NCBI GenBank assembly: GCA_946411635.1
Contig: CAMKES010000012.1
Coordinates: 1-63,341, forward strand
DNA length: 63,341 nt
Reading direction: 5' to 3'
Source: an uncultured Clostridia bacterium
Lineage (GTDB): Bacteria; Bacillota; Clostridia; Christensenellales; CAG-138
The position numbers were made by a program, and so were the translations under genes. This document shows, in pieces, positions 1 through 63,341 of this stretch (the stretch's first letter is position 1; the number at the start of each line of letters is the position of its first letter). Under the pieces are notes generated by a model. It ran no database searches, was not told the origin of the DNA, and worked only from the letters and a program-made list of their open reading frames with translations.

Positions 1-1574
1 AGGTCGCCGTACTTCTCCTGATAGTCGGAGAGGCGCTCGCGCATGTGGTTCAGCACCTCGCGGGTGAACTTCTGCGTTTCGGGATGCGTGAGGTCCTTCC
101 GGAGCCACTTGGCGTTCAGACCGACCTCGTTCATGCCGATCAGACCGATCGTCGAGAAGTGGTTGTTGAACGTGCCGAGGTAGCGCTTGGTGTACGGATA
201 CAGGCCCGCGTCGAGCAGCTTCGTGATGACGGTGCGCTTGGTCTTCAGACTGCGCGCCGCGATGTCCATCATCTTATCAAGCTCGGCGTAGAAGTCCTTC
301 TCGTCCTTCGCCAGGTACGCGATGCGCGGCATGTTGATCGTGACCACGCCGACGGAACCCGTCGATTCGCCGGAGCCGAAGAAGCCGCCGGACTTTTTGC
401 GAAGCTCGCGAAGGTCCAGACGCAGACGGCAGCACATCGAACGCACGTCGCTCGGCTCCATGTCCGAGTTGATGTAGTTCGAGAAATACGGCGTGCCGTA
501 CTTGGCGGTCATCTCGAACAGGAGCTTGTTGTTCTCGGTCTCGCTCCAGTCGAAGTCCCGGGTGATGGAGTAGGTGGGGATGGGGTACTGGAAGCCGCGG
601 CCGTTGGCGTCGCCCTCGATCATGATCTCGATGAACGCCTTGTTCACCATGTCCATTTCCTTCTTGCAGTCGCCGTAGGTGAAGTCCATCTCCTTGCCGC
701 CGACGATCGCGGGCAGGTTCTCGAGGTCCTTCGGAACGGTCCAGTCAAGGGTGATGTTGGAGAACGGCGCCTGCGTGCCCCAGCGGGACGGCGTGTTGAC
801 GCCGTAGATGAAGGACTGCACGCACTGCTTGACTTCCTTCTGGGAAAGATTGTCGACCTTGACGAACGGCGCGAGATACGTGTCGAACGACGAGAACGCC
901 TGCGCGCCCGCCCACTCGTTCTGCATGATGCCGAGGAAGTTGACCATCTGGTTGCACAGCGTGGACAGATGGCTGGCCGGCGAGGACGTGATCTTGCCCG
1001 GAACGCCGCCGAGACCTTCCTGAATGAGCTGCTTCAGACTCCAGCCTGCGCAGTAACCGGTGAGCATGGAAAGGTCGTGCAGATGGATCGCCGCGCTGCG
1101 GTGCGCTTCCGCGATCTCGTTGTCGTAGATCTCGGTCAGCCAGTAGTTCGCGGTGATCGCGCCGGAGTTCGAAAGAATCAGGCCGCCGACCGAATACGTG
1201 ACCGTCGAGTTCTCCTTGACGCGCCAGTCGTTGATCTGCAGATAGTTGTCGACCAGATCCTTGTAGTTCAGCATCGTCGAATTGATGTTGCGGATCTTCT
1301 CACGCTGCTTGCGGTACAGAATGTACGCCTTGGCGACGTCCGCATAGCCGGATTCCGACAGAACCTTTTCGACGCTGTCCTGGATCTCCTCGACCGTGAT
1401 CTTGCCATCCTTGATCTTGCTCTCGAAATCGCTCGTGACGTGGAGCGCAAGAAGCTCGATCACGCTCGGATGATACTGTTTCCCCGTCGCTTCGAACGCC
1501 TTGGTGATCGCCGCGCTGATCTTGCCGATCGAGAACTCGGCCAGTTTTCCGTCTCTTTTAATGACCTGATACAT
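1..1574 (-). CDS. nrdD: Anaerobic ribonucleoside-triphosphate reductase, large subunit (N-terminal 524 residues, cut by left window edge)
   Basis: The visible protein starts MYQVIKRDGK and opens with an ATP-cone allosteric domain (about residues 1-95). It continues into the NrdD core with ENSTVTYSVGG, HLHDLSML and YCAGWSL; Cys175 lies in the last motif. The family reduces NTPs to dNTPs in the cytoplasm with an oxygen-sensitive glycyl radical installed by NrdG. The glycyl-radical loop and zinc site lie beyond the left edge. The ATG at 1574-1572 follows a GAGGGGGA ribosome binding site. The gene has its own promoter overlapped by NrdR boxes, and nrdG lies just upstream. Full-length relatives are usually about 700-800 residues. 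Identification is firm. Confidence 0.96.
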   Translation of the reverse strand, partial: MYQVIKRDGKLAEFSIGKISAAITKAFEATGKQYHPSVIELLALHVTSDFESKIKDGKITVEEIQDSVEKVLSESGYADVAKAYILYRKQREKIRNINSTMLNYKDLVDNYLQINDWRVKENSTVTYSVGGLILSNSGAITANYWLTEIYDNEIAEAHRSAAIHLHDLSMLTGYCAGWSLKQLIQEGLGGVPGKITSSPASHLSTLCNQMVNFLGIMQNEWAGAQAFSSFDTYLAPFVKVDNLSQKEVKQCVQSFIYGVNTPSRWGTQAPFSNITLDWTVPKDLENLPAIVGGKEMDFTYGDCKKEMDMVNKAFIEIMIEGDANGRGFQYPIPTYSITRDFDWSETENNKLLFEMTAKYGTPYFSNYINSDMEPSDVRSMCCRLRLDLRELRKKSGGFFGSGESTGSVGVVTINMPRIAYLAKDEKDFYAELDKMMDIAARSLKTKRTVITKLLDAGLYPYTKRYLGTFNNHFSTIGLIGMNEVGLNAKWLRKDLTHPETQKFTREVLNHMRERLSDYQEKYGD

Positions 1575-1649
1575 AAAAATCCCCCTCGCAGGCACAGTTT
1601 GGTAAAAATGGGAGCCGCGGGAATTTTTCCCGCGATTCCGAGCGTTGTA

Positions 1650-1679
1650 ACTGTACCACAAGAAGGGGTTCTGTGTCAA
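1650..1679 (-). promoter_or_regulatory. Sigma-A promoter of nrdD
   Basis: On the minus strand TTGACA (1679-1674) is followed after 18 bp by TACAGT (1655-1650). The start site would fall near 1643, giving a leader of about 70 nt before the nrdD ATG. The -35 hexamer is contained in the proximal NrdR box, so repressor binding should block RNA polymerase. Confidence 0.75.
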
Positions 1680-1721
1680 TATGTTGTGGTGATTGTTAAC
1701 AAATCATACAATATCTTGTAT
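1674..1721. promoter_or_regulatory. Tandem NrdR boxes
   Basis: Two near-palindromes match the NrdR consensus acaCwAtATaTwGtgt: tgtCAATATGTTGtgg at 1674-1689 and ataCAATATCTTGtat at 1706-1721. Their equivalent positions are exactly 32 bp apart, about three helical turns, the spacing known for functional NrdR box pairs. NrdR is the (d)ATP-sensing repressor of ribonucleotide reductase genes. The rest of the 205-bp gap between nrdG and nrdD is A+T-rich leader and shows no gene. Confidence 0.85.
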
Positions 1722-1779
1722 TTATGCGTTGCATATACAGAACGGGGTATGCGACGGGCAAACCTTGAAAAAAGTCAGA

Positions 1780-2469
1780 CTATATGCCCCTCAGCGCGGT
1801 GTTCGGTACGGTTTTTCGGACAACAGAAGCATACTGTTCCATGCATTCTTTCGAGGGCGCGTGGAAGTTTTCGTACACAACCGTATCGCGGTCGGTGAAC
1901 GCCTGCAGGTAGTATGCCTTTGCGCCCGCGATCCACTCGGAAATCGCGATAAAGTCGGACATATCGTGCAGTTCGTCGACGACGGTCGTGCGGAATTCAT
2001 AGTCGATCGTGCCGTTCAGAAGGATCGAAACGCTCTCGCGGACCGGCGCAAGATCCATTTGTTCGAGTCCGCAGATATGCGCATAATGATGCGGTCCGCC
2101 CTTGACGTCCATCGCGACGTAATCGACGAGCCCTTCGTCGATGAGCGCTCTGAGCCGGTCCGGATGCATGCCGTTCGTGTCGAGCTTCACGGGATAGCCC
2201 ATCGCCTTGATCTTCCGGAACAGATCGGGAAGGTCTTTCCTGAGCGTGGGCTCGCCGCCGGTGAACGCGACGCCGTCCAGCAGTCCTTTGCGCTTTTCGA
2301 GGAACGCAAGCAGTTCCGCGTCGTCCATGACCGGCTCCGCCGTGCCGTCGATCAGCTCGGCGTTGTGGCAGAACGGACAGCGAAGATCGCACCCGCCCAA
2401 AAACACCGTGCACGCCACACGTCCCGGAAAGTCCAGAAGCGTCATTTTCTGTAAGCCGTGAATCTTCAT
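1780..2469 (-). CDS. nrdG: Anaerobic ribonucleotide reductase activating protein
   Basis: A 229-residue radical SAM activase. The cluster motif CDLRCPFC (Cys27, Cys31, Cys34) has the CxxxCxxC spacing that binds [4Fe-4S], and FTGGEPTL follows for SAM. It generates the glycyl radical on NrdD. The length and the N-terminus MKIHGLQKMTLLDFPG fit the NrdG2-like class found in many anaerobes. It starts 9 bp after the DUF4037 gene, so it is the last gene of the upstream operon. It does not share the NrdR promoter, which lies between it and nrdD. Confidence 0.93.
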   Translation of the reverse strand: MKIHGLQKMTLLDFPGRVACTVFLGGCDLRCPFCHNAELIDGTAEPVMDDAELLAFLEKRKGLLDGVAFTGGEPTLRKDLPDLFRKIKAMGYPVKLDTNGMHPDRLRALIDEGLVDYVAMDVKGGPHHYAHICGLEQMDLAPVRESVSILLNGTIDYEFRTTVVDELHDMSDFIAISEWIAGAKAYYLQAFTDRDTVVYENFHAPSKECMEQYASVVRKTVPNTALRGI

Positions 2470-2478
2470 CGTTCCTCC

Positions 2479-3420
2479 TCAGATCGCCGCAAGAATATGG
2501 AGATTGCGGATCTCCCCGTCCGCGACGCCGTCGTTGACGGAATACGCGTGCTTTTCGAGATCGCCGCAGATCGCTTTCGTAAGCCCCTGCGAAACGAGCG
2601 CGTCGATCACGTCCGCCGCGGCGTCCTCGATCATGTCGTATTTCGATCCCGCGGTCTCCGGCTCGTTGTCGGTGGTCAGAAGCACCTCGAGCGTTTCGGC
2701 GAGCAGCGACAGCTCCGGAAGCGCCCGCATCGCGCGGAAACTCCATTTATAATAGGGCTCGTAGACGCCGTTCAGCAGAAACGCCGCGTGCATCGCGGCC
2801 TTTACAAACGCCGCGGCCGCCAGCTGCGCCGCGCCGGTCTCGCCGTGTTTCAGGCACCGCAGATAGTTGTACTGCCCCGACTGCGCCATCAGAAGGAGCT
2901 CTCCGGCAAGCTTTTTTCTGCGGATATCCTCGGGATACCGCGAAAGCGATGCGCGGATGCGCGTGACCTCGCCGTATCCGTCGAAGAACAGCTTGCCGTT
3001 CACGGCTTCCGCGAGCGCGTGCTCCGGCACGGTCAGCCACTGCCGCACCGTCAGGATCCCGTCGGGCGAACCGACCTTGTCCGTGAACCATTCCGCCGTG
3101 CGGATGACGCCGTGTCTTGCGCCGCCGACCGGCGCGACCGCGCTGCGCGGAAAGCCGAGAAATTCCTTCGGCAGCTTTGCGTACGCGCGCTCCAGCCGGA
3201 ACGCCTCCCTGCGGTCGACAACGTCCTCGCCCGGCAGAAGCAGCATGAATCCCGGCTCAAAATCGTGATCGCGGCTCACCTCGTCGTCGAAGCCGAAACA
3301 CTCCGAGCCGCTGCCGAACAGGCCGACGGCAAGGTACGGCAGAAGATCGGAAAACTGCTCCTCGAGCATCGGTTTTCCGCATTCCCGATAGAAGCGTTCG
3401 GAGAGTTCAAGCCCGTTCAT
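2479..3420 (-). CDS. DUF4037 domain protein, nucleotidyltransferase-like
   Basis: A 313-residue soluble protein. GSGSECFGFDDEVSRDHDF near residues 36-54 resembles the GS...DxD active site of nucleotidyltransferase-fold enzymes, and the remainder is mostly helical. This matches DUF4037, a family without an established substrate. Its first 14 nt overlap the end of the TPR gene, indicating translational coupling, and nrdG follows 9 bp downstream. NMP transfer to an unknown acceptor is an inference from the motif only. Confidence 0.7.
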   Translation of the reverse strand: MNGLELSERFYRECGKPMLEEQFSDLLPYLAVGLFGSGSECFGFDDEVSRDHDFEPGFMLLLPGEDVVDRREAFRLERAYAKLPKEFLGFPRSAVAPVGGARHGVIRTAEWFTDKVGSPDGILTVRQWLTVPEHALAEAVNGKLFFDGYGEVTRIRASLSRYPEDIRRKKLAGELLLMAQSGQYNYLRCLKHGETGAAQLAAAAFVKAAMHAAFLLNGVYEPYYKWSFRAMRALPELSLLAETLEVLLTTDNEPETAGSKYDMIEDAAADVIDALVSQGLTKAICGDLEKHAYSVNDGVADGEIRNLHILAAI

Positions 3421-4234
3421 ACAGCGTTTTCGCCCTTTCGTTCAGTTCCGCTTCGTACGCGAACCAGCCGTAGTACGCGAACGTCGGCGCGCATTTTTCG
3501 CACACGAACGCATAGTATCCGTTGCGCGGAACGGACGGCGTGTCCAGAAGCGCCTGCGCCTTTGAAAGATCCTCGTCGATCGTTTCCGCCGCGTCGACGA
3601 GTCCCGACTCGTCCTCGGCGGCGTTCGCCATATTGAGATACGTGATCGCCTGCTCGAGCGCGCCGTTTTCCGCGCGCGCCATCGTTTCGAGCGCGTTCCG
3701 GTACAGCTCGTCCGCCTCGCGGAAGCGCCCGAGCGAAACGAGCGTCAGCGCCATATTGTTGTAAAGCCCGCCTAAAAGCTCCGGTTTCAGCGCCGGAGCC
3801 GATTCATAGACCGCGCGCGCCTTCCGGAACAGTTCGATCGCGCGCTCGTTTTCGCCGAACGCGTTCATCGCCGTTGCGGCGTTGACGTACGTCGTGCCCG
3901 CCGAGATCGTATCCGCATAGTCCATCGCGTCGATCAGCGCGACCGCCGCGTCGATCTGCCTGAACGCGTTTTCGCGGTCGAGGACCTTGCGGTAATGCCC
4001 GATCAGCTCGTTGCGGATCATCAGTTCGCCCTTTTCGTCGCGGCCGAGCTTCGCCTCCTCGAGCCAGTACAGCAGATGCCGCTCCACGCCCGCGTAGTCG
4101 CGGCGGCTCATGTATTCGTCGACCTTTTCCATGATCCGCTGCTGCGGCACGGGCCTGATCTTCGGCTCCGCGCCGAAGGGCTCGCCGCACAGAACGCAGT
4201 TCGGTTCGAGGTAATCTTCCTTGTCGATCGGCAT
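3407..4234 (-). CDS. TPR protein with two CxxC pairs
   Basis: A 275-residue protein. Residues 15-18 hold CVLC and a second pair, CEKC, lies near residues 240-243, which could form one zinc knuckle joining the two ends. Between them are helical TPR-like repeats of about 40 residues, for example around GLYNNMALTLVSLGRFREAD and AITYLNMANAAEDESG. It has no signal peptide or membrane segment. It overlaps the DUF4037 gene by 14 nt and starts 3 bp after the zinc-ribbon gene behind GGGAGGG. A scaffold role for the neighbouring DUF4037 protein is plausible but unproven. Confidence 0.75.
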   Translation of the reverse strand: MPIDKEDYLEPNCVLCGEPFGAEPKIRPVPQQRIMEKVDEYMSRRDYAGVERHLLYWLEEAKLGRDEKGELMIRNELIGHYRKVLDRENAFRQIDAAVALIDAMDYADTISAGTTYVNAATAMNAFGENERAIELFRKARAVYESAPALKPELLGGLYNNMALTLVSLGRFREADELYRNALETMARAENGALEQAITYLNMANAAEDESGLVDAAETIDEDLSKAQALLDTPSVPRNGYYAFVCEKCAPTFAYYGWFAYEAELNERAKTLYERA

Positions 4235-4237
4235 GCG

Positions 4238-4915
4238 TCAGCCCTCCCTCGCATCGAACAGCAGGAAACCGCGGTCGACCGGCGCGGAAAACGCGGTGCC
4301 GCAGTAGACGCACACACGCGCGCCGACCGCCGGCAGCGGTCCGCCGCAGTTCGGGCAGTTGAAGCCGACGATCTCGCTTTCGGGATCGTCCGCGTAGCCC
4401 GCGACGTAGACCAGCACGAGCCGGCGCTGCTGCGGCGCGCCGCCCGGATCGCTGAACCCGACCGCCGCCTGACAGGTCAGAAGCTTTCTGCGTCCGGAAT
4501 TGTCGTAGCCGGACAGCGAAACGCGATGCACCTCGATCCCGCCGCCGACGTTTTCGGGCAGACGGTCCTCGAAGGTCTCGCGGAACGTGTCGGTCGCGTC
4601 CTTGTCAAAGAGGACCTTGCCCTCCCTGCCGCTCTCATAATACGTCTTCGCGTCGCGGCGCACGCGCTGGGCGAACACCCGCGCGTTGAAGTCGGGAAAA
4701 TCCTTCAGGATCTGCGGCAGCGCAACGGATTCCAGCGACGAGAGCGAGCGCGGCTTCGGCGGTTCCTTATCCGCTTCGATCGCCTCGTCCAGCGCGTCCT
4801 TCAGCGTTTTCAGCCGGCTTCTCCAGCCGCTCGTCGCGCGGTATACGGCGCGTCCGCCGCCGTACAGCAAAAGAAGCCCTCCGAGCGCGATCAGCGCAAT
4901 GTGCCACCACTGCAT
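4238..4915 (-). CDS. Membrane-anchored zinc-ribbon protein of unknown function
   Basis: A 225-residue protein with one N-terminal transmembrane helix (about residues 5-22, IALIALGGLLLLYGGG). A soluble alpha/beta middle follows (LPQILKDFPDFNARVF onward), weakly reminiscent of Tim44-like domains. A C-terminal ribbon of CPNC and CVYC (about residues 185-205) probably binds zinc. GGAGG precedes the ATG. It lies 21 bp after the histidine kinase and 3 bp before the TPR gene. Function is unknown; the likely topology is one membrane anchor with a cytoplasmic body. Confidence 0.7.
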   Translation of the reverse strand: MQWWHIALIALGGLLLLYGGGRAVYRATSGWRSRLKTLKDALDEAIEADKEPPKPRSLSSLESVALPQILKDFPDFNARVFAQRVRRDAKTYYESGREGKVLFDKDATDTFRETFEDRLPENVGGGIEVHRVSLSGYDNSGRRKLLTCQAAVGFSDPGGAPQQRRLVLVYVAGYADDPESEIVGFNCPNCGGPLPAVGARVCVYCGTAFSAPVDRGFLLFDAREG

Positions 4916-4936
4916 ACGATACCTCCGATCCTGTCG

Positions 4937-5917
4937 TTATTCGTTTTCCGGGAACGTCACCGTGATCTCCGTGCCGATGCCCTCCGCGCTCGAAAGGCGG
5001 ATCGCGGCGCCGTGCTGCTCGCAGACGTGCTTGACGATCGCAAGCCCGAGCCCGGTGCCGCCCGTCGTTTTGCTGCGGCTCTTGTCGACGCGGAAGAACC
5101 GCTCAAAGATGCGGCTCTGAAAGCGTTTCGGAATACCGATGCCCGTGTCGCGCACGGTCAGCGTCCGATCCGCGGTCCGCACCGAGACCGTGCCGTTCGC
5201 GCGGTTGTAGCGGATCGCATTGTCCAAAAGGTTATAGACGAGCTCCGAGAGCAGCGAACGCACGCCCCTGACCGGCGTGGGCCCGCCGGAAATCTGTACC
5301 GACACGCCGCGCGCCATGGCCGCGCTCTTCAGCGTTTCCGTCGCCTCCCGCGCGATCGCGTAGAGATCGACCGTTTCCGCATGTTCCATAACGGCGCGCT
5401 CCTCAAGCTCGGAGAGCGTGATGACGTCGGTGATGAGCGAAAGCATGCGGTTCGATTCGCGGCGGATGCGCTCCGCAAACACGCGGACGTCCCCGTCCTT
5501 CGCCATGCCGGTCTCGATCAGTTCGGCGTAGCCGGAGATCGAGGTCAGCGGCGTCTTGAGCTCATGCGAGACGTTTGCGGTGAACTCGCGGCGAAGCCGC
5601 TCCGCGCGCTGCTGCTCGCCGAGATCGGTAAGCACGAGCACCGCGCCGATGCGCAGCCCGTTTTCGGTCATGTCCTGATAGTGCAGACGCACCGCCTGCC
5701 CGAACAGTTCGATCGTTTCGCTCTGTCCGCTGCGGACGCCGCCGAAGAACGCGCGCACCGGCTGCGGCAGATCGTCGATCCTTCGGATCCCGTCCTCCTC
5801 CGCGTGCAGGAGCGAACGCGCCTTCTTGTTCAGACAGAGCGCCGTGCCCTCAAGGTCGAACGCGGCGACGCCGTCCTCCATGGCGTCGAGAATGCCCGGA
5901 AGCATTGCATCGTTCAT
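4937..5917 (-). CDS. Soluble PhoR-like sensor histidine kinase
   Basis: A 326-residue kinase with an N-terminal PAS-like domain (about 5-95), a HisKA domain with phospho-acceptor His118 in SHELKTPLTS, and an HATPase domain showing NLLDNAIRYN, DTGIGI, FERFFRVDKS and GGTGLGLAI. Its catalytic half resembles PhoR/WalK-type kinases, but there is no transmembrane segment or HAMP domain. The start cannot move far upstream because the response regulator stop is only 3 bp away. GGGAGG precedes the ATG. It should autophosphorylate and signal to the adjacent regulator, sensing a cytoplasmic cue. Confidence 0.9.
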   Translation of the reverse strand: MNDAMLPGILDAMEDGVAAFDLEGTALCLNKKARSLLHAEEDGIRRIDDLPQPVRAFFGGVRSGQSETIELFGQAVRLHYQDMTENGLRIGAVLVLTDLGEQQRAERLRREFTANVSHELKTPLTSISGYAELIETGMAKDGDVRVFAERIRRESNRMLSLITDVITLSELEERAVMEHAETVDLYAIAREATETLKSAAMARGVSVQISGGPTPVRGVRSLLSELVYNLLDNAIRYNRANGTVSVRTADRTLTVRDTGIGIPKRFQSRIFERFFRVDKSRSKTTGGTGLGLAIVKHVCEQHGAAIRLSSAEGIGTEITVTFPENE

Positions 5918-5920
5918 CGC

Positions 5921-6589
5921 TTACCTCCCGAGCCGGTAGCCCACGTTGCGGACGGTCTCGATGCACTCGCCCGCCGCGCCGAGTTTCTTGCGCAGCGTTT
6001 TGACGTGCATATCGACGGTGCGCGTTTCGCCCGCAAACGCAAAGCCCCAGACGGCTTCCATCAGCGTATCGCGCGAGACCGCGTCGCCGCGGTGCGCAAG
6101 CAGGTATTTCAGCAGTCCGTATTCCTTGAACGTCAGTTCGATCTCGCGCCCGTTCGCGGTCACGCGGTGGCGGGCGTCGTCCAGCTCGATCGCGTTGAAC
6201 GAAAGCGACGGAGCCGTGCGGTTCGCGCGGCGCAGAAGCGCCTTGCAGCGGGAGACGAGCTCCATGACGCCGAACGGCTTCGTGAGGTAATCGTCCGCGC
6301 CGGAGTCGAGACCCCGGACCTTGTCCGCCTCGGACGTTTTCGCCGTGACCAGGATGATCGGGATCGCCTGCGTGTCGGGATCGTCCCGCAGCCGCTTCAG
6401 GATCTGCATGCCGTCCGTGCCCGGAAGCATGACGTCCAGCAGCACGAGATCCGGATGCGAGCGCCGCAGCGCGTCGAAAAACGGCGCCGCCGAATCGAAC
6501 GGCGTGACCGAAAGACCCGCGCTGTTCAACGCGTAGGTCTCCATCTCGCGGATATCGGGATCGTCCTCGACGAGATAAATGCGTTCCAT
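5921..6589 (-). CDS. OmpR/PhoB-family response regulator
   Basis: A 222-residue regulator. The receiver domain has acidic residues ED(D) at 8-10, phospho-acceptor Asp52 (LLDVMLPG), a conserved Thr in LVTAKT and Lys in TKPF. A winged-helix DNA-binding domain follows, ending GETRTVDMHVKTLRKKLG and VRNVGYRLG, as in PhoB/PhoP. It pairs with the kinase 3 bp downstream. It begins 1 bp after the dipeptidase stop with no clear ribosome binding site, so it is probably translated by coupling. Its targets cannot be read from this window. Confidence 0.92.
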   Translation of the reverse strand: MERIYLVEDDPDIREMETYALNSAGLSVTPFDSAAPFFDALRRSHPDLVLLDVMLPGTDGMQILKRLRDDPDTQAIPIILVTAKTSEADKVRGLDSGADDYLTKPFGVMELVSRCKALLRRANRTAPSLSFNAIELDDARHRVTANGREIELTFKEYGLLKYLLAHRGDAVSRDTLMEAVWGFAFAGETRTVDMHVKTLRKKLGAAGECIETVRNVGYRLGR

Positions 6590-6590
6590 A

Positions 6591-7922
6591 TTATTCGGCC
6601 GCGAGCCGGCGGATCGCCTCCGCCATGACCGCCGTGTTGAACCGGATGTCCTCGATCGAGATCGACTCGTCCGGCATATGGCACATGCTCTCCTCGCCCT
6701 CGCGGACGATGCCGAACGCGACCGCGTTCTCCATCTCGCGCGCGTAGGTGCCGCCGCCCATCGACAGCGGCTTCGAGTCGGAGCCGTTCAGCTCGTTGTA
6801 CACGTTCATCAGCGTGGACACGAGCTCGCTGTCCGCCGGAATGAAATGACCGGGCTTGATCACGACGTCCGTGCGGGCGAATCCCGCCTTCGCGTACGCC
6901 GCGTCCCACTTTGCAAGGATGTCCTCCGCCTTCAGGGTGAACGGATGGCGGCAGTCGCAGATGAAGCGGACGCCGTCCTCGTTGAAGCGGATCACGTCGG
7001 GCGAGTGCGTGGTGCGGCCCGATTCGTCGGTCACGTCGATGCCCAGCGTTTCGCCGTGCAGATCGTACGCCCAGACTTCGTGCAGCGCCCTGACGGTCCC
7101 GAGATCCTCTTCGGGAAGCGGCTGCTGCGCGAGGATGCCCAGCAGCGCCAGCAGCGCGTTCTTGGCAAATTCCGGCATAGACGCGTGTCCGCCGCGGCCC
7201 TCGACCGTGATGCGGTTTCCGTCGAACGTCGCCGTAAAGCCCTCGGGCGCGGCGACCGGGATCGCCTTGCAGGGCAGTTCCGCGCGGATCACGCCGGGGA
7301 TGACGTTCGCCGCCGTGCCGCAGTCGATCCGCAGCGCGGACGCGTAATGCTTTTCATAGGAAGCGTGCATGATGCCCATCTCGGAGTTGACGACCGGATA
7401 CTCCGCATCCGGCGTGAACGCGAGCGTCGGCTGACCTTCGACCTTCAGATAATGCTCGACGCCCAGAGACCCGATCTCCTCGTCGCAGCCGAGGATGACG
7501 CGGACGCGGCGCTTCATCTTTGCGCCGCTTTCCCTGATCGCGGCGAGCGCGTAGATCGCGGAAAGCGCGGGGCTCTTGTCGTCCAGCGTGCCGCGGCCGA
7601 TGATGCGGCCGTCCTTTTCCGTCGCGGAATACGGCGGAACGCTCCAGCCCTCGCCCTCCGGCACGACGTCGAGGTGCGCGAGAATGCCCAGAAGCTCCTC
7701 GCCCTCGCCGTACTCGACCACGCCGCAGTAGCCGTCGACGTCCCACGCCGAAAGGCCGAGCCGGCGCGCGATTCCGAGCGTCGCCTGCAGCGCGTCGTAC
7801 ACGGTCCTGCCGAACGGTTTTCCGGGCTCCGCGGGATCGCCGCGGGAAACGGACGGGATGCGCACGATCGCCTTGAGGTCCTCGATCTGGTCGCGCAGCG
7901 TTTGTTCGATCCAATTCTTCAT
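6591..7922 (-). CDS. M20-family metallodipeptidase (PepV/Sapep-like)
   Basis: A 443-residue cytoplasmic peptidase. Metal and catalytic residues are visible: His83 and Asp85 in LLGILAHLDVVP, Asp114/115 in GRGTLDDKS, and Glu148-Glu149 in GCDEEIGS. A late His is in MCHMPDESI. This matches Mn/Zn-dependent Xaa-His or broad dipeptidases of the PepV/Sapep group, which release amino acids from dipeptides. I chose ATG at 7922, behind AGGAAGG; an in-frame extension upstream overlaps the yitT-like gene and has no family similarity. It sits between the yitT-like gene and the two-component system. Confidence 0.9.
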   Translation of the reverse strand: MKNWIEQTLRDQIEDLKAIVRIPSVSRGDPAEPGKPFGRTVYDALQATLGIARRLGLSAWDVDGYCGVVEYGEGEELLGILAHLDVVPEGEGWSVPPYSATEKDGRIIGRGTLDDKSPALSAIYALAAIRESGAKMKRRVRVILGCDEEIGSLGVEHYLKVEGQPTLAFTPDAEYPVVNSEMGIMHASYEKHYASALRIDCGTAANVIPGVIRAELPCKAIPVAAPEGFTATFDGNRITVEGRGGHASMPEFAKNALLALLGILAQQPLPEEDLGTVRALHEVWAYDLHGETLGIDVTDESGRTTHSPDVIRFNEDGVRFICDCRHPFTLKAEDILAKWDAAYAKAGFARTDVVIKPGHFIPADSELVSTLMNVYNELNGSDSKPLSMGGGTYAREMENAVAFGIVREGEESMCHMPDESISIEDIRFNTAVMAEAIRRLAAE

Positions 7923-7941
7923 GTTTGTTCCTTCCTTTCTG

Positions 7942-8877
7942 TCAGTTGACTGCGGAGAAGCCTTTTCCGATGACCTCCCGCGTATCGATAATGGAGATGA
8001 TGGCCTTCGGATCCCGCTCGAGGACGATCCTGCGGATGCTCGCAAGCTCGATCGTTTTCGTGAGGATATAGACCAGCGTCTTTTCCTGATTCGTGTATGC
8101 TCCGCGGCACGGGATATAGGTCACGCCGCGATGCATTCTGTTGAGGACCTCCGGCGCGATCTCGTCCCACTTGTCGGAGATGATGAACAGCGTTTTGGTC
8201 CGGTTGATGCCGAGGATCACGTTGTTGAACGCGATGCTCATGACGAACAGCGCGATGATCGACAGCGAAGCGCCTTCCACGCCGGCGCGGAAATTGTGCG
8301 CGCCGACCGCCCTGACGACGCCGAGCGCGAGTGCGATCACGACGTTCAGCGACATCGAGATCGTGCCCATCGAGATCGAATATCTGCGATTCAGAAGAAG
8401 CGATACGATATCCATGCCGCCCGTGCTGCCGCCGAGACGCACGATCACGCCGCCCGCGAAGCCCATCGTCACCGCGCCGAAGACCACGCTCACCACGCGC
8501 CAGGCGGGTTCCGAAACGTCGAACAGCTGCGGGAAACGGATATTGTCGAACAGCGCCAGCTCCGCCGCGAACAGGACCGTCATCAGCAGCGTGTAGACCG
8601 TAAAGCGGATGTGCAGATGCCGGAACGCAAGGATCAGAAGCGGCGTGTTCGCGACAGCGACGAAGATCCAGTTCGGGACCGTCCCGTTCGTCGCGAAGGT
8701 GATCAGCATGGAAATACCGGTCACGCCGCCCGTGACGACGCCCGCCGGCGTATACAGCAGCGTGACCGCCAGCGCTTCGATCGTGATCATCAGCGACATC
8801 AGCACGACCGCGCGCACCTCGCGCAGGATCGCTTTTTTCCGCGCCGGATCAATTGTCTTTTTTCGCGTGTGCTCCAT
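7942..8877 (-). CDS. YitT-family membrane protein (DUF161/DUF2179)
   Basis: A 311-residue protein with about six hydrophobic helices between residues 20 and 215. The typical glycine-rich loop GVVTGGVTGISML and the motif RLGGSTGGMDIVS are present. A C-terminal DUF2179 domain of about 80 residues ends GFSAVN. The family is widespread in Bacillota; its transport or regulatory function is not established. ATG at 8877 follows GGGAGGG. It is the first gene of the long minus-strand unit and has a good promoter just upstream. Confidence 0.9.
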   Translation of the reverse strand: MEHTRKKTIDPARKKAILREVRAVVLMSLMITIEALAVTLLYTPAGVVTGGVTGISMLITFATNGTVPNWIFVAVANTPLLILAFRHLHIRFTVYTLLMTVLFAAELALFDNIRFPQLFDVSEPAWRVVSVVFGAVTMGFAGGVIVRLGGSTGGMDIVSLLLNRRYSISMGTISMSLNVVIALALGVVRAVGAHNFRAGVEGASLSIIALFVMSIAFNNVILGINRTKTLFIISDKWDEIAPEVLNRMHRGVTYIPCRGAYTNQEKTLVYILTKTIELASIRRIVLERDPKAIISIIDTREVIGKGFSAVN

Positions 8878-8906
8878 ATGCCCTCCCACAGATTTCTTCA
8901 GTTTAC

Positions 8907-8935
8907 AGTATACCAAAACTCCCGCCCGCTTGCAA
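8907..8935 (-). promoter_or_regulatory. Sigma-A promoter of the yitT-like operon
   Basis: Minus-strand TTGCAA (8935-8930), 17-bp spacer and TATACT (8912-8907), about 30 bp before the yitT-like ATG. Because the next seven genes follow with gaps of at most 21 bp or overlaps, this promoter probably reads through to nrdG. Confidence 0.75.
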
Positions 8936-8952
8936 GCCGGGAATCGACGAAC

Positions 8953-8977
8953 AAAAAAGGACCCGTTCGGGTCCTTT
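8953..8977 (-). terminator. Rho-independent terminator after the TraB/GumN-like gene
   Basis: A nine-base-pair stem, AAAGGACCC with GGGTCCTTT around a four-base loop, is followed on the minus strand by a run of T residues (the six A residues at 8953-8958). It lies just after the stop at 8994 and insulates the yitT-like promoter. Confidence 0.8.
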
Positions 8978-8993
8978 CGGCTTTTTTTCGGTC

Positions 8994-9950
8994 TCAGTAC
9001 ACGATCCGCTCGACGGTATAGCCGGCGTCCGTGAGCAGCTGCACGATGCCGGTCTCGTTCGCCATGTGCGCCGCGCCGACCGCAAAGAATACGGTCTTGC
9101 CGCTCGCAAGGTATTCCTTCGCCTTCTCCGCCATGTTCACGTTGCGCTCGTCGATCAGCGCCGTGTTGTACGCGCCGGTGTCGTCGGCGTCCGCGTCCGC
9201 CGCGACCGCCCCCCAGAACGTATCCTGATTGCCGGACAGCCACAGGCTGTACAGCGCCTCGATCGACGCGCCGTACAGGTCGAGATTGTCGATCGTGGAT
9301 CGGATCTGCCAGAGATACGTTTCCTCGTCGAAGCTGTTGAGCAGACCCATCTGGAACGCCGCGGACTCCACCTCGAGAACCGGCATCTGCTTTTCATACG
9401 CGCGGTTGATCAGCATCAGGTCCATCGCCTTGCCGGAATCGAGCTCGCAGTGCGTCATGATCGCCGCCGACTGCACGAGCTGCGCCCACATCGCGAGGTT
9501 GTAGTTCTTCATCATGCCGGGCATGAGCCCCGCCTCCTCGACCAGCGCATACGCGCGCGAATAGAGATCCGCAGGCATATGGTCCTCGATCGTCGTACCG
9601 TCGGTGAGCACGTACTGCGACATCATCTGCATCATCGTGCCGGCGTTCTGCTGATACGCGACCATGTCGAACTCGACCGCGAGCGCGTCGCATTTGTCGA
9701 GATACGGCGAAAGATTGGAAAGCGCTTCGTCGTTCCGGTCGTCGCCGACGTGGATCGTGCCGAACAGATACAGTTCGTGTCCCTCGGCGTCGGTCACCTT
9801 CCACAGAAGCGGCGTGGAACGGAAGTCCCGGTCGGTAAGCGGCCTCTCGCAGCGATGCACGAGCGCGCCGGCCGTCAGAACGATCGCAAGCAGAACGACG
9901 CTCGCGATTATCATGAGAAGGATCGCCTTCACCTGTCTTTTCATTTTCAT
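8994..9950 (-). CDS. TraB/GumN-family protein with N-terminal membrane anchor
   Basis: A 318-residue protein. One hydrophobic segment (about residues 8-30) acts as signal anchor. The extracellular domain carries the TraB/GumN signatures LFGTIHVGDD near residue 62 and GAAHMANETGIVQLL near the C-terminus. Members of this superfamily, which includes the Tiki proteases, have conserved GxxH and E motifs suggesting metal-dependent hydrolysis, but most bacterial members lack a demonstrated substrate. ATG at 9950 follows AAAGGGAG. It is a single-gene unit with its own terminator. Confidence 0.85.
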   Translation of the reverse strand: MKMKRQVKAILLMIIASVVLLAIVLTAGALVHRCERPLTDRDFRSTPLLWKVTDAEGHELYLFGTIHVGDDRNDEALSNLSPYLDKCDALAVEFDMVAYQQNAGTMMQMMSQYVLTDGTTIEDHMPADLYSRAYALVEEAGLMPGMMKNYNLAMWAQLVQSAAIMTHCELDSGKAMDLMLINRAYEKQMPVLEVESAAFQMGLLNSFDEETYLWQIRSTIDNLDLYGASIEALYSLWLSGNQDTFWGAVAADADADDTGAYNTALIDERNVNMAEKAKEYLASGKTVFFAVGAAHMANETGIVQLLTDAGYTVERIVY

Positions 9951-10059
9951 TCTCCCTTTCCGTTCTTTCTCTGTATTATGACACGGATCCGGCCGGAAAT
10001 GCTGCAAAAACCGCCAAAATTCACGGTTTATTCAAGAATCGTCCGCGTTCCGCGCCCCT

Positions 10060-10087
10060 TTGCTTTTCCCGGCGCGCATGGTATAAT
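10060..10087 (+). promoter_or_regulatory. Promoter of the GH13 gene
   Basis: A perfect TATAAT at 10082-10087 is preceded by a weak TTGCTT at 10060-10065 with a 16-bp spacer, 31 bp before the start codon. The divergent TraB/GumN-like gene begins on the other side of this 168-bp gap. Confidence 0.65.
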
Positions 10088-10118
10088 GAAAACAGCAAAT
10101 CCGAACGGAGGAACCGCC

Positions 10119-11378
10119 ATGCCGCTTCGCAATATGACACTGTATTCGATCTTTATCCGCAATTTCGGCGGAACGTTCAACGCCGTCAGGGACGACCTTC
10201 CCCGCATCCGCGCGCTCGGCGTCGACGCGATCTGGCTTCTGCCGATCCATCCGGTCGGCGTCGAAAAGCGCAAGGGCTCTCTGGGCTCGCCGTACGCGAT
10301 TGCGGATTACCGCGCGGTCAATCCGGAATTCGGCACGATGGAGGACTTCATCGCGCTGACCGAGGCGGCGCACGCGCTCGGCATGAAGGTGCTGATCGAC
10401 GTCGTGTATCATCACACCTCGCCGGATTCCGTGCTCGCGAAAACGCATCCCGAATACTTCTATCGAAAGCCGGACGGCGCGTTCGGCAACCACGTCGGCG
10501 AATGGAGCGATATCATCGATCTTGACTTCTCCGACCGGAACCTTTGGGACGCGCTCATCGACACGCTCTGCTTCTGGGCGCGGTACGTCGACGGGTTCCG
10601 CTGCGACGTCGCTTCGCTGGTGCCGCTCGGCTTCTGGAAGGAGGCGCGAAGCCGCGTCGAGACCGTGCGCCCCGGCTGCATCTGGCTTGCCGAATCGGTC
10701 GAGCACGATTTCATCCGTTACTGCCGCGCGCAGGGGCTTGCGGCGCTGTCCGATTCCGAGCTCTATCAGGCGTTCGACGTCTGCTACGATTACGACGTCT
10801 ATCCCGAATTCCGCGCGTACGCCGAAGGGCGGATCCCGCTCGAAGCGTACGTCGGCGCGCTCGTCAAGCAGGAGAGCACGTATCCCGAAGCCTACGTGAA
10901 GCTGCGCTGCACCGAGAACCACGACCGCCCGCGCACGGCGGCGCTGTTCCCCGATTCCGCCGTGCAGCGGAACTGGATCGCCTGGACGTTCTTTCAGACG
11001 GGCATGCCGATGCTCTACTGCGGGCAGGAATGGGCGGCGGATCATACCCCGTCGCTGTTCGACGCGGATCCGGTCGCACGCGAAGGCGCGCCGGCGCACG
11101 AGGCGCTTTTGCGCACGCTGATCGCGATGAAAAAGGATCCGCTGTTCGACACGGGCGTGTGTTCGCTCGAAGCGCGGGAGAACGACACGGTCGTCGCGTC
11201 GCGGACGAAGGACGGGCGCACGGCGGTCGGCGTGTTCAGCCTGAAGGGACGACCCGCACGAACGCCCGTTCCGCTTGCGGACGGCACGTACCGGGAGCTT
11301 CTTTCCGGCGCCGGGATCACGGTGCGAAACGGCGCGGTCGCCGCAGCGGGCGAGCCCTTGATTTTTCTCGTCGGCTGA
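10119..11378 (+). CDS. GH13 alpha-amylase-family glycoside hydrolase, cytoplasmic
   Basis: A 419-residue (beta/alpha)8 barrel. The four GH13 motifs are visible: DVVYHHT, GFRCDVAS with nucleophile Asp163, LAESVE with acid/base Glu192, and TENHDRPR with Asp269. Domain B is short and there is a small C-terminal beta domain. No signal peptide is present, so it acts on internal alpha-glucans or oligosaccharides taken up from outside. ATG at 10119 follows GGAGG; MTLYSIF at 10134 is an alternative start. The exact substrate cannot be read from motifs. Confidence 0.9.
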   Translation: MPLRNMTLYSIFIRNFGGTFNAVRDDLPRIRALGVDAIWLLPIHPVGVEKRKGSLGSPYAIADYRAVNPEFGTMEDFIALTEAAHALGMKVLIDVVYHHTSPDSVLAKTHPEYFYRKPDGAFGNHVGEWSDIIDLDFSDRNLWDALIDTLCFWARYVDGFRCDVASLVPLGFWKEARSRVETVRPGCIWLAESVEHDFIRYCRAQGLAALSDSELYQAFDVCYDYDVYPEFRAYAEGRIPLEAYVGALVKQESTYPEAYVKLRCTENHDRPRTAALFPDSAVQRNWIAWTFFQTGMPMLYCGQEWAADHTPSLFDADPVAREGAPAHEALLRTLIAMKKDPLFDTGVCSLEARENDTVVASRTKDGRTAVGVFSLKGRPARTPVPLADGTYRELLSGAGITVRNGAVAAAGEPLIFLVG

Positions 11379-11400
11379 CCCGGAAAATCGGCGAAAGTCA

Positions 11401-11429
11401 TTGCGAAGGACCCGGAAAACTGATATACT
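11401..11429 (+). promoter_or_regulatory. Promoter of the transketolase-malic enzyme operon
   Basis: TTGCGA (11401-11406), a 17-bp spacer and TATACT (11424-11429) lie 55 bp before the transketolase N-subunit start. The 106-bp gap after the GH13 gene shows no clear terminator. Confidence 0.7.
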
Positions 11430-11484
11430 GATAAAGATGCAGAACCGGCGGATCGCTTCGCCGGAAATCGTAAAGGAGGAAGCT

Positions 11485-12327
11485 ATGGAATTACAAGAGA
11501 GAAAAGCAATCGAAGCGTTTGCTCTGAAGATCCGCATGGCGGCGCTCGATGCGATTCATTCGATCGGCTCCGGTCACGTCGGCGGCGTCATGAGCATTTC
11601 CGACGCGCTTGCCGTGCTGTACGGACGCGAGATGCAGGTCCGTCCCGACGATCCGAAGTGGCCCGACCGCGACGAACTCGTTATGTCGAAGGGGCACGCG
11701 GGTCCCGCCGTGTACGCGACGCTGGCGTTAAAGGGCTTCTTCCCGTATGAGGAGCTCAGAACGCTGAACCGCGGCGGCACGCGGCTTCCGAGCCATTGCG
11801 ACCGCAACAAGACGCCCGGCGTCGACATGACGACCGGCTCTCTCGGCCAGGGCACCTCGCAGGCGGCGGGTCTTGCGCTCGGCAACAAGCTCAAGGGCCG
11901 CAAAAACCGCGTGTTCCTGATCGTCGGCGACGGCGAAATGAACGAGGGACAGTGCTGGGAATCCTTCCTGTTCGCAAGCGCGAAAAAGCTCGGAAATCTC
12001 GTCGTTCTGATCGACTGGAACAAGCGTCAGCTCGACGGCTATCTGGACGAGGTCCTGCCGATGGGCGATTTCGCCGCAAAGATGGAATCGTTCGGCTTCG
12101 ACACCGTCACGGTCGACGGCGGCGACGTGGACGCGATCGCGGCCGCGCTGGAGCGCACGAGAAACGGCGGCGACAAGCCGTACGCGATCGTGCTCGACAC
12201 CGTCAAGGGACACGGCGTGGAGGAGGTCGAGAACACCGCGATGAACCACAGCATGCCGGTGACCGACGAGCGGTTCGAACGGTGGACCGCGGAACTCAAA
12301 GCAAAGCTCGATGCACTGGAGGGCTGA
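11485..12327 (+). CDS. Transketolase, N-terminal (ThDP-binding) subunit
   Basis: A 280-residue protein corresponding to the first half of transketolase. HSIGSGHVGG is at the N-terminus, MSKGHAGPA follows, and the ThDP/Mg motif VGDGEMNEGQ is followed by DWN. It transfers two-carbon units between ketoses and aldoses in the non-oxidative pentose phosphate pathway, together with the separately encoded C-terminal subunit that follows. I chose ATG at 11485 behind AAAGGAGGA. Split transketolases are common in anaerobic Clostridia. Confidence 0.93.
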   Translation: MELQERKAIEAFALKIRMAALDAIHSIGSGHVGGVMSISDALAVLYGREMQVRPDDPKWPDRDELVMSKGHAGPAVYATLALKGFFPYEELRTLNRGGTRLPSHCDRNKTPGVDMTTGSLGQGTSQAAGLALGNKLKGRKNRVFLIVGDGEMNEGQCWESFLFASAKKLGNLVVLIDWNKRQLDGYLDEVLPMGDFAAKMESFGFDTVTVDGGDVDAIAAALERTRNGGDKPYAIVLDTVKGHGVEEVENTAMNHSMPVTDERFERWTAELKAKLDALEG

Positions 12328-12331
12328 AACC

Positions 12332-13297
12332 ATGACGAAAGTAGTTTATAACGGAGAAACGGATCCGCGGCTCTGCAAGGACGTCATCGGCGCGACGGTC
12401 GCCGACCTCGTCGAACACGACCCCGACGTGATCTTTCTGGACGCGGACCTGATGAGCTGCTCCGGCACGCTGAAATGGTCCAAAACGCACGGCGACCGCG
12501 CGATCGACTGCGGCATCGCCGAATCGAACATGGCGGGCGTCGCGGCAGGATTGGCCGCCGCGGGCTTCAAGCCGATCATCCACAGCTTCGGCACGTTCGC
12601 TTCGCGCCGCTGCTACGACCAGATCTTTCTGTCCGGCGGCTATGCGAAGAACGACATCACGGTCATCGGCACCGACCCCGGCGTCACCGCCGCGATGAAC
12701 GGCGGCACGCATATGCCGTTCGAGGACGTCGCGCTCTATAACGCGCTGCCCGGCGCGACCGTGATCGACGCGTCCGACCCGACCTGTCTCGAAAGCGTTC
12801 TGCGCCAGTGCGTGAACCGCCCGGGCATCAAGTATATCCGCGTCGGCAGAAAGCAGTACGCGAGGATCTATGCGGACGGCAGCGAGCTTCCGATCGGCAA
12901 GGCCGTTACGCTCCGTGAGGGCACGGACGTTGCGATCTTTGCCGCCGGCATCCTGCTCCATGAAGCCATGAAGGCCGCCGCCTCGCTCGAGGCGCAGGGC
13001 GTTTCGTGCGCGGTCGTCGACTGCTTCACGATCAAGCCGATCGACGCGGACGCGGTCGAAGCGTGGGCGAAGAAATGCGGCGCGGTCGTCGTCGCGGAGA
13101 ACGCGAACCGCCACGGCGGTCTGTACGACTCGGTCCTGGAGGTGCTTGCGGAGCGCTGCCCCGTTCCCGCCGCGTGCGTCGCGGTCGAGGACGAGTTCGG
13201 CGAAGTCGGCACGGTGGGATATCTGCAGGAGCGGTTCGGGCTCACCGCCGCGCACGTTGAAGAGCAGGTCAAAGCCGTATTGAAAAGAAAACACTGA
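12332..13297 (+). CDS. Transketolase, C-terminal (pyrimidine-binding) subunit
   Basis: A 321-residue partner of the preceding gene. It contains the pyrimidine-binding domain with CGIAESNMAG, whose Glu contacts the ThDP aminopyrimidine, and the transketolase C-terminal domain with AAGILLHEAM and DCFTIKPID. GGAGGG precedes ATG at 12332, only 4 nt after the upstream stop, so the two halves are made together. The assembled enzyme links pentose and glycolytic sugar pools. Confidence 0.93.
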   Translation: MTKVVYNGETDPRLCKDVIGATVADLVEHDPDVIFLDADLMSCSGTLKWSKTHGDRAIDCGIAESNMAGVAAGLAAAGFKPIIHSFGTFASRRCYDQIFLSGGYAKNDITVIGTDPGVTAAMNGGTHMPFEDVALYNALPGATVIDASDPTCLESVLRQCVNRPGIKYIRVGRKQYARIYADGSELPIGKAVTLREGTDVAIFAAGILLHEAMKAAASLEAQGVSCAVVDCFTIKPIDADAVEAWAKKCGAVVVAENANRHGGLYDSVLEVLAERCPVPAACVAVEDEFGEVGTVGYLQERFGLTAAHVEEQVKAVLKRKH

Positions 13298-13312
13298 AAC
13301 GGGAGAGAAGAT

Positions 13313-14485
13313 ATGAATTACGCAAAAGAGTCGCTCCGTCTGCACGGAGAATGGAAGGGCAAGATCGAAGTCATCGCAACGGTTCCCGTGGCGACCAAAG
13401 AGGACCTGAGCCTGGCTTACACCCCCGGCGTGGCGCAGCCGTGCCTGGAGATCCAGAAGGACATCAACAAGAGCTATGAGCTCACCCGCCGCCACAATCT
13501 CTGCGCGGTCATCACCGACGGCAGCGCGGTGCTGGGCCTCGGCGACATCGGTCCCGAAGCCGGCATGCCCGTCATGGAGGGCAAGTGCGTGCTCTTCAAG
13601 TCGTTCGGCAACGTCGACGCGTTCCCGCTGTGCATCAAGACGCACGACGTGGACGAGTTCGTCAACGCGGTGTATCTGCTCTCCGGGTCTTTTGGCGGCA
13701 TCAATCTGGAGGACATCTCCGCGCCGCGCTGCTTTGAGATCGAACGCAAGCTCAAGGAAAAATGCGACATCCCGATCTTCCACGACGACCAGCACGGCAC
13801 CGCGGTCATCACGCTCGCGGGGCTCACCAACGCGCTGAAGGTCGTGGGCAAGAAAAAGGAGGACGTCAAGGTCGTCACCTCCGGCGCGGGCGCGGCGGCG
13901 GTCTCGATCGTCAAGCTCCTGCTTTCCGCGGGCTTCCAAAACGTCACCATGTGCGACCGCAAGGGCGCGATCTACAAGGGACGCGACGGTCTGAACTGGA
14001 TCAAGGAAGAGATGGCGGAGGTCACGAACCTTGAGCACAAGGCGGGCAGCCTTGCGGACATGCTCAAAGGCGCGGACGTGTTCATCGGCGTTTCGGCGCC
14101 CGGCACGGTCACGACCGAGATGGTCAAAACCATGAATCGGGACGCGATCGTCTTTGCCTGCGCGAACCCGACGCCGGAGATCTTCCCGGACGACGCGAAG
14201 GCCGGCGGCGCAAAGGTCATCGCAACGGGCAGAAGCGACTACCCGAACCAGATCAACAACGTCCTCGCGTTCCCGGGCATCTTCCGCGGCACGTTCGACG
14301 TCCGCGCAAGCGACATCAACGAGGAGATGAAGATGGCGGCGGCGAAGGCGCTGGCCGACCTGATCTCGGACGAAGAACTTTCGGCGGACTACATCATTCC
14401 GAAGGCCTTCGACCCGCGCGTGGGCAAGGCGGTCGCGGCGGCCGTCGCAGAGGCGGCAAGACGCAGCGGCGTCGCGCGCATCTGA
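13313..14485 (+). CDS. NAD(P)-dependent malic enzyme
   Basis: A 390-residue short-form malic enzyme. LAYTPGVAQPC at about residues 34-44 carries the catalytic Tyr. FHDDQHGTAVITLAGL is the malate and metal site, and TSGAGAAAVS marks the NAD(P) Rossmann fold. It decarboxylates malate to pyruvate with NAD(P)H formation. GGGAGAG precedes the ATG 15 bp after the transketolase subunit. A strong bidirectional terminator follows. Confidence 0.95.
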   Translation: MNYAKESLRLHGEWKGKIEVIATVPVATKEDLSLAYTPGVAQPCLEIQKDINKSYELTRRHNLCAVITDGSAVLGLGDIGPEAGMPVMEGKCVLFKSFGNVDAFPLCIKTHDVDEFVNAVYLLSGSFGGINLEDISAPRCFEIERKLKEKCDIPIFHDDQHGTAVITLAGLTNALKVVGKKKEDVKVVTSGAGAAAVSIVKLLLSAGFQNVTMCDRKGAIYKGRDGLNWIKEEMAEVTNLEHKAGSLADMLKGADVFIGVSAPGTVTTEMVKTMNRDAIVFACANPTPEIFPDDAKAGGAKVIATGRSDYPNQINNVLAFPGIFRGTFDVRASDINEEMKMAAAKALADLISDEELSADYIIPKAFDPRVGKAVAAAVAEAARRSGVARI

Positions 14486-14498
14486 ACCGAATAAAAAA

Positions 14499-14522
14499 AC
14501 GCCGGGAATCGCTTCCCGGCGT
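14499..14522. terminator. Bidirectional terminator between malic enzyme and argF/arcB
   Basis: The stem ACGCCGGGAA/TTCCCGGCGT with a TCGC loop is flanked by an A-run (14493-14499) and a T-run (14522-14526). It can end both convergent units. Confidence 0.9.
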
Positions 14523-14533
14523 TTTTGTTTTGC

Positions 14534-15526
14534 TTATTTGTCCAGCGTGTCGGACATCGTGGCGACCATGACCGCCTTGATGGTGTGCATGCGGTTTTCC
14601 GCCTCGTCGAAGACGACGCTGTGCTTCGAACGGAAGACCTCGTCGCTGACTTCCATTTCCTTCAGGCCGAAGCGATCGTAGATGTCCTTGCCGACGCTCG
14701 TCTCGAGGTCGTGGAAGGACGGCAGGCAGTGCTCGAAGATGACGTCGGGATTGCCGGTCTTCTTCAGCATGTCCATCGTGACGCGATACGGCTCCAGAAG
14801 ACGGATGCGCTCTTCGAACTGCGCTTCCTCGCCCATGGATACCCAAACGTCGGTGTAGATGACGTCCGCGCCTTCGACCGCGTCGATCGAATCGGACAGC
14901 TCGATCTTGCCGCCGGTCTCCTTGCAGAGCTCGCGCATTCTTTCGACGAGCTCCTCGGACGGGAACAGCGCCTTCGGCGCGATGCCGACGAAGTGCATGC
15001 CCATCTTGGCGCAGCCGATCATCAGGGAGTTGCCCATGTTGTTGCGCGCGTCGCCGACGTAGACGAACTTGACCTTGTTCAAGGGCTTTTTGACGTGCTC
15101 TTCGATGGTCATCCAGTCCGCGAGGACCTGCGTGGGATGGTACAGGTCGGTGAGGCCGTTCCATACCGGAACGCCGCTGTATTTTGCGAGCAGCTCAACG
15201 GTCTCCTGCTTGAAGCCGCGGAATTCGATGCCGTCATAGAAGCGGCCGAGCACCTTTGCGGTGTCTTCGAGGGATTCCTTCTTACCCATCTGGCTGTTGC
15301 TCAGGAACGTGACGTTCGCGCCCTCGTCGTACGCCGCGGTCTCAAACGCGCAGCGGGTGCGGGTGCTGGTCTTCTCGAACAGCAGCACGACGTTCTTGTT
15401 CGCCATGCGCTTCGGGAAAATGCCCTGTTTCTTTTCGGCCTTGACCTGATGCGCGAGCTTCAGAAGCGCGCGGATCTCATCGGGGGTGTAGTCGAGCAGC
15501 GTGAGAAAGTTTCTTCCTTGGAACAT
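14534..15526 (-). CDS. argF: Ornithine carbamoyltransferase
   Basis: A 330-residue cytosolic transferase with the carbamoyl phosphate motif [18 protein letters not shown] and the ornithine-side motif HCLPSFHD. Next to arginine deiminase it most likely runs in the catabolic direction (ArcB), splitting citrulline into ornithine and carbamoyl phosphate. Sequence alone does not separate ArcB from anabolic ArgF. ATG at 15526 follows AAAGGAA; in-frame codons further upstream overlap arcA and resemble nothing. No carbamate kinase gene is in the window. Confidence 0.93.
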
Positions 15527-15573
15527 AGTGAGTTTCCTTTCTGTTTGTTGATATTTGAACGGAGATCCGTTGT

Positions 15574-16791
15574 TTACTGAATGGGTTCGCGGACGAACGG
15601 CATGCTCATGCAGCGCGGGCCGCCGCGGCCTCTCGACAGCTCCGCGGACGGGATCTCGTGGACCGTGATGCCGTTTTCGCGGAGGATGCGGTTCGTGACG
15701 TAGTTGCGCGAATAGGTGATGACCTCGCCGGGCGACACGCAGAGCGTGTTCGCGCCGTCGTTCCACTGCTCGCGCGCCGCGTCGATCTCGCTTGCGCCGC
15801 CGCATTCGATGAAGCGGACCTTCCGTCCCAGCACGTCGGAGAAGACGTCCTCGAGCGGACGCGGATCCTCTTCGATCGCCAGGCGGTTTCCGTCGGGCTT
15901 CGAAAGCCGGAACGCGCGCATGACGCGCAGGATGTTCGGATGCACGACGAACGTGTCGACGTCGACCATGGTCATAACGGTGTCCAGATGCATGAACGCG
16001 CGCACCTTCGGAATATCGACCGCGAGGATCTGCTTGATGCCGGTGCGATCGCCGATCAGACGGTTCGCCGCAAGCTCGACCGCCTGCGCGCTGGTGCGCT
16101 GCGACATGCCGAACGCCACTGCTTCGGACGAAAGCACGAGACAGTCGCCGCCCTCGAGCGAATGCACGTCGGTACGGTCATGGTACTTCGGGACCCATTT
16201 ATAGACGGGATGATACTTGAACACATATTTCGCAAAGAGCGTTTCTCTTCTGCGGACCTCGTTCGCCATGCGCGAGATCAGCACGCCGTCGCCGACGTTC
16301 ATGAACGGGTCGCGCGTGAAATAGAGGTTCGGCATGGGGTCGACGTAGAAGGGATACTTGTCGTCGGTAAAGTCGACGAGATGCCGCTTTTCGACCTTCG
16401 GAATGTCGCTCTTGCGAACGCCGCCCGCAAGGATCTGGATCAGCTTGTCCAGCGGCTGTTCGGACAGGTACGCGTTGACCGCCTGCTCGGCGCCCTCCGC
16501 CGCGATGTTCGCCTCGCGGATGTACTCCCAGATCAGCTCGTCCTTTGCGTTCGCGGCTTCCACCGCTTCCTTGAGGAGCGTATCGAGATACAGCACCTCG
16601 ACGCCGCAGTCGCGCAGCGTCTTCGCGAACCGGTCGTGCTCTTCCTTGGCATGGACGAGATACGGAATATCGTCAAACAGCTGCCTTGCAAGATAATCGG
16701 GCATCAGATTCTCCAGCTCCGCGCCCGGGCAATGCAGCATAACGGTTTTGAGCCGACCGACCTCGGACTGCACGCAAATCGGTTTTTTCAT
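15574..16791 (-). CDS. arcA: Arginine deiminase
   Basis: A 405-residue guanidino-modifying enzyme that hydrolyses arginine to citrulline and ammonia, a source of ATP and acid resistance in anaerobes. Visible motifs are [22 protein letters not shown] with catalytic His, and nucleophile Cys394 in [13 protein letters not shown] at 16791 overlaps the amidase stop by 4 nt (ATGA) and follows AAGGAGG. The carbamoyltransferase follows after 47 bp. Coupling to dnaX-recR operon genes is unusual. Confidence 0.95.
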
Positions 16792-17678
16792 GGAGTTCCT
16801 CCTTCCGGCGTCGTTCCGCCGTTGAAATACGCGACGATCCCCTCGCAAATCCCAAATGACATCTTATCCTGAAACTTGTCGTTCGTCAAGAGCAAGTCTT
16901 CCGTTTCATTGCTTAAGTATCCCATTTCGATACAGACGATCGGCTGCGCGCTCCAGTTGAAGATCGTGCGGTCGCTGCGGAACGTGATGCCGTTATGCCG
17001 GCGCGTGGAAAGACCCGTCGCGGCGCAGTAGTGCGAGAGGATCTCCGTCGCCGCCTGTACGTTTTCGGAATAGGATTCCGTGCGGTTCACCGACGGCACG
17101 ATCATGAACGCGCCGCGCGCCTCCGGGTCGTCCGAGCCGTTGCAGTGCAGCTCCACGGCGAGATCGACCTGCTTCGTGCGGAAATAATCCGCGCGCTCCG
17201 CGTTGCTGATCCGCATTTCATTCCTGTTTCGCGTGAGAAAGACCGTCGCGCCCTGCGCTTCCAGAAGCGTTTTGAGCTTCTGCGCGACGCGCAGATTGAC
17301 CTCGTACTCGTATACGTCCGAAACGACGCCGCGCGTGCCGGCGGCGCATCTCACCGCCTGTTCCTCGGAATCCGGCGCGATCGGCTCCGTTTCGTAATCC
17401 GGCTCGAGCTGATGTCCCGGGTCGATCCCGATCCGGATGCCGGAAAGCGGCGGCGCGGGCGTGGGCGTCGGCGGCGGCGTGGGTACCGGCGGCAGCGTCG
17501 GCGCTTCCGTCGGCGCGGGCGTTTCGATCGCAACGGCCTCCTCCGTGGGCTCCGGCGTTTCCGTCGGCGCGGGCGTTTCCGTCGGGGCAGGCGAAACCGG
17601 CGCTTCCGCCTCCTGCCCGTTCGAGCAGCCGAGCGCAAGCGCCAGCAACAAAGCTGCCGCGATCCAAAGCCGTTTCAT
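16788..17678 (-). CDS. N-acetylmuramoyl-L-alanine amidase (Amidase_3), lipoprotein
   Basis: A 296-residue exported protein. The signal ends in LALALGC, a slightly imperfect lipobox with Cys18, followed by a Thr/Pro/Glu-rich linker to about residue 78. The Amidase_3 catalytic domain has zinc ligands in DPGHQ, YEYEVN and ELHCNG, and the catalytic Glu in CIEMGYLSN. It cleaves the bond between muramic acid and the stem peptide in peptidoglycan. It starts 1 bp after recR and overlaps arcA by 4 nt. Confidence 0.9.
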   Translation of the reverse strand: MKRLWIAAALLLALALGCSNGQEAEAPVSPAPTETPAPTETPEPTEEAVAIETPAPTEAPTLPPVPTPPPTPTPAPPLSGIRIGIDPGHQLEPDYETEPIAPDSEEQAVRCAAGTRGVVSDVYEYEVNLRVAQKLKTLLEAQGATVFLTRNRNEMRISNAERADYFRTKQVDLAVELHCNGSDDPEARGAFMIVPSVNRTESYSENVQAATEILSHYCAATGLSTRRHNGITFRSDRTIFNWSAQPIVCIEMGYLSNETEDLLLTNDKFQDKMSFGICEGIVAYFNGGTTPEGGTP

Positions 17679-17679
17679 C

Positions 17680-18273
17680 TTACAGGATCCTGCGTCCTTC
17701 CAGCGCCTTGGCGAGTGTGACCTCGTCGGTGTATTCCAGGTTGCCGCCGATCGGGATGCCGTGCGCGATGCGCGAGGTCGTGATCCCGAGCGGCTTTAAT
17801 AGTCTTGCGATATACGCAGCGGTCGCCTCGCCCTCCACGTCGGGATTCGTGGCGAGGATGACCTCTTTGACCGTGCCGGTCTTGCAGCGTTCCAGAAGCG
17901 CGTTGATGCGCAGCGCGCCCGGGCCGATGCCGTTCATCGGCGAGAGCGAGCCGTTCAGCACGTGATAGCGGCCGTGAAACTCGCGCGTTTTTTCCATGGA
18001 GAGCACGTCGCGCGCGTCGCTCACGACGCAGACGACCTCGTCCGTGCGCTTCGGATCGGCGCACAGCTCGCAGGTCTCGAGATCGGTAAACGCGCCGCAC
18101 ACCGGGCACGGATGCACCTTTTCCCGCGCGGCGAGGATCGCCTCCGCAAGCTCGGTCGCCTGCTCCTTCTGCACGCTCAGCAGATGATACGCGAGCCGCT
18201 GCGCCGTTTTGCGCCCGACGCCGGGCAGGCGCGCAAGCTGCGTCGTCAGTTTTTCGATGGATTCGATCGCCAT
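17680..18273 (-). CDS. recR: Recombination mediator protein RecR
   Basis: A 197-residue protein with an N-terminal helix-hairpin-helix (LPGVGRKTAQRLAYHLL), a zinc finger CPVCG...CELC and a Toprim domain (VCVVSDARDV, ILATNPDVEGEATA). With RecO and RecF it loads RecA at stalled forks and gaps. Length and domain order are standard. It sits in the conserved dnaX-ybaB-recR order with single-base gaps. Confidence 0.97.
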   Translation of the reverse strand: MAIESIEKLTTQLARLPGVGRKTAQRLAYHLLSVQKEQATELAEAILAAREKVHPCPVCGAFTDLETCELCADPKRTDEVVCVVSDARDVLSMEKTREFHGRYHVLNGSLSPMNGIGPGALRINALLERCKTGTVKEVILATNPDVEGEATAAYIARLLKPLGITTSRIAHGIPIGGNLEYTDEVTLAKALEGRRIL

Positions 18274-18274
18274 A

Positions 18275-18607
18275 TCAGAAACCGAGGCCCATGCCTCCGG
18301 TGATCCTTCCCATTTCGCGGTCGACCGTGTCTCCCGCTTCCTTGAGCGCGGCGTTCACGCCCGCAACGATCAGATCTTCCAACATTTCGACGTCGTCCGG
18401 GTCGACGCACGCGGGGTCGAGCTTGATCGACTGCACCGTCTTGTCGCCGAGCACTGTCACCGTGACCATGCCGCCGCCCGCCGTCGCCGAGAACTCGGTT
18501 TCGTTGAGCTCCTGCTGTTTTTTCTGGATCTCCTGCTGCATCTTCTGCGCCTTCATCATCATCTGCTGCATATTCATGCCGCCTCTGGGGAATCCGCCTT
18601 TTGCCAT
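18275..18607 (-). CDS. YbaB/EbfC-family nucleoid-associated protein
   Basis: A 110-residue DNA-binding protein. A Met-rich start (MNMQQMMMKAQKMQQEIQKK) leads into a helix-strand core (GGGMVTVTVLGDKTVQSIKL) typical of the YbaB fold. Members form dimers that bind DNA around the nucleoid. Its position between dnaX and recR is one of the most conserved gene orders in bacteria. Confidence 0.95.
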   Translation of the reverse strand: MAKGGFPRGGMNMQQMMMKAQKMQQEIQKKQQELNETEFSATAGGGMVTVTVLGDKTVQSIKLDPACVDPDDVEMLEDLIVAGVNAALKEAGDTVDREMGRITGGMGLGF

Positions 18608-18620
18608 GTTCGTACCTCCG

Positions 18621-20228
18621 TTAATTGATCGTCAGGGAGCTGCCGAACAGCTCCTTCAGTTTTTCTTCGTTTTCGTCCTTCAGCGCCGCGAGCCGGAACG
18701 CAAGCTCCGCATCGGGCAGCACCGCGGAAAGCGCGGTCTTGACCACGACCAGGTTGCGCGCGTTCCGTATGCCGTTCAGCTTGCCCTCCTGCGTCGCGGG
18801 GAACTCGACCGTCAGCACGCCGTCTCTGAGATCCGCGCCGCGCGTATCCTTCGCGTACATATAGACCATCCGATTGATCTCCATGATCTTTTGCTTCACC
18901 TGCATCCAGACCGCTTCCGCCTCGCCGTTCGCCGCTTGCGCCGGTGCGGGCGCGGGCGTTTCGGGCGGCGCTTCGACGGGAGCCGGTTCTTCCCACGGCG
19001 GCGCTTCGACGGGAGCCGGTTCTTCCCACGGCGGTGTTTCGACCGGCGCGGGGGCGGCGGCTTTTACGGGTTCCGCCGCGGGCGCGGCGGGGCGCTGTTC
19101 CAGAAGCGCGACGCGCGCCTCGAGCGCCGCAACGCTTTCGTCGTCGACCGGACGGCAGATGCGCACGAACGCCGCCTCGATCGGGATCCGCGGCGACGGG
19201 AACAGCCTGAGCCTGCTCTGCACGAGCAGGATCTGCTCCGACGCGTACAGGATGCGCGCTTCGTCCACGCCCTTCGCGGTTTTCAGATACCGCTGCATCT
19301 GATCGTCCGTGCAGTCCAGAAGGTCCGCGCATTCGCCGCACGTTTTCGCAAGCAGCAGCGCGCGGAAATGTTTGGAAAGATCGCCCAGGAACACGCCGAG
19401 ATCGCGGCCGTTTCTCACGACCTCGTTCAGCGCGCGGATCGCGTCCGCCGCGTTTCCCGAAAGCAGCGCCGAAGCGGTGTTTTCGAGCATGGCGGAGGAA
19501 ACCGTGCCGAGCGCGTCCAGAACGTCCTGCTCGGATACGTCGTTCCCCGCGTAGGAAAGGCACTGATCGGCGAGCGAAAGCGCGTCGCGCATGCCGCCGT
19601 CCGCCGCGCGGGCGATCAGCCGCAGTCCGTTCGGCTCGATCCTTGCGCCCGCCTTTTCGAGGACCGACCCGAGGCACGCGACGATGTGCGCGATCGTGAG
19701 CCGGTGGAAATCAAAGCGCTGACAGCGCGAAACGATCGTCGCGGGAAGCTTTTGCGGTTCGGTCGTGGCGAGGATGAACAGCACGTGCGCGGGCGGTTCC
19801 TCAAGCGTTTTGAGAAGCGCGTTGAACGCCGCGGTCGAAAGCATGTGCACCTCGTCGATGATGAACACGCGGTATTTCAGCTCGAGCGGCGCGAACTGCG
19901 CCTGCTCGATCAGCGAACGGACGTCGTCGACGCCGTTGTTCGACGCCGCGTCGATCTCGATCACGTCCGCGCTGCCCGCCGCGGCAAGCCTGCACGCGGC
20001 GCACGTTCCGCACGGCTCGCCGTCCTTCGGATCGAGGCAGTTGACCGCGCGCGAAAGGATCTTCGCGGACGTCGTTTTGCCCGTTCCGCGCGAGCCGCAG
20101 AACAGGTACGCGTGGGAGAGCTTGCCCTCCCGCACCTGATTTTTCAGAATGGTCGTGATATGCTCCTGCCCGACGACGGCCGAAAACGTCGCGGGACGGT
20201 ATTCGCGATACAATGCGCGTCTTGCCAA
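18621..20228 (-). CDS. dnaX: DNA polymerase III subunit gamma/tau
   Basis: The clamp-loader ATPase, 535 residues from the start chosen here. Walker A is GSRGTGKTTSAK, the zinc module is C...CGTCAAC, Walker B is IIDEVHML and the SRC motif is SRCQRFDF. After the three AAA+ domains comes a Pro/Glu linker with an 11-residue tandem repeat, then a C-terminal domain ending FGSSLTIN. I prefer the TTG at 20228, which gives (M)ARRALYREYRPATF and sits 8 nt after AAGGA. Upstream ATG/GTG options add residues unlike the family. It heads the operon to argF. Confidence 0.95.
   Translation of the reverse strand: MARRALYREYRPATFSAVVGQEHITTILKNQVREGKLSHAYLFCGSRGTGKTTSAKILSRAVNCLDPKDGEPCGTCAACRLAAAGSADVIEIDAASNNGVDDVRSLIEQAQFAPLELKYRVFIIDEVHMLSTAAFNALLKTLEEPPAHVLFILATTEPQKLPATIVSRCQRFDFHRLTIAHIVACLGSVLEKAGARIEPNGLRLIARAADGGMRDALSLADQCLSYAGNDVSEQDVLDALGTVSSAMLENTASALLSGNAADAIRALNEVVRNGRDLGVFLGDLSKHFRALLLAKTCGECADLLDCTDDQMQRYLKTAKGVDEARILYASEQILLVQSRLRLFPSPRIPIEAAFVRICRPVDDESVAALEARVALLEQRPAAPAAEPVKAAAPAPVETPPWEEPAPVEAPPWEEPAPVEAPPETPAPAPAQAANGEAEAVWMQVKQKIMEINRMVYMYAKDTRGADLRDGVLTVEFPATQEGKLNGIRNARNLVVVKTALSAVLPDAELAFRLAALKDENEEKLKELFGSSLTIN
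18971..19036 (-). repeat. 33-bp tandem repeat in the dnaX linker
   Basis: Two adjacent 33-bp units (18971-19003 and 19004-19036), differing at one base by my reading, encode the 11-residue unit EEPAPVEAPPW in the linker before the DnaX C-terminal domain. A diverged third copy follows. Copy number is likely to vary between strains. Confidence 0.8.
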
Positions 20229-20279
20229 GGGTTCGTTCCTTTCCGGGTGCGGCGCAAACCGCACACTCTTTCATAATGC

Positions 20280-20308
20280 AGTATAACACATCCGCTCCGG
20301 TTGCACAA
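20280..20308 (-). promoter_or_regulatory. Promoter of the dnaX operon
   Basis: Minus-strand TTGTGC (20308-20303), 17-bp spacer and TATACT (20285-20280), about 50 bp before the chosen dnaX start. The gap is too short to hold the small SRP RNA gene that often precedes dnaX in Bacillota. Confidence 0.65.
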
Positions 20309-20344
20309 TGCCAAAATCACGGCGCGCCGATTTTCCCGGAACGA

Positions 20345-20374
20345 TTGACCGGAAACCGGGTCGCGTGGTAAAAT
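20345..20374 (+). promoter_or_regulatory. Promoter of the propeller-like gene and radA, possibly leaderless
   Basis: TTGACC (20345-20350), an 18-bp spacer and TAAAAT (20369-20374). Only 6 bp separate the -10 hexamer from the ATG at 20381, so the predicted start site coincides with the start codon. No Shine-Dalgarno-like sequence precedes that ATG. Confidence 0.65.
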
Positions 20375-20380
20375 AACGGC

Positions 20381-21568
20381 ATGAAGCACGAAAAACGGTA
20401 CCGTTCCACCGGAAAATTCGGAAAACGCCTGTCGCGGTTCCGCGCGCTGCCCTACCTCGAGATCCTGCTCGGGCTGGGGCTTCTTGCCGCGCTCGGATTC
20501 GCGGTCTGGAAGTTCGGCGTGCCGTTTTTCAGAAACCTTGCAAACCACGCCTATTCGTGCGAGCGCACCGCGCCCGCGACCCCCGCGCCCGAAACGCCGC
20601 TTCCCACCGAGGAGCCGACGCCCGATCCGTATCCGAATCACGCGCTGTACAACGCGGATCTTCTGACGATGCAGACCGAGATCGTGATCCCCGAGTACCA
20701 GTACGCGACGGACGTGGGCTTCTGGAAAACGACGCTGACCGCGTCGGTCGGCAACTATACGCCCGACGGCACGGCGGCGTTCGTGCGGCTGCTGCTGTAC
20801 GATACGAAAACGAACGGGCACACGCTGCTCGCGCTGCCGATGCAGTACAAGAGCATCCGCTTCCCCGCCGTGAACGACCGCTGGGTCGTCTATCTCGATT
20901 CCGCGGCGAACGGCGGCGGGCGCATGATGGCGTACGACCGCGGCACAAAGGAAGCGCGCGAACTCAAGACCGTGCATACGGGGCTTCCGAAACCCGTTCT
21001 GTATGAAAACACCGCGTTCTGGATCGAGCGGACCGGCCAGTCGCGCGACAAGCTCTTCGCCGTCGATCTCGTGACCGGCGAAAGCGCGACCCTCGCGATC
21101 TACGACGATTCGCCGTACGCGCTCTCGCGCCCGTTCGTGTACGGAAGCACGCTTCTGTACGTCGCGCCCGACGGCACGCTGACCGCGCTGGATCTGAAGA
21201 CGGGCAGGACGGAAACGCCCGCGGTCGACGCGGCGTACGTGCACGATCCGCAGATGAACGCGGACGGGATCGCGTTCCTCGATTCCGATCATACGGCGTC
21301 CGGACACGTGCTCTGGTACGACGGCGAAAAGACGGTCGAGATCGCGAGCGGCGCGGTCGATTTCGCGCTCGGCAACGGATTTATCGCGTACTCGCGCTAC
21401 GACAAAAACTACGTGTATTACTACGGCGACGGCACGACCTTCTGCACCACCCGAAGCGACGAGACCGCCATGCTTCTGGGCGCGGGCGGCGACGTGATGG
21501 TGTGGATGGACGTGAGCTGGCGTGACAAGGACATTATGGAGATCATGACGGTCGGAGAATCAAAATGA
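20381..21568 (+). CDS. Membrane-anchored, propeller-like protein of unknown function
   Basis: A 395-residue protein. A basic N-terminus and one transmembrane helix (about residues 26-50) lead to a Pro/Thr-rich linker (residues 62-85) and an extracellular domain. That domain is built of repeated beta blades such as DRWVVYLDSA, KLFAVDLVTGE and LTALDLKTGR, as in TolB/DUF5050-like propellers. I recognise no catalytic motif; ligand sensing or scaffolding is a guess. The ATG overlaps no ribosome binding site. Its stop overlaps radA by 4 nt (ATGA), linking the two in translation. Confidence 0.75.
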   Translation: MKHEKRYRSTGKFGKRLSRFRALPYLEILLGLGLLAALGFAVWKFGVPFFRNLANHAYSCERTAPATPAPETPLPTEEPTPDPYPNHALYNADLLTMQTEIVIPEYQYATDVGFWKTTLTASVGNYTPDGTAAFVRLLLYDTKTNGHTLLALPMQYKSIRFPAVNDRWVVYLDSAANGGGRMMAYDRGTKEARELKTVHTGLPKPVLYENTAFWIERTGQSRDKLFAVDLVTGESATLAIYDDSPYALSRPFVYGSTLLYVAPDGTLTALDLKTGRTETPAVDAAYVHDPQMNADGIAFLDSDHTASGHVLWYDGEKTVEIASGAVDFALGNGFIAYSRYDKNYVYYYGDGTTFCTTRSDETAMLLGAGGDVMVWMDVSWRDKDIMEIMTVGESK

Positions 21569-22896
21569 AAGAAAAAACCCTGTACGTCTGCGGAGAATGC
21601 GGTTATGAAACGCCGCGCTGGATGGGCAAATGCCCCGGATGCGGCAGCTGGAACACGCTCGTCGAGGAGGAGCGCGTGCTTTCGCGTCCGACCGGGCAGA
21701 CCGGCGTCAGGGCCGTTCCGCTGAAGAACGTCAACGCCGAAGCGCAGACGCGCATCTCCACCGGCATCAAAGAGCTCGACCGCGTGCTCGGCGGCGGGCT
21801 CGTGAAGGGCATGGTCGTGCTGCTGGGCGGCGATCCCGGCATCGGCAAATCGACGCTGCTTCTGGAAGCTGCGGACAACCTTTCCGCGTCCGCGCCGGTG
21901 CTGTACGTTTCCGGCGAGGAGAGCAATTCGCAGATCAGGCTGCGCGCCGACCGGCTCGGCGTGAAGGGCGAAAACCTCTTTTTATACACCGAGACCTCCG
22001 CGGAGGAGGCGATCGAACGCGCAAAGGAATGCCGCGCGGGCATGCTGATCGTCGATTCGATCCAGACGATGGAAACCGAGGCCGCCGAAAGCGCGGCGGG
22101 CAGCGTTTCGCAGGTGCGCGCGGCGACCGCGCTGTTCACGCGGTTCGCAAAGGAGACCGGCACGATCGTATGGATCGTCGGTCACGTCACCAAGGAGGGC
22201 GCGATCGCGGGACCGCGCGTGCTCGAGCACATCGTCGACACCGTTCTGTACTTCGAGGGCGACCGGCACGAGGGGCTCCGGCTTCTGCGCTCCGTCAAGA
22301 ACCGCTTTGGCTCGACGAACGAGCTCGGCGTGTTCGAGATGTGTGAGACCGGCATGCGCGAGGTAAGCGATCCCGGTGCGCTGTTCGTTTCGGGACGGAA
22401 CGTTGCGGGAACGGCGCTGACCTGCGTGCTCGAGGGCTCGCGTCCGCTGCTGTGCGAGATCCAGTCGCTCCTGTGCCCCACCGCGTTCCAGAGCCCGCGC
22501 CGCACCGCCGTCGGGCTCGACCTGAACCGGCTGAACGTGATCCTCGCCGTGCTCGAACGCAAGGCGCGGCTGAAGGTTTCCGACAAGGACGTGTACTGCG
22601 ACATCGCGGGGAATCTCCGCGTGCTCGACCGCGGCGCAGACCTGGCGACGGCGATGTGCGTCGCCTCGTCGGTGCTCGAAAAGCCGCTGCCCGAAAAGAC
22701 CGTGCTGATCGGCGAGGTCGGCCTGACCGGCGAGATCCGCCCGGCCGCGCAGCTCGACGTGCGCGTCAGAGAAGCGGTGCGGCTCGGCTATGAAACGGTG
22801 CTGATCCCCGCCCGCGGCAAGGTCTCGGATCACGCCTGCCGTCTCGTCCGCGTCGCCGACGTGTCCGAAGCAATCCGCGCGCTGTTTATGGCGTAA
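21565..22896 (+). CDS. radA: DNA repair protein RadA (Sms)
   Basis: A 443-residue RecA-like helicase that promotes branch migration in recombinational repair. It has an N-terminal C4 zinc finger (Cys9, Cys12, Cys23, Cys26), Walker A GGDPGIGKST (about 88-97), the RadA-specific KNRFGSTNE motif and a C-terminal Lon-protease-like domain lacking the Lon catalytic serine context. It is translationally coupled to the membrane propeller gene. A terminator follows. Confidence 0.96.
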   Translation: MKEKTLYVCGECGYETPRWMGKCPGCGSWNTLVEEERVLSRPTGQTGVRAVPLKNVNAEAQTRISTGIKELDRVLGGGLVKGMVVLLGGDPGIGKSTLLLEAADNLSASAPVLYVSGEESNSQIRLRADRLGVKGENLFLYTETSAEEAIERAKECRAGMLIVDSIQTMETEAAESAAGSVSQVRAATALFTRFAKETGTIVWIVGHVTKEGAIAGPRVLEHIVDTVLYFEGDRHEGLRLLRSVKNRFGSTNELGVFEMCETGMREVSDPGALFVSGRNVAGTALTCVLEGSRPLLCEIQSLLCPTAFQSPRRTAVGLDLNRLNVILAVLERKARLKVSDKDVYCDIAGNLRVLDRGADLATAMCVASSVLEKPLPEKTVLIGEVGLTGEIRPAAQLDVRVREAVRLGYETVLIPARGKVSDHACRLVRVADVSEAIRALFMA

Positions 22897-22910
22897 GGAA
22901 CCGTCAAAAT

Positions 22911-22944
22911 AAGGCTGCGAGGCTTTTTCCTCACAGCCTTTTTT
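22911..22944. terminator. Terminator after radA
   Basis: The hairpin AAGGCTGCGAGG/CCTCACAGCCTT (one mismatch) with a CTTTTT loop ends in a T-run at 22939-22944. It lies between convergent genes and mainly serves radA. Confidence 0.85.
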
Positions 22945-22953
22945 CTTTCCGGT

Positions 22954-23379
22954 TCAATCGAAGGTCCCCGAAAGGAAGGCAAGCACGTGCGTTTTGAATT
23001 CCACGAAAAACACGCCGTCGGTAAACCAGTACGCGCCGATGCCGCCGTTGCAGCTGCTCAGATCCTCGGTGAGTTTTGCCGTGTCCTCGGCGCGGAGCAC
23101 GCGGACCGGCTCGCCGAGCCGGTACACAACGTGCGAAACGACCTTCTGCGTCAGCTCGCCCGGCGTTTCCTCAAGCCACTCGCCGAGCGCCTGGAAGAAC
23201 GATTCGTCCGCTTCGACGGTCTTGAACGGACGGACGTGATAGTGCCGGCGGAACGCTTTCTGCCAGCCGGCGGCCGTGTACGCGGAAACGCCCAGGCACG
23301 AGTGTCCCACCCATGCCGAGCCGTCCGCGGCAAACTCCAGGATCCCGCCCAGGAACGCGGAAAGTCTTGTGTCGAGCAT
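22954..23379 (-). CDS. Hypothetical protein
   Basis: A soluble protein of about 141 residues that I do not recognise. It is rich in aromatic and acidic residues (WVGHSCLG, RRHYHVRPFK, GAYWFTDGVFFVEF), with no signal peptide, membrane segment or catalytic motif I can identify. Two ATGs are possible. The first (23385) overlaps the hydrolase stop as ATGA but is too close to the GGGAGG site; the second (23379) has ideal spacing and is used here. It is the last gene of a three-gene unit with an esterase-like hydrolase and a radical SAM protein. Confidence 0.6.
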   Translation of the reverse strand: MLDTRLSAFLGGILEFAADGSAWVGHSCLGVSAYTAAGWQKAFRRHYHVRPFKTVEADESFFQALGEWLEETPGELTQKVVSHVVYRLGEPVRVLRAEDTAKLTEDLSSCNGGIGAYWFTDGVFFVEFKTHVLAFLSGTFD

Positions 23380-23381
23380 CG

Positions 23382-24017
23382 TCATCCCTCCCTGTTTATT
23401 TCGTTCAGCAGCCGGACGAACGCTTTTGCCGTTCGCCGGTCCGGCTCCCGGAAATGATTGCCTTCATTCCATTCGAGCACGCAGCCTACGCCCTGCGCGC
23501 AGAGCACATCGTACGCCTCGCGGATCTTTGTTCCGACCGCGGCCATGACCGGGCTGCGCGTCCGTTCTTCCCGGTCACCCAGGCTGAGATACACGTGTCT
23601 GCAGCGGATCGGCCGTTCCCGCATGTAATCCGTGAAGCGCGGGAACCAGATCGAAGGCGACGCGGCGGCGACGCCCGCAAACACGTTCGTCTGACAGGCC
23701 GCCCACAGCGCGAACAGCCCGGCAAGCGAATACCCGCCGATCCCGTACGTCCTGCTCCTGTCCGCGCAAAGCGAGAGGATCCCGTCGAGAAACGCCGGCG
23801 CGCCCGCGCCGAAACGAGCGGTGCCGAATACCGGCGGTGCCTCCCACGGAGACAGGTCCGTATTCCAGTCGTTCACCTTCACCGTGATCAGACGGAAATC
23901 CTCCGTCGCTTCGCGGATCAGTCCGACTTCGCTCCCGATCGCCGCAAGGTCATGCTCGTCGACCGGCTGGATCAGAACCGTCCGCGCGTCCGCTTTTCCG
24001 AATTCCCGTATCTCCAT
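23382..24017 (-). CDS. Alpha/beta-hydrolase, esterase-like
   Basis: A 211-residue protein. The nucleophile elbow GGYSLAGLFALW (GxSxxG, near residue 94) and a C-terminal histidine in NEGNHFREPD fit the alpha/beta-hydrolase fold, close to putative esterases of the D/Fes type. There is no signal peptide, so it is cytoplasmic. The substrate is unknown. It lies 1 bp after the radical SAM gene and touches the downstream hypothetical gene. Confidence 0.75.
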   Translation of the reverse strand: MEIREFGKADARTVLIQPVDEHDLAAIGSEVGLIREATEDFRLITVKVNDWNTDLSPWEAPPVFGTARFGAGAPAFLDGILSLCADRSRTYGIGGYSLAGLFALWAACQTNVFAGVAAASPSIWFPRFTDYMRERPIRCRHVYLSLGDREERTRSPVMAAVGTKIREAYDVLCAQGVGCVLEWNEGNHFREPDRRTAKAFVRLLNEINREG

Positions 24018-24018
24018 C

Positions 24019-24915
24019 TCACCGCTCCGCTTTCACGCAGTTCTTTGCGGATTTTTTGACTTCCTCATGATAGAAATAATTGACGATCGCGGGCGGCGCG
24101 TCGAACGGACGAAGCATGCTGTCGTCGTCGCGTACGTAGAAAAGCCCCTCGCGCGCGGCGTATGCCCGAAGTTCCGCGTCGAGTGCTTCCCAGTAGACGC
24201 GGTTTTTCTTTTTGTAGATCTCATCATACAGCGGGACCAGCTCCGGATGCGTTTCGCGCACGTACGCCAGGATCACGCTCTGAAAGCTCCCGCGCAGATT
24301 CAGGTTTTCAAGCCAGACGAGCTGGCACTGTTCCTTCACCCGGTCGATGATCGCGGGCACGTTTGTAATGCCCGGGAAGATCGGCGAAATGAAGCAGGTC
24401 GTGCGGATGCCCGCGTCGTGCAGCGCTTTCATGGCGGACAGACGTCGTTCGACGGAAACCGCGCGGTCCATGTCCGCACGGAACCCCTCGTCCAGCGTGT
24501 TGATTGAAAAACCGACGCGTGCATCCGGAAAGGATCTGAGAAGATCGACGTCGCGCAGAACCAGATCGGACTTCGTCTGGATGCTGATCTTCACCCCGCT
24601 TCCTTTGAGCTGTTCCAGCAGCGCGCGGGTACGGCGGTACGTTTCCTCCTGCGGCAGATACGGATCGGTGACCGTGCCGAAGAACAGTTCCCTGCCCGCA
24701 TACGTTTCCGGACGCCGGATCTCCGGCCAGTACTTTACGTCCAGAAACGTACCCCAGTCCTCGGGATGGTTGGTAAACCGCTTCATGAAGCTCGCGTAGC
24801 AGTATCTGCAGCCGTGCGTGCAGCCGACGTACGGATTGACCGCGTAATCGCAGACGGGAATATCCGTCTTTGTGATCACGTTCTTCGTTTCGATTTCACG
24901 GATGTGCAGTTCCAT
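24019..24915 (-). CDS. SPL-like radical SAM protein
   Basis: A 298-residue radical SAM enzyme. The cluster motif is CTHGCRYCYA (Cys32, Cys36, Cys39), preceded by AVNPYVG. The pattern resembles spore-photoproduct-lyase-like proteins, including those annotated as radical SAM mobile pair protein B. TKSDLVLRDVDLL and ISPIFPGITN follow in the barrel. The reaction is unknown, and no partner radical SAM gene is adjacent here. It is first in a three-gene unit with a hydrolase and a hypothetical protein. Confidence 0.82.
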   Translation of the reverse strand: MELHIREIETKNVITKTDIPVCDYAVNPYVGCTHGCRYCYASFMKRFTNHPEDWGTFLDVKYWPEIRRPETYAGRELFFGTVTDPYLPQEETYRRTRALLEQLKGSGVKISIQTKSDLVLRDVDLLRSFPDARVGFSINTLDEGFRADMDRAVSVERRLSAMKALHDAGIRTTCFISPIFPGITNVPAIIDRVKEQCQLVWLENLNLRGSFQSVILAYVRETHPELVPLYDEIYKKKNRVYWEALDAELRAYAAREGLFYVRDDDSMLRPFDAPPAIVNYFYHEEVKKSAKNCVKAER

Positions 24916-24981
24916 CAGATCCTCCTTCGTTTGCCGGGATGCGGCGGATCTTCCGCACCGGGGCGGATCCGTTCCGGATCT

Positions 24982-25010
24982 ATTTTACCACAGCCCGGCC
25001 CGGATTTCCA
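24982..25010 (-). promoter_or_regulatory. Promoter of the radical SAM unit
   Basis: Minus-strand TGGAAA (25010-25005), 17-bp spacer and TAAAAT (24987-24982), about 66 bp before the radical SAM start. The -35 is weak. The remainder of the 294-bp divergent gap, apart from the plus-strand promoter, is G+C-rich with no feature I can support. Confidence 0.5.
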
Positions 25011-25146
25011 TAGGAAACCGAAACCGGGGCGCGCCGGGGCCGGCCCCTCCTATTTCCGCGTTTTTGCGGCAATACGGCCCGCCGATCCGCCCCGGGTTCC
25101 CTGTTCAAACGAGGACCGGCGCGGTATGCTGTATCCGAAAAAGGAA

Positions 25147-25175
25147 TTGCATTTTATATACGAATCCGCTATAAT
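25147..25175 (+). promoter_or_regulatory. Sigma-A promoter of the small membrane protein and possibly the Ydj-like cassette
   Basis: TTGCAT (25147-25152), exactly 17 bp, then a perfect TATAAT (25170-25175), 34 bp before the ATG at 25210. This is one of the best promoter matches in the window. Confidence 0.8.
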
Positions 25176-25209
25176 AGATAAGGAAACGTATGGAAAGGAG
25201 GCGGCTGCG

Positions 25210-25500
25210 ATGGAAAAGAAAGAACGCGGCGGGTTTTTCCTGTGTCTGCTTTGGAACGCTCTGATGTACGCCTTTCTGACGATCCCCGCGTGGGTGCTGC
25301 TGGCGCTGCATTTCACGATCGGTCTTCCGCTCGTATGGTTCTGGGTCGCGCTCGGCGCCTGGGCGTTTATCGTGCTTCTGCGCACGCTGCTCGTGCTGTT
25401 CGCGCGCTACGGAGCCGCGCATCGCGTCCCCGCTCCGGAGAACAAGAATCCGTATTCCCGAAAGGTCCGCGATTCGTACGCGGAGAAGCGCGGCGAGTGA
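25210..25500 (+). CDS. Small two-helix membrane protein
   Basis: A 96-residue protein. Two hydrophobic helices (about residues 10-35 and 36-62) are followed by a basic, polar tail (NPYSRKVRDSYAEKRGE). I do not recognise a family. The ATG at 25210 follows GGAGG at ideal spacing. An in-frame ATG further upstream at about 25126 precedes the promoter and is unlikely. It precedes the SPFH gene by 93 bp and may share its transcript. Confidence 0.7.
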   Translation: MEKKERGGFFLCLLWNALMYAFLTIPAWVLLALHFTIGLPLVWFWVALGAWAFIVLLRTLLVLFARYGAAHRVPAPENKNPYSRKVRDSYAEKRGE

Positions 25501-25501
25501 C

Positions 25502-25521
25502 CCGCCGAAGCGTTTCGGCGG
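25502..25521. other. Hairpin without T-run
   Basis: Perfect inverted repeat CCGCCGAA/TTCGGCGG around a GCGT loop, right after the small membrane gene. It lacks a following T-run, so it may stabilise the mRNA end or be a weak pause rather than terminate. Confidence 0.5.
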
Positions 25522-25593
25522 ACCGGACGATCACGGCGATCAAGGCGATTCAACCTTTTTCGATAGAACCGACAAACTGAAAGGAGAAACACT

Positions 25594-26907
25594 ATGGGAC
25601 TTATCAAAGCCGGCATCGGCGCGTTGGGCGGCGTTCTCGCCGATCAATGGAAAGAGTTCTTCTACTGTGAAGCGCTCAGCAAAGACGTTCTGGTGACCAA
25701 GGGACAGAAGAGAGTCGGGGGCCGCTCCTCCAACACGAAGGGCAGCGACAACATCATCTCGAACGGTTCCGTCATTGCCGTCGCGGACGGTCAGTGCATG
25801 ATCATCGTGGAACAGGGCAAGGTCGTGGAGGTCAGCGCCGAACCCGGCGAATTCATTTACGACACCTCGACCGAACCGAGCATCTTCGCCGGCAGCCTCG
25901 GCAAGAGCATTCTGGAATCCTTCAAGACGCTCGGCCGCCGTTTCACCTTCGGCGGTGATACCGGCAAGGATCAGCGGGTGTATTACTTCAACACCAAGGA
26001 GATCATGGACAACAAGTTCGGCACGTCGAACCCGATCATGTTCCGCGTCGTCGACCGCAACATCAACCTCGACATCGACGTCAATCTCCGCTGCAACGGC
26101 GTCTATTCCTACCGGATGGTCGACCCGATCCTGTTCTACACGGAAGTCTGCGGCAACGTGTCCGGCGACTATCTGCGCAGCGAGATCGACGCGCAGCTGA
26201 AGACCGAGTTCGTCAACGCGCTGCAGCCCGCCATGGCGAAGATCTCGGACCTCGAAGTCCGTCCGAACCAGGTCCCGGCGCACACCACCGAGCTCTGCGA
26301 CGCGATGAACGTCGAGCTTTCGAAGCTCTGGGGCGAGAAGAGAGGCCTTGAGGTCGTCTCCATCGCGATGAACCCGATCACGCTGACCGAAGAGGACGCC
26401 GAGATGATCAAGGCCGCGCAGCGCGCCGCGATCAACCGCGATCCGACGATGGCGGCTGCGACCATGACGCAGGCGAGCGCGGAGGCCATGAAGGCTGCCG
26501 CGTCCAACACGAACGGTTCCATGGCCGGCTTTATGGGCATGGGCATGGTCGGCAACGTCGGCGGCGCAATGGGCAACACCACCGCGGCTCTGTTCCAGCA
26601 GGGACAGGCGCAGAAGGAAGCCCAGGCGGCGGCGCAGGCACAGGCGGCCAACACGTGGGTCTGCCCGACCTGCGGCAAGCCCGCGACCGGCAATTTCTGC
26701 CCCGAGTGCGGCGCAAAGAAGCCCGCTCCCGCCGGCAGCTGGACCTGCGCGTGCGGCGCGGTGAACACCGGCAAGTTCTGCACGCAGTGCGGCACGAAGA
26801 AGCCCGAAGAAGCCGTCGTGCGCTGCCCGAAGTGCGGCTATACGCCCGCGGATCCCGCCAATCCGCCGAAGTTCTGCCCCGAATGCGGCAGCCGCTTTGA
26901 GGCGTAA
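25594..26907 (+). CDS. SPFH-domain protein with C-terminal zinc ribbons (YdjI-like)
   Basis: A 437-residue protein. Residues about 30-290 form an SPFH (band-7-like) domain typical of the virion-core/YdjI type. An Ala/Gln-rich segment (about 330-350) follows, then three short zinc ribbons: CPTCGK...CPECGAKK, CACG...CTQCGTKK and CPKCG...CPECGSRF. In Bacillus, YdjI works with YdjG and YdjH in a PspA-associated membrane-stress complex; homologues of both follow here in order. AAAGGAG precedes the ATG. No PspA gene is nearby. Confidence 0.88.
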   Translation: MGLIKAGIGALGGVLADQWKEFFYCEALSKDVLVTKGQKRVGGRSSNTKGSDNIISNGSVIAVADGQCMIIVEQGKVVEVSAEPGEFIYDTSTEPSIFAGSLGKSILESFKTLGRRFTFGGDTGKDQRVYYFNTKEIMDNKFGTSNPIMFRVVDRNINLDIDVNLRCNGVYSYRMVDPILFYTEVCGNVSGDYLRSEIDAQLKTEFVNALQPAMAKISDLEVRPNQVPAHTTELCDAMNVELSKLWGEKRGLEVVSIAMNPITLTEEDAEMIKAAQRAAINRDPTMAAATMTQASAEAMKAAASNTNGSMAGFMGMGMVGNVGGAMGNTTAALFQQGQAQKEAQAAAQAQAANTWVCPTCGKPATGNFCPECGAKKPAPAGSWTCACGAVNTGKFCTQCGTKKPEEAVVRCPKCGYTPADPANPPKFCPECGSRFEA

Positions 26908-26931
26908 TCGTCCCTGCGACACCCACGTATA

Positions 26932-26960
26932 AAAGGGTGCGGAGCACCTCCGCACCCTTT
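26932..26960 (+). terminator. Strong intercistronic hairpin, weak terminator
   Basis: A 13-bp stem AAAGGGTGCGGAG/CTCCGCACCCTTT with a CAC loop ends in only TTTCTT. It may attenuate transcription or protect mRNA between the YdjI-like and YdjG-like genes, setting their ratio. Confidence 0.6.
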
Positions 26961-26987
26961 CTTCCATCTTGCATATAAGGAGGATCT

Positions 26988-28100
26988 ATGCCTCAGCAAT
27001 TATTGGAATACAGATGCCCCGCGTGCGGCGCGTCGCTGCAGTTCGACAGCGCCTCGCAGCAGGTCGTCTGCCCGTACTGCGACTCGTCGTTTTCGCCGCA
27101 GTCGCTGATCGATTACGACGCGTTTCTAAAGCAGGACGCCGCAAACGAACAGAGCGATTCGTGGAAAAAGGACCCGAACGTCTGGGAAAAGGACGAAGCG
27201 ACCGGTCTGAACGTTTACGTGTGCGCGGCTTGCGGCGGCGAGGTGCTCGGCGACGATACGCTTGCCTCCGCGCGGTGTCCGTTCTGCGACAACACGGTCA
27301 TCATGAAGCGGCAGTTTACCGGCGAATGGAAGCCGGATCTCGTGCTGCCGTTCAAGCTCGACCGCAAGGCGGCGCAGGACGCGTTCCGCAAACACATGCA
27401 CGGCAAAAAACTGCTCGCGAAGGCGTTCCGTTCCGAATCGAACATCGAGGAGATCAAGGGCATTTACGTGCCGTTCTGGCTGTTCTCGACGGATCTGTCC
27501 GTCAGCGCGCGCTATAAGGGCGCACGCTCGCGGGCATGGACCTCCGGCGGCTACGATTATCTGGAAACCACGAACTACGCGCTGCTGCGTACGGCGGACG
27601 CACACTTCACGCGGCTGCCCGTCGACGGGTCCGAAAAGATGGACGACGCGCTGATGGATTCTCTGGAGCCGTTCGATTTCAGTGAGGCGGTCGATTTTCA
27701 GACGGCGTATCTGTCGGGCTTCTTCTCCGACCGTTACGACGTCGAGGCGGACATCAGCGTCGAACGCGCAAAGACGCGGTTCAACCGAACGATCTCACGT
27801 CTGATGTCCTCGACGACGACCGGATTCAACTCGGTCGCGCTGGAGACCTCGTCGATGGCGGAGCGCAACAACGTGCGCGAATACGCGCTGCTGCCCGTGT
27901 GGCTTCTGCACGTGCGCTGGAAGGGCAAGCTGTACACCTTTGCCATGAACGGCCAGACCGGCAAGCTCGTCGGCGACCTGCCGATCGACAAAGCGCAGGT
28001 CCGGAAGTACTGGTTCCTGTACGGCCTGCTGTTCGCGGGTCTGTTCGCCGGCGCGGTCGTGCTCGGTCATTTTCTCGGATGCGGAGGTGGCTGCCTGTGA
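26988..28100 (+). CDS. TFIIB-type zinc-ribbon membrane protein (YdjG-like)
   Basis: A 370-residue protein. An N-terminal zinc ribbon (CPACG...CPYCDSSF, about residues 10-35) is followed by a second one (CAACG...CPFCDN, about 79-105). A soluble domain contains GIYVPFWLFS and LPVWLLHVRWKGK. One C-terminal transmembrane helix (about 340-362) precedes the tail GCGGGCL. This matches B. subtilis YdjG, which anchors the YdjH/YdjI complex to the membrane. GGAGG precedes the ATG, and the stop overlaps the TPM gene start (GTGA). Confidence 0.86.
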   Translation: MPQQLLEYRCPACGASLQFDSASQQVVCPYCDSSFSPQSLIDYDAFLKQDAANEQSDSWKKDPNVWEKDEATGLNVYVCAACGGEVLGDDTLASARCPFCDNTVIMKRQFTGEWKPDLVLPFKLDRKAAQDAFRKHMHGKKLLAKAFRSESNIEEIKGIYVPFWLFSTDLSVSARYKGARSRAWTSGGYDYLETTNYALLRTADAHFTRLPVDGSEKMDDALMDSLEPFDFSEAVDFQTAYLSGFFSDRYDVEADISVERAKTRFNRTISRLMSSTTTGFNSVALETSSMAERNNVREYALLPVWLLHVRWKGKLYTFAMNGQTGKLVGDLPIDKAQVRKYWFLYGLLFAGLFAGAVVLGHFLGCGGGCL

Positions 28101-29359
28101 AACGGATCTTTGTTCTTCTGCTGATCGCGGCGCTCGTGCTGCTTCCCGTTTCCGCGGCGTTCGCGGACGGCGAATCGGACGCGTTCGAGGTTCCGGAGTA
28201 TATTGCGAAAACCGACGGCGGCAAGCCGGCGCTGGTCGACGAATGCGGACTGCTTTCCGCCGACGAAGCCGAAGCGCTTTCGAAGCGTCTCGTTGAGATC
28301 GGGACCGCCTATCAGTGCGACGTGATCATCGTGACCGTGCCGGATCTCGGATATAAGACCGCCGAGGAATATGCGGACGATTATTTCGATTATAACGGCT
28401 ACGGCTACGGCGCGACGCCCGACGAGACCGGCAAAACGATCGACGGCGACGGCATTCTGCTGCTGCTCTCGATGGCGGACCGCGACTTTGCGATCGGCAC
28501 GAGCGGTTACGGGATCACGGCGTTCACCGATTACGGCATCCAGACGTATCTGGAGCCGGCGTTTTTGCCGTACCTCGGAAACAACGATTACAGCCAAGGC
28601 TTCCGGGTCTTTGCAAACGACTGTGAAAAGCTGCTCCGAATGGCGCGCGACGGCATGCCGTACGACGTCACGCATATCCTTGCGGATCCGCTGTATATGA
28701 CGCAGACGGAGCTTACGAATGCGAACAGCCGCGCGGAGGTCTATGAGCCGAACTACGGCATCGCGGCCTACTTCTTCCGCATTGCGGACGCGAACGATCT
28801 TGACGCGTTTGCAAAGCGGTTCATGAGCGAACGCGTTTCGGAAGGGGATTGTATCCTGTTCGCCGCGAACGCGACGGAGCATAAGATCTTCCTGCGCGGC
28901 TCCGACGCCGAGCAAAAGTTCGACGACGCGGACCTCAAGGCGATCGAGGAGGCGGTCGTGCCGTACCTCGACGCGGGCGACACGAACGGCGCCGTCACGA
29001 CGTATCTGGATCGTTGCGAATCGATCTTCAAGCGGCATCCGATCAACCTCTTCGCGCTGATCGCCTCGCTGTTCGGCGGCGGCGTGCTGGCGATCGGTCC
29101 CGTCAACAAAATGAAGCGGCAGATGACGAGCGTTTCGAAGCAGACGAGCGCGGACAGCTATCTCGCGCCGCAGTCCTTCATGCTGAAGCAGAACAGCGAC
29201 GTGCTGCTCGGCTCGCACGTGTCGCGCAGCGTCCACGTGGTGCAGACCTCGTCCGGCAGCGGCGGACGCGGCGGCGGGGGCGGCGGCTTCCACGGCGGCA
29301 GCTCGACGCATACGTCGTCCTCCGGCGGTACGCACGGCGGGCATTCCGGCAAGTTCTGA
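28097..29359 (+). CDS. TPM-domain membrane protein (YdjH-like)
   Basis: A 420-residue exported protein. It has a signal peptide (VKRIFVLLLIAALVLLPVSA), a TPM domain (about residues 45-195, LVDECGLLSADEAEAL to FANDCEKLLR), a later transmembrane helix (about 316-336) and a Gly/Ser/His-rich tail. The GTG at 28097 overlaps the YdjG-like stop by 4 nt and follows GGAGGTG. In the Bacillus model the TPM domain faces outside and assembles with YdjG. The Gly-rich tail is typical of this family. Confidence 0.85.
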   Translation: MKRIFVLLLIAALVLLPVSAAFADGESDAFEVPEYIAKTDGGKPALVDECGLLSADEAEALSKRLVEIGTAYQCDVIIVTVPDLGYKTAEEYADDYFDYNGYGYGATPDETGKTIDGDGILLLLSMADRDFAIGTSGYGITAFTDYGIQTYLEPAFLPYLGNNDYSQGFRVFANDCEKLLRMARDGMPYDVTHILADPLYMTQTELTNANSRAEVYEPNYGIAAYFFRIADANDLDAFAKRFMSERVSEGDCILFAANATEHKIFLRGSDAEQKFDDADLKAIEEAVVPYLDAGDTNGAVTTYLDRCESIFKRHPINLFALIASLFGGGVLAIGPVNKMKRQMTSVSKQTSADSYLAPQSFMLKQNSDVLLGSHVSRSVHVVQTSSGSGGRGGGGGGFHGGSSTHTSSSGGTHGGHSGKF

Positions 29360-29391
29360 GCCGGAAAAACCCCGAAATCCCTGCAGTTCCA

Positions 29392-29428
29392 CGCACGGTA
29401 GAGTTCCGCAACGGGATTCTACCGTGCG
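29392..29428 (+). terminator. Long hairpin terminator after the Ydj-like cassette
   Basis: An 11-bp perfect stem CGCACGGTAGA/TCTACCGTGCG extends inward through G-U pairs to a CAA loop (about 17 pairs), followed by ATTTTC. It is the probable end of the cassette transcript. The T-run is short. Confidence 0.65.
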
Positions 29429-29465
29429 ATTTTCATATCGTAGAGAAGAAAATTTTCCGGATGCA

Positions 29466-29495
29466 TTGCGTTTCCGGTGCGTTTGCCTTTATAAT
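29466..29495 (+). promoter_or_regulatory. Promoter of degV
   Basis: TTGCGT (29466-29471), an 18-bp spacer and a perfect TATAAT (29490-29495), 35 bp before the degV ATG. Confidence 0.75.
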
Positions 29496-29530
29496 AAAAT
29501 CAGAAATATGCGCAAGACGGGAGAGGACCT

Positions 29531-30415
29531 ATGCACGATTACATTCTGAGCTGCTGCTCGGCCGCCGACGTTACGCAGGAAAAGCTGGACGCCATGGACG
29601 TCCGCCTGCTCTGCAACGATTTTTCGATGGACGGCGTTCCATTTAAGGACGACCTCGGCAAGACGATGACGTACGGCGAATTTTACGACCGCATCCGCGC
29701 GGGCGAAAAGGGCGTAACGAGCCAGATCACGCCCGCCGAATACATCGAGTATTTCACGGATCTGTTCGAGAGGGAGGGCAAGGACGTGCTGCACGTCTGC
29801 CTCTCGAGCGGGTTGAGCGGCACGTATCAGTCCGCGCTGAACGCCGCGGCCGTTCTTCGCGAACGCTTCCCGGAGCGCAGGCTCTATATCGTCGACTCGC
29901 TCGGCGCGTCCTCCGGCTACGGACTGCTGGTTGCGACGCTCGCGGCGATGCGCGACGCGGGAAAGCCGATCGAAGAGGTGTATGAATGGGCGACCGAAAA
30001 CCGTCTGCGCGTGCAGCATCTGTTCTGTTCGACGACGCTGACCTATTACGTGCGCGGCGGACGCATCTCGGCGACCGCGGGACGGATCGGGAATCTTCTG
30101 GGCATCTGCCCCGTCATGCGCATGGACCGGCCGGGACACCTCACCATCCATTCGCGCGTCCGCACCAAGAAGCGCGCGCTGCGCGCGCTCGTCGATCAGA
30201 TGGCGGAGCTTGCGGACGGCGGCGAGCAGTACAGCGGCCGCGTGTTCATCAGCCATTCGGACTGCCTTGAGGACGCGCTGAGCGTCAAGGCGCAGATCGA
30301 GGAGCGGTTCAAGAACATCGACGGCGCGATCGAGGTCTACATGATCGGCATGACCATCGGCTGTCACGCCGGTCCCGGCACCGTCGCGGTGTTCTTCTAC
30401 GGTAAGGAGCGATAA
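29531..30415 (+). CDS. DegV-family fatty-acid-binding protein
   Basis: A 294-residue two-domain protein. KGVTSQITPAEYIEYF, HVCLSSGLSGTYQSA and IYIVDS-like RLYIVDSLGASSG line the lipid-binding cleft. The C-terminal domain has GRISATAGRIGNLLGICPVM and the closing IGCHAGPGTVAVFF. DegV (FakB-type) proteins bind fatty acids; those paired with FakA present them for phosphorylation. No fakA is nearby, so partnership is unknown. GGGAGAGG precedes the ATG. It is a monocistronic unit. Confidence 0.9.
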   Translation: MHDYILSCCSAADVTQEKLDAMDVRLLCNDFSMDGVPFKDDLGKTMTYGEFYDRIRAGEKGVTSQITPAEYIEYFTDLFEREGKDVLHVCLSSGLSGTYQSALNAAAVLRERFPERRLYIVDSLGASSGYGLLVATLAAMRDAGKPIEEVYEWATENRLRVQHLFCSTTLTYYVRGGRISATAGRIGNLLGICPVMRMDRPGHLTIHSRVRTKKRALRALVDQMAELADGGEQYSGRVFISHSDCLEDALSVKAQIEERFKNIDGAIEVYMIGMTIGCHAGPGTVAVFFYGKER

Positions 30416-30428
30416 AAACAGGCAAACG

Positions 30429-30456
30429 AAAAGAGCAGGCAAACGCCTGCTCTTTT
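30429..30456. terminator. Bidirectional terminator between degV and the LCP gene
   Basis: Stem AAAAGAGCAGGC/GCCTGCTCTTTT with an AAAC loop, giving T-runs on both strands. It serves degV (plus) and the LCP operon (minus). Confidence 0.88.
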
Positions 30457-30469
30457 TGAATGCCGAAGC

Positions 30470-31567
30470 TTATTCTTTTCCGTACAGCGCCTGCTTCAGA
30501 AGGATGCGGTTCTTTTCGAACTCCGGAAGCAGCGCGTATGAACCGTCCACGTTCAATTCGGTGTAGGAGCCGTCGAACGGCAGTCGGAGCGTGGCGAACG
30601 TCAGCTCGTCCGAGACCGCCATCTCGTATCCGACGCCGCGGAGCGTTTCGAAATCGACGTTCGTGCTGATGCTCTTGAAGATCGTGCGGAAGAACGGATA
30701 CAGGAACGTGCTGTCGAACTTGTCCTGCATATAGTCGAACGCGTCGTGCACGATCTCGACCTGCTTGTCCGCTCTGCCGAGGTCGCCCTTGTTGTCGGAC
30801 GTGCGGTCGAGCAGCAGCGTGACGATCTGTTTTCCGGACAGCTGCCGTCTTCCGGCGGTCAGGTCGGACCCGCAGGCGGCGTTGATCGTCGCGGCCTCCG
30901 CTTCGGTCAGCGTCGCGGGGATGCCGCCGATGTCGTCCGCAAGGATCGCAAGCTCGTCCGTGCCGGTGATGACGTAATTCTGGATATCCAGCTCAAAGAC
31001 GTCGTTGATCGTGTTGATCAGCATGCCGATGCCGCCGCGCGAATACGCGGTGTTCACACGCTTCCATTCGCTTTCGGAAAGCGGAACGAGCGTGTCGCGC
31101 GCGACCGAGACGACCGTGAATTTCTGCTGCAGCTGGTTATAGGACGCGATAAACATCATGTCCGTCTGCTTTTCCGACGAAGAGACCGAGCCGTTCTGCA
31201 CGACGATCAGCATGGTGAAGATGAACCGGTCGATCTTTTTCTGTTCGTAGATCGGCACCTCTTTGATCTCGCCGGACTCGTAATAGTCGGTGTCCTTGCT
31301 CATCGCTTCGTTGAACAGTTCCGCGTCGGGCGTGGGCAGCGCGTTCACGTCGATCGGACCGTCCTTGCGCTCCGCAAAGCCGGGACCGCACGAAGCGATC
31401 TTGAAGCCCTTGCTGTCACACGAGAAGAAGCGCAGGTCGCGGCACATCTGCACCTTGTTGTGCCCGACGATCGCGGCGAGCACGGCGAGCAGAAGGAACG
31501 CGATGCACAGCGAAAAGAAAGCGATCCGCAGTTTCCGGTTCGGTTTTTGCTGTTTTTCCGTTTCCAT
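30470..31567 (-). CDS. LCP-family (LytR-CpsA-Psr) glycopolymer ligase
   Basis: A 365-residue membrane protein with a cytoplasmic basic N-terminus, one transmembrane helix (about 13-35) and an extracellular LCP domain. Visible LCP signatures are TVVSVARDTLVPL, KRVNTAYSRGGIGMLI and the Arg-rich GDLGRADKQ. LCP enzymes transfer undecaprenyl-linked wall polymers onto peptidoglycan. Its location beside the glycopolymer operon (33988-44298) suggests it anchors that polymer. GAGGTGA precedes the ATG, and it ends the lipoprotein operon at a strong terminator. Confidence 0.85.
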   Translation of the reverse strand: METEKQQKPNRKLRIAFFSLCIAFLLLAVLAAIVGHNKVQMCRDLRFFSCDSKGFKIASCGPGFAERKDGPIDVNALPTPDAELFNEAMSKDTDYYESGEIKEVPIYEQKKIDRFIFTMLIVVQNGSVSSSEKQTDMMFIASYNQLQQKFTVVSVARDTLVPLSESEWKRVNTAYSRGGIGMLINTINDVFELDIQNYVITGTDELAILADDIGGIPATLTEAEAATINAACGSDLTAGRRQLSGKQIVTLLLDRTSDNKGDLGRADKQVEIVHDAFDYMQDKFDSTFLYPFFRTIFKSISTNVDFETLRGVGYEMAVSDELTFATLRLPFDGSYTELNVDGSYALLPEFEKNRILLKQALYGKE

Positions 31568-31576
31568 TGCGTCACC

Positions 31577-31687
31577 TCAGATGATGAACAGGAAGAATAC
31601 GTCCAGCGCCAGCGCCGCCAGCGTCAAGATCGACATCACGACGATGCCGACGATCCATCCCGTCTTCTTCAATGTTTCTTTTTTCAT
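31577..31687 (-). CDS. 36-residue single-pass membrane protein
   Basis: A very short gene: a basic start MKKETLKKTG and then one hydrophobic helix to the end (LDVFFLFII). ATG at 31687 follows GGGGAG at good spacing. It lies 4 bp after the lipoprotein gene and 9 bp before the LCP gene. The tight packing and good ribosome binding site argue that it is real. It could be a small partner of the LCP protein; there is no direct evidence. Confidence 0.65.
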   Translation of the reverse strand: MKKETLKKTGWIVGIVVMSILTLAALALDVFFLFII

Positions 31688-31691
31688 GGTG

Positions 31692-32798
31692 TTACTCCCC
31701 GTTGAACCGGTCCGCGTGCACGTTCGAAAGGTCGGGCGCGTTGCCTTCCGCATCGTATTCCGCAAACATCAGAAGATCCACGATGTTGCGGCCGGCGATG
31801 CCGTCTCCGTCCTTGTCCTTTCCGGACGGCGTGTTGATCGTTTTGCCCATGAACAGCATGACCGCGCTGTTGCCGCCGTCAAGGTTCATCGCTTCCGTAC
31901 AGCCGAGCGAAAGCATCAGGTCCGCCATTTCCTTTTCCGTGACGCCGATGGACGTCTTGGTGCGTCCGTCGACCGCCACGAGGATATAGTGTCCCGGCTC
32001 GCAGTATCCGAAAATGATGCGCGGATGCCGCTCGTTCTTCTTGAGGCCGGACGCGATCTCGCCGTTCTGGACGAGCACCGGTCCGAACTGCAGCGCGTGC
32101 CAGACGCCGCCGTGCGTTTTGTTTTCGTTGTTGTAATTGTAGGTCTGTTTCTTCGCGCGGTTGATCGTCTTGACCGTACCGTCGCGATAGATGATCAGCA
32201 CGCCGGAACGGAAGCGAATGTCGCTCTTTTCGACGTTCTTCTTGATCTGCACGCCGTTATGGATCACGAGGCCCGAATTCATCGTGCCGCTGACGCCGAA
32301 GATCGCGTGCTCGCGCTGTGCGAAGTGCTCCGGATCCTCGCGGCCCGAATTGAATTTTCCGTTGCCGATCCCCATCCGGAAGGTGTTGATGTTGCGGATC
32401 CAGACGTCCGCGACGTAATAGACGAGGCGGTTGTCCTCATCCTCGTGCCGCGTGATCGCAATGCGCAGCTCGTCGGACTGATAGCTGTAGTCCGCGCTGC
32501 CGCCGATATCGTGATCCGGGAAGCGGTCCTTCGAAACGTCGCCCTCCATCGGCGGGCGCGTGGTGATCGGCGTCGGTACGGGCGTCGGGTCCGGCGTCTG
32601 ATCCGGAAGCGCGCCTGCGGTATTTCCCGGTGCGGTGCTGCTGACGACGACGGTCTCCTCATCGGGATCGGCCGATGCAGGCGTCGCCGCGGAGACGATC
32701 TCCGTCGATTCGTCGTTTTGTCCGCCGCATGCGAACGTGCCGGCAAGAAGCAGCACGCACAAAGCGGCGGTGATGATTCTCTTATATTTTGTGATCAT
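31692..32798 (-). CDS. Phosphodiester-glycosidase-like (NAGPA domain) lipoprotein, copy 2
   Basis: A protein of about 368 residues. The signal ends LLAGTFAC, a lipobox, and a Pro/Thr-rich linker follows. The NAGPA-type domain shows DYSYQSDELRIAI, REHAIFGVSG, VAVDGRTKTSIG and AMNLDGGNSAVMLF. The family removes phosphodiester-linked sugars in animals; bacterial members are linked to exopolysaccharide metabolism. I chose ATG at 32798; a TTG at 32831 lacks a spaced ribosome binding site. It is paralogous to the next gene upstream. Confidence 0.82.
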   Translation of the reverse strand: MITKYKRIITAALCVLLLAGTFACGGQNDESTEIVSAATPASADPDEETVVVSSTAPGNTAGALPDQTPDPTPVPTPITTRPPMEGDVSKDRFPDHDIGGSADYSYQSDELRIAITRHEDEDNRLVYYVADVWIRNINTFRMGIGNGKFNSGREDPEHFAQREHAIFGVSGTMNSGLVIHNGVQIKKNVEKSDIRFRSGVLIIYRDGTVKTINRAKKQTYNYNNENKTHGGVWHALQFGPVLVQNGEIASGLKKNERHPRIIFGYCEPGHYILVAVDGRTKTSIGVTEKEMADLMLSLGCTEAMNLDGGNSAVMLFMGKTINTPSGKDKDGDGIAGRNIVDLLMFAEYDAEGNAPDLSNVHADRFNGE

Positions 32799-32827
32799 TT
32801 CGGTTTTGGTTTCCTTTCCGGAACGGA

Positions 32828-33841
32828 TCAATCCTGCGGCACACGGTCCGCAGTGATCTCATCCAGTGACGGTGCGTTCCCGTTTGCATCATATTCGGCA
32901 AACAGGAGCATATCCATCAGTTTTCTTCCGCCTTTCTCTTCTTCTTTGCTGTCGGGCTTCGGCGGATCATTGACGATCTTCCCCATGAACGTCATGATCG
33001 CGCTGTACCCGCCGTCGAGGTTCATCGCCTCTTTGCAGCCGAGCTCGGTCATGAGCTCGACCATCTCCAGATTGTTCATACCGATCGCATCCTTGCGCCG
33101 GCCGTCAACCGCGACCGCCACGTAATGGCCCGGTTCGTAATATCCGAAGATGATGCGCGAATGCCGGGTGGCATAGGTGTTGTAATTCGCATCGCTCGGC
33201 TTGCCGTCATGCACCAGCATCGGCCCGAACTGCCATGCGTGGACGATGCCCTTTTCCTGCGCGGCCGCAAGATCGAAGCTCGTCCGGCGCACCGTTTCCA
33301 TCGAGCCGTCGCGGTACAGGACCATGACGCCGGTATGCTTGTCGTCCAGTTTCTTTTTCAGAACACCGTCGTGGATCACGAGGCCCTTGTTGTAACTGCC
33401 GTTGATCGCCAGGATCGCGTGCTCGCGGGTCGAAAACGACTCCGCGTCTTCATTGCCGTGGTTGAACGCGCCGTTGCCGAAGCCCGCGCGGAAACAGCTG
33501 ATGTTTCGCATCCAGATATCCGCGACGTAGTAGATCGAGCAGATCTCCGGATCCTCGTACCGGCGGATCGCGATGCGCAGCTCGTCGGACTGATAACTGT
33601 AATCCGCGTCGACGCCGGTATCGTAATCCGGGAAGTTCTCAAAGCAGATGTCGCCTTCCTTCGGCGCGCGCGTCGGACGCGGCGTTGCCGTCGATTCGGG
33701 CGTCGCTTCGGCGACCGGTTCGGTTGCTGGCTTTTCCGAGGGCTCCGTGACCGGTTCTTCCTGCGTGTCGCGGCACGCGGCCGCGGCGATCAGCAGGCAG
33801 CCGAACAGGACCAGACATATCGTTTTTTTCAGAAGATCCAT
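32828..33841 (-). CDS. Phosphodiester-glycosidase-like (NAGPA domain) lipoprotein, copy 1
   Basis: A 337-residue paralogue of the downstream gene. The lipobox ends AAAAC (Cys23) and is followed by a Thr/Glu/Pro linker. Shared blocks include DYSYQSDELRIAI, REHAILAINGSYNKG, VAVDGRRKDAIG and AMNLDGGYSAIMTF. The LDGG loop is the conserved catalytic-region motif of the family. It is tethered to the outer face of the membrane. AGGAGGG precedes the ATG. It heads the operon that continues to the microprotein and the LCP ligase. Confidence 0.83.
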   Translation of the reverse strand: MDLLKKTICLVLFGCLLIAAAACRDTQEEPVTEPSEKPATEPVAEATPESTATPRPTRAPKEGDICFENFPDYDTGVDADYSYQSDELRIAIRRYEDPEICSIYYVADIWMRNISCFRAGFGNGAFNHGNEDAESFSTREHAILAINGSYNKGLVIHDGVLKKKLDDKHTGVMVLYRDGSMETVRRTSFDLAAAQEKGIVHAWQFGPMLVHDGKPSDANYNTYATRHSRIIFGYYEPGHYVAVAVDGRRKDAIGMNNLEMVELMTELGCKEAMNLDGGYSAIMTFMGKIVNDPPKPDSKEEEKGGRKLMDMLLFAEYDANGNAPSLDEITADRVPQD

Positions 33842-33887
33842 GGACGCCCTCCTTTCGTTCGTTTTCGGTCGACAGGTTTCCTTTTAT

Positions 33888-33916
33888 ATCTTATCCGAGA
33901 TTCGCGTTTTTTGCAA
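33888..33916 (-). promoter_or_regulatory. Promoter of the lipoprotein-LCP operon
   Basis: Minus-strand TTGCAA (33916-33911), 17-bp spacer and TAAGAT (33893-33888), about 47 bp before the first lipoprotein ATG. Confidence 0.72.
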
Positions 33917-33957
33917 GAGAAACGGCGAAGGTTTACCGAATTGCTACATTTATAACG

Positions 33958-33984
33958 AAAAACGGGAGGATCGCTCCTCCCGTT
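33958..33984 (-). terminator. Terminator of the glycopolymer operon
   Basis: A perfect 10-bp stem AACGGGAGGA/TCCTCCCGTT with a TCGC loop and a minus-strand T-run (A residues 33958-33962). It lies 3 bp after the last gene of the operon. Confidence 0.88.
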
Positions 33985-33987
33985 CCG

Positions 33988-35136
33988 TTATTTTTTGATC
34001 AGCCGCTTCACGCCGTGCGCGAGTTTGCGCAGCGGTGCGATCCGGTACAGGCGCTTTTTGACCGCGCCCTTCAGAAGCCCGCGTTTGCGGTAATCGTTGA
34101 CGCGCCTGAGATCCGCGATCAGCCCGCGCGCCTTGTTCGCCGCGCTGCCCGTTCCCGCGACGCGGTCGAACCGCTTCTGCATCGCCGCGTCCACGGTGCG
34201 GAACTTCGGATCGCGCGAAAAGCGCTGCAGCTCCATGCGAAGACCTTCTTTGAGCGGCGTCAGCTCCGACTGCTTCATGCCGGTCGCGTTCAGGATCTTT
34301 GAGTTGTCGATCACGCGGTCGAGCATGCGGTCGTACTTGATCTGCCAGGGACGGCCCACGACCTCGCGGTACCGGTCGAGCGAAACCGTCTTGACCTTCA
34401 TGCCGAGAATGGATTGATAGATCTTCAGGATCTCGCCCCAGGTATGATGCTCCGCCGTCGCCGCGGTGTACGTTTCGCCGTACGCCGCCTCGTTCAGCAC
34501 GAGCCGCGCGATCATTTTGCCCACGTCGCCCGACCACGACATCGTCGCCTGTTTTCCTTTCATCTCTTTGGGGAAGATGATCGGCTTTTTCTTGAGCGCG
34601 CGCACGAGAAACTCGTTTGCTTCCATCGTACCGAGCTGGAACCGGTCGCCCGAATAGGTGATCGCGGGGCGGATGATCGTGAAGTTCTTCCGTCCGCAGG
34701 CCCGCAGCGCGTTTTCCTGCCGCGCCTTGGTGAGCCCGTATTCGTCGGTCTGCAGATACTCCGGATCGTCCACGCTGTCCAGAAGCCGCGGACTCTCCTC
34801 GGTGATCGGCTTTCCGTGATTGTCGCCGTACACGCGGTACGAGGACAGGAACAGATAGTGCTCCGTGCTCGAGACCAGCTTCTGAACGCGCGCGGCGAAC
34901 GATTCGGTCGTGTAGATCATGAAATCCACGATCGCGTCGAACCGCTCGTCGAGCAGCTCGTCAAGGAACGCGTCGTCCTTGGCGTTGCCCTGCAGATAGA
35001 CGACGCCGCGCTCGTTCGACGCGTGCGCCGAACGGCTCGTGATATACACCGTAAAACCGCGCTTTTTGAGCTCCGGCGCAAGGTACTGTCCGATCGCGCC
35101 GGTGCCGCCCAGCAGCAAAACCCGTTTCTCTTCCAT
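33988..35136 (-). CDS. NAD-dependent epimerase/dehydratase-like protein (extended SDR)
   Basis: A protein of about 382 residues. The Rossmann motif is LLLGGTGAIGQYL at the N-terminus. LFLSSYRVYGDN and YGLTKARQE give the S..Y...K active-site arrangement. A basic C-terminal tail (about residues 300-380, many Lys/Arg) follows the SDR core and is unusual for epimerases; it may bind the membrane or other proteins. I prefer ATG at 35136; a GTG at 35145 overlaps the upstream stop. It is last in the glycopolymer operon and probably modifies a nucleotide sugar. Confidence 0.8.
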   Translation of the reverse strand: MEEKRVLLLGGTGAIGQYLAPELKKRGFTVYITSRSAHASNERGVVYLQGNAKDDAFLDELLDERFDAIVDFMIYTTESFAARVQKLVSSTEHYLFLSSYRVYGDNHGKPITEESPRLLDSVDDPEYLQTDEYGLTKARQENALRACGRKNFTIIRPAITYSGDRFQLGTMEANEFLVRALKKKPIIFPKEMKGKQATMSWSGDVGKMIARLVLNEAAYGETYTAATAEHHTWGEILKIYQSILGMKVKTVSLDRYREVVGRPWQIKYDRMLDRVIDNSKILNATGMKQSELTPLKEGLRMELQRFSRDPKFRTVDAAMQKRFDRVAGTGSAANKARGLIADLRRVNDYRKRGLLKGAVKKRLYRIAPLRKLAHGVKRLIKK

Positions 35137-35141
35137 AGGCG

Positions 35142-38108
35142 TCACCCGATCGGACGGTTGAAGGCGCGCACGTTCGAGAGCGCTTCCTTCTCGTCCTCGG
35201 CGCTCGTGAAGACCTCGAACACGACGGGCTTATTGTCGAACTTCTTCGGATCGCGGTCGCAGAACGAACCGATCTGCGCGTCGAAGCTTTCCTTCGTGTC
35301 GGCGGTCATGTACGCGAAGCCCATCGACTCCGCCCAGCCCTTCGCGCTGCCGAAGTGGCCCTTTGCGGCGATCAGATCGTCGGTGTCGGAGCCCCAGAGC
35401 CGTTCGAGGCTCGTGTTCAGACGGAACTCCACGCCGCGCGAATTGTTGACGAGCAGGATGCGCAGGTTCTTTCCGACGTGGCGGTTGCCGAGCGCGTTCA
35501 TGTCATAGAAGAACGCGAGGTCGCCGAGCAGGCAGAACGAAAGCGTATCCGGATCCGCAAGCGACTGGCCGAGCGCCGTGGAAAGCGCGCCGTCGATGCC
35601 GAAGCCGCCGACGTTGCAGCTGACCGTCACGCTCGGATCGAGCGCGAAGAAGTTCATGCTGCGCAGCGAGTTCAGGATCGCAAGGTGCAGATAGCTGTGC
35701 TTCGGGATCTGCGCGGACAGCTTCGACGAAACGTAGATGTTCGAAAGCGGAACGGTGGGAAGCTTCGTTCCCGCGACCGATTCGCGGATCACGCGGTAGT
35801 ACGGGCTCGAGCCCTCCGCGTCCTGAAGATGCGTGAAGAAGAATTTCTCCGAGCAGAAGAACAGCTTTTCCACGATCTCCGCGCCGTGGCGGTTGTGGAA
35901 CTTGCGGTCCTCCGAGATGCGCCACACGCGCTTGCCGCGGAACAGGCGGCTCGCGCTGTAATCGCCGGAGACGGAGCCGAGATCGATCACGAGATCGGGC
36001 AGCTCCCTGAGCTCCGCAAGATCGCCCGCGACCGCGCTCAGCACGCGGTTTTTGCCCGCGTAGTTTGCGGTATGGTCGCAGAACACCGGCGCGTCGAGAT
36101 TTTCCGCGAAGCGCTCGATCGCCGCCTTCGTCGTCGCGTCGAACGGCTTGTGCGAGCCGATGAACAGCGCCACGCGCTTGCCCTTCATCGCCGCGATCAG
36201 CGCGTCCTCCGGGAAGTCCTCGGCGTCGTACACGTCGATCTTCTGCACGTCGGGCAGCTCCTTCGTCTTGAACGAATACAGGTTCCCGACCGGCAGGTTG
36301 ATATGCACCGGACCGGCGTCGTGCCGCGTCGCGGTATAGAACGCCTCGTTCAGCAGCTGCACGCAGCGGCGGTAGTCCTCGTCGTCCTTGATGAGCGGGA
36401 GGATCGCCGCAAACCGCTTGACGTCGTTCTGCGTCACGGTGCGGTCCGTCATCTGCGGCATCAGATCGCTCGGACACGGCGAGTGATGCTGGGACGTGAT
36501 CGCGATCACGGGAAGATTGCGGTAGTACGCCTCGGTCATGCCGGGCACGTAATCGCGCGAGGCCGTCGCGCCCGTGCACGAGATCACGACCGGTTCGCCA
36601 GTCGCAAACGCAAGCCCGCCGGCAAGGTACGCCGCGCCGCGCTCGTCGACCGCCGAGTAGACCTCGAAGAACGGGTCGAACTGCACCGCGCGCGCGATCG
36701 GCACGTTCGTGGTGCCGGGGGATACGACGATCTTCCGGATGTTGTATTTCTTGAGAAGCGCAAGGACGACCTGCGCGTTTTTATCGTCCGTATACATGTG
36801 CGTTCCTTTCTTCGCCGCTTCGATCTGCGCGCGGACCGGCACGGCCGGTGCGGCGGGCTTTTTCAGTTCCGGCTTCTTTTCGGGCGTCGCCGCCGTCTCG
36901 TCGGGCAGGTCCTGTTCCTTCAGGAAGGCGGGCTGTTCCTTTTCGCCGACGGCGAACTTCAGATAGCGCACGGATTCGGCGCGCAGAGCGGCAAGCGCTT
37001 TTTCCGCCTCGTCCCACTCGACCGGAAGATCGACGATGCCGTCGACGGCGTCCGTCTCCTCGGTATAGCGCGCGGAGAGCGTGAGCTTGTCGAGCAGCTC
37101 CGACACGCGGTTGCCCGTTTCCTTGTGCAGGATCGTGGCGAAGCGCTTATGAAACAGCACCGAAAAGACCGTGCCGTGGAACGAGTTGGTCACGACGTAC
37201 GCCGCGTTCTTGATATACCAGAGGAACTCCTCGGGCGAAACGATGCGGGAATCCTTGATCTGCCGGTTGCCCGCGTTCGGGTTGCCGTTGACGTCGATCA
37301 GATGCAGGCCGGTGCGCGCGGCGAGCTTTTTCGCCGCGATATTCACCTGGTTCTGCGCGGGACCCGGCATCGTATAGACGACGATGAACGGATTCTTTTC
37401 GAGCGGCTCCTTCCGGATCAGCTTTTCGTATACGGAAACGTCCGGCAGCAGCGTCGGGTCGACGTCGATGTGCATCGGCGTTTTCGGATCGGACGCGGCC
37501 ATGACGGGACGCATGAACTTGATCTCGCGCAGCGAAACGGCGTCGAGCTTTTTCAGCATCGGACCGATCTCCTTCTGCGCCGCTTTGGGATCGTCGAAGT
37601 ACGTGCCGACCGCATAGGTCATGCGCCTGACGTTTTTGCCGCCGAAGTCCATGAAGTACGCCGGATCGAACTTGCCGTCGGTCAGCTTGCTGTTCCAGAT
37701 CTGGTCGCTGCCCGCAAGATACAGATCGCATTTCGGCGGATGCGCGCGCAGCTGTTTGATCGTGCGGTACTTGCGCGTTTCATGCAGATGCGCCTTGCGG
37801 AACGCAGCGAACTTCTGCTCACGTCCCTTCCTGACCTTCGCGTTTTTCCACGAACGCACCGTATCGTAAAAGCCCTTCACGCCGTGATACGTGCGCGTCA
37901 CGAGGTTGCGCGCAGGCTCGTGCAGTTTCTTGTTCGCGTAGTAGACCGGATTCTTATACGATGCGTAGCGGTTCCAGTGATACCACGGGACGTAGTTGAT
38001 GACCTGCACGTCGCTGCCGAGCTCCTCGAGCTTCGACTCGAGCGCAAAGCACTGCAGCGCCGCCCCGCAGTTAAACGGGAAATGGAACGTGATAATGCCT
38101 ACCTTCAT
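35142..38108 (-). CDS. Polysaccharide pyruvyltransferase fused to a MenD-like ThDP-dependent enzyme
   Basis: A 988-residue fusion. Residues 1 to about 390 match polysaccharide pyruvyltransferases (GIITFHFPFNCGAALQ, LAGSDQIWN, VTNSFHGTVFSVLF). A Pro/Lys/Glu-rich linker (about 391-437) follows. Residues 438-988 form a complete ThDP enzyme: SPGTTNVP, catalytic Glu489 in AVDERGAAYLAGG, CTGATASRDY, and the cofactor motif GDLAFFYDMN (862-871) with NN at 888-889. The C-terminal half is closest in pattern to MenD and related 2-oxoacid enzymes. A ribosome binding site and Met438 inside the ORF could give the second enzyme alone. Its chemistry is unknown. Confidence 0.85.
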   Translation of the reverse strand: MKVGIITFHFPFNCGAALQCFALESKLEELGSDVQVINYVPWYHWNRYASYKNPVYYANKKLHEPARNLVTRTYHGVKGFYDTVRSWKNAKVRKGREQKFAAFRKAHLHETRKYRTIKQLRAHPPKCDLYLAGSDQIWNSKLTDGKFDPAYFMDFGGKNVRRMTYAVGTYFDDPKAAQKEIGPMLKKLDAVSLREIKFMRPVMAASDPKTPMHIDVDPTLLPDVSVYEKLIRKEPLEKNPFIVVYTMPGPAQNQVNIAAKKLAARTGLHLIDVNGNPNAGNRQIKDSRIVSPEEFLWYIKNAAYVVTNSFHGTVFSVLFHKRFATILHKETGNRVSELLDKLTLSARYTEETDAVDGIVDLPVEWDEAEKALAALRAESVRYLKFAVGEKEQPAFLKEQDLPDETAATPEKKPELKKPAAPAVPVRAQIEAAKKGTHMYTDDKNAQVVLALLKKYNIRKIVVSPGTTNVPIARAVQFDPFFEVYSAVDERGAAYLAGGLAFATGEPVVISCTGATASRDYVPGMTEAYYRNLPVIAITSQHHSPCPSDLMPQMTDRTVTQNDVKRFAAILPLIKDDEDYRRCVQLLNEAFYTATRHDAGPVHINLPVGNLYSFKTKELPDVQKIDVYDAEDFPEDALIAAMKGKRVALFIGSHKPFDATTKAAIERFAENLDAPVFCDHTANYAGKNRVLSAVAGDLAELRELPDLVIDLGSVSGDYSASRLFRGKRVWRISEDRKFHNRHGAEIVEKLFFCSEKFFFTHLQDAEGSSPYYRVIRESVAGTKLPTVPLSNIYVSSKLSAQIPKHSYLHLAILNSLRSMNFFALDPSVTVSCNVGGFGIDGALSTALGQSLADPDTLSFCLLGDLAFFYDMNALGNRHVGKNLRILLVNNSRGVEFRLNTSLERLWGSDTDDLIAAKGHFGSAKGWAESMGFAYMTADTKESFDAQIGSFCDRDPKKFDNKPVVFEVFTSAEDEKEALSNVRAFNRPIG
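36795..36809 (-). promoter_or_regulatory. Internal ribosome binding site and start inside the fusion gene
   Basis: Minus-strand AAAGGAA (36809-36803) precedes an in-frame ATG (36797-36795) by 5 nt, exactly at the junction between the linker and the ThDP domain. It may be a remnant of a separate gene or allow a free 551-residue ThDP enzyme. Confidence 0.6.
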
Positions 38109-39292
38109 TCCTGCTCTTCCTTTCCGTCCTGTTCTTCATTCTCTTCCGGATCCGCCTTTGCTTCCGGATCGTTCTTCGCCTCGTCTTCGGCAGCCTCGAC
38201 GGTCTCGACGATTTTGCCGCCCTTGAGCCTGTACTTCAGAATCCCAATCTTGCGCTTCACGGCCTTCATGCGGCTGACCGCCTTGTCCTTGATGAGCCAC
38301 AGCCGCATGGTGCGTTCAAGCTCCTTCGGATCTTTTTTCTTGATCGCCGCGCAGATGCGGTTCGTGAGACCCGACTTGGACTTGCGGTCAAAGGTGACGG
38401 AATTGATCACCTCCGGGAACTCCATCAGCTTCGCATACTCTTCGATCTTTTCCTCCTTGGACATGTCGGAACGCGCGATCTTCTGGCACGCCGACTTGAC
38501 CACGGTGAAGAAGATGTTCTTGAGCTTCGGAAGAAACTCTTTGAGGTCGTGCGATTTCAGAAGCTCGCAGCGTCTCTGATAGCCGTTTACGAGGAACTGG
38601 AACGTGTTCTTGCGGTAGCCCTTCGAGAGTGATTCCTCCATCTGACGGTAGCGGTACATCGATTCGCCGAGCGACGAGACCGTTTTGAGATGCGGGATCA
38701 CGTCCGCCATGAAGTTGCAGTCCTCTTCGTAGCTGATACTCGGATCAAAGCGCACGTTGTGCTCCATGAGAATGTCGCGGCGGAACAGCTTCGCCCAGAT
38801 GGAAACGCCGAACATATTCGTCCGCGGCACCGTATACAGCATGAGGTAGTGGCTCACGTCACGGAACATGGCGATGTAAAACCGCGTAAGCCGGTACGTT
38901 CTTTTCCAATTGTCGTTGAACCGTTCGAAGCCGCAGAGCACGAGATCCGTGCCGTACGTTTCGCCCGCTTTGACCATTTCCTCAAGATAGTTTTCCGTGA
39001 CGAGGTCGTCGGAATCGACGAACAGGATGTACTTGCCCTGCGCCGTTTCGATACCGATGTTGCGCGCGATCGAAACGCCGCCGTTTTCCTTGTGAATGAC
39101 GCGGAAGCGCGGATCCTTCGCCGCCGCCTCGTCGCAGATCGCGCCGCTGCCGTCCTTTGACCCGTCGTCGATAAGAATGGCCTCCCAGTTCTGATACGTC
39201 TGTGCCGTGATCGATTCCAGGCAAAAACCGAGATAGTTCTCAACGTTGTATACCGGAATGATGACGCTGACCAAAGGTTGATTCTGTTCCAT
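38105..39292 (-). CDS. GT2-family glycosyltransferase with acidic tail
   Basis: A 395-residue GT-A enzyme. VSVIIPVYNVENYL opens the fold, LIDDGSKDGS and FVDSDDLV give the nucleotide-sugar and DxD metal sites, and ENGGVSIARNIG is typical of GT2. The C-terminal part is helical and ends in an acidic tail of about 35 residues (DEAKNDPEAKADPEENEEQ). It probably adds one sugar to the lipid-linked polymer. It overlaps the fusion gene by 4 nt, and GAGGGGG precedes the ATG. Confidence 0.9.
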   Translation of the reverse strand: MEQNQPLVSVIIPVYNVENYLGFCLESITAQTYQNWEAILIDDGSKDGSGAICDEAAAKDPRFRVIHKENGGVSIARNIGIETAQGKYILFVDSDDLVTENYLEEMVKAGETYGTDLVLCGFERFNDNWKRTYRLTRFYIAMFRDVSHYLMLYTVPRTNMFGVSIWAKLFRRDILMEHNVRFDPSISYEEDCNFMADVIPHLKTVSSLGESMYRYRQMEESLSKGYRKNTFQFLVNGYQRRCELLKSHDLKEFLPKLKNIFFTVVKSACQKIARSDMSKEEKIEEYAKLMEFPEVINSVTFDRKSKSGLTNRICAAIKKKDPKELERTMRLWLIKDKAVSRMKAVKRKIGILKYRLKGGKIVETVEAAEDEAKNDPEAKADPEENEEQDGKEEQE

Positions 39293-39312
39293 ATTGCCCC
39301 CTCATGCTCCTT

Positions 39313-40104
39313 TTATTTTTTGATTCCGAGTGTTCGTTTTTCCGCCATAAACGGATCGTATTCCGCGTAAACGTTCTCCGGCGTGTCGATCATTTTGATC
39401 TCGCCGTGATCGAGCCATACCGCTTTTTCGCAAAGCTCCAGAACCGGCTGCTTCGAATGCGAAACGAACAGCAGCGTCGTGCCTTTGTCGAGAAGCTCCT
39501 GGATGCGGGCGCGGCATTTTTCCTGGAACGCCGTGTCGCCGACCGCCAGCACCTCGTCCACGATCAGGATGTCCGGATCGACGATCGTCGCGACCGCAAA
39601 GCCGAGACGCGCGCGCATGCCGCTCGAGTAGTTCTTGATCGGCAGCTCCATGAAGTCCCACAGCTCCGCGAAGTTCACGATCTGCTCGTACTGCTCGCGC
39701 ATGAACTTGCGGCTGTGGCCCAGGACCGCGCCGTTGATGAAGATGTTCTCCTTTGCGGTGAGGTTCGGATCGAAGCCCGCGCCGAGCTCGATCATCGGCG
39801 CGATCGTGCCGTGCACCTCGACGGTGCCGCGATACGGCGAAAGAATGCGGCAGATGAGCTTCAGAAGCGTGCTCTTGCCCGCGCCGTTCGCGCCGATCAG
39901 CGCCCACGATTCCCCCTGATTGATCGTGAGATTGATGTTCTTCAGCGCGTAAAACTCCTTGAACCGGAGCTCGCGCTTCAGGAACTTGATGAAATACTCC
40001 TTCAGATTGTCGACCTTCTCGCCCGCGATGTTGAAGCGGACGGAGGCGTTGGTGAGTTTGATGCAGGGGCCGCCCTGCGTTCTTCCGATGATCGTTTCTT
40101 CCAT
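39313..40104 (-). CDS. ABC transporter ATP-binding protein for polymer export (TagH/Wzt-like)
   Basis: A 263-residue ATPase. Walker A is GANGAGKS, the signature is YSSGMRARLG, Walker B is ILIVDEVLAVGD and the switch His is in FVSHS. The N-terminal KFLKRELRFKEFYALKNI block is typical of TagH/Wzt. With the permease it moves undecaprenyl-linked teichoic acid or O-polysaccharide outward. It has no C-terminal carbohydrate-binding domain, so export need not depend on a cap structure. Confidence 0.93.
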   Translation of the reverse strand: MEETIIGRTQGGPCIKLTNASVRFNIAGEKVDNLKEYFIKFLKRELRFKEFYALKNINLTINQGESWALIGANGAGKSTLLKLICRILSPYRGTVEVHGTIAPMIELGAGFDPNLTAKENIFINGAVLGHSRKFMREQYEQIVNFAELWDFMELPIKNYSSGMRARLGFAVATIVDPDILIVDEVLAVGDTAFQEKCRARIQELLDKGTTLLFVSHSKQPVLELCEKAVWLDHGEIKMIDTPENVYAEYDPFMAEKRTLGIKK

Positions 40105-40114
40105 ACGCCTGCCC

Positions 40115-40933
40115 TCAGATGAATAGGATGAACCGGTTCTTGACGCGGTTAAAGGTGAACAGTCCGATGATCAGCATCGCGACCGCGCAGATCGCGCCGC
40201 GCAGCATCAGCACCCACGCCGACGGATCGATGCCGACCGTCTGGTATCCCATGATGAAGTACCGGAACTGCTGAATGAACATATACATCGGATTGAACCG
40301 GCGGATAAACACGCCGAGATCGCCGAGCTTGTCCGACATGAACCAGAAGATCGGCGTCATGTACATCCACGCAAGCGTGACGACGCTCCAGATGTTCCGA
40401 AGATCCCGGAAAAAGACCGTCGTCGCCGCCAGCAGAAGCCCGAGCCCGACACAGAACACGTACAGCTCGAGGATCGGCACGAGCCCCAGGAAGTTGATCC
40501 AGCGGAACGGCTCGCCCGTCGCGACCATAACGATCAGCAGCGCGCCGAGCGAAAGCACGAAATTGACCATGCAGCTCGTGACCTTCGAAAGCGTAAAGAT
40601 GTATTTCGGCACGTACGTCTTTTTCAGCAGCGACGCGCTTCCGACCACGGAGTTCATCGCCAGCGTCGTCGATTCGCGCATGAACGAGAACAGAATGTTG
40701 CCGCAGATCAGGTACAGCGGGAAGTTGACCTCCTTGCTGCGCTCGAAAATCCGCGTGAAAACGATCGCCATGACCGCCATCGACAGAAGCGGCGTCAGAA
40801 TGCTCCAGAGATAACCCAGAAAGCTCCTCCGGTATTTCAGCTTGATGTCGCGCTGCACGAGCAGCACCAGAAGATCCCAGTACTGGGCAAACTTGCGGAA
40901 CCGCTCCTTTGTAAGTTTCAGAAATTTTCTCAT
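40115..40933 (-). CDS. ABC-2 permease for polymer export (TagG/Wzm-like)
   Basis: A 272-residue membrane protein with six hydrophobic helices. The N-terminal amphipathic region VLLVQRDIKLKYRRSFLG leads into YLWSILTPLLSM, a hallmark of the TagG/Wzm group. It forms the channel for the glycopolymer with the ATPase encoded 10 bp downstream. It overlaps the preceding TagB/TagF-like gene by 4 nt, consistent with one operon. Confidence 0.93.
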   Translation of the reverse strand: MRKFLKLTKERFRKFAQYWDLLVLLVQRDIKLKYRRSFLGYLWSILTPLLSMAVMAIVFTRIFERSKEVNFPLYLICGNILFSFMRESTTLAMNSVVGSASLLKKTYVPKYIFTLSKVTSCMVNFVLSLGALLIVMVATGEPFRWINFLGLVPILELYVFCVGLGLLLAATTVFFRDLRNIWSVVTLAWMYMTPIFWFMSDKLGDLGVFIRRFNPMYMFIQQFRYFIMGYQTVGIDPSAWVLMLRGAICAVAMLIIGLFTFNRVKNRFILFI

Positions 40934-42126
40934 TTCGTTCCGATCATCTCCTTAATTGCTTCCGTCGTTCGTTCCGAACTGTTCGCATCGCGCAGCGTGA
41001 AGAACCGGTCGACCCGTTCTTCGTACTGCGGCTCCATCAAAAGTCCGTTTTCAACGATGCGGCGCATCGCGCCGATCGCATCCTTTTCGGTTTCGGCGAT
41101 CGGGCCGAAGCCGTCTCTGCCGTAGTCGAAATATCCCGTCGGAAGGTGTCCCTTCCGGTAGGTCTCCCGGTCGAACTGGTAATAGACGACCGGCTTTTTC
41201 ATGAACGCAAAGTCCATGTACACGCTTGAAAAATCCGTCACGAGCAGCGCCGCGGACCGGAGCAGCGCCGGCACGGAGACCTCGTCCCACTTTTTGACGG
41301 CAACGCGCGCCGACGCCGAGGTGAAGCACGTTTCGTACCGCGAAACATTGCGGTGCACGCAGAACACGGCGCGTTTGCCGGTCTCCTTCAGGAGCGCGTC
41401 GAGCGCGGGATCGTTCAGAAACGCGTCCCAGCCCTTAAAGTATTCGCTCTCGCGGAACGCCGCATCCGTTTTGCAGTCGCGTTCGAGCCACATCCGCCAC
41501 GTCGGCAGGATCAGGATGAGATCCGGGTCCGCCACGGCGTTCAAAAGATCGTCGAAACGGCAGAATCCGGTGTAGCGCACCACGCCGGGCGCGTAGCCGA
41601 ACGTGTCGCGGATAAATTCGTACTCCGGCTTCGCCGCGCAGCAGAACAGGCTGAGCCTGGCGTTTTCCGCATGCAGAAACGGCAGATCGTCCTTCGTTAC
41701 GCCGTGCTGCAGGAACACGCGCCGGTTTTTGAGAACCCCCAGCACGACCTCGAGCAGGTAGCACACGGCGGCGTTCGGCTTGCCGCCCTTCTGGCTCGAG
41801 ATATTGACCTCGGCGGCAAGGTAGTAGATCCAGTGCTTCAGCGTGCCGAAACAAACCGTGGGCCCGACCGCGTCCACCGCAGCCTTCGCGGGCGAGCGGC
41901 GGTCGATTGCGTAGACCGCGTCGATCTCCGGACGGTTCTTCCTGAGGTAGCGGAACAGCGCGAACGCGTTGTCCTGCGCCTCCTTCGCGTACTCGCACAG
42001 AAGCCACAGGTGCCTGCGCTTCCGTTTGTAGATCGCGGCCGGCAGCAGCGCGATCAAAAACAGGAAGAAGTGCCCGATGTCGCCGAACCGGATGCGTTTC
42101 AGTTTTGCAAACAGCGATTCCTTCAT
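40930..42126 (-). CDS. CDP-glycerol glycerophosphotransferase family protein (TagB/TagF-like)
   Basis: A 398-residue protein. An N-terminal hydrophobic stretch (about 16-30) may dip into the membrane. FLQHGVTKDDLP, LPTWRMWL and LVTDFSSVYMDFAF with VVYYQFD are the family signatures. Members transfer glycerol-phosphate or other polyol-phosphates from CDP-linked donors to wall polymers. This suggests a phosphate-containing, teichoic-acid-like product. ATG at 42126 overlaps the GT2 stop by 4 nt; the ribosome binding site is weak, so coupling is likely. Confidence 0.87.
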   Translation of the reverse strand: MKESLFAKLKRIRFGDIGHFFLFLIALLPAAIYKRKRRHLWLLCEYAKEAQDNAFALFRYLRKNRPEIDAVYAIDRRSPAKAAVDAVGPTVCFGTLKHWIYYLAAEVNISSQKGGKPNAAVCYLLEVVLGVLKNRRVFLQHGVTKDDLPFLHAENARLSLFCCAAKPEYEFIRDTFGYAPGVVRYTGFCRFDDLLNAVADPDLILILPTWRMWLERDCKTDAAFRESEYFKGWDAFLNDPALDALLKETGKRAVFCVHRNVSRYETCFTSASARVAVKKWDEVSVPALLRSAALLVTDFSSVYMDFAFMKKPVVYYQFDRETYRKGHLPTGYFDYGRDGFGPIAETEKDAIGAMRRIVENGLLMEPQYEERVDRFFTLRDANSSERTTEAIKEMIGTK

Positions 42127-42872
42127 AGCCAGTACCGTTTCACGCCGTGCAGGCAATAGCCCAGAAAACTGCCGATCCGCCGGAAAAAGCCGAGACCGAG
42201 ATGCCGGTACGTGTTCCACGTCATCCGCGCGGACTTCTTTTTATCGCCGGACTTCGATCCCTTCGAAACGCGGTAGCGCACGAGCGGCTCGTTGACGCCG
42301 ACCGCCTTTGCGCCGTCCTTCAGGATCCCGTACCAGCAGATCAGGTCCTCGTGCAGATCGCTGCGCTCCATCGGATGATCCGCCGCAAGCGTTTTTTTCA
42401 CGAGCACCGTGCTGGTGATCAGGTCGTTCCCCTTCAAAAGGCCGTTCGCCGTGACCGTTTCGGGCACGGAAAAGACCTTGCCGGTTTTGTTTCCCGCTTC
42501 GTCGATGCACGCCGCCGCGGTGTAGACGAGCGACGCGCCGGTGCATTCCGCCGTTTCGAGCTGGCGGGCAAGCTTTTCCGCTTCCCACGCGTCGTCGCTG
42601 TCCAGAAACGCGATCCATTCCGCTTCGGCGGCCCTCACGCCGGTATTGCGCGCGTTTGCGACGCCGGCGTTTTCGGAAAGCGCGATCACGCGGACGCGCG
42701 CGTCCTCCGTCCGGAGCCGTTCGAGCGTTTCCGGCGTATCGTCGCCGGAGCCGTCGTCGACCGCGATCACTTCGATCTCGCGGAGCGTTCCGTTCAGCGC
42801 GGAACGGACGGCCTCTTCGACGGTTTTCGCGCAGCGGTACGCGGGCACGACGACGCTGACGCGCGGGGTCAT
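42123..42872 (-). CDS. GT2-family glycosyltransferase
   Basis: A 249-residue GT-A enzyme, shorter than the other GT2 in the operon. VSVVVPAYRCAKTV, AVDDGSGDDT, AGVANARNTG and FLDSDDAWE mark the donor site. The basic C-terminus (KSGDKKKSARMTWNTYRHLG) may contact membrane lipid. It probably adds a sugar to the lipid-linked primer made by the PGT. GAGGAGG precedes the ATG, which overlaps the epimerase stop by 4 nt. Confidence 0.9.
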   Translation of the reverse strand: MTPRVSVVVPAYRCAKTVEEAVRSALNGTLREIEVIAVDDGSGDDTPETLERLRTEDARVRVIALSENAGVANARNTGVRAAEAEWIAFLDSDDAWEAEKLARQLETAECTGASLVYTAAACIDEAGNKTGKVFSVPETVTANGLLKGNDLITSTVLVKKTLAADHPMERSDLHEDLICWYGILKDGAKAVGVNEPLVRYRVSKGSKSGDKKKSARMTWNTYRHLGLGFFRRIGSFLGYCLHGVKRYWL

Positions 42873-43687
42873 TTGTCCGCCTCCTCTTTCGGCAGCGGAA
42901 GCTCAAAAAGGTCCTCGTAGGTCAGATCGCCGAACGCCTTTTTGCCGGCGCGGGTAAAGCGCCGCAGCGCCCGGATCGCCGGGTTCAGAAGCTTCGAACG
43001 GCGGACCGGCTTGTTCTGCGCCCTGCGCATCCGCTCCATCAGATCGGCCGTGGAAAGCGGCGCCGCCTCCTGCGGGAAAAAGACGCCGGAGCGCGGCGCG
43101 TCGATATAGCCCTTCAGCGCTTCGCACAGCGTGTCGATCGACACCATGCTGCGGCGGTTTTCAAAATCGGGACAGAACGGCAGGCGGTTCGCGATCCGTT
43201 CGAGCCGCGCGGGATTGCCCTTCGCGCCGGGACCGAACACCATCGGCGGACGCAGGATCGTGACGCGGAACGTCCCGTCGGCAAGCGCCGCGATGCGCCG
43301 TTCCGCCTGAAGCTTGCTCTTGCCGTACTGCGTGTCCGGCGCGGGAACGGTATCCTTCGTGATCGTGCCGGTCACCTTTCCGTACACGCTCATCGAGCTG
43401 AAAAACACGAACTGCTTCACGCCCTCGCGCTTCGCCTGTTCGGCGACGGCATACGCAAGATCGCAGTTGACCGTTTCGTACAGCGCGGGCGTTTCCGCCG
43501 TTTCCTTCCGATGCACGATCGCGGCGACGTGGACGATCGCGTCCGCGCCGCGAAACGCGTATTCGCCGGGCGTGTGTCCCTTCATCGCGAGCGTTTCCAC
43601 GGCGTAATCGCCGGGAAACCGCGCAAGGTACGCTTCCAGATGCGTGCCGATATAGCTGTCTTCACCCGTGATCAGGATCCGTTTCAT
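42869..43687 (-). CDS. NAD-dependent epimerase/dehydratase (extended SDR)
   Basis: A 272-residue SDR protein. ILITGEDSYIGTHL is the Rossmann motif, and VFFSSMSVYG and YGKSKLQAE provide the Ser and YxxxK residues. It resembles the short epimerases or reductases next to PglC-type transferases (WbpV/Fnl-like group). It probably makes the first sugar donor, such as a UDP-HexNAc derivative, used by the neighbouring PGT. ATG at 43687 follows GGAGG and overlaps the PGT stop. Confidence 0.86.
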   Translation of the reverse strand: MKRILITGEDSYIGTHLEAYLARFPGDYAVETLAMKGHTPGEYAFRGADAIVHVAAIVHRKETAETPALYETVNCDLAYAVAEQAKREGVKQFVFFSSMSVYGKVTGTITKDTVPAPDTQYGKSKLQAERRIAALADGTFRVTILRPPMVFGPGAKGNPARLERIANRLPFCPDFENRRSMVSIDTLCEALKGYIDAPRSGVFFPQEAAPLSTADLMERMRRAQNKPVRRSKLLNPAIRALRRFTRAGKKAFGDLTYEDLFELPLPKEEADK

Positions 43688-44298
43688 TCGTCCTCCGTCC
43701 GATGCTCGTTCGCATGCTCGCCTTCCTGAAAGCCCTTTCTCGTCAGGACCGCGACGACCGTTTTCCAAAGGCACGTCAGATCCGTCCGAAGCGTCACGTG
43801 CGCGGCATACATGCCGTCCAGCTCCGCCTTGTCTTCGATCGAAAGCACGTCGCGTCCGTTGACCTGCGCAAGGCCGGTCAGCCCCGGGCGCACGTCGTTC
43901 GCGCCGTATTTTTCACGCTCGGCGACGAGATCGTCCTGATTCCAGAGCGCCGGCCGCGGTCCCACGATCGCCATCTTGCCGGTGAAGATCTGCAGAAGCT
44001 GCGGCAGCTCGTCGAGACTTGTTTTGCGGAGGATCCGTCCCGCCCGCGTGATCCACTGCTCCGGATTCTTCAGAAGATGCGTCGGCACGTCGTGCGGCGT
44101 ATCGATGCGCATGGTGCGGAACTTCATGATCTCAAACGTCGTGCGGTACCGCCCGATGCGCTTCTGCCGGAACAGCACGGGTCCTTTCGAATCCAGCTTG
44201 ATCCAGAGGCAGAGGATCAGAAACAGCGGCGACAGGATCACGATCGCCAGTCCCGACAGTACGAGGTCGAAAAATCGTTTCCAAAAATTCCGGTACAT
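43684..44298 (-). CDS. Small phosphoglycosyl transferase initiating glycan synthesis (PglC-like)
   Basis: A 204-residue bacterial sugar transferase of the small monotopic type. RFFDLVLSGLAIVILSP is the re-entrant helix region. FRQKRIGRYRTTFEIMKFRTM, GRILRKTSLDELPQL and VGPRPAL are the core motifs, with catalytic Asp-Glu in SLDEL. It moves a sugar-1-phosphate from a UDP donor to undecaprenyl phosphate, starting the polymer. ATG at 44298 follows GGAG; longer in-frame extensions cross the promoter. It is first in the operon. Confidence 0.92.
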   Translation of the reverse strand: MYRNFWKRFFDLVLSGLAIVILSPLFLILCLWIKLDSKGPVLFRQKRIGRYRTTFEIMKFRTMRIDTPHDVPTHLLKNPEQWITRAGRILRKTSLDELPQLLQIFTGKMAIVGPRPALWNQDDLVAEREKYGANDVRPGLTGLAQVNGRDVLSIEDKAELDGMYAAHVTLRTDLTCLWKTVVAVLTRKGFQEGEHANEHRTEDE

Positions 44299-44374
44299 AC
44301 GCACTCCGTTTTTTTCGCGCAGCAAAGCAGGCGTTTTCAGCGCATACTTCTTGCGACTATAATACCTTAATCGT

Positions 44375-44403
44375 ATCATAGCACAGCGTCCGGGAAAAAG
44401 CAA
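44375..44403 (-). promoter_or_regulatory. Promoter of the glycopolymer operon
   Basis: Minus-strand TTGCTT (44403-44398), 17-bp spacer and TATGAT (44380-44375), about 77 bp before the PGT start. A TATTAT slightly downstream is an alternative -10 without a good -35. Confidence 0.6.
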
Positions 44404-44468
44404 CCGCAAGGGGTCGGGTTCGTGTAAACATAATAAGAACAATTCCCCGTTTTTCGTTGCGTTTCCTC

Positions 44469-44498
44469 TTGACAAAGTCCCCGTTTTCGCGGTATCGT
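44469..44498 (+). promoter_or_regulatory. Promoter of the glycine riboswitch and gcv operon
   Basis: A perfect TTGACA (44469-44474), an 18-bp spacer and TATCGT (44493-44498). The start site would be near 44505, roughly 30 nt before the first aptamer. Confidence 0.65.
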
Positions 44499-44533
44499 AT
44501 ACAAGGAAACAACCGCATATCGTCCCGAACGAT

Positions 44534-44700
44534 GGGCCCGGGAGAGGTCGTGAAAGCACGGCGCCGAAGGGGACTGCAGAAACTCTCAGGCAGAAGGATC
44601 GGACCCGGACGGGACTCCGGAAAGGAAAGGGCACGTCCCTTTACGCCGATGGTGCAACCGCCTTCCGCGCGGGAATCTCTCAGGCTAAGAACGGAGGCGC
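44534..44700 (+). ncRNA. Tandem glycine riboswitch
   Basis: Two adjacent aptamers precede gcvT. Aptamer I shows GGGAGAG (44540-44546), GCGCCGAAGGGG (44561-44572) and AACTCTCAGGCAGAAGGA (44581-44598), ending near GGACTCCGG. Aptamer II shows ACGCCGATGG (44643-44652), GCAACCGCC (44654-44662) and AATCTCTCAGGC (44674-44685). CTCTCAGGC is the glycine-aptamer hallmark and its recurrence defines the tandem form. Glycine binding should favour expression of the cleavage operon. The 3' end overlaps the terminator stem at 44698-44700, giving a direct switch. The 484-bp gap between the PGT and gcvT is filled by this element and two promoters. Confidence 0.93.
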
Positions 44701-44731
44701 AAGGTACGGGCGTACTTTGCGTTTTTCTTTT
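44698..44731 (+). terminator. Riboswitch expression-platform terminator
   Basis: Stem CGCAAGGTAC/GTACTTTGCG (one G-U pair) with a GGGC loop is followed by TTTTTCTTTTT. The left arm begins inside the end of aptamer II, so ligand binding and terminator formation can exclude each other. A second G+C hairpin (CCGCGGC/GCCGCGG, 44733-44749) sits between it and gcvT. Confidence 0.85.
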
Positions 44732-44782
44732 TCCGCGGCGAGGCCGCGGACGCATTTCAAAAACGATTCAAGGAGGACTCTC

Positions 44783-46024
44783 ATGAGCGAACTCAAACGG
44801 ACTCAACTGTACGACGCGCACGTTGCGGCGGGCGCAAAGATGGTCGACTTCGGCGGCTGGGAAATGCCGATCCAGTATCCCGAAGGCATCGTCGCGGAAC
44901 ATCTGTACACCAGAAGCGCATGCGGACTGTTCGACGTGTCCCATATGGGCCGTCTGCTGATCGAAGGACCGGACCGCACGGCGTTTTTGCAGCACGTGCT
45001 TTCGAGCAACGTGCTCGCGCTCGGTCTCAACCAGGCGCAGTACTGCATCATTCCCGCCGAGGACGGCAGCGCGGTCGACGACGCGTATCTGTACCGCTTC
45101 GAGGAGGAACGGTTCCTGCTCGTCGTCAACGCGTCGAACACCGATAAGGACCTCGCGTGGTTTGCGCCGATCGTAAAGAACTACGACTGCACGATCCGGA
45201 ACATCACGAACGAAACCGTTTCGATCGCGGTGCAGGGTCCGAAGAGCGAAGCGATCCTGAAGACCCTCGCGGGCGTCGACGAGGTCACCAAGCCCGCGCG
45301 CAACAACCTTTCCACGCTGATGATCGAAGGCCGCAAGGTCCTCGTTTCCAGAACGGGCTATACCGCGGAGCCGATCGGCTACGAGCTGTTCCTCGACAAC
45401 GCGGATGCGCACTGGATGTGGAACCGCCTGATCGAGCTCGGCGGCAAGCCGGCGGGCCTCGGCGCGCGCGACACGCTCCGCATGGAAGGCATGCTCCCGC
45501 TGTACGGCGACGAGATGGGCGTCGACGAAGCCGGCAATCCGATGCCGATCTTCGCGCTCGCGCTCGCAAAGTTCGCGGTCTCCTTCGATGAAGCGAAGGG
45601 CGATTTCGTCGGCCGCGAAGCGCTCAAAAAACAGGCGGCGGCGCAGGCGTGCTTCAAGGCGAAGGATTACAATCCCGAAGCGATGGCGGCGCTGCCCATG
45701 CGCGTGCGTCCGATCGCGCTCGTCGACCGCGGCGTCATGCGGCACGGCATGGAAGTCTTCCGCAACGGCGAGAGGATCGGCTGGGTCACCAGCGGCACGA
45801 GCATTCCGTACTTCATGACCGAAGGCGAAGGCGCGGACGTGAAGCTCCTTCCCGAGACCGGCAAGCGCGCGATCGGCATCGCGTATATCCGGTCCGACGT
45901 TCCGGTGAACGGCGAGGTCGAGGTCGACGTGCGCGGCAAGCGTCTGAAGGCCGTCATTCCGTCGAAGCATATCACGAACAACGTACCGCCCTACGTGGTG
46001 CCGGTCGTTTATAAAGCGAACTAA
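44783..46024 (+). CDS. gcvT: Glycine cleavage system T protein (aminomethyltransferase)
   Basis: A 413-residue THF-dependent aminomethyltransferase. VDFGGWEMPIQYPEGI, GLFDVSHMGR and GARDTLRMEGMLPLYG are family hallmarks, and the C-terminal barrel ends in SKHITNNVPPYV. It takes the aminomethyl group from lipoyl-H protein, releasing ammonia and forming methylene-THF. ATG at 44783 follows AAGGAGG. It lies under the tandem glycine riboswitch. Confidence 0.97.
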   Translation: MSELKRTQLYDAHVAAGAKMVDFGGWEMPIQYPEGIVAEHLYTRSACGLFDVSHMGRLLIEGPDRTAFLQHVLSSNVLALGLNQAQYCIIPAEDGSAVDDAYLYRFEEERFLLVVNASNTDKDLAWFAPIVKNYDCTIRNITNETVSIAVQGPKSEAILKTLAGVDEVTKPARNNLSTLMIEGRKVLVSRTGYTAEPIGYELFLDNADAHWMWNRLIELGGKPAGLGARDTLRMEGMLPLYGDEMGVDEAGNPMPIFALALAKFAVSFDEAKGDFVGREALKKQAAAQACFKAKDYNPEAMAALPMRVRPIALVDRGVMRHGMEVFRNGERIGWVTSGTSIPYFMTEGEGADVKLLPETGKRAIGIAYIRSDVPVNGEVEVDVRGKRLKAVIPSKHITNNVPPYVVPVVYKAN

Positions 46025-46053
46025 ATCCAAAAAACATTCAGGAGGATACAAGT

Positions 46054-46428
46054 ATGACGATCAAACCCGAATTACAGTACAGCAAGGACCATGAGTGGCT
46101 CAAGGAAGAAGACGGCCTCACCGTGATCGGTATCTCCGATTTCGCGCAGGACGCGCTCGGCGATCTCGTGTTCGTGAATCTGCCGGAAGTCGGCGACGCG
46201 GTCACCGCGGGTGAAGCGTTCGGCGACGTCGAATCCGTCAAGGCGGTTTCCGATCTTCTTTCCCCGGTCTCCGGCACCGTTGCCGAGATCAACGAGGAAC
46301 TCCTCGACGCGCCCGAAAAGCTCAACGAGGATCCGTACGGCGCATGGATCATTAAGGTGTCCGACGTGACCGCGACCGAGGAACTCCTCGACGCGGCTGC
46401 CTACGAAGCGTTCTGCGCGGAGGCATAA
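46054..46428 (+). CDS. gcvH: Glycine cleavage system H protein
   Basis: A 124-residue lipoyl carrier. Lys63 in GDVESVKAVSDL is the lipoylation site, and KDHEWLKEEDGLTVIGISDFAQ-type beta structure precedes it in the family arrangement. It shuttles the aminomethyl intermediate among P, T and L proteins. AGGAGG precedes the ATG, 29 bp after gcvT. The lipoate ligase encoded downstream could modify it. Confidence 0.97.
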   Translation: MTIKPELQYSKDHEWLKEEDGLTVIGISDFAQDALGDLVFVNLPEVGDAVTAGEAFGDVESVKAVSDLLSPVSGTVAEINEELLDAPEKLNEDPYGAWIIKVSDVTATEELLDAAAYEAFCAEA

Positions 46429-46431
46429 CGC

Positions 46432-47745
46432 ATGGGAAGCTACGTTCCTTCCACCGAGGAACAGCGTCGGGAAATGCTCAAGGCGATCGGGCTCTCGGAT
46501 TACCGTGAGCTCTATCGCGACGTCCCGGAAAGCATGATCCTGAACCGCCCGCTCGACCTTCCCGAAGGCAAGAGCGAGCTCGAAGTCCGCAGCGCCATGG
46601 CAAAGATGGCGGCGAAGAACACGGTGTTCGAGACCGTGCTTCGCGGCGCGGGCGCGTACGATCATTACATTCCGTCGATCGTGAAGTATATCCCCGCGAA
46701 GGAAGAGTTCCTCACCGCGTACACGCCCTATCAGGCTGAGATCAGCCAGGGCATTCTGCAGTCGATCTTCGAGTATCAGACGATGATCGCGGAGCTGACC
46801 GGCATGGACGCGTCCAACGCGTCCGTGTACGACGGGGCGACCGCAGCGGCGGAAGCCGCGGCGATGTGCCGCGACCGCAAGCGCCGCGTCACGCTGATCT
46901 CCGCGACGACGCATCCCGACGTGATCAACACCGTCCGCACCTACTGCTACGGCACCAACGACGAGCTCGTCGTCGTGCCCATGAAGGACGGCAAGACCGA
47001 CAAGGACGCATTGAAGGCGCTTCTGAACGAAGGCGTCGCGTCGTTCTACGTGCAGCAGCCGAACTTCTTCGGTCTCTTTGAGGACGCGGAAGCGCTCGGC
47101 GCGCTCGTGCACGAGGCGGGCGCGATGTTCGTGATGGGATGCAACCCCATCGCGCTCGCGATCATGAAGACGCCGCGCGACTGCGGCGCGGACGCGGCGG
47201 TCGGCGAAGGCCAGCCGCTGGGCATGCCGATCGGATTCGGCGGTCCGTACCTCGGCTTCATGGCGACCACGATGAAGCATATCCGCAAGCTCCCCGGCCG
47301 CATCGTCGGCGAAACGACGGATCACGACGGCAGGCGCGCGTACGTGCTTTCGCTGCAGGCGCGCGAACAGCACATCCGCCGCGAAAAGGCGAGCTCGAAC
47401 ATCTGCTCGAACGAGGCGCTGTGCGCGCTGACCGCGGGGCTCTATATGGCAACGATGGGTCCCGACGGCATGGCGGACGTCGCGAACCAGTGCATGGCGA
47501 AGGCGCACTATCTCCAGAAAGAGCTCTGCAAACTCGACGGCGTGAAGCTGCGCTACGACGGCGCGTTCTTCCACGAGTTCCTGCTCGATATGCCGAAGTG
47601 CAAAGAGATCGAAACGGCGTTGGCGGCAAACGGCATCCTTTCCGGTCTTCCGTATGAGGGCGGCATGCTCTGGTGCGTCACCGAAAAGGCGTCGAAGGAA
47701 ACGCTCGACGAGGTCGTTTCCGTCGTGAAGGAGGTGCTCGCATGA
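46432..47745 (+). CDS. gcvPA: Glycine cleavage system P protein, subunit 1
   Basis: A 437-residue N-terminal half of glycine decarboxylase. The family block MGSYVPSTEEQRREML opens it, YTPYQAEISQGILQS follows, and SNASVYDGATAAAEA and FGGPYLGFMA are typical. With subunit 2 it decarboxylates glycine and loads the H protein. It begins 3 bp after gcvH and overlaps gcvPB by 4 nt (ATGA). Split P proteins are characteristic of Gram-positive and many anaerobic bacteria. Confidence 0.96.
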   Translation: MGSYVPSTEEQRREMLKAIGLSDYRELYRDVPESMILNRPLDLPEGKSELEVRSAMAKMAAKNTVFETVLRGAGAYDHYIPSIVKYIPAKEEFLTAYTPYQAEISQGILQSIFEYQTMIAELTGMDASNASVYDGATAAAEAAAMCRDRKRRVTLISATTHPDVINTVRTYCYGTNDELVVVPMKDGKTDKDALKALLNEGVASFYVQQPNFFGLFEDAEALGALVHEAGAMFVMGCNPIALAIMKTPRDCGADAAVGEGQPLGMPIGFGGPYLGFMATTMKHIRKLPGRIVGETTDHDGRRAYVLSLQAREQHIRREKASSNICSNEALCALTAGLYMATMGPDGMADVANQCMAKAHYLQKELCKLDGVKLRYDGAFFHEFLLDMPKCKEIETALAANGILSGLPYEGGMLWCVTEKASKETLDEVVSVVKEVLA

Positions 47746-49145
47746 ACCTGATCTTTGAAAAGAGCGTCAAGGGACGCAGAAGCTGCATCCTGCCGAAGTG
47801 CGACGTCGAACCCGTCGCGCTGCCGGAGAACCTCAGACGCGAAACCGCGCCGCGGCTTCCCGAAATGAGCGAGACCGACGTGTCGCGCCACTACACCGAG
47901 CTCAACAAGCAGGTGCACGGCGTGAACTGCGGCTTCTACCCGCTCGGCTCCTGCACCATGAAGTACAATCCGCGCATCGACGAAGAGGCGGCGGCGATGG
48001 AGGGCTTTACGAACGTCCATCCGCTCGCACCGAAATCCACGGTCCGCGGCTCGCTCGAAGTGCTCGATACGCTCCGCGCGGATCTCTGCGAGATCACCGG
48101 CATGGACGGCATGACCTTCCAGCCCGCGGCGGGCGCGCACGGCGAGTTCACCGGCGTGCTGCTGATCAAGCAGTACCATGATTCGCGTAACGATACGAAG
48201 CGCTGCAAGATCATCGTGCCGGATTCCGCGCACGGAACGAACCCCGCGACGGCGGCGATGTGCGGCTATCAGGTCGTGAACATCCCCTCCGCGCCGAACG
48301 GCTGCGTCGACCTCGAAGCGCTCAAGAGCGTTCTCGGCGACGACGTTGCGGGTCTGATGCTCACGAACCCGAACACGGTCGGCATCTTTGACGAGAACAT
48401 CCTCGAGATCACGAAGCTCGTGCACGAGGCGGGCGGTCTGTGCTACTACGACGGCGCGAACCTCAATGCGATCATGGGCGTCGTGCGTCCGGGCGACATG
48501 GGCTTCGACTGCGTGCATCTGAACCTCCACAAGACGTTCGCCACCCCGCACGGCGGCGGCGGTCCGGGCGCGGGCGCGGTCGGCTGCAAGGAATTTCTGA
48601 AGCCGTTCCTGCCGCATTCGGCGATGATGGAGATGCCGGGCCGCATCCAGGTCCGCGCGTTCATGGGCAACTTCCTCGTTTGCGTGCGCGCGCTTGCGTA
48701 CGTGATGACGCTCGGCCGCGAAGGCATCCCCGAGGCGTCGACGAACGCGGTGCTCAACGCGAACTATCTGATGAGTCGGATCAAGGGCACGTTCACGCCC
48801 GCGTTCGACCGCATCTGCATGCACGAGTTCGTGCTCGACCTTTCGCAGTACGAGAAGGAGACCGGCGTCTCCGCGCTCGACGTGGCGAAGTCGCTGATCG
48901 ACTGGGGCATGCATCCGCCGACCATGTACTTCCCGCTGATCGTGCACGAAGCGCTGATGCTCGAGCCGACCGAAACGGAAAGCATCGAAACGCTCGACTG
49001 GGCGGCGGACGTGTTTAGGAAGCTCTACGAGCTCGGCAGGACCGATCCCGAGACCATGCACGGCGCGCCGCATCACACCCCGATCGGCCGTCCCGACGAA
49101 GTCAAGGCCGCGCGCAGCCCGATCGTGCGGTATGATTTCGCATGA
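47742..49145 (+). CDS. gcvPB: Glycine cleavage system P protein, subunit 2
   Basis: A 467-residue PLP-binding half of glycine decarboxylase. Lys264 in HLNLHKTFATPHGGGGPG is the Schiff-base lysine followed by the Gly-rich loop, and NCGFYPLGSCTMKYNPR is a conserved N-terminal block. ATG at 47742 lies in the ATGA overlap with gcvPA. Its own stop overlaps lplA by 4 nt. It forms the active decarboxylase with subunit 1. Confidence 0.96.
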   Translation: MNLIFEKSVKGRRSCILPKCDVEPVALPENLRRETAPRLPEMSETDVSRHYTELNKQVHGVNCGFYPLGSCTMKYNPRIDEEAAAMEGFTNVHPLAPKSTVRGSLEVLDTLRADLCEITGMDGMTFQPAAGAHGEFTGVLLIKQYHDSRNDTKRCKIIVPDSAHGTNPATAAMCGYQVVNIPSAPNGCVDLEALKSVLGDDVAGLMLTNPNTVGIFDENILEITKLVHEAGGLCYYDGANLNAIMGVVRPGDMGFDCVHLNLHKTFATPHGGGGPGAGAVGCKEFLKPFLPHSAMMEMPGRIQVRAFMGNFLVCVRALAYVMTLGREGIPEASTNAVLNANYLMSRIKGTFTPAFDRICMHEFVLDLSQYEKETGVSALDVAKSLIDWGMHPPTMYFPLIVHEALMLEPTETESIETLDWAADVFRKLYELGRTDPETMHGAPHHTPIGRPDEVKAARSPIVRYDFA

Positions 49146-50119
49146 TCGACACGCTTCGGATCTATGAAAGCGACGGGGTCGATCCCCATCGCAATTTAGC
49201 CATTGAGCAGCACCTGCTGGAGACCGTCGAAGGCGGGTGCTGCCTTCTTTATCTCTGGCAGAACGCGCGCACGGTCGTGATCGGCAGGAACCAGAACGCG
49301 TGGGCGGAGTGCCGCACCGAAGCGCTGTTCCGCGACGGCGGCAGGCTTGCAAGGCGGCTGTCCGGCGGCGGCGCGGTGTATCACGACCTCGGAAACCTGA
49401 ACTTCACGTTTCTGATGCGCGAGCAGGACTACGACCTCGACCGGCAGCTCTCGGTCATCGAGCGCGCGTGCCGCCTGCTCGGCGTCGAAACCGAGCGCTC
49501 CGGACGAAACGACGTGCTCGCCGGCGGACGCAAGTTCTCCGGCAACGCGTTCTATCATCACGAGGGGCGCGCGTATCACCACGGCACGCTGCTCGTCGAT
49601 ACCGACGGCGAGGCGATGGCGCGTTACCTGAGCCCGTCGAAGGCGAAGCTTCAGTCGAAGGGCGTCGAAAGCGTGCGTTCGCGGGTCGTGAACCTCAAAG
49701 AGCTGAACCACGCGATCACGGTCGACGCGCTGAAGGATGCGATGAAGCGGGCGTTTTCGGAGGTCTATGACCTTCCGCTCTGTCCGCCGCCCGTCCCAGA
49801 CGAAGCGCGGATCGAAGAGCTTGCGGCGCATTACGCGAGCGACGCGTGGCTGTTCGGACGGAAGCTTCCGTTCACGCTCCGCTGCGAGGACCGCTTTGCG
49901 TGGGGCGTCGCTGAGCTGCAGCTCTCTGTCGATCGCGGCGTGATCACGGACGCCGCGGTGTACACCGACGCCATGGACGACGGACTTGCGGCAAGGCTGG
50001 AATCGGTCCTGGTCCACTGTCCCCTCCGGAAGGACGCGATCGGACAGGCGCTGCAAAGATCCGGCATCGAGCCGAACGTGCAGGCGAACCTGATCGAGCT
50101 GATCGCCTCCGTACTCTGA
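49142..50119 (+). CDS. lplA: Lipoate-protein ligase A
   Basis: A 325-residue ligase. RLSGGGAVYHDLGNLNFTF forms the lipoyl-AMP pocket, and GGRKFSGNAFYHH carries the catalytic Lys. A C-terminal accessory domain (about 240-325) is present, so it should both adenylate free lipoate and transfer it. The evident target is the GcvH encoded in the same operon. It overlaps gcvPB by 4 nt. Confidence 0.95.
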   Translation: MIDTLRIYESDGVDPHRNLAIEQHLLETVEGGCCLLYLWQNARTVVIGRNQNAWAECRTEALFRDGGRLARRLSGGGAVYHDLGNLNFTFLMREQDYDLDRQLSVIERACRLLGVETERSGRNDVLAGGRKFSGNAFYHHEGRAYHHGTLLVDTDGEAMARYLSPSKAKLQSKGVESVRSRVVNLKELNHAITVDALKDAMKRAFSEVYDLPLCPPPVPDEARIEELAAHYASDAWLFGRKLPFTLRCEDRFAWGVAELQLSVDRGVITDAAVYTDAMDDGLAARLESVLVHCPLRKDAIGQALQRSGIEPNVQANLIELIASVL

Positions 50120-50149
50120 AGAACACAAACGATTCGGAAGGAGCATTTT

Positions 50150-50683
50150 ATGAAACTGATCGTAATCGATATGCAAAAAGCGCTCATGGACGATGAGCTT
50201 TACAATCTGAACGGGCTTTTGGAGAACGTTTCCAAACTGATCGAAGCCGCCAGAGCGAACCGTGTCGAAGTGATCTACGTCCAGCACGACGCAGGCGCGG
50301 GCACGGGCTTCTCCGTTGGGGATGAGGCGTTTGAGATCGCCGACGAAGTTGCGCCGCAGGCGGGTGAGAAGGTCTTTGTCAAGAGAGCCAGCAGCAGCTT
50401 TACCAACCGGGAGCTTGCGGCATATCTGGAGAAAGAAGAAGGCGATACGTTATTGATCGTCGGCCTGCAGACGAACTTCTGCATCGACGCAACCGTGAAA
50501 TCCGCTTTCGAACGGGGCTACGACGTGATCATTCCCGATGGGACCAATTCCACGTTCGACAATCCGTATATGTCCGGAAAAACGACTTACGAGTATTACA
50601 TGAACGAGGTCTGGCCCGACCTGTTCGCCGATTGCGTTTCCATGGACGAAGCGCTGGAAATGATCCGGAAACATAATTCTTAA
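50150..50683 (+). CDS. Isochorismatase-like cysteine hydrolase
   Basis: A 177-residue hydrolase with the catalytic triad Asp7 (VIDMQ), Lys78 (FVKRASSSF) and Cys111 (QTNFCIDAT) and the non-proline cis-peptide region before Cys. The family includes nicotinamidases, carbamoylsarcosine amidases and isochorismatases; the substrate cannot be chosen from motifs. It sits between lplA and lpd in the glycine cleavage operon and looks less G+C-rich than its neighbours, which suggests later insertion. GGAAGGAG precedes the ATG. Confidence 0.88.
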   Translation: MKLIVIDMQKALMDDELYNLNGLLENVSKLIEAARANRVEVIYVQHDAGAGTGFSVGDEAFEIADEVAPQAGEKVFVKRASSSFTNRELAAYLEKEEGDTLLIVGLQTNFCIDATVKSAFERGYDVIIPDGTNSTFDNPYMSGKTTYEYYMNEVWPDLFADCVSMDEALEMIRKHNS

Positions 50684-50709
50684 CACGCTGCATCAAAGGA
50701 GAGCATCAT

Positions 50710-52074
50710 ATGTACGATTTTGATCTGATCGTCGTGGGCGGCGGCCCCGGCGGATACGAAGCGGCGCTGCATGCCGCAAAGCTCGGTCTCAGGACCGCGC
50801 TCGTCGAAAAGGACTTTGTCGGCGGCACGTGCCTGAATCGCGGCTGCATCCCGACCAAGGCGCTTCTGCACGCGTCCTCGGTCTATGAGGAAGCGAAGAA
50901 CGGCGCGGCCTTCGGCGTGACCTGCGAACCCGCGATCGACCTTTCCGCGGTCTACGCGTACAAGCAGCAGGTCGTCGAAAAACTGCGCGGCGGTGTCGAA
51001 GGACTGCTGAAGAGCGCGAAGGTCACGGCCGTGAACGGCGTCGGCACGCTGACGGCGGAACACACCGTTGCGGTCGGCGACGCGGTCTATACCGCCGAAA
51101 ACGTCCTGCTCGCGACGGGCTCCGTGCCCGCGCGTCCGCCGATCCCCGGTCTGGACCTCGAAGGCGTTTACACCTCGGACGAGCTGCTCAAAGGCGTCGC
51201 GCCGTTTTCGTCGATCGTCATCATCGGCGGCGGCGTCATCGGCATGGAGTTCGCCACGTTCTACAATGACCTCGGCGTCGACGTGACCGTGGTCGAGGGA
51301 CTCGACCGGCTGCTGCCGCTTTTGGACAAGGAGCTCGGACAGAACCTTTCCATGATCATGAAAAAGCGCGGTGTGAAGATCTTCACCGGCGCGATGGTCA
51401 AGTCGGTCACAAGGACCGAAACCGGTCTTTCGGTCAACTTCGAGGCCAAGGGCGCGCCCGCCAGCGCCGAAGCCGAGGTCGTGCTCTGCGCGATCGGCCG
51501 CCGTCCGTATACCGACGGGCTGTTCGGCGAGGGCGTCGCGCTTGAGATGGAAGGCCGCCGCATCAAGGTCAGCGAGAACTTCGAGACCTCGATGCCGGGC
51601 GTGTACGCGATCGGCGACGTGTCCGCAAAGATCCAGCTCGCGCACGTTGCGACGGCGCAGGGACTTTATGCGGTCAACGAGATCGCAAAGAAGCCGAACG
51701 GCGTCGATCTTTCGATCGTGCCGAGCTGCGTGTATACGCGGCCCGAGATCGCTTCCGTCGGCATGACCGAGCAGGAGGCGAGGGACGCGGAGATCCCGGT
51801 GAAGGTCGGCAAGGTCACGACGTTTTCGAACGGCCGCACGGTCATCGTCAACGGCGACCGCGGCTTTATGAAGGTGGTCGCGCACGCGGAAACGCGGAAG
51901 ATCCTCGGCGTGCAGATGGCGGGCGTGAACGTGAGCGACATGATCGGCGAGCTCGGCGAGGCGATCGCGAACGGGCTCACCCCAGAGGACCTGCTCAGGG
52001 CGATGCGTCCGCATCCGACCTTCGAGGAGGCGCTGACCGACGCTTTGCGCGATCTCTGCGCGAAGCTCGGCTGA
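50710..52074 (+). CDS. lpdA: Dihydrolipoyl dehydrogenase (glycine cleavage L protein)
   Basis: A 454-residue FAD disulfide oxidoreductase. GGGPGGYEAA binds FAD, Cys41 and Cys46 in GGTCLNRGCIPTK form the redox disulfide, and IIGGGVIGMEFA is the NAD site. HPTFEEA near the C-terminus gives the His-Glu couple. It reoxidises dihydrolipoyl-GcvH with NAD. No pyruvate or oxoglutarate dehydrogenase genes are adjacent, so it is dedicated to glycine cleavage here. Its terminator ends the operon. Confidence 0.96.
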   Translation: MYDFDLIVVGGGPGGYEAALHAAKLGLRTALVEKDFVGGTCLNRGCIPTKALLHASSVYEEAKNGAAFGVTCEPAIDLSAVYAYKQQVVEKLRGGVEGLLKSAKVTAVNGVGTLTAEHTVAVGDAVYTAENVLLATGSVPARPPIPGLDLEGVYTSDELLKGVAPFSSIVIIGGGVIGMEFATFYNDLGVDVTVVEGLDRLLPLLDKELGQNLSMIMKKRGVKIFTGAMVKSVTRTETGLSVNFEAKGAPASAEAEVVLCAIGRRPYTDGLFGEGVALEMEGRRIKVSENFETSMPGVYAIGDVSAKIQLAHVATAQGLYAVNEIAKKPNGVDLSIVPSCVYTRPEIASVGMTEQEARDAEIPVKVGKVTTFSNGRTVIVNGDRGFMKVVAHAETRKILGVQMAGVNVSDMIGELGEAIANGLTPEDLLRAMRPHPTFEEALTDALRDLCAKLG

Positions 52075-52086
52075 TCGCATTTTCAC

Positions 52087-52114
52087 AAAACCGGCGTCGT
52101 TCGGCGCCGGTTTT
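52087..52114 (+). terminator. Terminator of the gcv operon
   Basis: Stem AAAACCGGCG/CGCCGGTTTT with an 8-base loop followed by a T-run (52111-52116). Confidence 0.88.
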
Positions 52115-52118
52115 TTAT

Positions 52119-52147
52119 TTACAGACGTTCGCGTGCCGTGCTATACT
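52119..52147 (+). promoter_or_regulatory. Promoter of the APH-like kinase gene
   Basis: TTACAG (52119-52124), 17-bp spacer and TATACT (52142-52147). A G+C hairpin (CCGCCCC/GGGGCGG, about 52162-52179) lies in the short leader before the ribosome binding site AAGGAG. Confidence 0.65.
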
Positions 52148-52193
52148 GTGGAAAACGGATCCCGCCCCGTCGGGGGCGGAAAAGGAGCAGGGT

Positions 52194-53270
52194 ATGGAAC
52201 AGCGGGACGCGCTTTGCGAACTCAACGCGGCGCTTTCGCGCTTCGGCTTTCCGGAAGCGGTCGGGGAACCGGCGGTTTTTCTGCACGAAGCGTACGAGGA
52301 CGAATATTTCAAGCACATCGTCGGCGTCGAGACCGCCGACGGTCGGCATCTCGTGCTGAAATTTGTCCGTGATTGTTCCGGCGACGCGCCGGACGCGCTC
52401 GCCGAACTGCGGAACACCGTCGAAAAACAGTGCGCTTTTGCACAGCTCCTTCGCGGGCACGGGATCCTGACGCCGCAGTATTACCGCGCCGGGGATCGCT
52501 TCTGCGTCGAAACCGTCTTCTCGGGCGTTCCCTGCGTTCTGACGGCGGAGGATGATTGCGGCAAAGAGATCGCGACGATCACGGAGCCGCTCGCGTTCCG
52601 CATCGGCGCGCTGGTTGCGCGGATCCACACGATCTCGCTGGCGCATAACTGCCGGATCGGCGTCGGCACGCTGTTTTCCGCGGCGGAGGAGAACGACGTC
52701 TGCTGCTTCGACCGGTTCCGAACGCTCGCGGCCTCCGAAGGGATCGACCGATCTGTTGCAAAGCGGATCGACGCGGAAATCGAACGAAAGCTCGCCGCCA
52801 TGCGCGCAGAGTGGGACGCGCTTCCGAAGTCCGCCGTGCAGGGGGATATTTCCGTCAACAACCTGATCGACACGCCGGACGGTCTGCTGGTGTTCGATTA
52901 CAACAACGCGGGCGACGTGGTTCTGGTCTCCGACCTCGTTCTGGAGGGTCTTCTGACCGCGTACGAGATGGATCTCGAGGAGGGCGCGCCCGCATCCCTG
53001 CGCGAACGGCTGTTCCCCGCTTTTCTGAACGGCTATCTGTCCGTCCGGCCGCTGACGGAAGCGGAACGGCGCGTCGGCCGGGAAATCTATACGCTGTATC
53101 ACGCGCTGTGGTTTACGCGCATCGTGTACAACGAGGACTCGCTCGAAAAGCGGATCGCGCGCGGCGATCTTGACGGCGCAAACGCGCTGCTCCGGCGCAT
53201 GCTCGCGGACCTGACCGCGCCGGACGACGGCAGTTTTGCGCGCGCCCGCCGCCCGTTCTGTGAAGCCTGA
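52194..53270 (+). CDS. APH-fold phosphotransferase (aminoglycoside/choline kinase-like)
   Basis: A 358-residue cytoplasmic kinase-fold protein. The catalytic loop reads VQGDISVNNLI, corresponding to HGDxxxxN with Gln in place of His, followed by LVFDYNNAGD as the DxD-like metal site. HLVLKFVRD near residue 52 carries the ATP Lys. These fit the APH/choline kinase superfamily, which phosphorylates small metabolites or drugs. I see no reason to call it a resistance gene. It stands alone with its own promoter and terminator. Confidence 0.82.
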   Translation: MEQRDALCELNAALSRFGFPEAVGEPAVFLHEAYEDEYFKHIVGVETADGRHLVLKFVRDCSGDAPDALAELRNTVEKQCAFAQLLRGHGILTPQYYRAGDRFCVETVFSGVPCVLTAEDDCGKEIATITEPLAFRIGALVARIHTISLAHNCRIGVGTLFSAAEENDVCCFDRFRTLAASEGIDRSVAKRIDAEIERKLAAMRAEWDALPKSAVQGDISVNNLIDTPDGLLVFDYNNAGDVVLVSDLVLEGLLTAYEMDLEEGAPASLRERLFPAFLNGYLSVRPLTEAERRVGREIYTLYHALWFTRIVYNEDSLEKRIARGDLDGANALLRRMLADLTAPDDGSFARARRPFCEA

Positions 53271-53294
53271 CCGAAAAGAACGGATCGTTGAAAG

Positions 53295-53318
53295 GAGACG
53301 CCGGAGCGTCTCTTTTTT
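53295..53318 (+). terminator. Terminator after the APH-like gene
   Basis: Stem GAGACGC/GCGTCTC with a CGGA loop followed by six T residues. Confidence 0.88.
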
Positions 53319-53362
53319 CGTTCGCGCCGCGCCGAAAAAACTACATATTTTATATAAATCTA

Positions 53363-53391
53363 TTGGATTTTCTTGCAGGTTATAGTATAAT
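53363..53391 (+). promoter_or_regulatory. Promoter of the secreted protease gene
   Basis: TTGGAT (53363-53368), 17-bp spacer and a perfect TATAAT (53386-53391) in a strongly A+T-rich stretch, 55 bp before the start codon. Confidence 0.75.
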
Positions 53392-53445
53392 CATACTGTT
53401 AGCGTGCCTGTCAAAAGGCACAAATTCAAGGATAGGAGATCTCTG

Positions 53446-56400
53446 ATGAAACGGAAGACCCTGAAGCTTTTCGCCCTGCTTCTTGCAGCGGTTATGGTCC
53501 TTGCGCTGGTTCCCGCGACGGCGCTTGCCGAACGGCGGATCGACCGGCCCGGATCGGTTGACGAAACGCCTCCGCCGAACGGCTACCGGCGCTCGCCGGA
53601 GCACGGCACCCGCGCCGTCACCGAAGCGTATCTGCGCGGCGACATGGAGACGTACTACCGTCTCTCCGGCAAAGAACCCACGCGCGATCCGCTGCCCTCG
53701 AAGTACGACAGCCGCGATCTGAATCTGGTCACCTCCATGAAAAACCAGAACCCGTACGGTTCGTGCTGGGCGCACGCCGCGGTCGCCAGTATTGAAAGCT
53801 ACATGATCAAATACGGCGTCCCGGTCGGAACCGGCGCGGCCGCCACGACGAGCCTGAATCTGTCCGAGACGCAGCACTGCTTCTTCAACTACACCAGCGC
53901 CTACGACGCCGAGGGCATGCTGACCGGCGATAAATCCACGTCGGACGACGCCTGCCTGGATCAGGGCGGCAACGGCGAAATGTCCGCGTACACCCTGCAG
54001 CGCTGGACCGGCGCGGCAAGCGAATCCGTCTCCGCGCTCGCGTACAGCAGGGCGAGCACAGTCAACAGCTCCGGTCTCGACAGCCAGTACGCGTACGGCT
54101 CGAACGTCTGCCACGTTCAGAACTCCGTCTGGATCCCCGCGACGGACATCGACGCCGTCAAGGAAGCGATCATGCAGTACGGCGCGGGCAACATCAGCTA
54201 CTACGAAACCGGCAGCGCGTACACCTACATCTGCACGATCGACAATACCAGCCAGGACAGCAGCTCGCATAAATGGGCGAACCACGCGATCACCGTCATC
54301 GGCTGGGACGACAGCATCGCTTCCTCGAAGTTCTCTCCGAACAAGCCCGGTTCCAACGGCGCGTGGATCTGCAAGAACAGCTGGGGCTCGAGTTATTTTG
54401 ACGGCGGCTACTGCTACATCTCCTACGCGGACACCACCGTGCTCGAGGGATATATCTATTTCTACGACGCCGAGCCCATCGACAACTATGCGCACAACTA
54501 TCAGTACGACGGTTCCTGCAACGTCGTTTGCTACGGCAAGGGCTGGCCTTCCTCCGCGGATTACTACGTCGGCTTTGAAAACAACACCAAAGTCGCGAAC
54601 GTCTTCACCGCAAAAGGAAGCGAACAGCTCGAAGCCGTCGCGTACTGCAACTGGGACGAAGGTCTGAACTACACCGTTCAGGTTTACAAGAATCCCGCCG
54701 CGGGCAACCCGTCCTCCGGTACGCTGATGGCGACGGAGACCGGCACGCTGGCCTTCTCCGGCTACTACACCATCCCGCTGAGCACGCCGGTTCCACTGGC
54801 GGCAGGCGATACCTTCTCGGTCGTCGTCACGCAGAACGTACCGGAAGCCGACGAGGACGGCAAGTACGTCCATACGCCGTACGACGCCACCTTCAACAAC
54901 AGCAGCATCGTTTCCTGGTGCAGCTGGGTACACGCAAACCACGGAAACACCTCCTACTATCAGGAGCCGAACGGCGCGTGGACCGACTGCCCGGACAACG
55001 GCGACTACCGCATCAAGGCGTACACCAACGACCTGACCTACGTCGTGACCGCCGTGTCCAACAATCCCGCCTTCGGCACCGTCTCCGTCAACGGCACGAA
55101 GATCACCGCAACGCCCGCCGAAGGGTACTACGTTTCCGGCTATGAGGTCGTGAGCGGCACCGCAACGGCAACGATCAACGGCAACAGCATCAACGTCGCG
55201 CCGGAAAGCGACTGCACGATCCGCGTCATCTTCTCGCCGAAGCCCACCTACACGGTGACGTACGTGTCCGCGGGCGCGTCCGCAGGCAGTGCGACCGCGC
55301 AGATCTACGACGTGATCACCCTGCCCGCCTCCGTCGACAACGTCCCGAACGGCTGGACGTTCGCCGGCTGGAGCGAGGCTGCGGTTTCGGAGACCGTGAA
55401 CGTACCGGCGTTCCACGAGCCCGGCGCGGCGTATACCGTCACCGGAAACGTCACGCTGTACGCCCTGTTCACCCGCTTTGAGGGTACCGGCGATCTGGTT
55501 TATCAGCTTGTCAACGACAACCTCGCCGACTGGAGCGGCAACTTCGTCATTACCTGCGGCAAGGACACGAGTATGTATGTGCTGAAAGGGCTTTCCGGCA
55601 ACACCAGTTATGAGTCCTCCAGCGTCGGCGGCACCGTAACGTTTGCCAACGCCGGCATGACGCTCAGCGGCGAAACGCTCAAAAACGTCGGCAGCGCCTA
55701 CGTGTTCGAGATCGCGCCCACCGGATCGAGCTATACCATCAAAAACGCTTCGACCGGCACGTACCTGGGCAGTTACAACAGCTATCTCTACAGCCGCTCC
55801 ACTTACAGCTCAAGCTATTGCAACTGGGGGGTCGAGTATGACCTCTACAACATCTGCATGAAGGTCAGCAACTCTGCAAGCTCCAACTATCCGTACCTTG
55901 TAAAGGGATCCGGCTCCTACTTTGTAATCAACACGGGCTACACCACCAACAAGACGCAGCTCTGGAAGGAAGCCGTCGAGGGCGTCACCTACTACAACAC
56001 CGATCCCGTCGCGCCGCATACGCACGCGTACGGCGACTGGACGTCGAACAACGACGGCACGCACAGCAAGACGTGCGCGGACTGCGGCGATACGGTCACT
56101 GAGAACTGCACCTATCAAGACGTCGTGACCGCGCCCACCGCCACAGCGCAGGGCTACACGACGCACACCTGCACCGTCTGCGGATATTCCTTCGTGGACA
56201 GCTACGTCGATCCGCTCGGCTACACGGTGACCTTCTCCGTGCCTGCCGGCGTCACCGCGCCCGCGCCCGTGAACGCGCAGGCCGGCGCAAGCATCACGCT
56301 CCCGACCGCGGCCGCGCCCGCAGGCTACGACTTCCTCGGCTGGGTCACGCAGGACTATACCAACGTCACAACGCTTCCGAACGTACTCACCGGCAGTTAC

Positions 56401-56970
56401 ACCGTGAACGCGGACGTCACGCTGAAGGCGCTCTATTCGCACACCGACACCGTCGCGGGCGGCTTTGAACTGTTGACCGAAGCGCCCGAGAACTGGGAAG
56501 GCAGCTACGTCATCACGTACGGGAACGGCGCGGATGCGACCGTGCTGAAGGGTCTCTCCGGCACGAAGAAGTATGAATCCGCGAACGCGGGCGGCGCAGC
56601 CGCGCTTGCCGGCACCGGCATCAGCCTTTCCGGAACGACGCTCACCGACGTTGCGGACGCGTATATCTTCCGGATCACCGCCGTCGGCGGCAAGTTCTCC
56701 GTGAAGAACGCGGCGACCGGCACGTATCTTGCGAGCAAGGGCAGCTATCTGTACAGCTACAAGACCGACACGGCGAACTACTGCCGCTGGGCGTTCGCGA
56801 TGAACGGCGCGGCGGTCGACGCGACCAACGCCGCGAGCCGCACGAACGCGCACCTGTCGTTCAACGCGAAGGGCTACTTCATGGTCGGCCGCGCGGCGAA
56901 CGAGAACGTCTTCTTCTGGAAGACGACCGGCGTCACGACCACCACGGTCTACACCACGGAAATCAACTAA
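53446..56970 (+). CDS. Large secreted papain-family (C1) cysteine protease with repeated C-terminal modules
   Basis: A 1174-residue exported protein. A signal peptide (about 1-28, ending PATALA) and a propeptide-like segment (29-86) lead to a C1 peptidase domain. Its residues are oxyanion Gln101, Cys107 (GSCWAH), His280 (NHAITVIGWDD) and Asn311 (NSWGS). A lectin-like domain follows (about 335-535). Two InlB/Listeria-type repeats (YVVTAVSNNPAFGTVSVNG; TVTFSVPAGVTAP) alternate with two paralogous modules of about 165 residues (about 681-850 and 1004-1174). There is no LPXTG or C-terminal membrane helix, so it is probably released. ATG at 53446 follows ATAGGAG. Confidence 0.9.
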   Translation: MKRKTLKLFALLLAAVMVLALVPATALAERRIDRPGSVDETPPPNGYRRSPEHGTRAVTEAYLRGDMETYYRLSGKEPTRDPLPSKYDSRDLNLVTSMKNQNPYGSCWAHAAVASIESYMIKYGVPVGTGAAATTSLNLSETQHCFFNYTSAYDAEGMLTGDKSTSDDACLDQGGNGEMSAYTLQRWTGAASESVSALAYSRASTVNSSGLDSQYAYGSNVCHVQNSVWIPATDIDAVKEAIMQYGAGNISYYETGSAYTYICTIDNTSQDSSSHKWANHAITVIGWDDSIASSKFSPNKPGSNGAWICKNSWGSSYFDGGYCYISYADTTVLEGYIYFYDAEPIDNYAHNYQYDGSCNVVCYGKGWPSSADYYVGFENNTKVANVFTAKGSEQLEAVAYCNWDEGLNYTVQVYKNPAAGNPSSGTLMATETGTLAFSGYYTIPLSTPVPLAAGDTFSVVVTQNVPEADEDGKYVHTPYDATFNNSSIVSWCSWVHANHGNTSYYQEPNGAWTDCPDNGDYRIKAYTNDLTYVVTAVSNNPAFGTVSVNGTKITATPAEGYYVSGYEVVSGTATATINGNSINVAPESDCTIRVIFSPKPTYTVTYVSAGASAGSATAQIYDVITLPASVDNVPNGWTFAGWSEAAVSETVNVPAFHEPGAAYTVTGNVTLYALFTRFEGTGDLVYQLVNDNLADWSGNFVITCGKDTSMYVLKGLSGNTSYESSSVGGTVTFANAGMTLSGETLKNVGSAYVFEIAPTGSSYTIKNASTGTYLGSYNSYLYSRSTYSSSYCNWGVEYDLYNICMKVSNSASSNYPYLVKGSGSYFVINTGYTTNKTQLWKEAVEGVTYYNTDPVAPHTHAYGDWTSNNDGTHSKTCADCGDTVTENCTYQDVVTAPTATAQGYTTHTCTVCGYSFVDSYVDPLGYTVTFSVPAGVTAPAPVNAQAGASITLPTAAAPAGYDFLGWVTQDYTNVTTLPNVLTGSYTVNADVTLKALYSHTDTVAGGFELLTEAPENWEGSYVITYGNGADATVLKGLSGTKKYESANAGGAAALAGTGISLSGTTLTDVADAYIFRITAVGGKFSVKNAATGTYLASKGSYLYSYKTDTANYCRWAFAMNGAAVDATNAASRTNAHLSFNAKGYFMVGRAANENVFFWKTTGVTTTTVYTTEIN

Positions 56971-56986
56971 ACGGTAACGCATATGA

Positions 56987-57011
56987 AAAGCCCCGCTTTA
57001 CGCGGGGCTTT
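56987..57011. terminator. Bidirectional terminator between protease and XRE regulator
   Basis: Stem AAAGCCCCGC/GCGGGGCTTT with a TTTAC loop and a plus-strand T-run (57009-57015); A residues on the left also give a short minus-strand T-run. Confidence 0.88.
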
Positions 57012-57019
57012 TTTTGACG

Positions 57020-57598
57020 TCATCCTTCGGCTTGTGCCTTTTTCCGGAGCCGCAGCAGCAAGACCGTCAGCACGATCCCGAAGATCAGTACGAGAACGCC
57101 GAACACCAGAACGATCGTGCCGATGATCGCAACGGGGTTGATCGGCGTCGCGGGCTCCATGACGGACGCCATGGATCCGAACCCGCCGTACATCTGCGAA
57201 GTGCTCTCATGAAAACCGTTCAGCATGGCGTTGGAGATCAGGATCGCCGCAAGACCGACGATCGAGATCAGCGTGCCCGCGACGATCGTATAAACGCCTG
57301 CAAGCCATCCGAATCTGCGAAACAGTTTGCCGAGGATGCCGGGCAGCTTTTCCGCTTCCGACGCGGTATTTTGAACCGGCGCCTGTTTCGGTTCGACCGG
57401 TTCCTCTTCGCTCAGAAGCCAGTCCGTCGAAACGCCGAACGCGTCCGAAAGCTGACGAAGCTTTCCGATCTCCGGCTGCGCCTCGCCGGTCTCCCACTTC
57501 GAAACCGCCTGGCGCGAGACGCCGATCTTTTCCGCAAGCTCCTCCTGCGAAAGCCCGTTCCTGCGGCGGCAGTATGCAATCTTTTCCGAAAGCGTCAT
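57020..57598 (-). CDS. Membrane-bound XRE-family transcriptional regulator
   Basis: A 192-residue protein. An N-terminal HTH_XRE domain (about 5-62; GLSQEELAEKIGVSRQAVSKWE) is followed by a polar linker and two transmembrane helices (about 98-125 and 153-182). A basic end (RLRKKAQAEG) stays inside. Such regulators can couple a membrane signal to DNA binding. GAGGAGG precedes the ATG. A CAACCtgcGGTTG palindrome in the divergent gap to rarA is a candidate operator. Confidence 0.87.
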   Translation of the reverse strand: MTLSEKIAYCRRRNGLSQEELAEKIGVSRQAVSKWETGEAQPEIGKLRQLSDAFGVSTDWLLSEEEPVEPKQAPVQNTASEAEKLPGILGKLFRRFGWLAGVYTIVAGTLISIVGLAAILISNAMLNGFHESTSQMYGGFGSMASVMEPATPINPVAIIGTIVLVFGVLVLIFGIVLTVLLLRLRKKAQAEG

Positions 57599-57681
57599 GT
57601 TCTTTGTTCCTCCTCTGTTTTTCTGTCCGCATCATACCGGATCCCGCGGTTGCGTTCCACCATCTTTTGCTGGAATCTTCG

Positions 57682-57694
57682 CAACCTGCGGTTG
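57682..57694. promoter_or_regulatory. Candidate operator palindrome
   Basis: CAACCTGCGGTTG, two 5-bp arms around a 3-bp centre, lies in the 218-bp gap between the XRE gene and rarA. A further GCGGTTGCG and the reverse element CGCAAC occur within 45 bp. It could be the binding site for the XRE protein; this is inferred from position and symmetry only. Confidence 0.35.
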
Positions 57695-57762
57695 CTTTTT
57701 CCGCTCCGCTCCGATTATACAGCGCAAAACGGTTTCCCGCAAGGTTTTTGTCCGTTCCGTGA

Positions 57763-57791
57763 TTGAAACCGAACACCGGATTTGATATAAT
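57763..57791 (+). promoter_or_regulatory. Sigma-A promoter of rarA
   Basis: TTGAAA (57763-57768), 17-bp spacer and a perfect TATAAT (57786-57791), 25 bp before the ATG. Confidence 0.8.
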
Positions 57792-57816
57792 AAAAGAACA
57801 GAACCGCAAGGGAGCG

Positions 57817-59145
57817 ATGTACGTGCAAAAACAACAGACGCTGCTGAATACCAATCTATCCGAACCGCTGGCGGCGCGCCTGCGTCCCGAAACGATCGAC
57901 GAGGTCGTGGGGCAGGAGCACCTTCTGGGTCCGGGCCGGATCCTGCGCCGCATCATCGAACAGGACGCGGTGTCCTCGATGATCTTCTGGGGTCCGCCGG
58001 GCGTGGGCAAGACGACGCTCGCGCACGTGATCGCCAACCACACGAAGGCGAAGTTCATCAACTTCTCGGCGGTCACGAGCGGCATCAAGGAGATCCGCAC
58101 CGTCATGCAGCAGGCGGACGAGAACCGCATGTTCGGCGAAAAGACGATCGTGTTCGTCGACGAGATCCACCGCTTCAACAAGGCGCAGCAGGACGCGTTT
58201 CTGCCGTTCGTGGAGAAGGGCAGCATCATCCTGATCGGCGCGACGACCGAGAACCCCTCGTTCGAGGTCAACGGCGCGCTGTTGTCGCGGTGCAAGGTGT
58301 TCGTCTTAAAGGCGCTGTCCGAGGACGACCTTAGGGCGCTTCTGCGCCGCGCGATCGAAAGCGAAAAGGGCTTCGGCGATCAGAAAGTCGACGTTTCCGA
58401 CGACGTACTGCGCATGATCGCGGTGTTCGCAAACGGCGACGCGCGGACCGCGCTGTCCACGCTCGAAATGGCGGTGCTGAACGGCGATTACGAAAACGGC
58501 GCGACGACCGTGACGGTCGAGACCGTCGAGCAGTGCACCTCGAAAAAATCCCTGCTGTACGACAAGACCGGCGAAGAGCATTACAACCTGATCTCCGCGC
58601 TGCACAAATCGATGCGAAACTCCGATCCGGACGCGGCGGTCTACTGGCTCGCGCGCATGCTTGAGGCGGGCGAGGATCCGCTGTACATCGCGCGGCGCGT
58701 GACGCGCTTCGCGAGCGAGGACGTGGGGCTCGCCGACCCGCGCGCGCTGGAGCTTGCGGTCGCGGCGTTTCAGGCGTGCCACCTGATCGGCATGCCGGAG
58801 TGCTCCGTGCATCTGACGGAGGCCGTCGTGTACCTGTCGCTCGCGCCGAAGTCGAACGCGCTCTATATGGCGTACGAGCACGCGAAGCGCGACGCGATCA
58901 CGCAGCTTGCGGAGCCGGTGCCGCTGCACATCCGCAACGCGGTGACGAAGCTCATGAAGGAGGTCGGCTACGGCAAGGGGTACCAGTACGCGCACGACAC
59001 CGAAGACAAGCTGACCGATATGCGCTGCCTGCCCGATTCGCTGCTCGGCACGGTCTACTACGAACCGACGGAGCAGGGTCTCGAAGGCCGGTTCAAGGAG
59101 CGGCTCGCGCAGATCAAGGCGTGGAAGGCCGCGCACGAGAAATAA
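57817..59145 (+). CDS. rarA: Replication-associated recombination protein A (MgsA/WRNIP1 family)
   Basis: A 442-residue AAA+ ATPase. PLAARLRPETIDEVVGQ precedes Walker A GPPGVGKTT, Walker B is FVDEIHRFNKAQQD, and GATTENPSFE and LLSRC are sensor motifs. The C-terminal part, LYMAYEHAKRDA to LPDSLLGTVYYEPT, is characteristic of RarA. It acts at stalled forks with RecA. I report ATG at 57817; GTG at 57823 is 9 nt from GGGAG and is equally possible. A longer in-frame start at 57763 is the promoter -35 and is rejected. Confidence 0.95.
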   Translation: MYVQKQQTLLNTNLSEPLAARLRPETIDEVVGQEHLLGPGRILRRIIEQDAVSSMIFWGPPGVGKTTLAHVIANHTKAKFINFSAVTSGIKEIRTVMQQADENRMFGEKTIVFVDEIHRFNKAQQDAFLPFVEKGSIILIGATTENPSFEVNGALLSRCKVFVLKALSEDDLRALLRRAIESEKGFGDQKVDVSDDVLRMIAVFANGDARTALSTLEMAVLNGDYENGATTVTVETVEQCTSKKSLLYDKTGEEHYNLISALHKSMRNSDPDAAVYWLARMLEAGEDPLYIARRVTRFASEDVGLADPRALELAVAAFQACHLIGMPECSVHLTEAVVYLSLAPKSNALYMAYEHAKRDAITQLAEPVPLHIRNAVTKLMKEVGYGKGYQYAHDTEDKLTDMRCLPDSLLGTVYYEPTEQGLEGRFKERLAQIKAWKAAHEK

Positions 59146-59153
59146 AAAAACAG

Positions 59154-59174
59154 CCCCTCTTTCGAGGGGTTTTT
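59154..59174 (+). terminator. Terminator after rarA
   Basis: Stem CCCCTC/GAGGGG with a TTTC loop and a T-run at 59170-59174. Confidence 0.85.
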
Positions 59175-59185
59175 CTTTCGGACAG

Positions 59186-59217
59186 AAAAGGAACCTCCCG
59201 TTTGGGAGGTTCCTTTT
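59186..59217 (-). terminator. Terminator of the giant repeat protein gene
   Basis: A 14-bp perfect stem AAAAGGAACCTCCC/GGGAGGTTCCTTTT with a GTTT loop, just after the stop of the minus-strand gene. The A residues give its minus-strand T-run. It also backs up the rarA terminator. Confidence 0.88.
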
Positions 59218-59231
59218 TATCGTTGCCGTTC

Positions 59232-62200
59232 TCAGAACGCTTCGTCGATGGTGAAGTTATCGAGCTCGGGCTTGGTCTCGTCGTACGCGGTCTTGTCGTT
59301 GAGCGCGTTGATCGTGGTGAACGTGATGGTCTTTTCCTTGCCGTTGAAGGTCAGCACCCGCATGAAGCCGAGGCCGTTCTCTTCGTCCGCGGTGTAGTTG
59401 TACATGACCGCGTTGACCTTGCGTTCGCCGTAGGTCATCTCAACGTGCGCCGCGCCGTCTGCGCCGCCGCAGAGGATCAGGCTGACGTTCTCGTTGTCCT
59501 TGACCAGCTTCTCTTCGACCAGCTTGCCGAACGCAGTCAGCTCGCCGTTCGCGTCGATGTAGTCGTTGACCAGCAGGACCGTGTACTTATCCGGGTTCTG
59601 CGCGATCGCCTTCTGAGCGAATGCGAACCGCTGCTCTTCGAGTTCCTTCTCCTCGTCGGTCTCGGCGATCTTGTTGTAACCGATACCGATGATCAGCACG
59701 GGCTGGCTCTTGAGCGTCTTGTACCAGACGGAACCGTCGGCGTTCTCATGCGTCTTGCTGTTCAGGTTCGCCGCGAGGTACGCGTCGTAGTTCGTCTCGT
59801 CGCCGTTCACGTCCTTCGCGCCCGCGATTCCGTAGAACGCGGTCTTGATCGACTTGAGGGTCTCCTTCGCGGACGCCCATGCGTTCTCGTTATCGAACGC
59901 GTCGACCATGTTGCCGGTATGGAGCGTTGCAAGCGCGCCGATGCCGTGCACCTTCTGGACCATCGCGAGGAACGCGTCGTCATGCGCGCCTTCGCCGGTG
60001 AGCAGCAGGTCGGAGAACCAGACCAGCGAGAAGTCGCCCATCTTCTGCTTCGGCTTGACGATCGTCAGCGTGCCGGGTACGAACACCACCGTGTAGTTGC
60101 CCTGCGTCGCTTCGCCTTCCGGCGTGATCGGGTACTTGCCGACCGATTCACCGGGCTCACGGCTCAGCGTGTAGCTGATCGTGTCGCCGTTGACGAGGCC
60201 TTCGACCGTCGCCGTCAGTTCCGGATCGTCCGTGCCCTTGAGCTTCGTCAGGCTGTCCGCCGTGACGGTGACCGTGCGCGGCTTGATCGTGAACGTGCCT
60301 TCGTTGATCGTGATGTCGTAGTTGCTCGCATCAAAGGTGCTCGCCGTTGCGACCGGCATCACCGTCATGTCGAAGAAGCGGTTCAACGACGTTGCGGTGT
60401 CCGCATGGATCGTGTACTTGCCGACGTCTTCGCCGCTGTCACGGTAGATCGTGAAGAAGCCTGCCGGGATCGTTTCGCCTTCCACGAGGCCGTCGATCGT
60501 AACGGTCAGTTCGGGATCCTCGTCGCCGTAGATCTTATCCTTGTCATCGATGGTGACAGTCAGACCCTTCGGGGTGACGGTGATCGTGAAGCCGTCCTTC
60601 ACGACGTCTTCGTACGCCGGATGCGTCGCCTTGATCGAGAACTCGGTGGTTCCGACCGCCGTGCGGCTCGGCGCGGTCTTCGTCCAGGTCTTGCCGCCGT
60701 CGGTGCTGTACCAGACGGTGGAGCCCTCGACCGTCGCGCTCGCCGTGGAGGTGTGCGCCTTGCCGTCGTACACGACTTCGATATTGCCGGAATCAACGTC
60801 GATATCGTTGTCGGTGCGCTTCATGGTATAGACTTCGACTTCCGCCTCGTCATTGACTTCCTCGCCCTTCGGCGCGGTCGCGGTGCCGACTGCAACGTTC
60901 TTGATGCTGCCTTTGACGACGTCGTCGACCGTGACCTTGTACGGCGCGGTGGTGAAGGTCTGGCTCTTGCCCGGCGCGAGGGACTCGATCGTCCATTCGT
61001 CGCCCGTCAGTTCGTCCGTGATCTTCACGTTCTTCAGCGTGACGTTGCCGCTGTTGGTGACGGTGATCTCGTAGACGACCTCATCGTCCAGCACGTACTG
61101 ATCGTACGGATCGGACGGGTTCGAGGTCACGACCTTTTCGACCGTCAGCGCCGGCGTCTGCGTGAAGGTGACCTTCGCGCTCGCGCTGACCTCTTCCGGA
61201 TCTTCGCCGCGGACCGCCTTCGCGTTCGCGGTTGCCGTATTGTTCAGCTCGCCCGCGTCGACGTCCGCCTGCGTGACGGTGTGCGTCGCGGTGAAGGTCT
61301 CGCTCTTGCCCGGAGCAAGGGACTCGATCGTCCATTCGTCGCCCGTCAGATCGTCGGCGACCTTCACGTTCTTCAGCGTGACGTTGCCTTCGTTCTTGAC
61401 GACGATCGTGTAGGTGATATCCGAACCGACCGGCGCATCCGCCGTCGGGTTCGCCGTCTTCGTGATGCTGAGTTTCGCGCTCGCGTCGACCGTGGTGACC
61501 GTTGCGCTTGCACTGACCTCCGCCGGATCATTGCCGCGGACCGCCTTCGCGTTCGCTTTGACCGTGTTCACGATCTTGCCCGCGTCGACGTCGTCCTGCG
61601 TGACCGTGTAGGTGTAGGTGAAGGTCGCACTCTTGCCCGGAGCCAGCTCGAACGTCTCGCCGGAGAGATCCGCGTGGTCGTCCTCGAGCTTGCCGTTCTT
61701 CACGGTGACGTTGCCTTCATTCTTCACGACAACCGTGTAGGTGATCGTGTCGCCGACTGCGACGCCGCTCGTCGGGTTCGCCGTCTTCGTAATGCTGAGC
61801 TTCGACTCGGCATCAACCGTGGTGACCGTCGCGCTTGCGGTGGCCTCCGCCGGATCGTCGCCGCGGACCGCCTTCGCGTTTGCCTTGACCGTGTTCACGA
61901 TCTCGCCCGCGTCAACGTCGTCCTGCGTGACCACGTAGGTGTAGGTGAAGGTCGCGCTCTTGCCCGGCGCCAGCTCGAACGTCTCGGCGGACAGATCCGC
62001 GTGATCGTCCGAGAGCGTACCGTTCTTCACGGTGACGTTGCCGGTGTTGGTGACGACGACCGTGTAGGTGATCGTGTCGCCGACCTTGACGTTGCTCGTC
62101 GGGTCTGCGGTCTTTTCGACCTTCAGCGCCGCAGCCGCTTCAACGGCGGTGACCTGTGCGCTGTCGGACGCGGTGACGTCCTTGCCCTTCGGGTCTTTGC

Positions 62201-63341
62201 CCTTCGCCGTCGCGGTGTTGTCGATCTTGCCCGCGTCAACGTCGGCCTGCGTGACCACGTAGGTGTAGGTGATCGTCTTCGTGCCTTCCGGAGCCAGCGT
62301 GAACGCCGCCTCGTTCAGGGTGACCAGCGTATCGGTCATCGCGATATCCTTCACGGTGACGTTGCCGGTGTTGGTGATGACGACCGTGTAGGTGATCGTG
62401 TCGCCGACCTTGACGTTGCTCGTCGGGTCTGCAGTCTTCTTGACCGTGAGTGCCGGCGCCGCTTCAACGGTGGTGACCGTCGCGGAATCAGACGCCTTCA
62501 CTTCGTTGCCCTTCGGGTCTTTGCCCTTCGCCGTTGCGGTGTTGTCGATCTTGCCCGCATCAACGTCGGCCTGCGTGACCGTGTAGGTGTAGGTGATCGT
62601 CTTCGTGCCTTCCGGAGCCAGCGTGAACGCCGCCTCATTGAGCGTGACCAGCGTATCGGTCATGGCAATATCCTTGACCGTCACGTTGCCGGTGTTGGTG
62701 ACGACGACCGTGTAGGTGATCGTGTCGCCGACCTTGACGTTGCTCGCCGGATCCGCGGTCTTCTCGACCGTGAGTGCCGGCGCTGCCGTGACGGTGGTGA
62801 CCGTCGCGTCGTCGGACGCGGTGACGTCCTTGTTCGCCGGATCCTTACCGGTGGCCGTTGCGGTGTTGTCGATCTTGCCCGCGTCGACGTCGCTCTGCTT
62901 CACCGTGTAGGTGTAGGTGATCGTCTTGCTTGCGCCCGGAGCCAGCGTGAACGCCGCCTCATTGAGCGTGACCAGCGTATCGGTCATCGCGATATCCTTC
63001 ACGGTGACGTTGCCGGTGTTGGTGATGACGACCGTGTAGGTGATCGTGTCGCCGACCTTGACGTTGCTCGTCGGGTCTGCAGTCTTCTTGACCGTGAGTG
63101 CCGGCGCCGCTTCAACGGTGGTGACCGTCGCGGAATCAGACGCCTTCACTTCGTTGCCCTTCGGGTCTTTGCCCTTCGCCGTTGCGGTGTTGTCGATCTT
63201 GCCCGCATCAACGTCGGCCTGCGTGACCGTGTAGGTGTAGGTGATCGTCTTCGTGCCTTCCGGAGCCAGCGTGAACGCCGCCTCATTGAGCGTGACCAGC
63301 GTATCGGTCATGGCAATATCCTTGACCGTCACGTTGCCGGT
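59232..63341 (-). CDS. Giant surface/secreted repeat protein with degenerate metallophosphoesterase-like C-terminus (5' end beyond window)
   Basis: 1369 residues are visible and the frame is open to the right edge (TGNVTVKDIA), so the start lies outside. From N to C: at least eight DUF11-like repeats of 108-113 residues (TGNVTVKD..., VGDTITYTVVVTN), a junction with Ig-like YDGKAHTSTASATVEGS, two or more MBG-like domains (KGLTVTIDDKDKIYGDEDPE; RTVTVTADSLTKLKGTDDPE), and about 260 C-terminal residues with a metallophosphoesterase-like layout. The expected metal motifs are replaced: GNMVD for GDxVD, GAKD for GNHD, VNDY for HDY and CGGADG for CGHxHG. There is no LPXTG at the end. Repeats suggest an extended adhesin or stalk. 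Confidence 0.85.
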   Translation of the reverse strand, partial: TGNVTVKDIAMTDTLVTLNEAAFTLAPEGTKTITYTYTVTQADVDAGKIDNTATAKGKDPKGNEVKASDSATVTTVEAAPALTVKKTADPTSNVKVGDTITYTVVITNTGNVTVKDIAMTDTLVTLNEAAFTLAPGASKTITYTYTVKQSDVDAGKIDNTATATGKDPANKDVTASDDATVTTVTAAPALTVEKTADPASNVKVGDTITYTVVVTNTGNVTVKDIAMTDTLVTLNEAAFTLAPEGTKTITYTYTVTQADVDAGKIDNTATAKGKDPKGNEVKASDSATVTTVEAAPALTVKKTADPTSNVKVGDTITYTVVITNTGNVTVKDIAMTDTLVTLNEAAFTLAPEGTKTITYTYVVTQADVDAGKIDNTATAKGKDPKGKDVTASDSAQVTAVEAAAALKVEKTADPTSNVKVGDTITYTVVVTNTGNVTVKNGTLSDDHADLSAETFELAPGKSATFTYTYVVTQDDVDAGEIVNTVKANAKAVRGDDPAEATASATVTTVDAESKLSITKTANPTSGVAVGDTITYTVVVKNEGNVTVKNGKLEDDHADLSGETFELAPGKSATFTYTYTVTQDDVDAGKIVNTVKANAKAVRGNDPAEVSASATVTTVDASAKLSITKTANPTADAPVGSDITYTIVVKNEGNVTLKNVKVADDLTGDEWTIESLAPGKSETFTATHTVTQADVDAGELNNTATANAKAVRGEDPEEVSASAKVTFTQTPALTVEKVVTSNPSDPYDQYVLDDEVVYEITVTNSGNVTLKNVKITDELTGDEWTIESLAPGKSQTFTTAPYKVTVDDVVKGSIKNVAVGTATAPKGEEVNDEAEVEVYTMKRTDNDIDVDSGNIEVVYDGKAHTSTASATVEGSTVWYSTDGGKTWTKTAPSRTAVGTTEFSIKATHPAYEDVVKDGFTITVTPKGLTVTIDDKDKIYGDEDPELTVTIDGLVEGETIPAGFFTIYRDSGEDVGKYTIHADTATSLNRFFDMTVMPVATASTFDASNYDITINEGTFTIKPRTVTVTADSLTKLKGTDDPELTATVEGLVNGDTISYTLSREPGESVGKYPITPEGEATQGNYTVVFVPGTLTIVKPKQKMGDFSLVWFSDLLLTGEGAHDDAFLAMVQKVHGIGALATLHTGNMVDAFDNENAWASAKETLKSIKTAFYGIAGAKDVNGDETNYDAYLAANLNSKTHENADGSVWYKTLKSQPVLIIGIGYNKIAETDEEKELEEQRFAFAQKAIAQNPDKYTVLLVNDYIDANGELTAFGKLVEEKLVKDNENVSLILCGGADGAAHVEMTYGERKVNAVMYNYTADEENGLGFMRVLTFNGKEKTITFTTINALNDKTAYDETKPELDNFTIDEAF
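60840..63341 (-). repeat. Tandem 324-327-bp repeats encoding DUF11-like domains
   Basis: Consecutive coding repeats are spaced 324 bp for the right-hand copies and about 327 bp for later ones, with increasing divergence toward the left (protein C-terminal) side. Positions 62320-62693 and 62968-63341 read the same base for base by eye, 648 bp apart, so a two-repeat block was duplicated recently. The array continues past the right edge. Confidence 0.9.

Follow-up and report, generated by a model that had tools for sequence, protein, structure and literature searches.

A fused PF04230 and MenD-like protein of uncultured Clostridia and the three-part glycan-modification module to which it may belong

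The fusion gene and its surroundings

The window analysed here is a 63,341-nucleotide stretch of DNA from an uncultured Clostridia bacterium (assembly GCA_946411635.1, contig CAMKES010000012.1). The fusion gene is read on its minus strand, from 38108 down to 35142, as a single frame of 988 codons and a stop with no internal stops; it lies in a minus-strand gene run from about 44634 to 33988, in which a sugar transferase comes first and an SDR last. The features are:

43684..44634, minus strand, bacterial sugar transferase (Bac_transf), start uncertain
42869..43774, minus strand, NAD-dependent epimerase/dehydratase, start uncertain
42123..42872, minus strand, GT2 glycosyltransferase (Pfam)
40930..42219, minus strand, CDP-glycerol glycerophosphotransferase family protein (Pfam)
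40115..40933, minus strand, ABC-2 type transporter permease (Pfam)
39313..40104, minus strand, ABC transporter ATPase (Pfam)
38105..39292, minus strand, GT2 glycosyltransferase immediately upstream of the fusion
35142..38108, minus strand, fusion gene: PF04230 domain, linker and MenD-like ThDP enzyme, 988 aa
37128..38072, minus strand, PS_pyruv_trans (PF04230) match, residues 13-327
36798..36947, minus strand, linker, about residues 388-437, variable in alignment A1
36795..36797, minus strand, in-frame ATG at the junction (Met438), which might serve as an internal start
35145..36797, minus strand, MenD-like ThDP half, residues 438-988
33988..35145, minus strand, extended SDR (Epimerase family) directly downstream of the fusion, third member of the module
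30470..31567, minus strand, LytR-CpsA-Psr protein, a possible wall ligase for the polymer

The fusion shares 4 bases with the upstream GT2 gene and either abuts or overlaps the downstream SDR, whose start may be a GTG at 35145 or an ATG right after the fusion stop. Beyond the SDR lie the LytR-CpsA-Psr protein and two NAGPA-family proteins; judged from its gene content, the region is probably a wall-glycopolymer locus. The SDR has no match among PDB sequences at 1e-4, and PADLOC returns no defence hit. Anchoring of an S-layer (SLH) through CsaB-like pyruvylation was considered and rejected, as the window genome (95.7% complete) yields no SLH matches; a role as phosphonopyruvate decarboxylase was likewise set aside, a PEP mutase match being absent from the same genome.

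The initial annotation had described an uninterrupted frame joining a pyruvyltransferase, a linker and a ThDP enzyme, and this architecture is borne out by family searches. Residues 13-327 score 97 bits against Pfam PS_pyruv_trans (gathering cut-off 25.3) and so belong to the family, residues 445-543 score 65.6 bits against TPP_enzyme_N (cut-off 26.8), and the top NCBIfam match of the second half is MenD TIGR00173, at 155.9 bits over residues 444-850 (cut-off 244.2). The motifs named at the outset (Glu489, GDL at 862-864, NN at 888-889, SDQIWN and TNSFHGTVFSVLF) are all present in the translation, to which the present analysis adds the strand; of the Pfam families put forward, PF04230 and TPP_enzyme_N were matched, but the TPP middle and C-terminal families have no match in the fusion protein at E 0.001. 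The plus strand over the same DNA carries an open frame of 1074 aa (35355-38579); the Pfam and NCBIfam matches quoted for the locus are those of the minus-strand protein.

The linker is predicted to be disordered, with pLDDT below 50 at residues 405-424 of the full-length model. That model has a pTM of 0.60 and its whole ThDP half overlays MenD at an rmsd of about 18 Å; the domain arrangement of the fusion is therefore not claimed. A free ThDP half may possibly also be made from Met438, an ATG that 10 of the 12 fusions share; it is missing in L008 and L009, so that the ThDP half there cannot begin at that codon. The anti-SD pairing energy upstream of Met438 ranges from -4.7 to -10.9 and is mostly about -5.6, only modestly lower than that at the 151 other internal Met codons (mean -3.6, sd 2.8).

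The two halves and their characterised relatives

The ThDP half is nearest MenD by both sequence and fold, and MenD is its best match in the PDB as well as in NCBIfam, in agreement with the MenD-type assignment considered initially. Its key residues are Glu489, Gln552, Arg816, Gly862-Asp863-Leu864, Asn888 and Glu894. The ThDP-binding residues of MenD from Listeria monocytogenes are given, in the portion of the paper available, as Glu56, Gln119, Ile436, Asp459 and Asn486 (PMC12312563); their equivalents (E489, Q552, I838, D863 and N888 in window numbering) are kept in all 81 aligned family sequences, so the cofactor binding on which the initial annotation depended is predicted to be intact.

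The substrate sites have diverged. Of the MenD 2-oxoglutarate carboxylate site (Ser408, Arg412, Arg431) the window retains only the Arg412 equivalent, the three positions being occupied by Leu812, Arg816 and Val833; across the family Arg431 is replaced by Val in 73/81, Ser408 by Leu in 73/81 and Asn434 by Phe in 74/81, while Arg816, corresponding to the Arg412 that contacts the 2-oxoglutarate carboxylate, is kept in 80/81. The isochorismate site (Arg35, Arg108) is not retained, with Thr467 and His541 in the window; the Arg of the SRS motif is Thr or Gln in 74/81 sequences, and Arg108 is replaced by Gln, His or Asn in 66/81. Glu894 is found in 80/81 family sequences, at a position occupied by Ile in the four MenDs compared; together with Asn813, Val833 and Phe836 it serves to tell the family from canonical MenD.

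In a tree of 76 sequences (84 were gathered and 8 left out; the long MenD branches were flagged) the ThDP enzymes of the module family form one clade separate from four MenDs, with support of 100/100. The MenD cut-off of 244.2 bits is not reached by the protein (155.9) or in the genome search (158.2). Five of six carrier genomes encode a canonical MenD (348-433 bits) alongside the module enzyme (148-177 bits), and the sixth has the module enzyme only; the window genome has no match above the MenD cut-off and one other TPP_enzyme_N gene. That the ThDP half serves as the usual MenD of menaquinone synthesis (SEPHCHC synthase) is hardly credible and was rejected: MenD is its best named family, but the sub-cut-off score, the separate clade, the altered isochorismate-site residues and the co-occurring canonical MenD in five of six carriers all stand against it.

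The PF04230 half (residues 1-400, predicted alone) adopts a GT-B fold; in structure comparison its best scores are to epimerases and glycosyltransferases, with Pvg1p slightly lower. His311 corresponds to the catalytic His of the Arg-x-His motif (CsaB His308) and is invariant in 60 aligned sequences; Ser309 replaces the Arg of the motif (CsaB Arg306, Pvg1p Arg337). The characterised PF04230 enzymes CsaB, WcfO and Pvg1p make ketals, according to the part of a 2019 pyruvyltransferase review that was available (PMC6801904); the terms 'fusion' and 'multidomain' are absent from that part.

Distribution of the fusion and the separate-gene module

Twelve of the 23 genus genomes (G000, G001, G003, G007-G013, G016 and G021) carry the fusion intact and free of stops; the copies in the 11 genomes other than the window's are full length and share 69-79% identity with the window copy. 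An assembly join can be ruled out because full-length, stop-free copies recur in 11 further genomes. The concern that the fusion might be confined to one assembly, or interrupted by a stop or frameshift near the junction in relatives, is thus removed for all fusion-bearing genomes. The downstream SDR is present in exactly the same 12 of 23 genomes in an E 1e-20 search, which finds none in the other 11, several of them incomplete. Among 103 family genomes the ThDP half occurs in 12, all of the genus and all in frames of 984-1286 aa; by their record titles, the contigs with the genus fusion derive from uncultured Clostridia, mostly ruminant, and one Christensenella.

In the class of the window 10 of 391 genomes are positive, divergent members included; four of the ten places found beyond the window (L125-L128) are short of several diagnostic residues. 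The corresponding count for the class of Bacteroides (113 of 395 genomes) is not used as a prevalence because canonical MenD passes the threshold (G528:C1, at 380 bits, is the canonical MenD of one of the six carrier genomes). The 15 pattern matches on viral contigs include no relative, and E. coli has no DNA match to the ThDP gene of Vibrio jasicida.

Outside the genus, neighbouring genes encode the functions that are joined here in one protein. A contig scan with the ThDP half kept the best 79 of 290 relatives, 11 of them genus members again; with the R. albus locus L034 these give 69 loci outside the genus, and because only the best 79 of 290 were kept, all locus counts are biased to near relatives. 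The cultured carriers among these best 79 include a Marinobacter, a Cyclobacterium and a Herbinix. A homologue of the window SDR adjoins the ThDP gene in 34 of these 69 loci and a classical SDR, by a single profile, in 21 more. With a wider reductase set (more classical SDRs and an aldo-keto reductase), 63 of the 69 loci carry a reductase within two genes of the ThDP gene: 35 extended SDRs, 27 classical SDRs and one aldo-keto reductase. The six without are L053 (one at +3), L089, L106, L111, L114 and L115.

A PF04230 gene lies within three genes in 60 of the 69 loci; it is of the first type in 53 and of a WcaK-like type in seven others (six of these confirmed by Pfam), and never of both, while L048, L057, L065, L078, L097, L103, L105, L111 and L114 have none at that distance. 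Within the same sample of the best 79 of 290, the SDR sits almost solely at plus or minus 1 from the ThDP gene (first profile sets) and first-type PF04230 genes mostly at +1 or +2; offsets from 4 to 7, in both directions, hold a single PF04230 gene and no SDR. First-type PF04230 proteins have Ser at the PEP-binding Arg position of Arg-x-His; the WcaK-like partners in these loci have the Arg-x-His of known PEP-using enzymes in 7/7. A gene of about 510 aa (cluster 2) recurs in 33 loci among the best 79 of 290, frequently upstream; its representative has no Pfam match, and we would guess a Wzx-type flippase. Gene order and family assignment show a module that recurs with variable fusions and combines three parts: a PF04230 domain, a MenD-like ThDP enzyme and a reductase of NAD(P) type. 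Neither the downstream SDR nor the widespread separate-gene module figured in the initial annotation.

Other fusions occur among the best 79 of 290: five of SDR with PF04230 (L047, L049, L051, L052 and L054), one of ThDP with PF04230 in an order reversed from that of the window (L053), and one of classical SDR with PF04230 (L090); those in L047, L053, L054 and L090 are also confirmed by Pfam. A fusion of aldo-keto reductase, 4Fe-4S and ThDP parts (L126) was dropped as a further architecture: the diagnostic residues are missing from its ThDP part, which carries Arg at positions 467, 541 and 833, as in MenD; the exchange for an aldo-keto reductase is therefore represented by the single locus L113.

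The genus ThDP half nests in the SDR-PF04230 lineage (100/99 with L047, L048, L049 and L054), whereas the genus PF04230 domain stands apart from those of the SDR-PF04230 fusions: a tree constrained to keep the 17 rows as one group fails the AU test (p 0.0015), for a group picked after the trees were seen and in a PF04230 tree with long branches. Because only the ThDP half nests there, the window lineage seems to have exchanged its PF04230 partner for a distant one and then fused anew. Repeated fusion and replacement suggest that the three functions serve one substrate.

Proposed chemistry and comparison with known systems

It is very probable that the fusion carries out consecutive steps of one glycan modification. 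The more specific proposal, that one decoration is built in three steps, two in succession by the fusion and the third by the product of the next gene, through a chemical scheme that we infer, appears to us evenly balanced. In the first step the PF04230 domain would move the enolpyruvyl group of PEP onto a hydroxyl of a sugar, probably lipid-linked. The ThDP enzyme would then decarboxylate pyruvate and add the acetyl carbanion to the CH2 of the enolpyruvyl ether, a Stetter-type 1,4-addition like that of MenD, which performs 1,4-addition on isochorismate; the product would be 2-hydroxy-4-oxopentanoic acid ether-linked to the sugar, as in lenose. Pyruvate would suit as donor because most of the distal-carboxylate site of MenD is lost. 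In a third step the SDR would reduce the 4-ketone to give a 2,4-dihydroxypentanoic acid ether, and the exchangeability of reductase types (extended SDR, classical SDR, aldo-keto reductase) fits reduction of a new ketone. The decorated unit would join a wall glycopolymer exported by the ABC transporter of the operon; fusion would hold the intermediate close to the second active site. Two linked 2-oxoacid-derived units on one sugar, as initially suggested, come close to this scheme.

A precedent for the product is found in the O37 O-antigen cluster of Plesiomonas shigelloides, in which, as far as the available text of the paper goes, orf12 ('MenD') adjoins orf13 ('WcaK'); the authors, with no experiment given, credit the two jointly with the synthesis of D-lenose, (2S)-O-(4-oxopentanoic acid)-alpha-D-Glc, an acid ether of glucose (PMC9723277, which gives the GenBank accessions MN115821-MN115829). 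By our own carbon count the lenose acid is three PEP carbons plus an acetyl, the outcome expected if the CH2 of a PEP-derived enolpyruvyl ether takes up the acetyl carbanion left from pyruvate after loss of CO2.

Several observations weigh against the enolpyruvyl scheme, namely that known PF04230 enzymes make ketals, that the window has Ser309, that its PF04230 half scores best in structure against epimerases and glycosyltransferases, that Arg816 is kept in 80/81 sequences, and that 9 of the 69 loci (from the best 79 of 290) lack a nearby PF04230 gene and 6 a nearby reductase; we know of no PF04230 enzyme that makes an enol ether. One alternative is YerE-like C-branching: the ThDP half would acylate a keto sugar, the resulting side-chain ketone would be reduced by the SDR, and a pyruvate ketal would be added independently by the PF04230 half. 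This is unlikely but deserves consideration. Less probable still is a route by way of a small hydroxy acid, free or activated, which the ThDP enzyme and reductase would make first and the PF04230 enzyme would attach to the sugar in place of a PEP unit. The Ser at the PEP-binding Arg position of first-type proteins would agree with such a donor, as would the GT-B fold, which suits other donors; however, the WcaK-like replacements retain Arg-x-His in 7/7 (best 79 of 290), and no activating enzyme is evident among 10 scanned representatives of recurring neighbour clusters. The enolpyruvyl scheme with 2-oxoglutarate in the donor role, which would yield a longer side chain with two carboxylates, is improbable: MenD uses 2-oxoglutarate and Arg816 is kept in 80/81, but 73-74 of 81 sequences have Val, Leu and Phe at the equivalents of Arg431, Ser408 and Asn434, and lenose requires an acetyl donor.

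The preferred scheme, with pyruvate as donor, can be extended to a widespread, so far unrecognised class of glycan-modifying ThDP enzymes. By a Stetter reaction these would join PEP and pyruvate into C5 keto- or hydroxy-acid ethers directly on the surface sugar, working alongside a PF04230 branch that forms enolpyruvyl ethers and a reductase that can be exchanged; this generalisation is tentative, and we hold it at slightly below even. If true, the rumen fusion would be one of several one-chain versions of such a module, and genes in the polysaccharide loci of some ten phyla (counted from record titles, with many metagenome bins, among the best 79 of 290) would belong to a single pathway whose acidic product could be predicted, which would help in forecasting surface glycans from sequence. 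The genes concerned are easily mistaken for menaquinone MenD and ketal pyruvyltransferases; many menD and pyruvyltransferase genes would be reassigned, and polysaccharide synthesis would gain a new bond-forming logic. Nature would then also supply a catalyst that adds acyl groups in 1,4 fashion to sugar-bound acrylates, present in the fusion as part of a single self-contained protein.

The literature already covers PF04230 enzymes, MenD, SDRs and the gene pair of Plesiomonas. Among the papers listed by searches of an open-access collection, which lacks most subscription journals, none describes the fusion, the module of three parts or the chemistry proposed for it. The initial annotation knew of no described system with this architecture; these searches likewise show none for the fusion, while neighbouring genes annotated as MenD and WcaK are already described (PMC9723277, in the text available). 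There is a fair chance of new enzymology in the fusion.

Among known systems, Plesiomonas O37 shares, by annotation, a MenD and WcaK pair in a surface-polysaccharide cluster and an acid ether of a sugar as product; it differs in having separate genes and, in the available text, no mention of a reductase (PMC9723277), and the ketone of lenose remains, in contrast to the reduction proposed for the SDR module. MenD (SEPHCHC synthase) shares the three-domain ThDP fold and the cofactor residues, whereas the ThDP half of the fusion has most donor and acceptor residues changed, falls in its own clade and occurs in polysaccharide loci. YerE-like enzymes are also ThDP enzymes that modify surface sugars, as described in the accessible part of a review of ThDP enzymes forming tertiary alcohols, where the term 'MenD' is absent (PMC12247030); they make C-branches on keto sugars, however, while the best family and structure match obtained for the fusion ThDP half is MenD. 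CsaB, WcfO and Pvg1p resemble the PF04230 half in family match, GT-B fold and invariant His; the fusion differs from them in its Ser for the Arg of Arg-x-His and in the ThDP enzyme attached to it.

SDR matches with internal stops

Beside the fusion gene, the match to the SDR carries stop codons within the aligned stretch in two of the 12 genomes of the genus that hold the fusion (G016 and G001), at the following positions:
G016, contig C41, 49948-50934: SDR match with internal stops
G001, contig C20, 32882-33919: SDR match with internal stops
These stops may reflect a shortened gene, an alignment that overruns the gene end, or an assembly error.

Other features near the polysaccharide genes

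Three further features of the window lie opposite the fusion gene or near the polysaccharide genes:
31692-33841, minus strand: two neighbouring NAGPA (phosphodiester glycosidase) family proteins
35355-38579, plus strand: open frame of 1074 aa, antisense to the fusion gene
44717-49145, plus strand: four frames adjoining the polysaccharide genes
The 1074-aa frame is probably a codon-bias shadow, and the four frames, judged by eye, look like a glycine cleavage system; the NAGPA pair adjoins a LytR-CpsA-Psr gene and sits immediately beyond the operon.

Related frames and clusters at other loci

At L126, a locus of a ThDP-half relative, a single 1059-aa frame (1165-4341, minus strand) joins an aldo/keto reductase and a 4Fe-4S domain to a MenD-like ThDP enzyme; the ThDP part lacks the diagnostic residues of the module, which marks the frame as a different MenD-like fusion outside the module. 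Another locus, L062, features a WbsX glycosyltransferase and a WcaK-like PF04230 domain in a single 820-aa frame (6290-8749), two genes away from the ThDP gene of the module.

On plasmid pRUMAL01 of R. albus 7 (L034), the cluster that holds the ThDP and SDR genes also contains, as annotated, three LicD genes, one gene of class V aminotransferase type and one of cytidylyltransferase type. This gene cluster is similar to phosphonate-tailored glycan loci.
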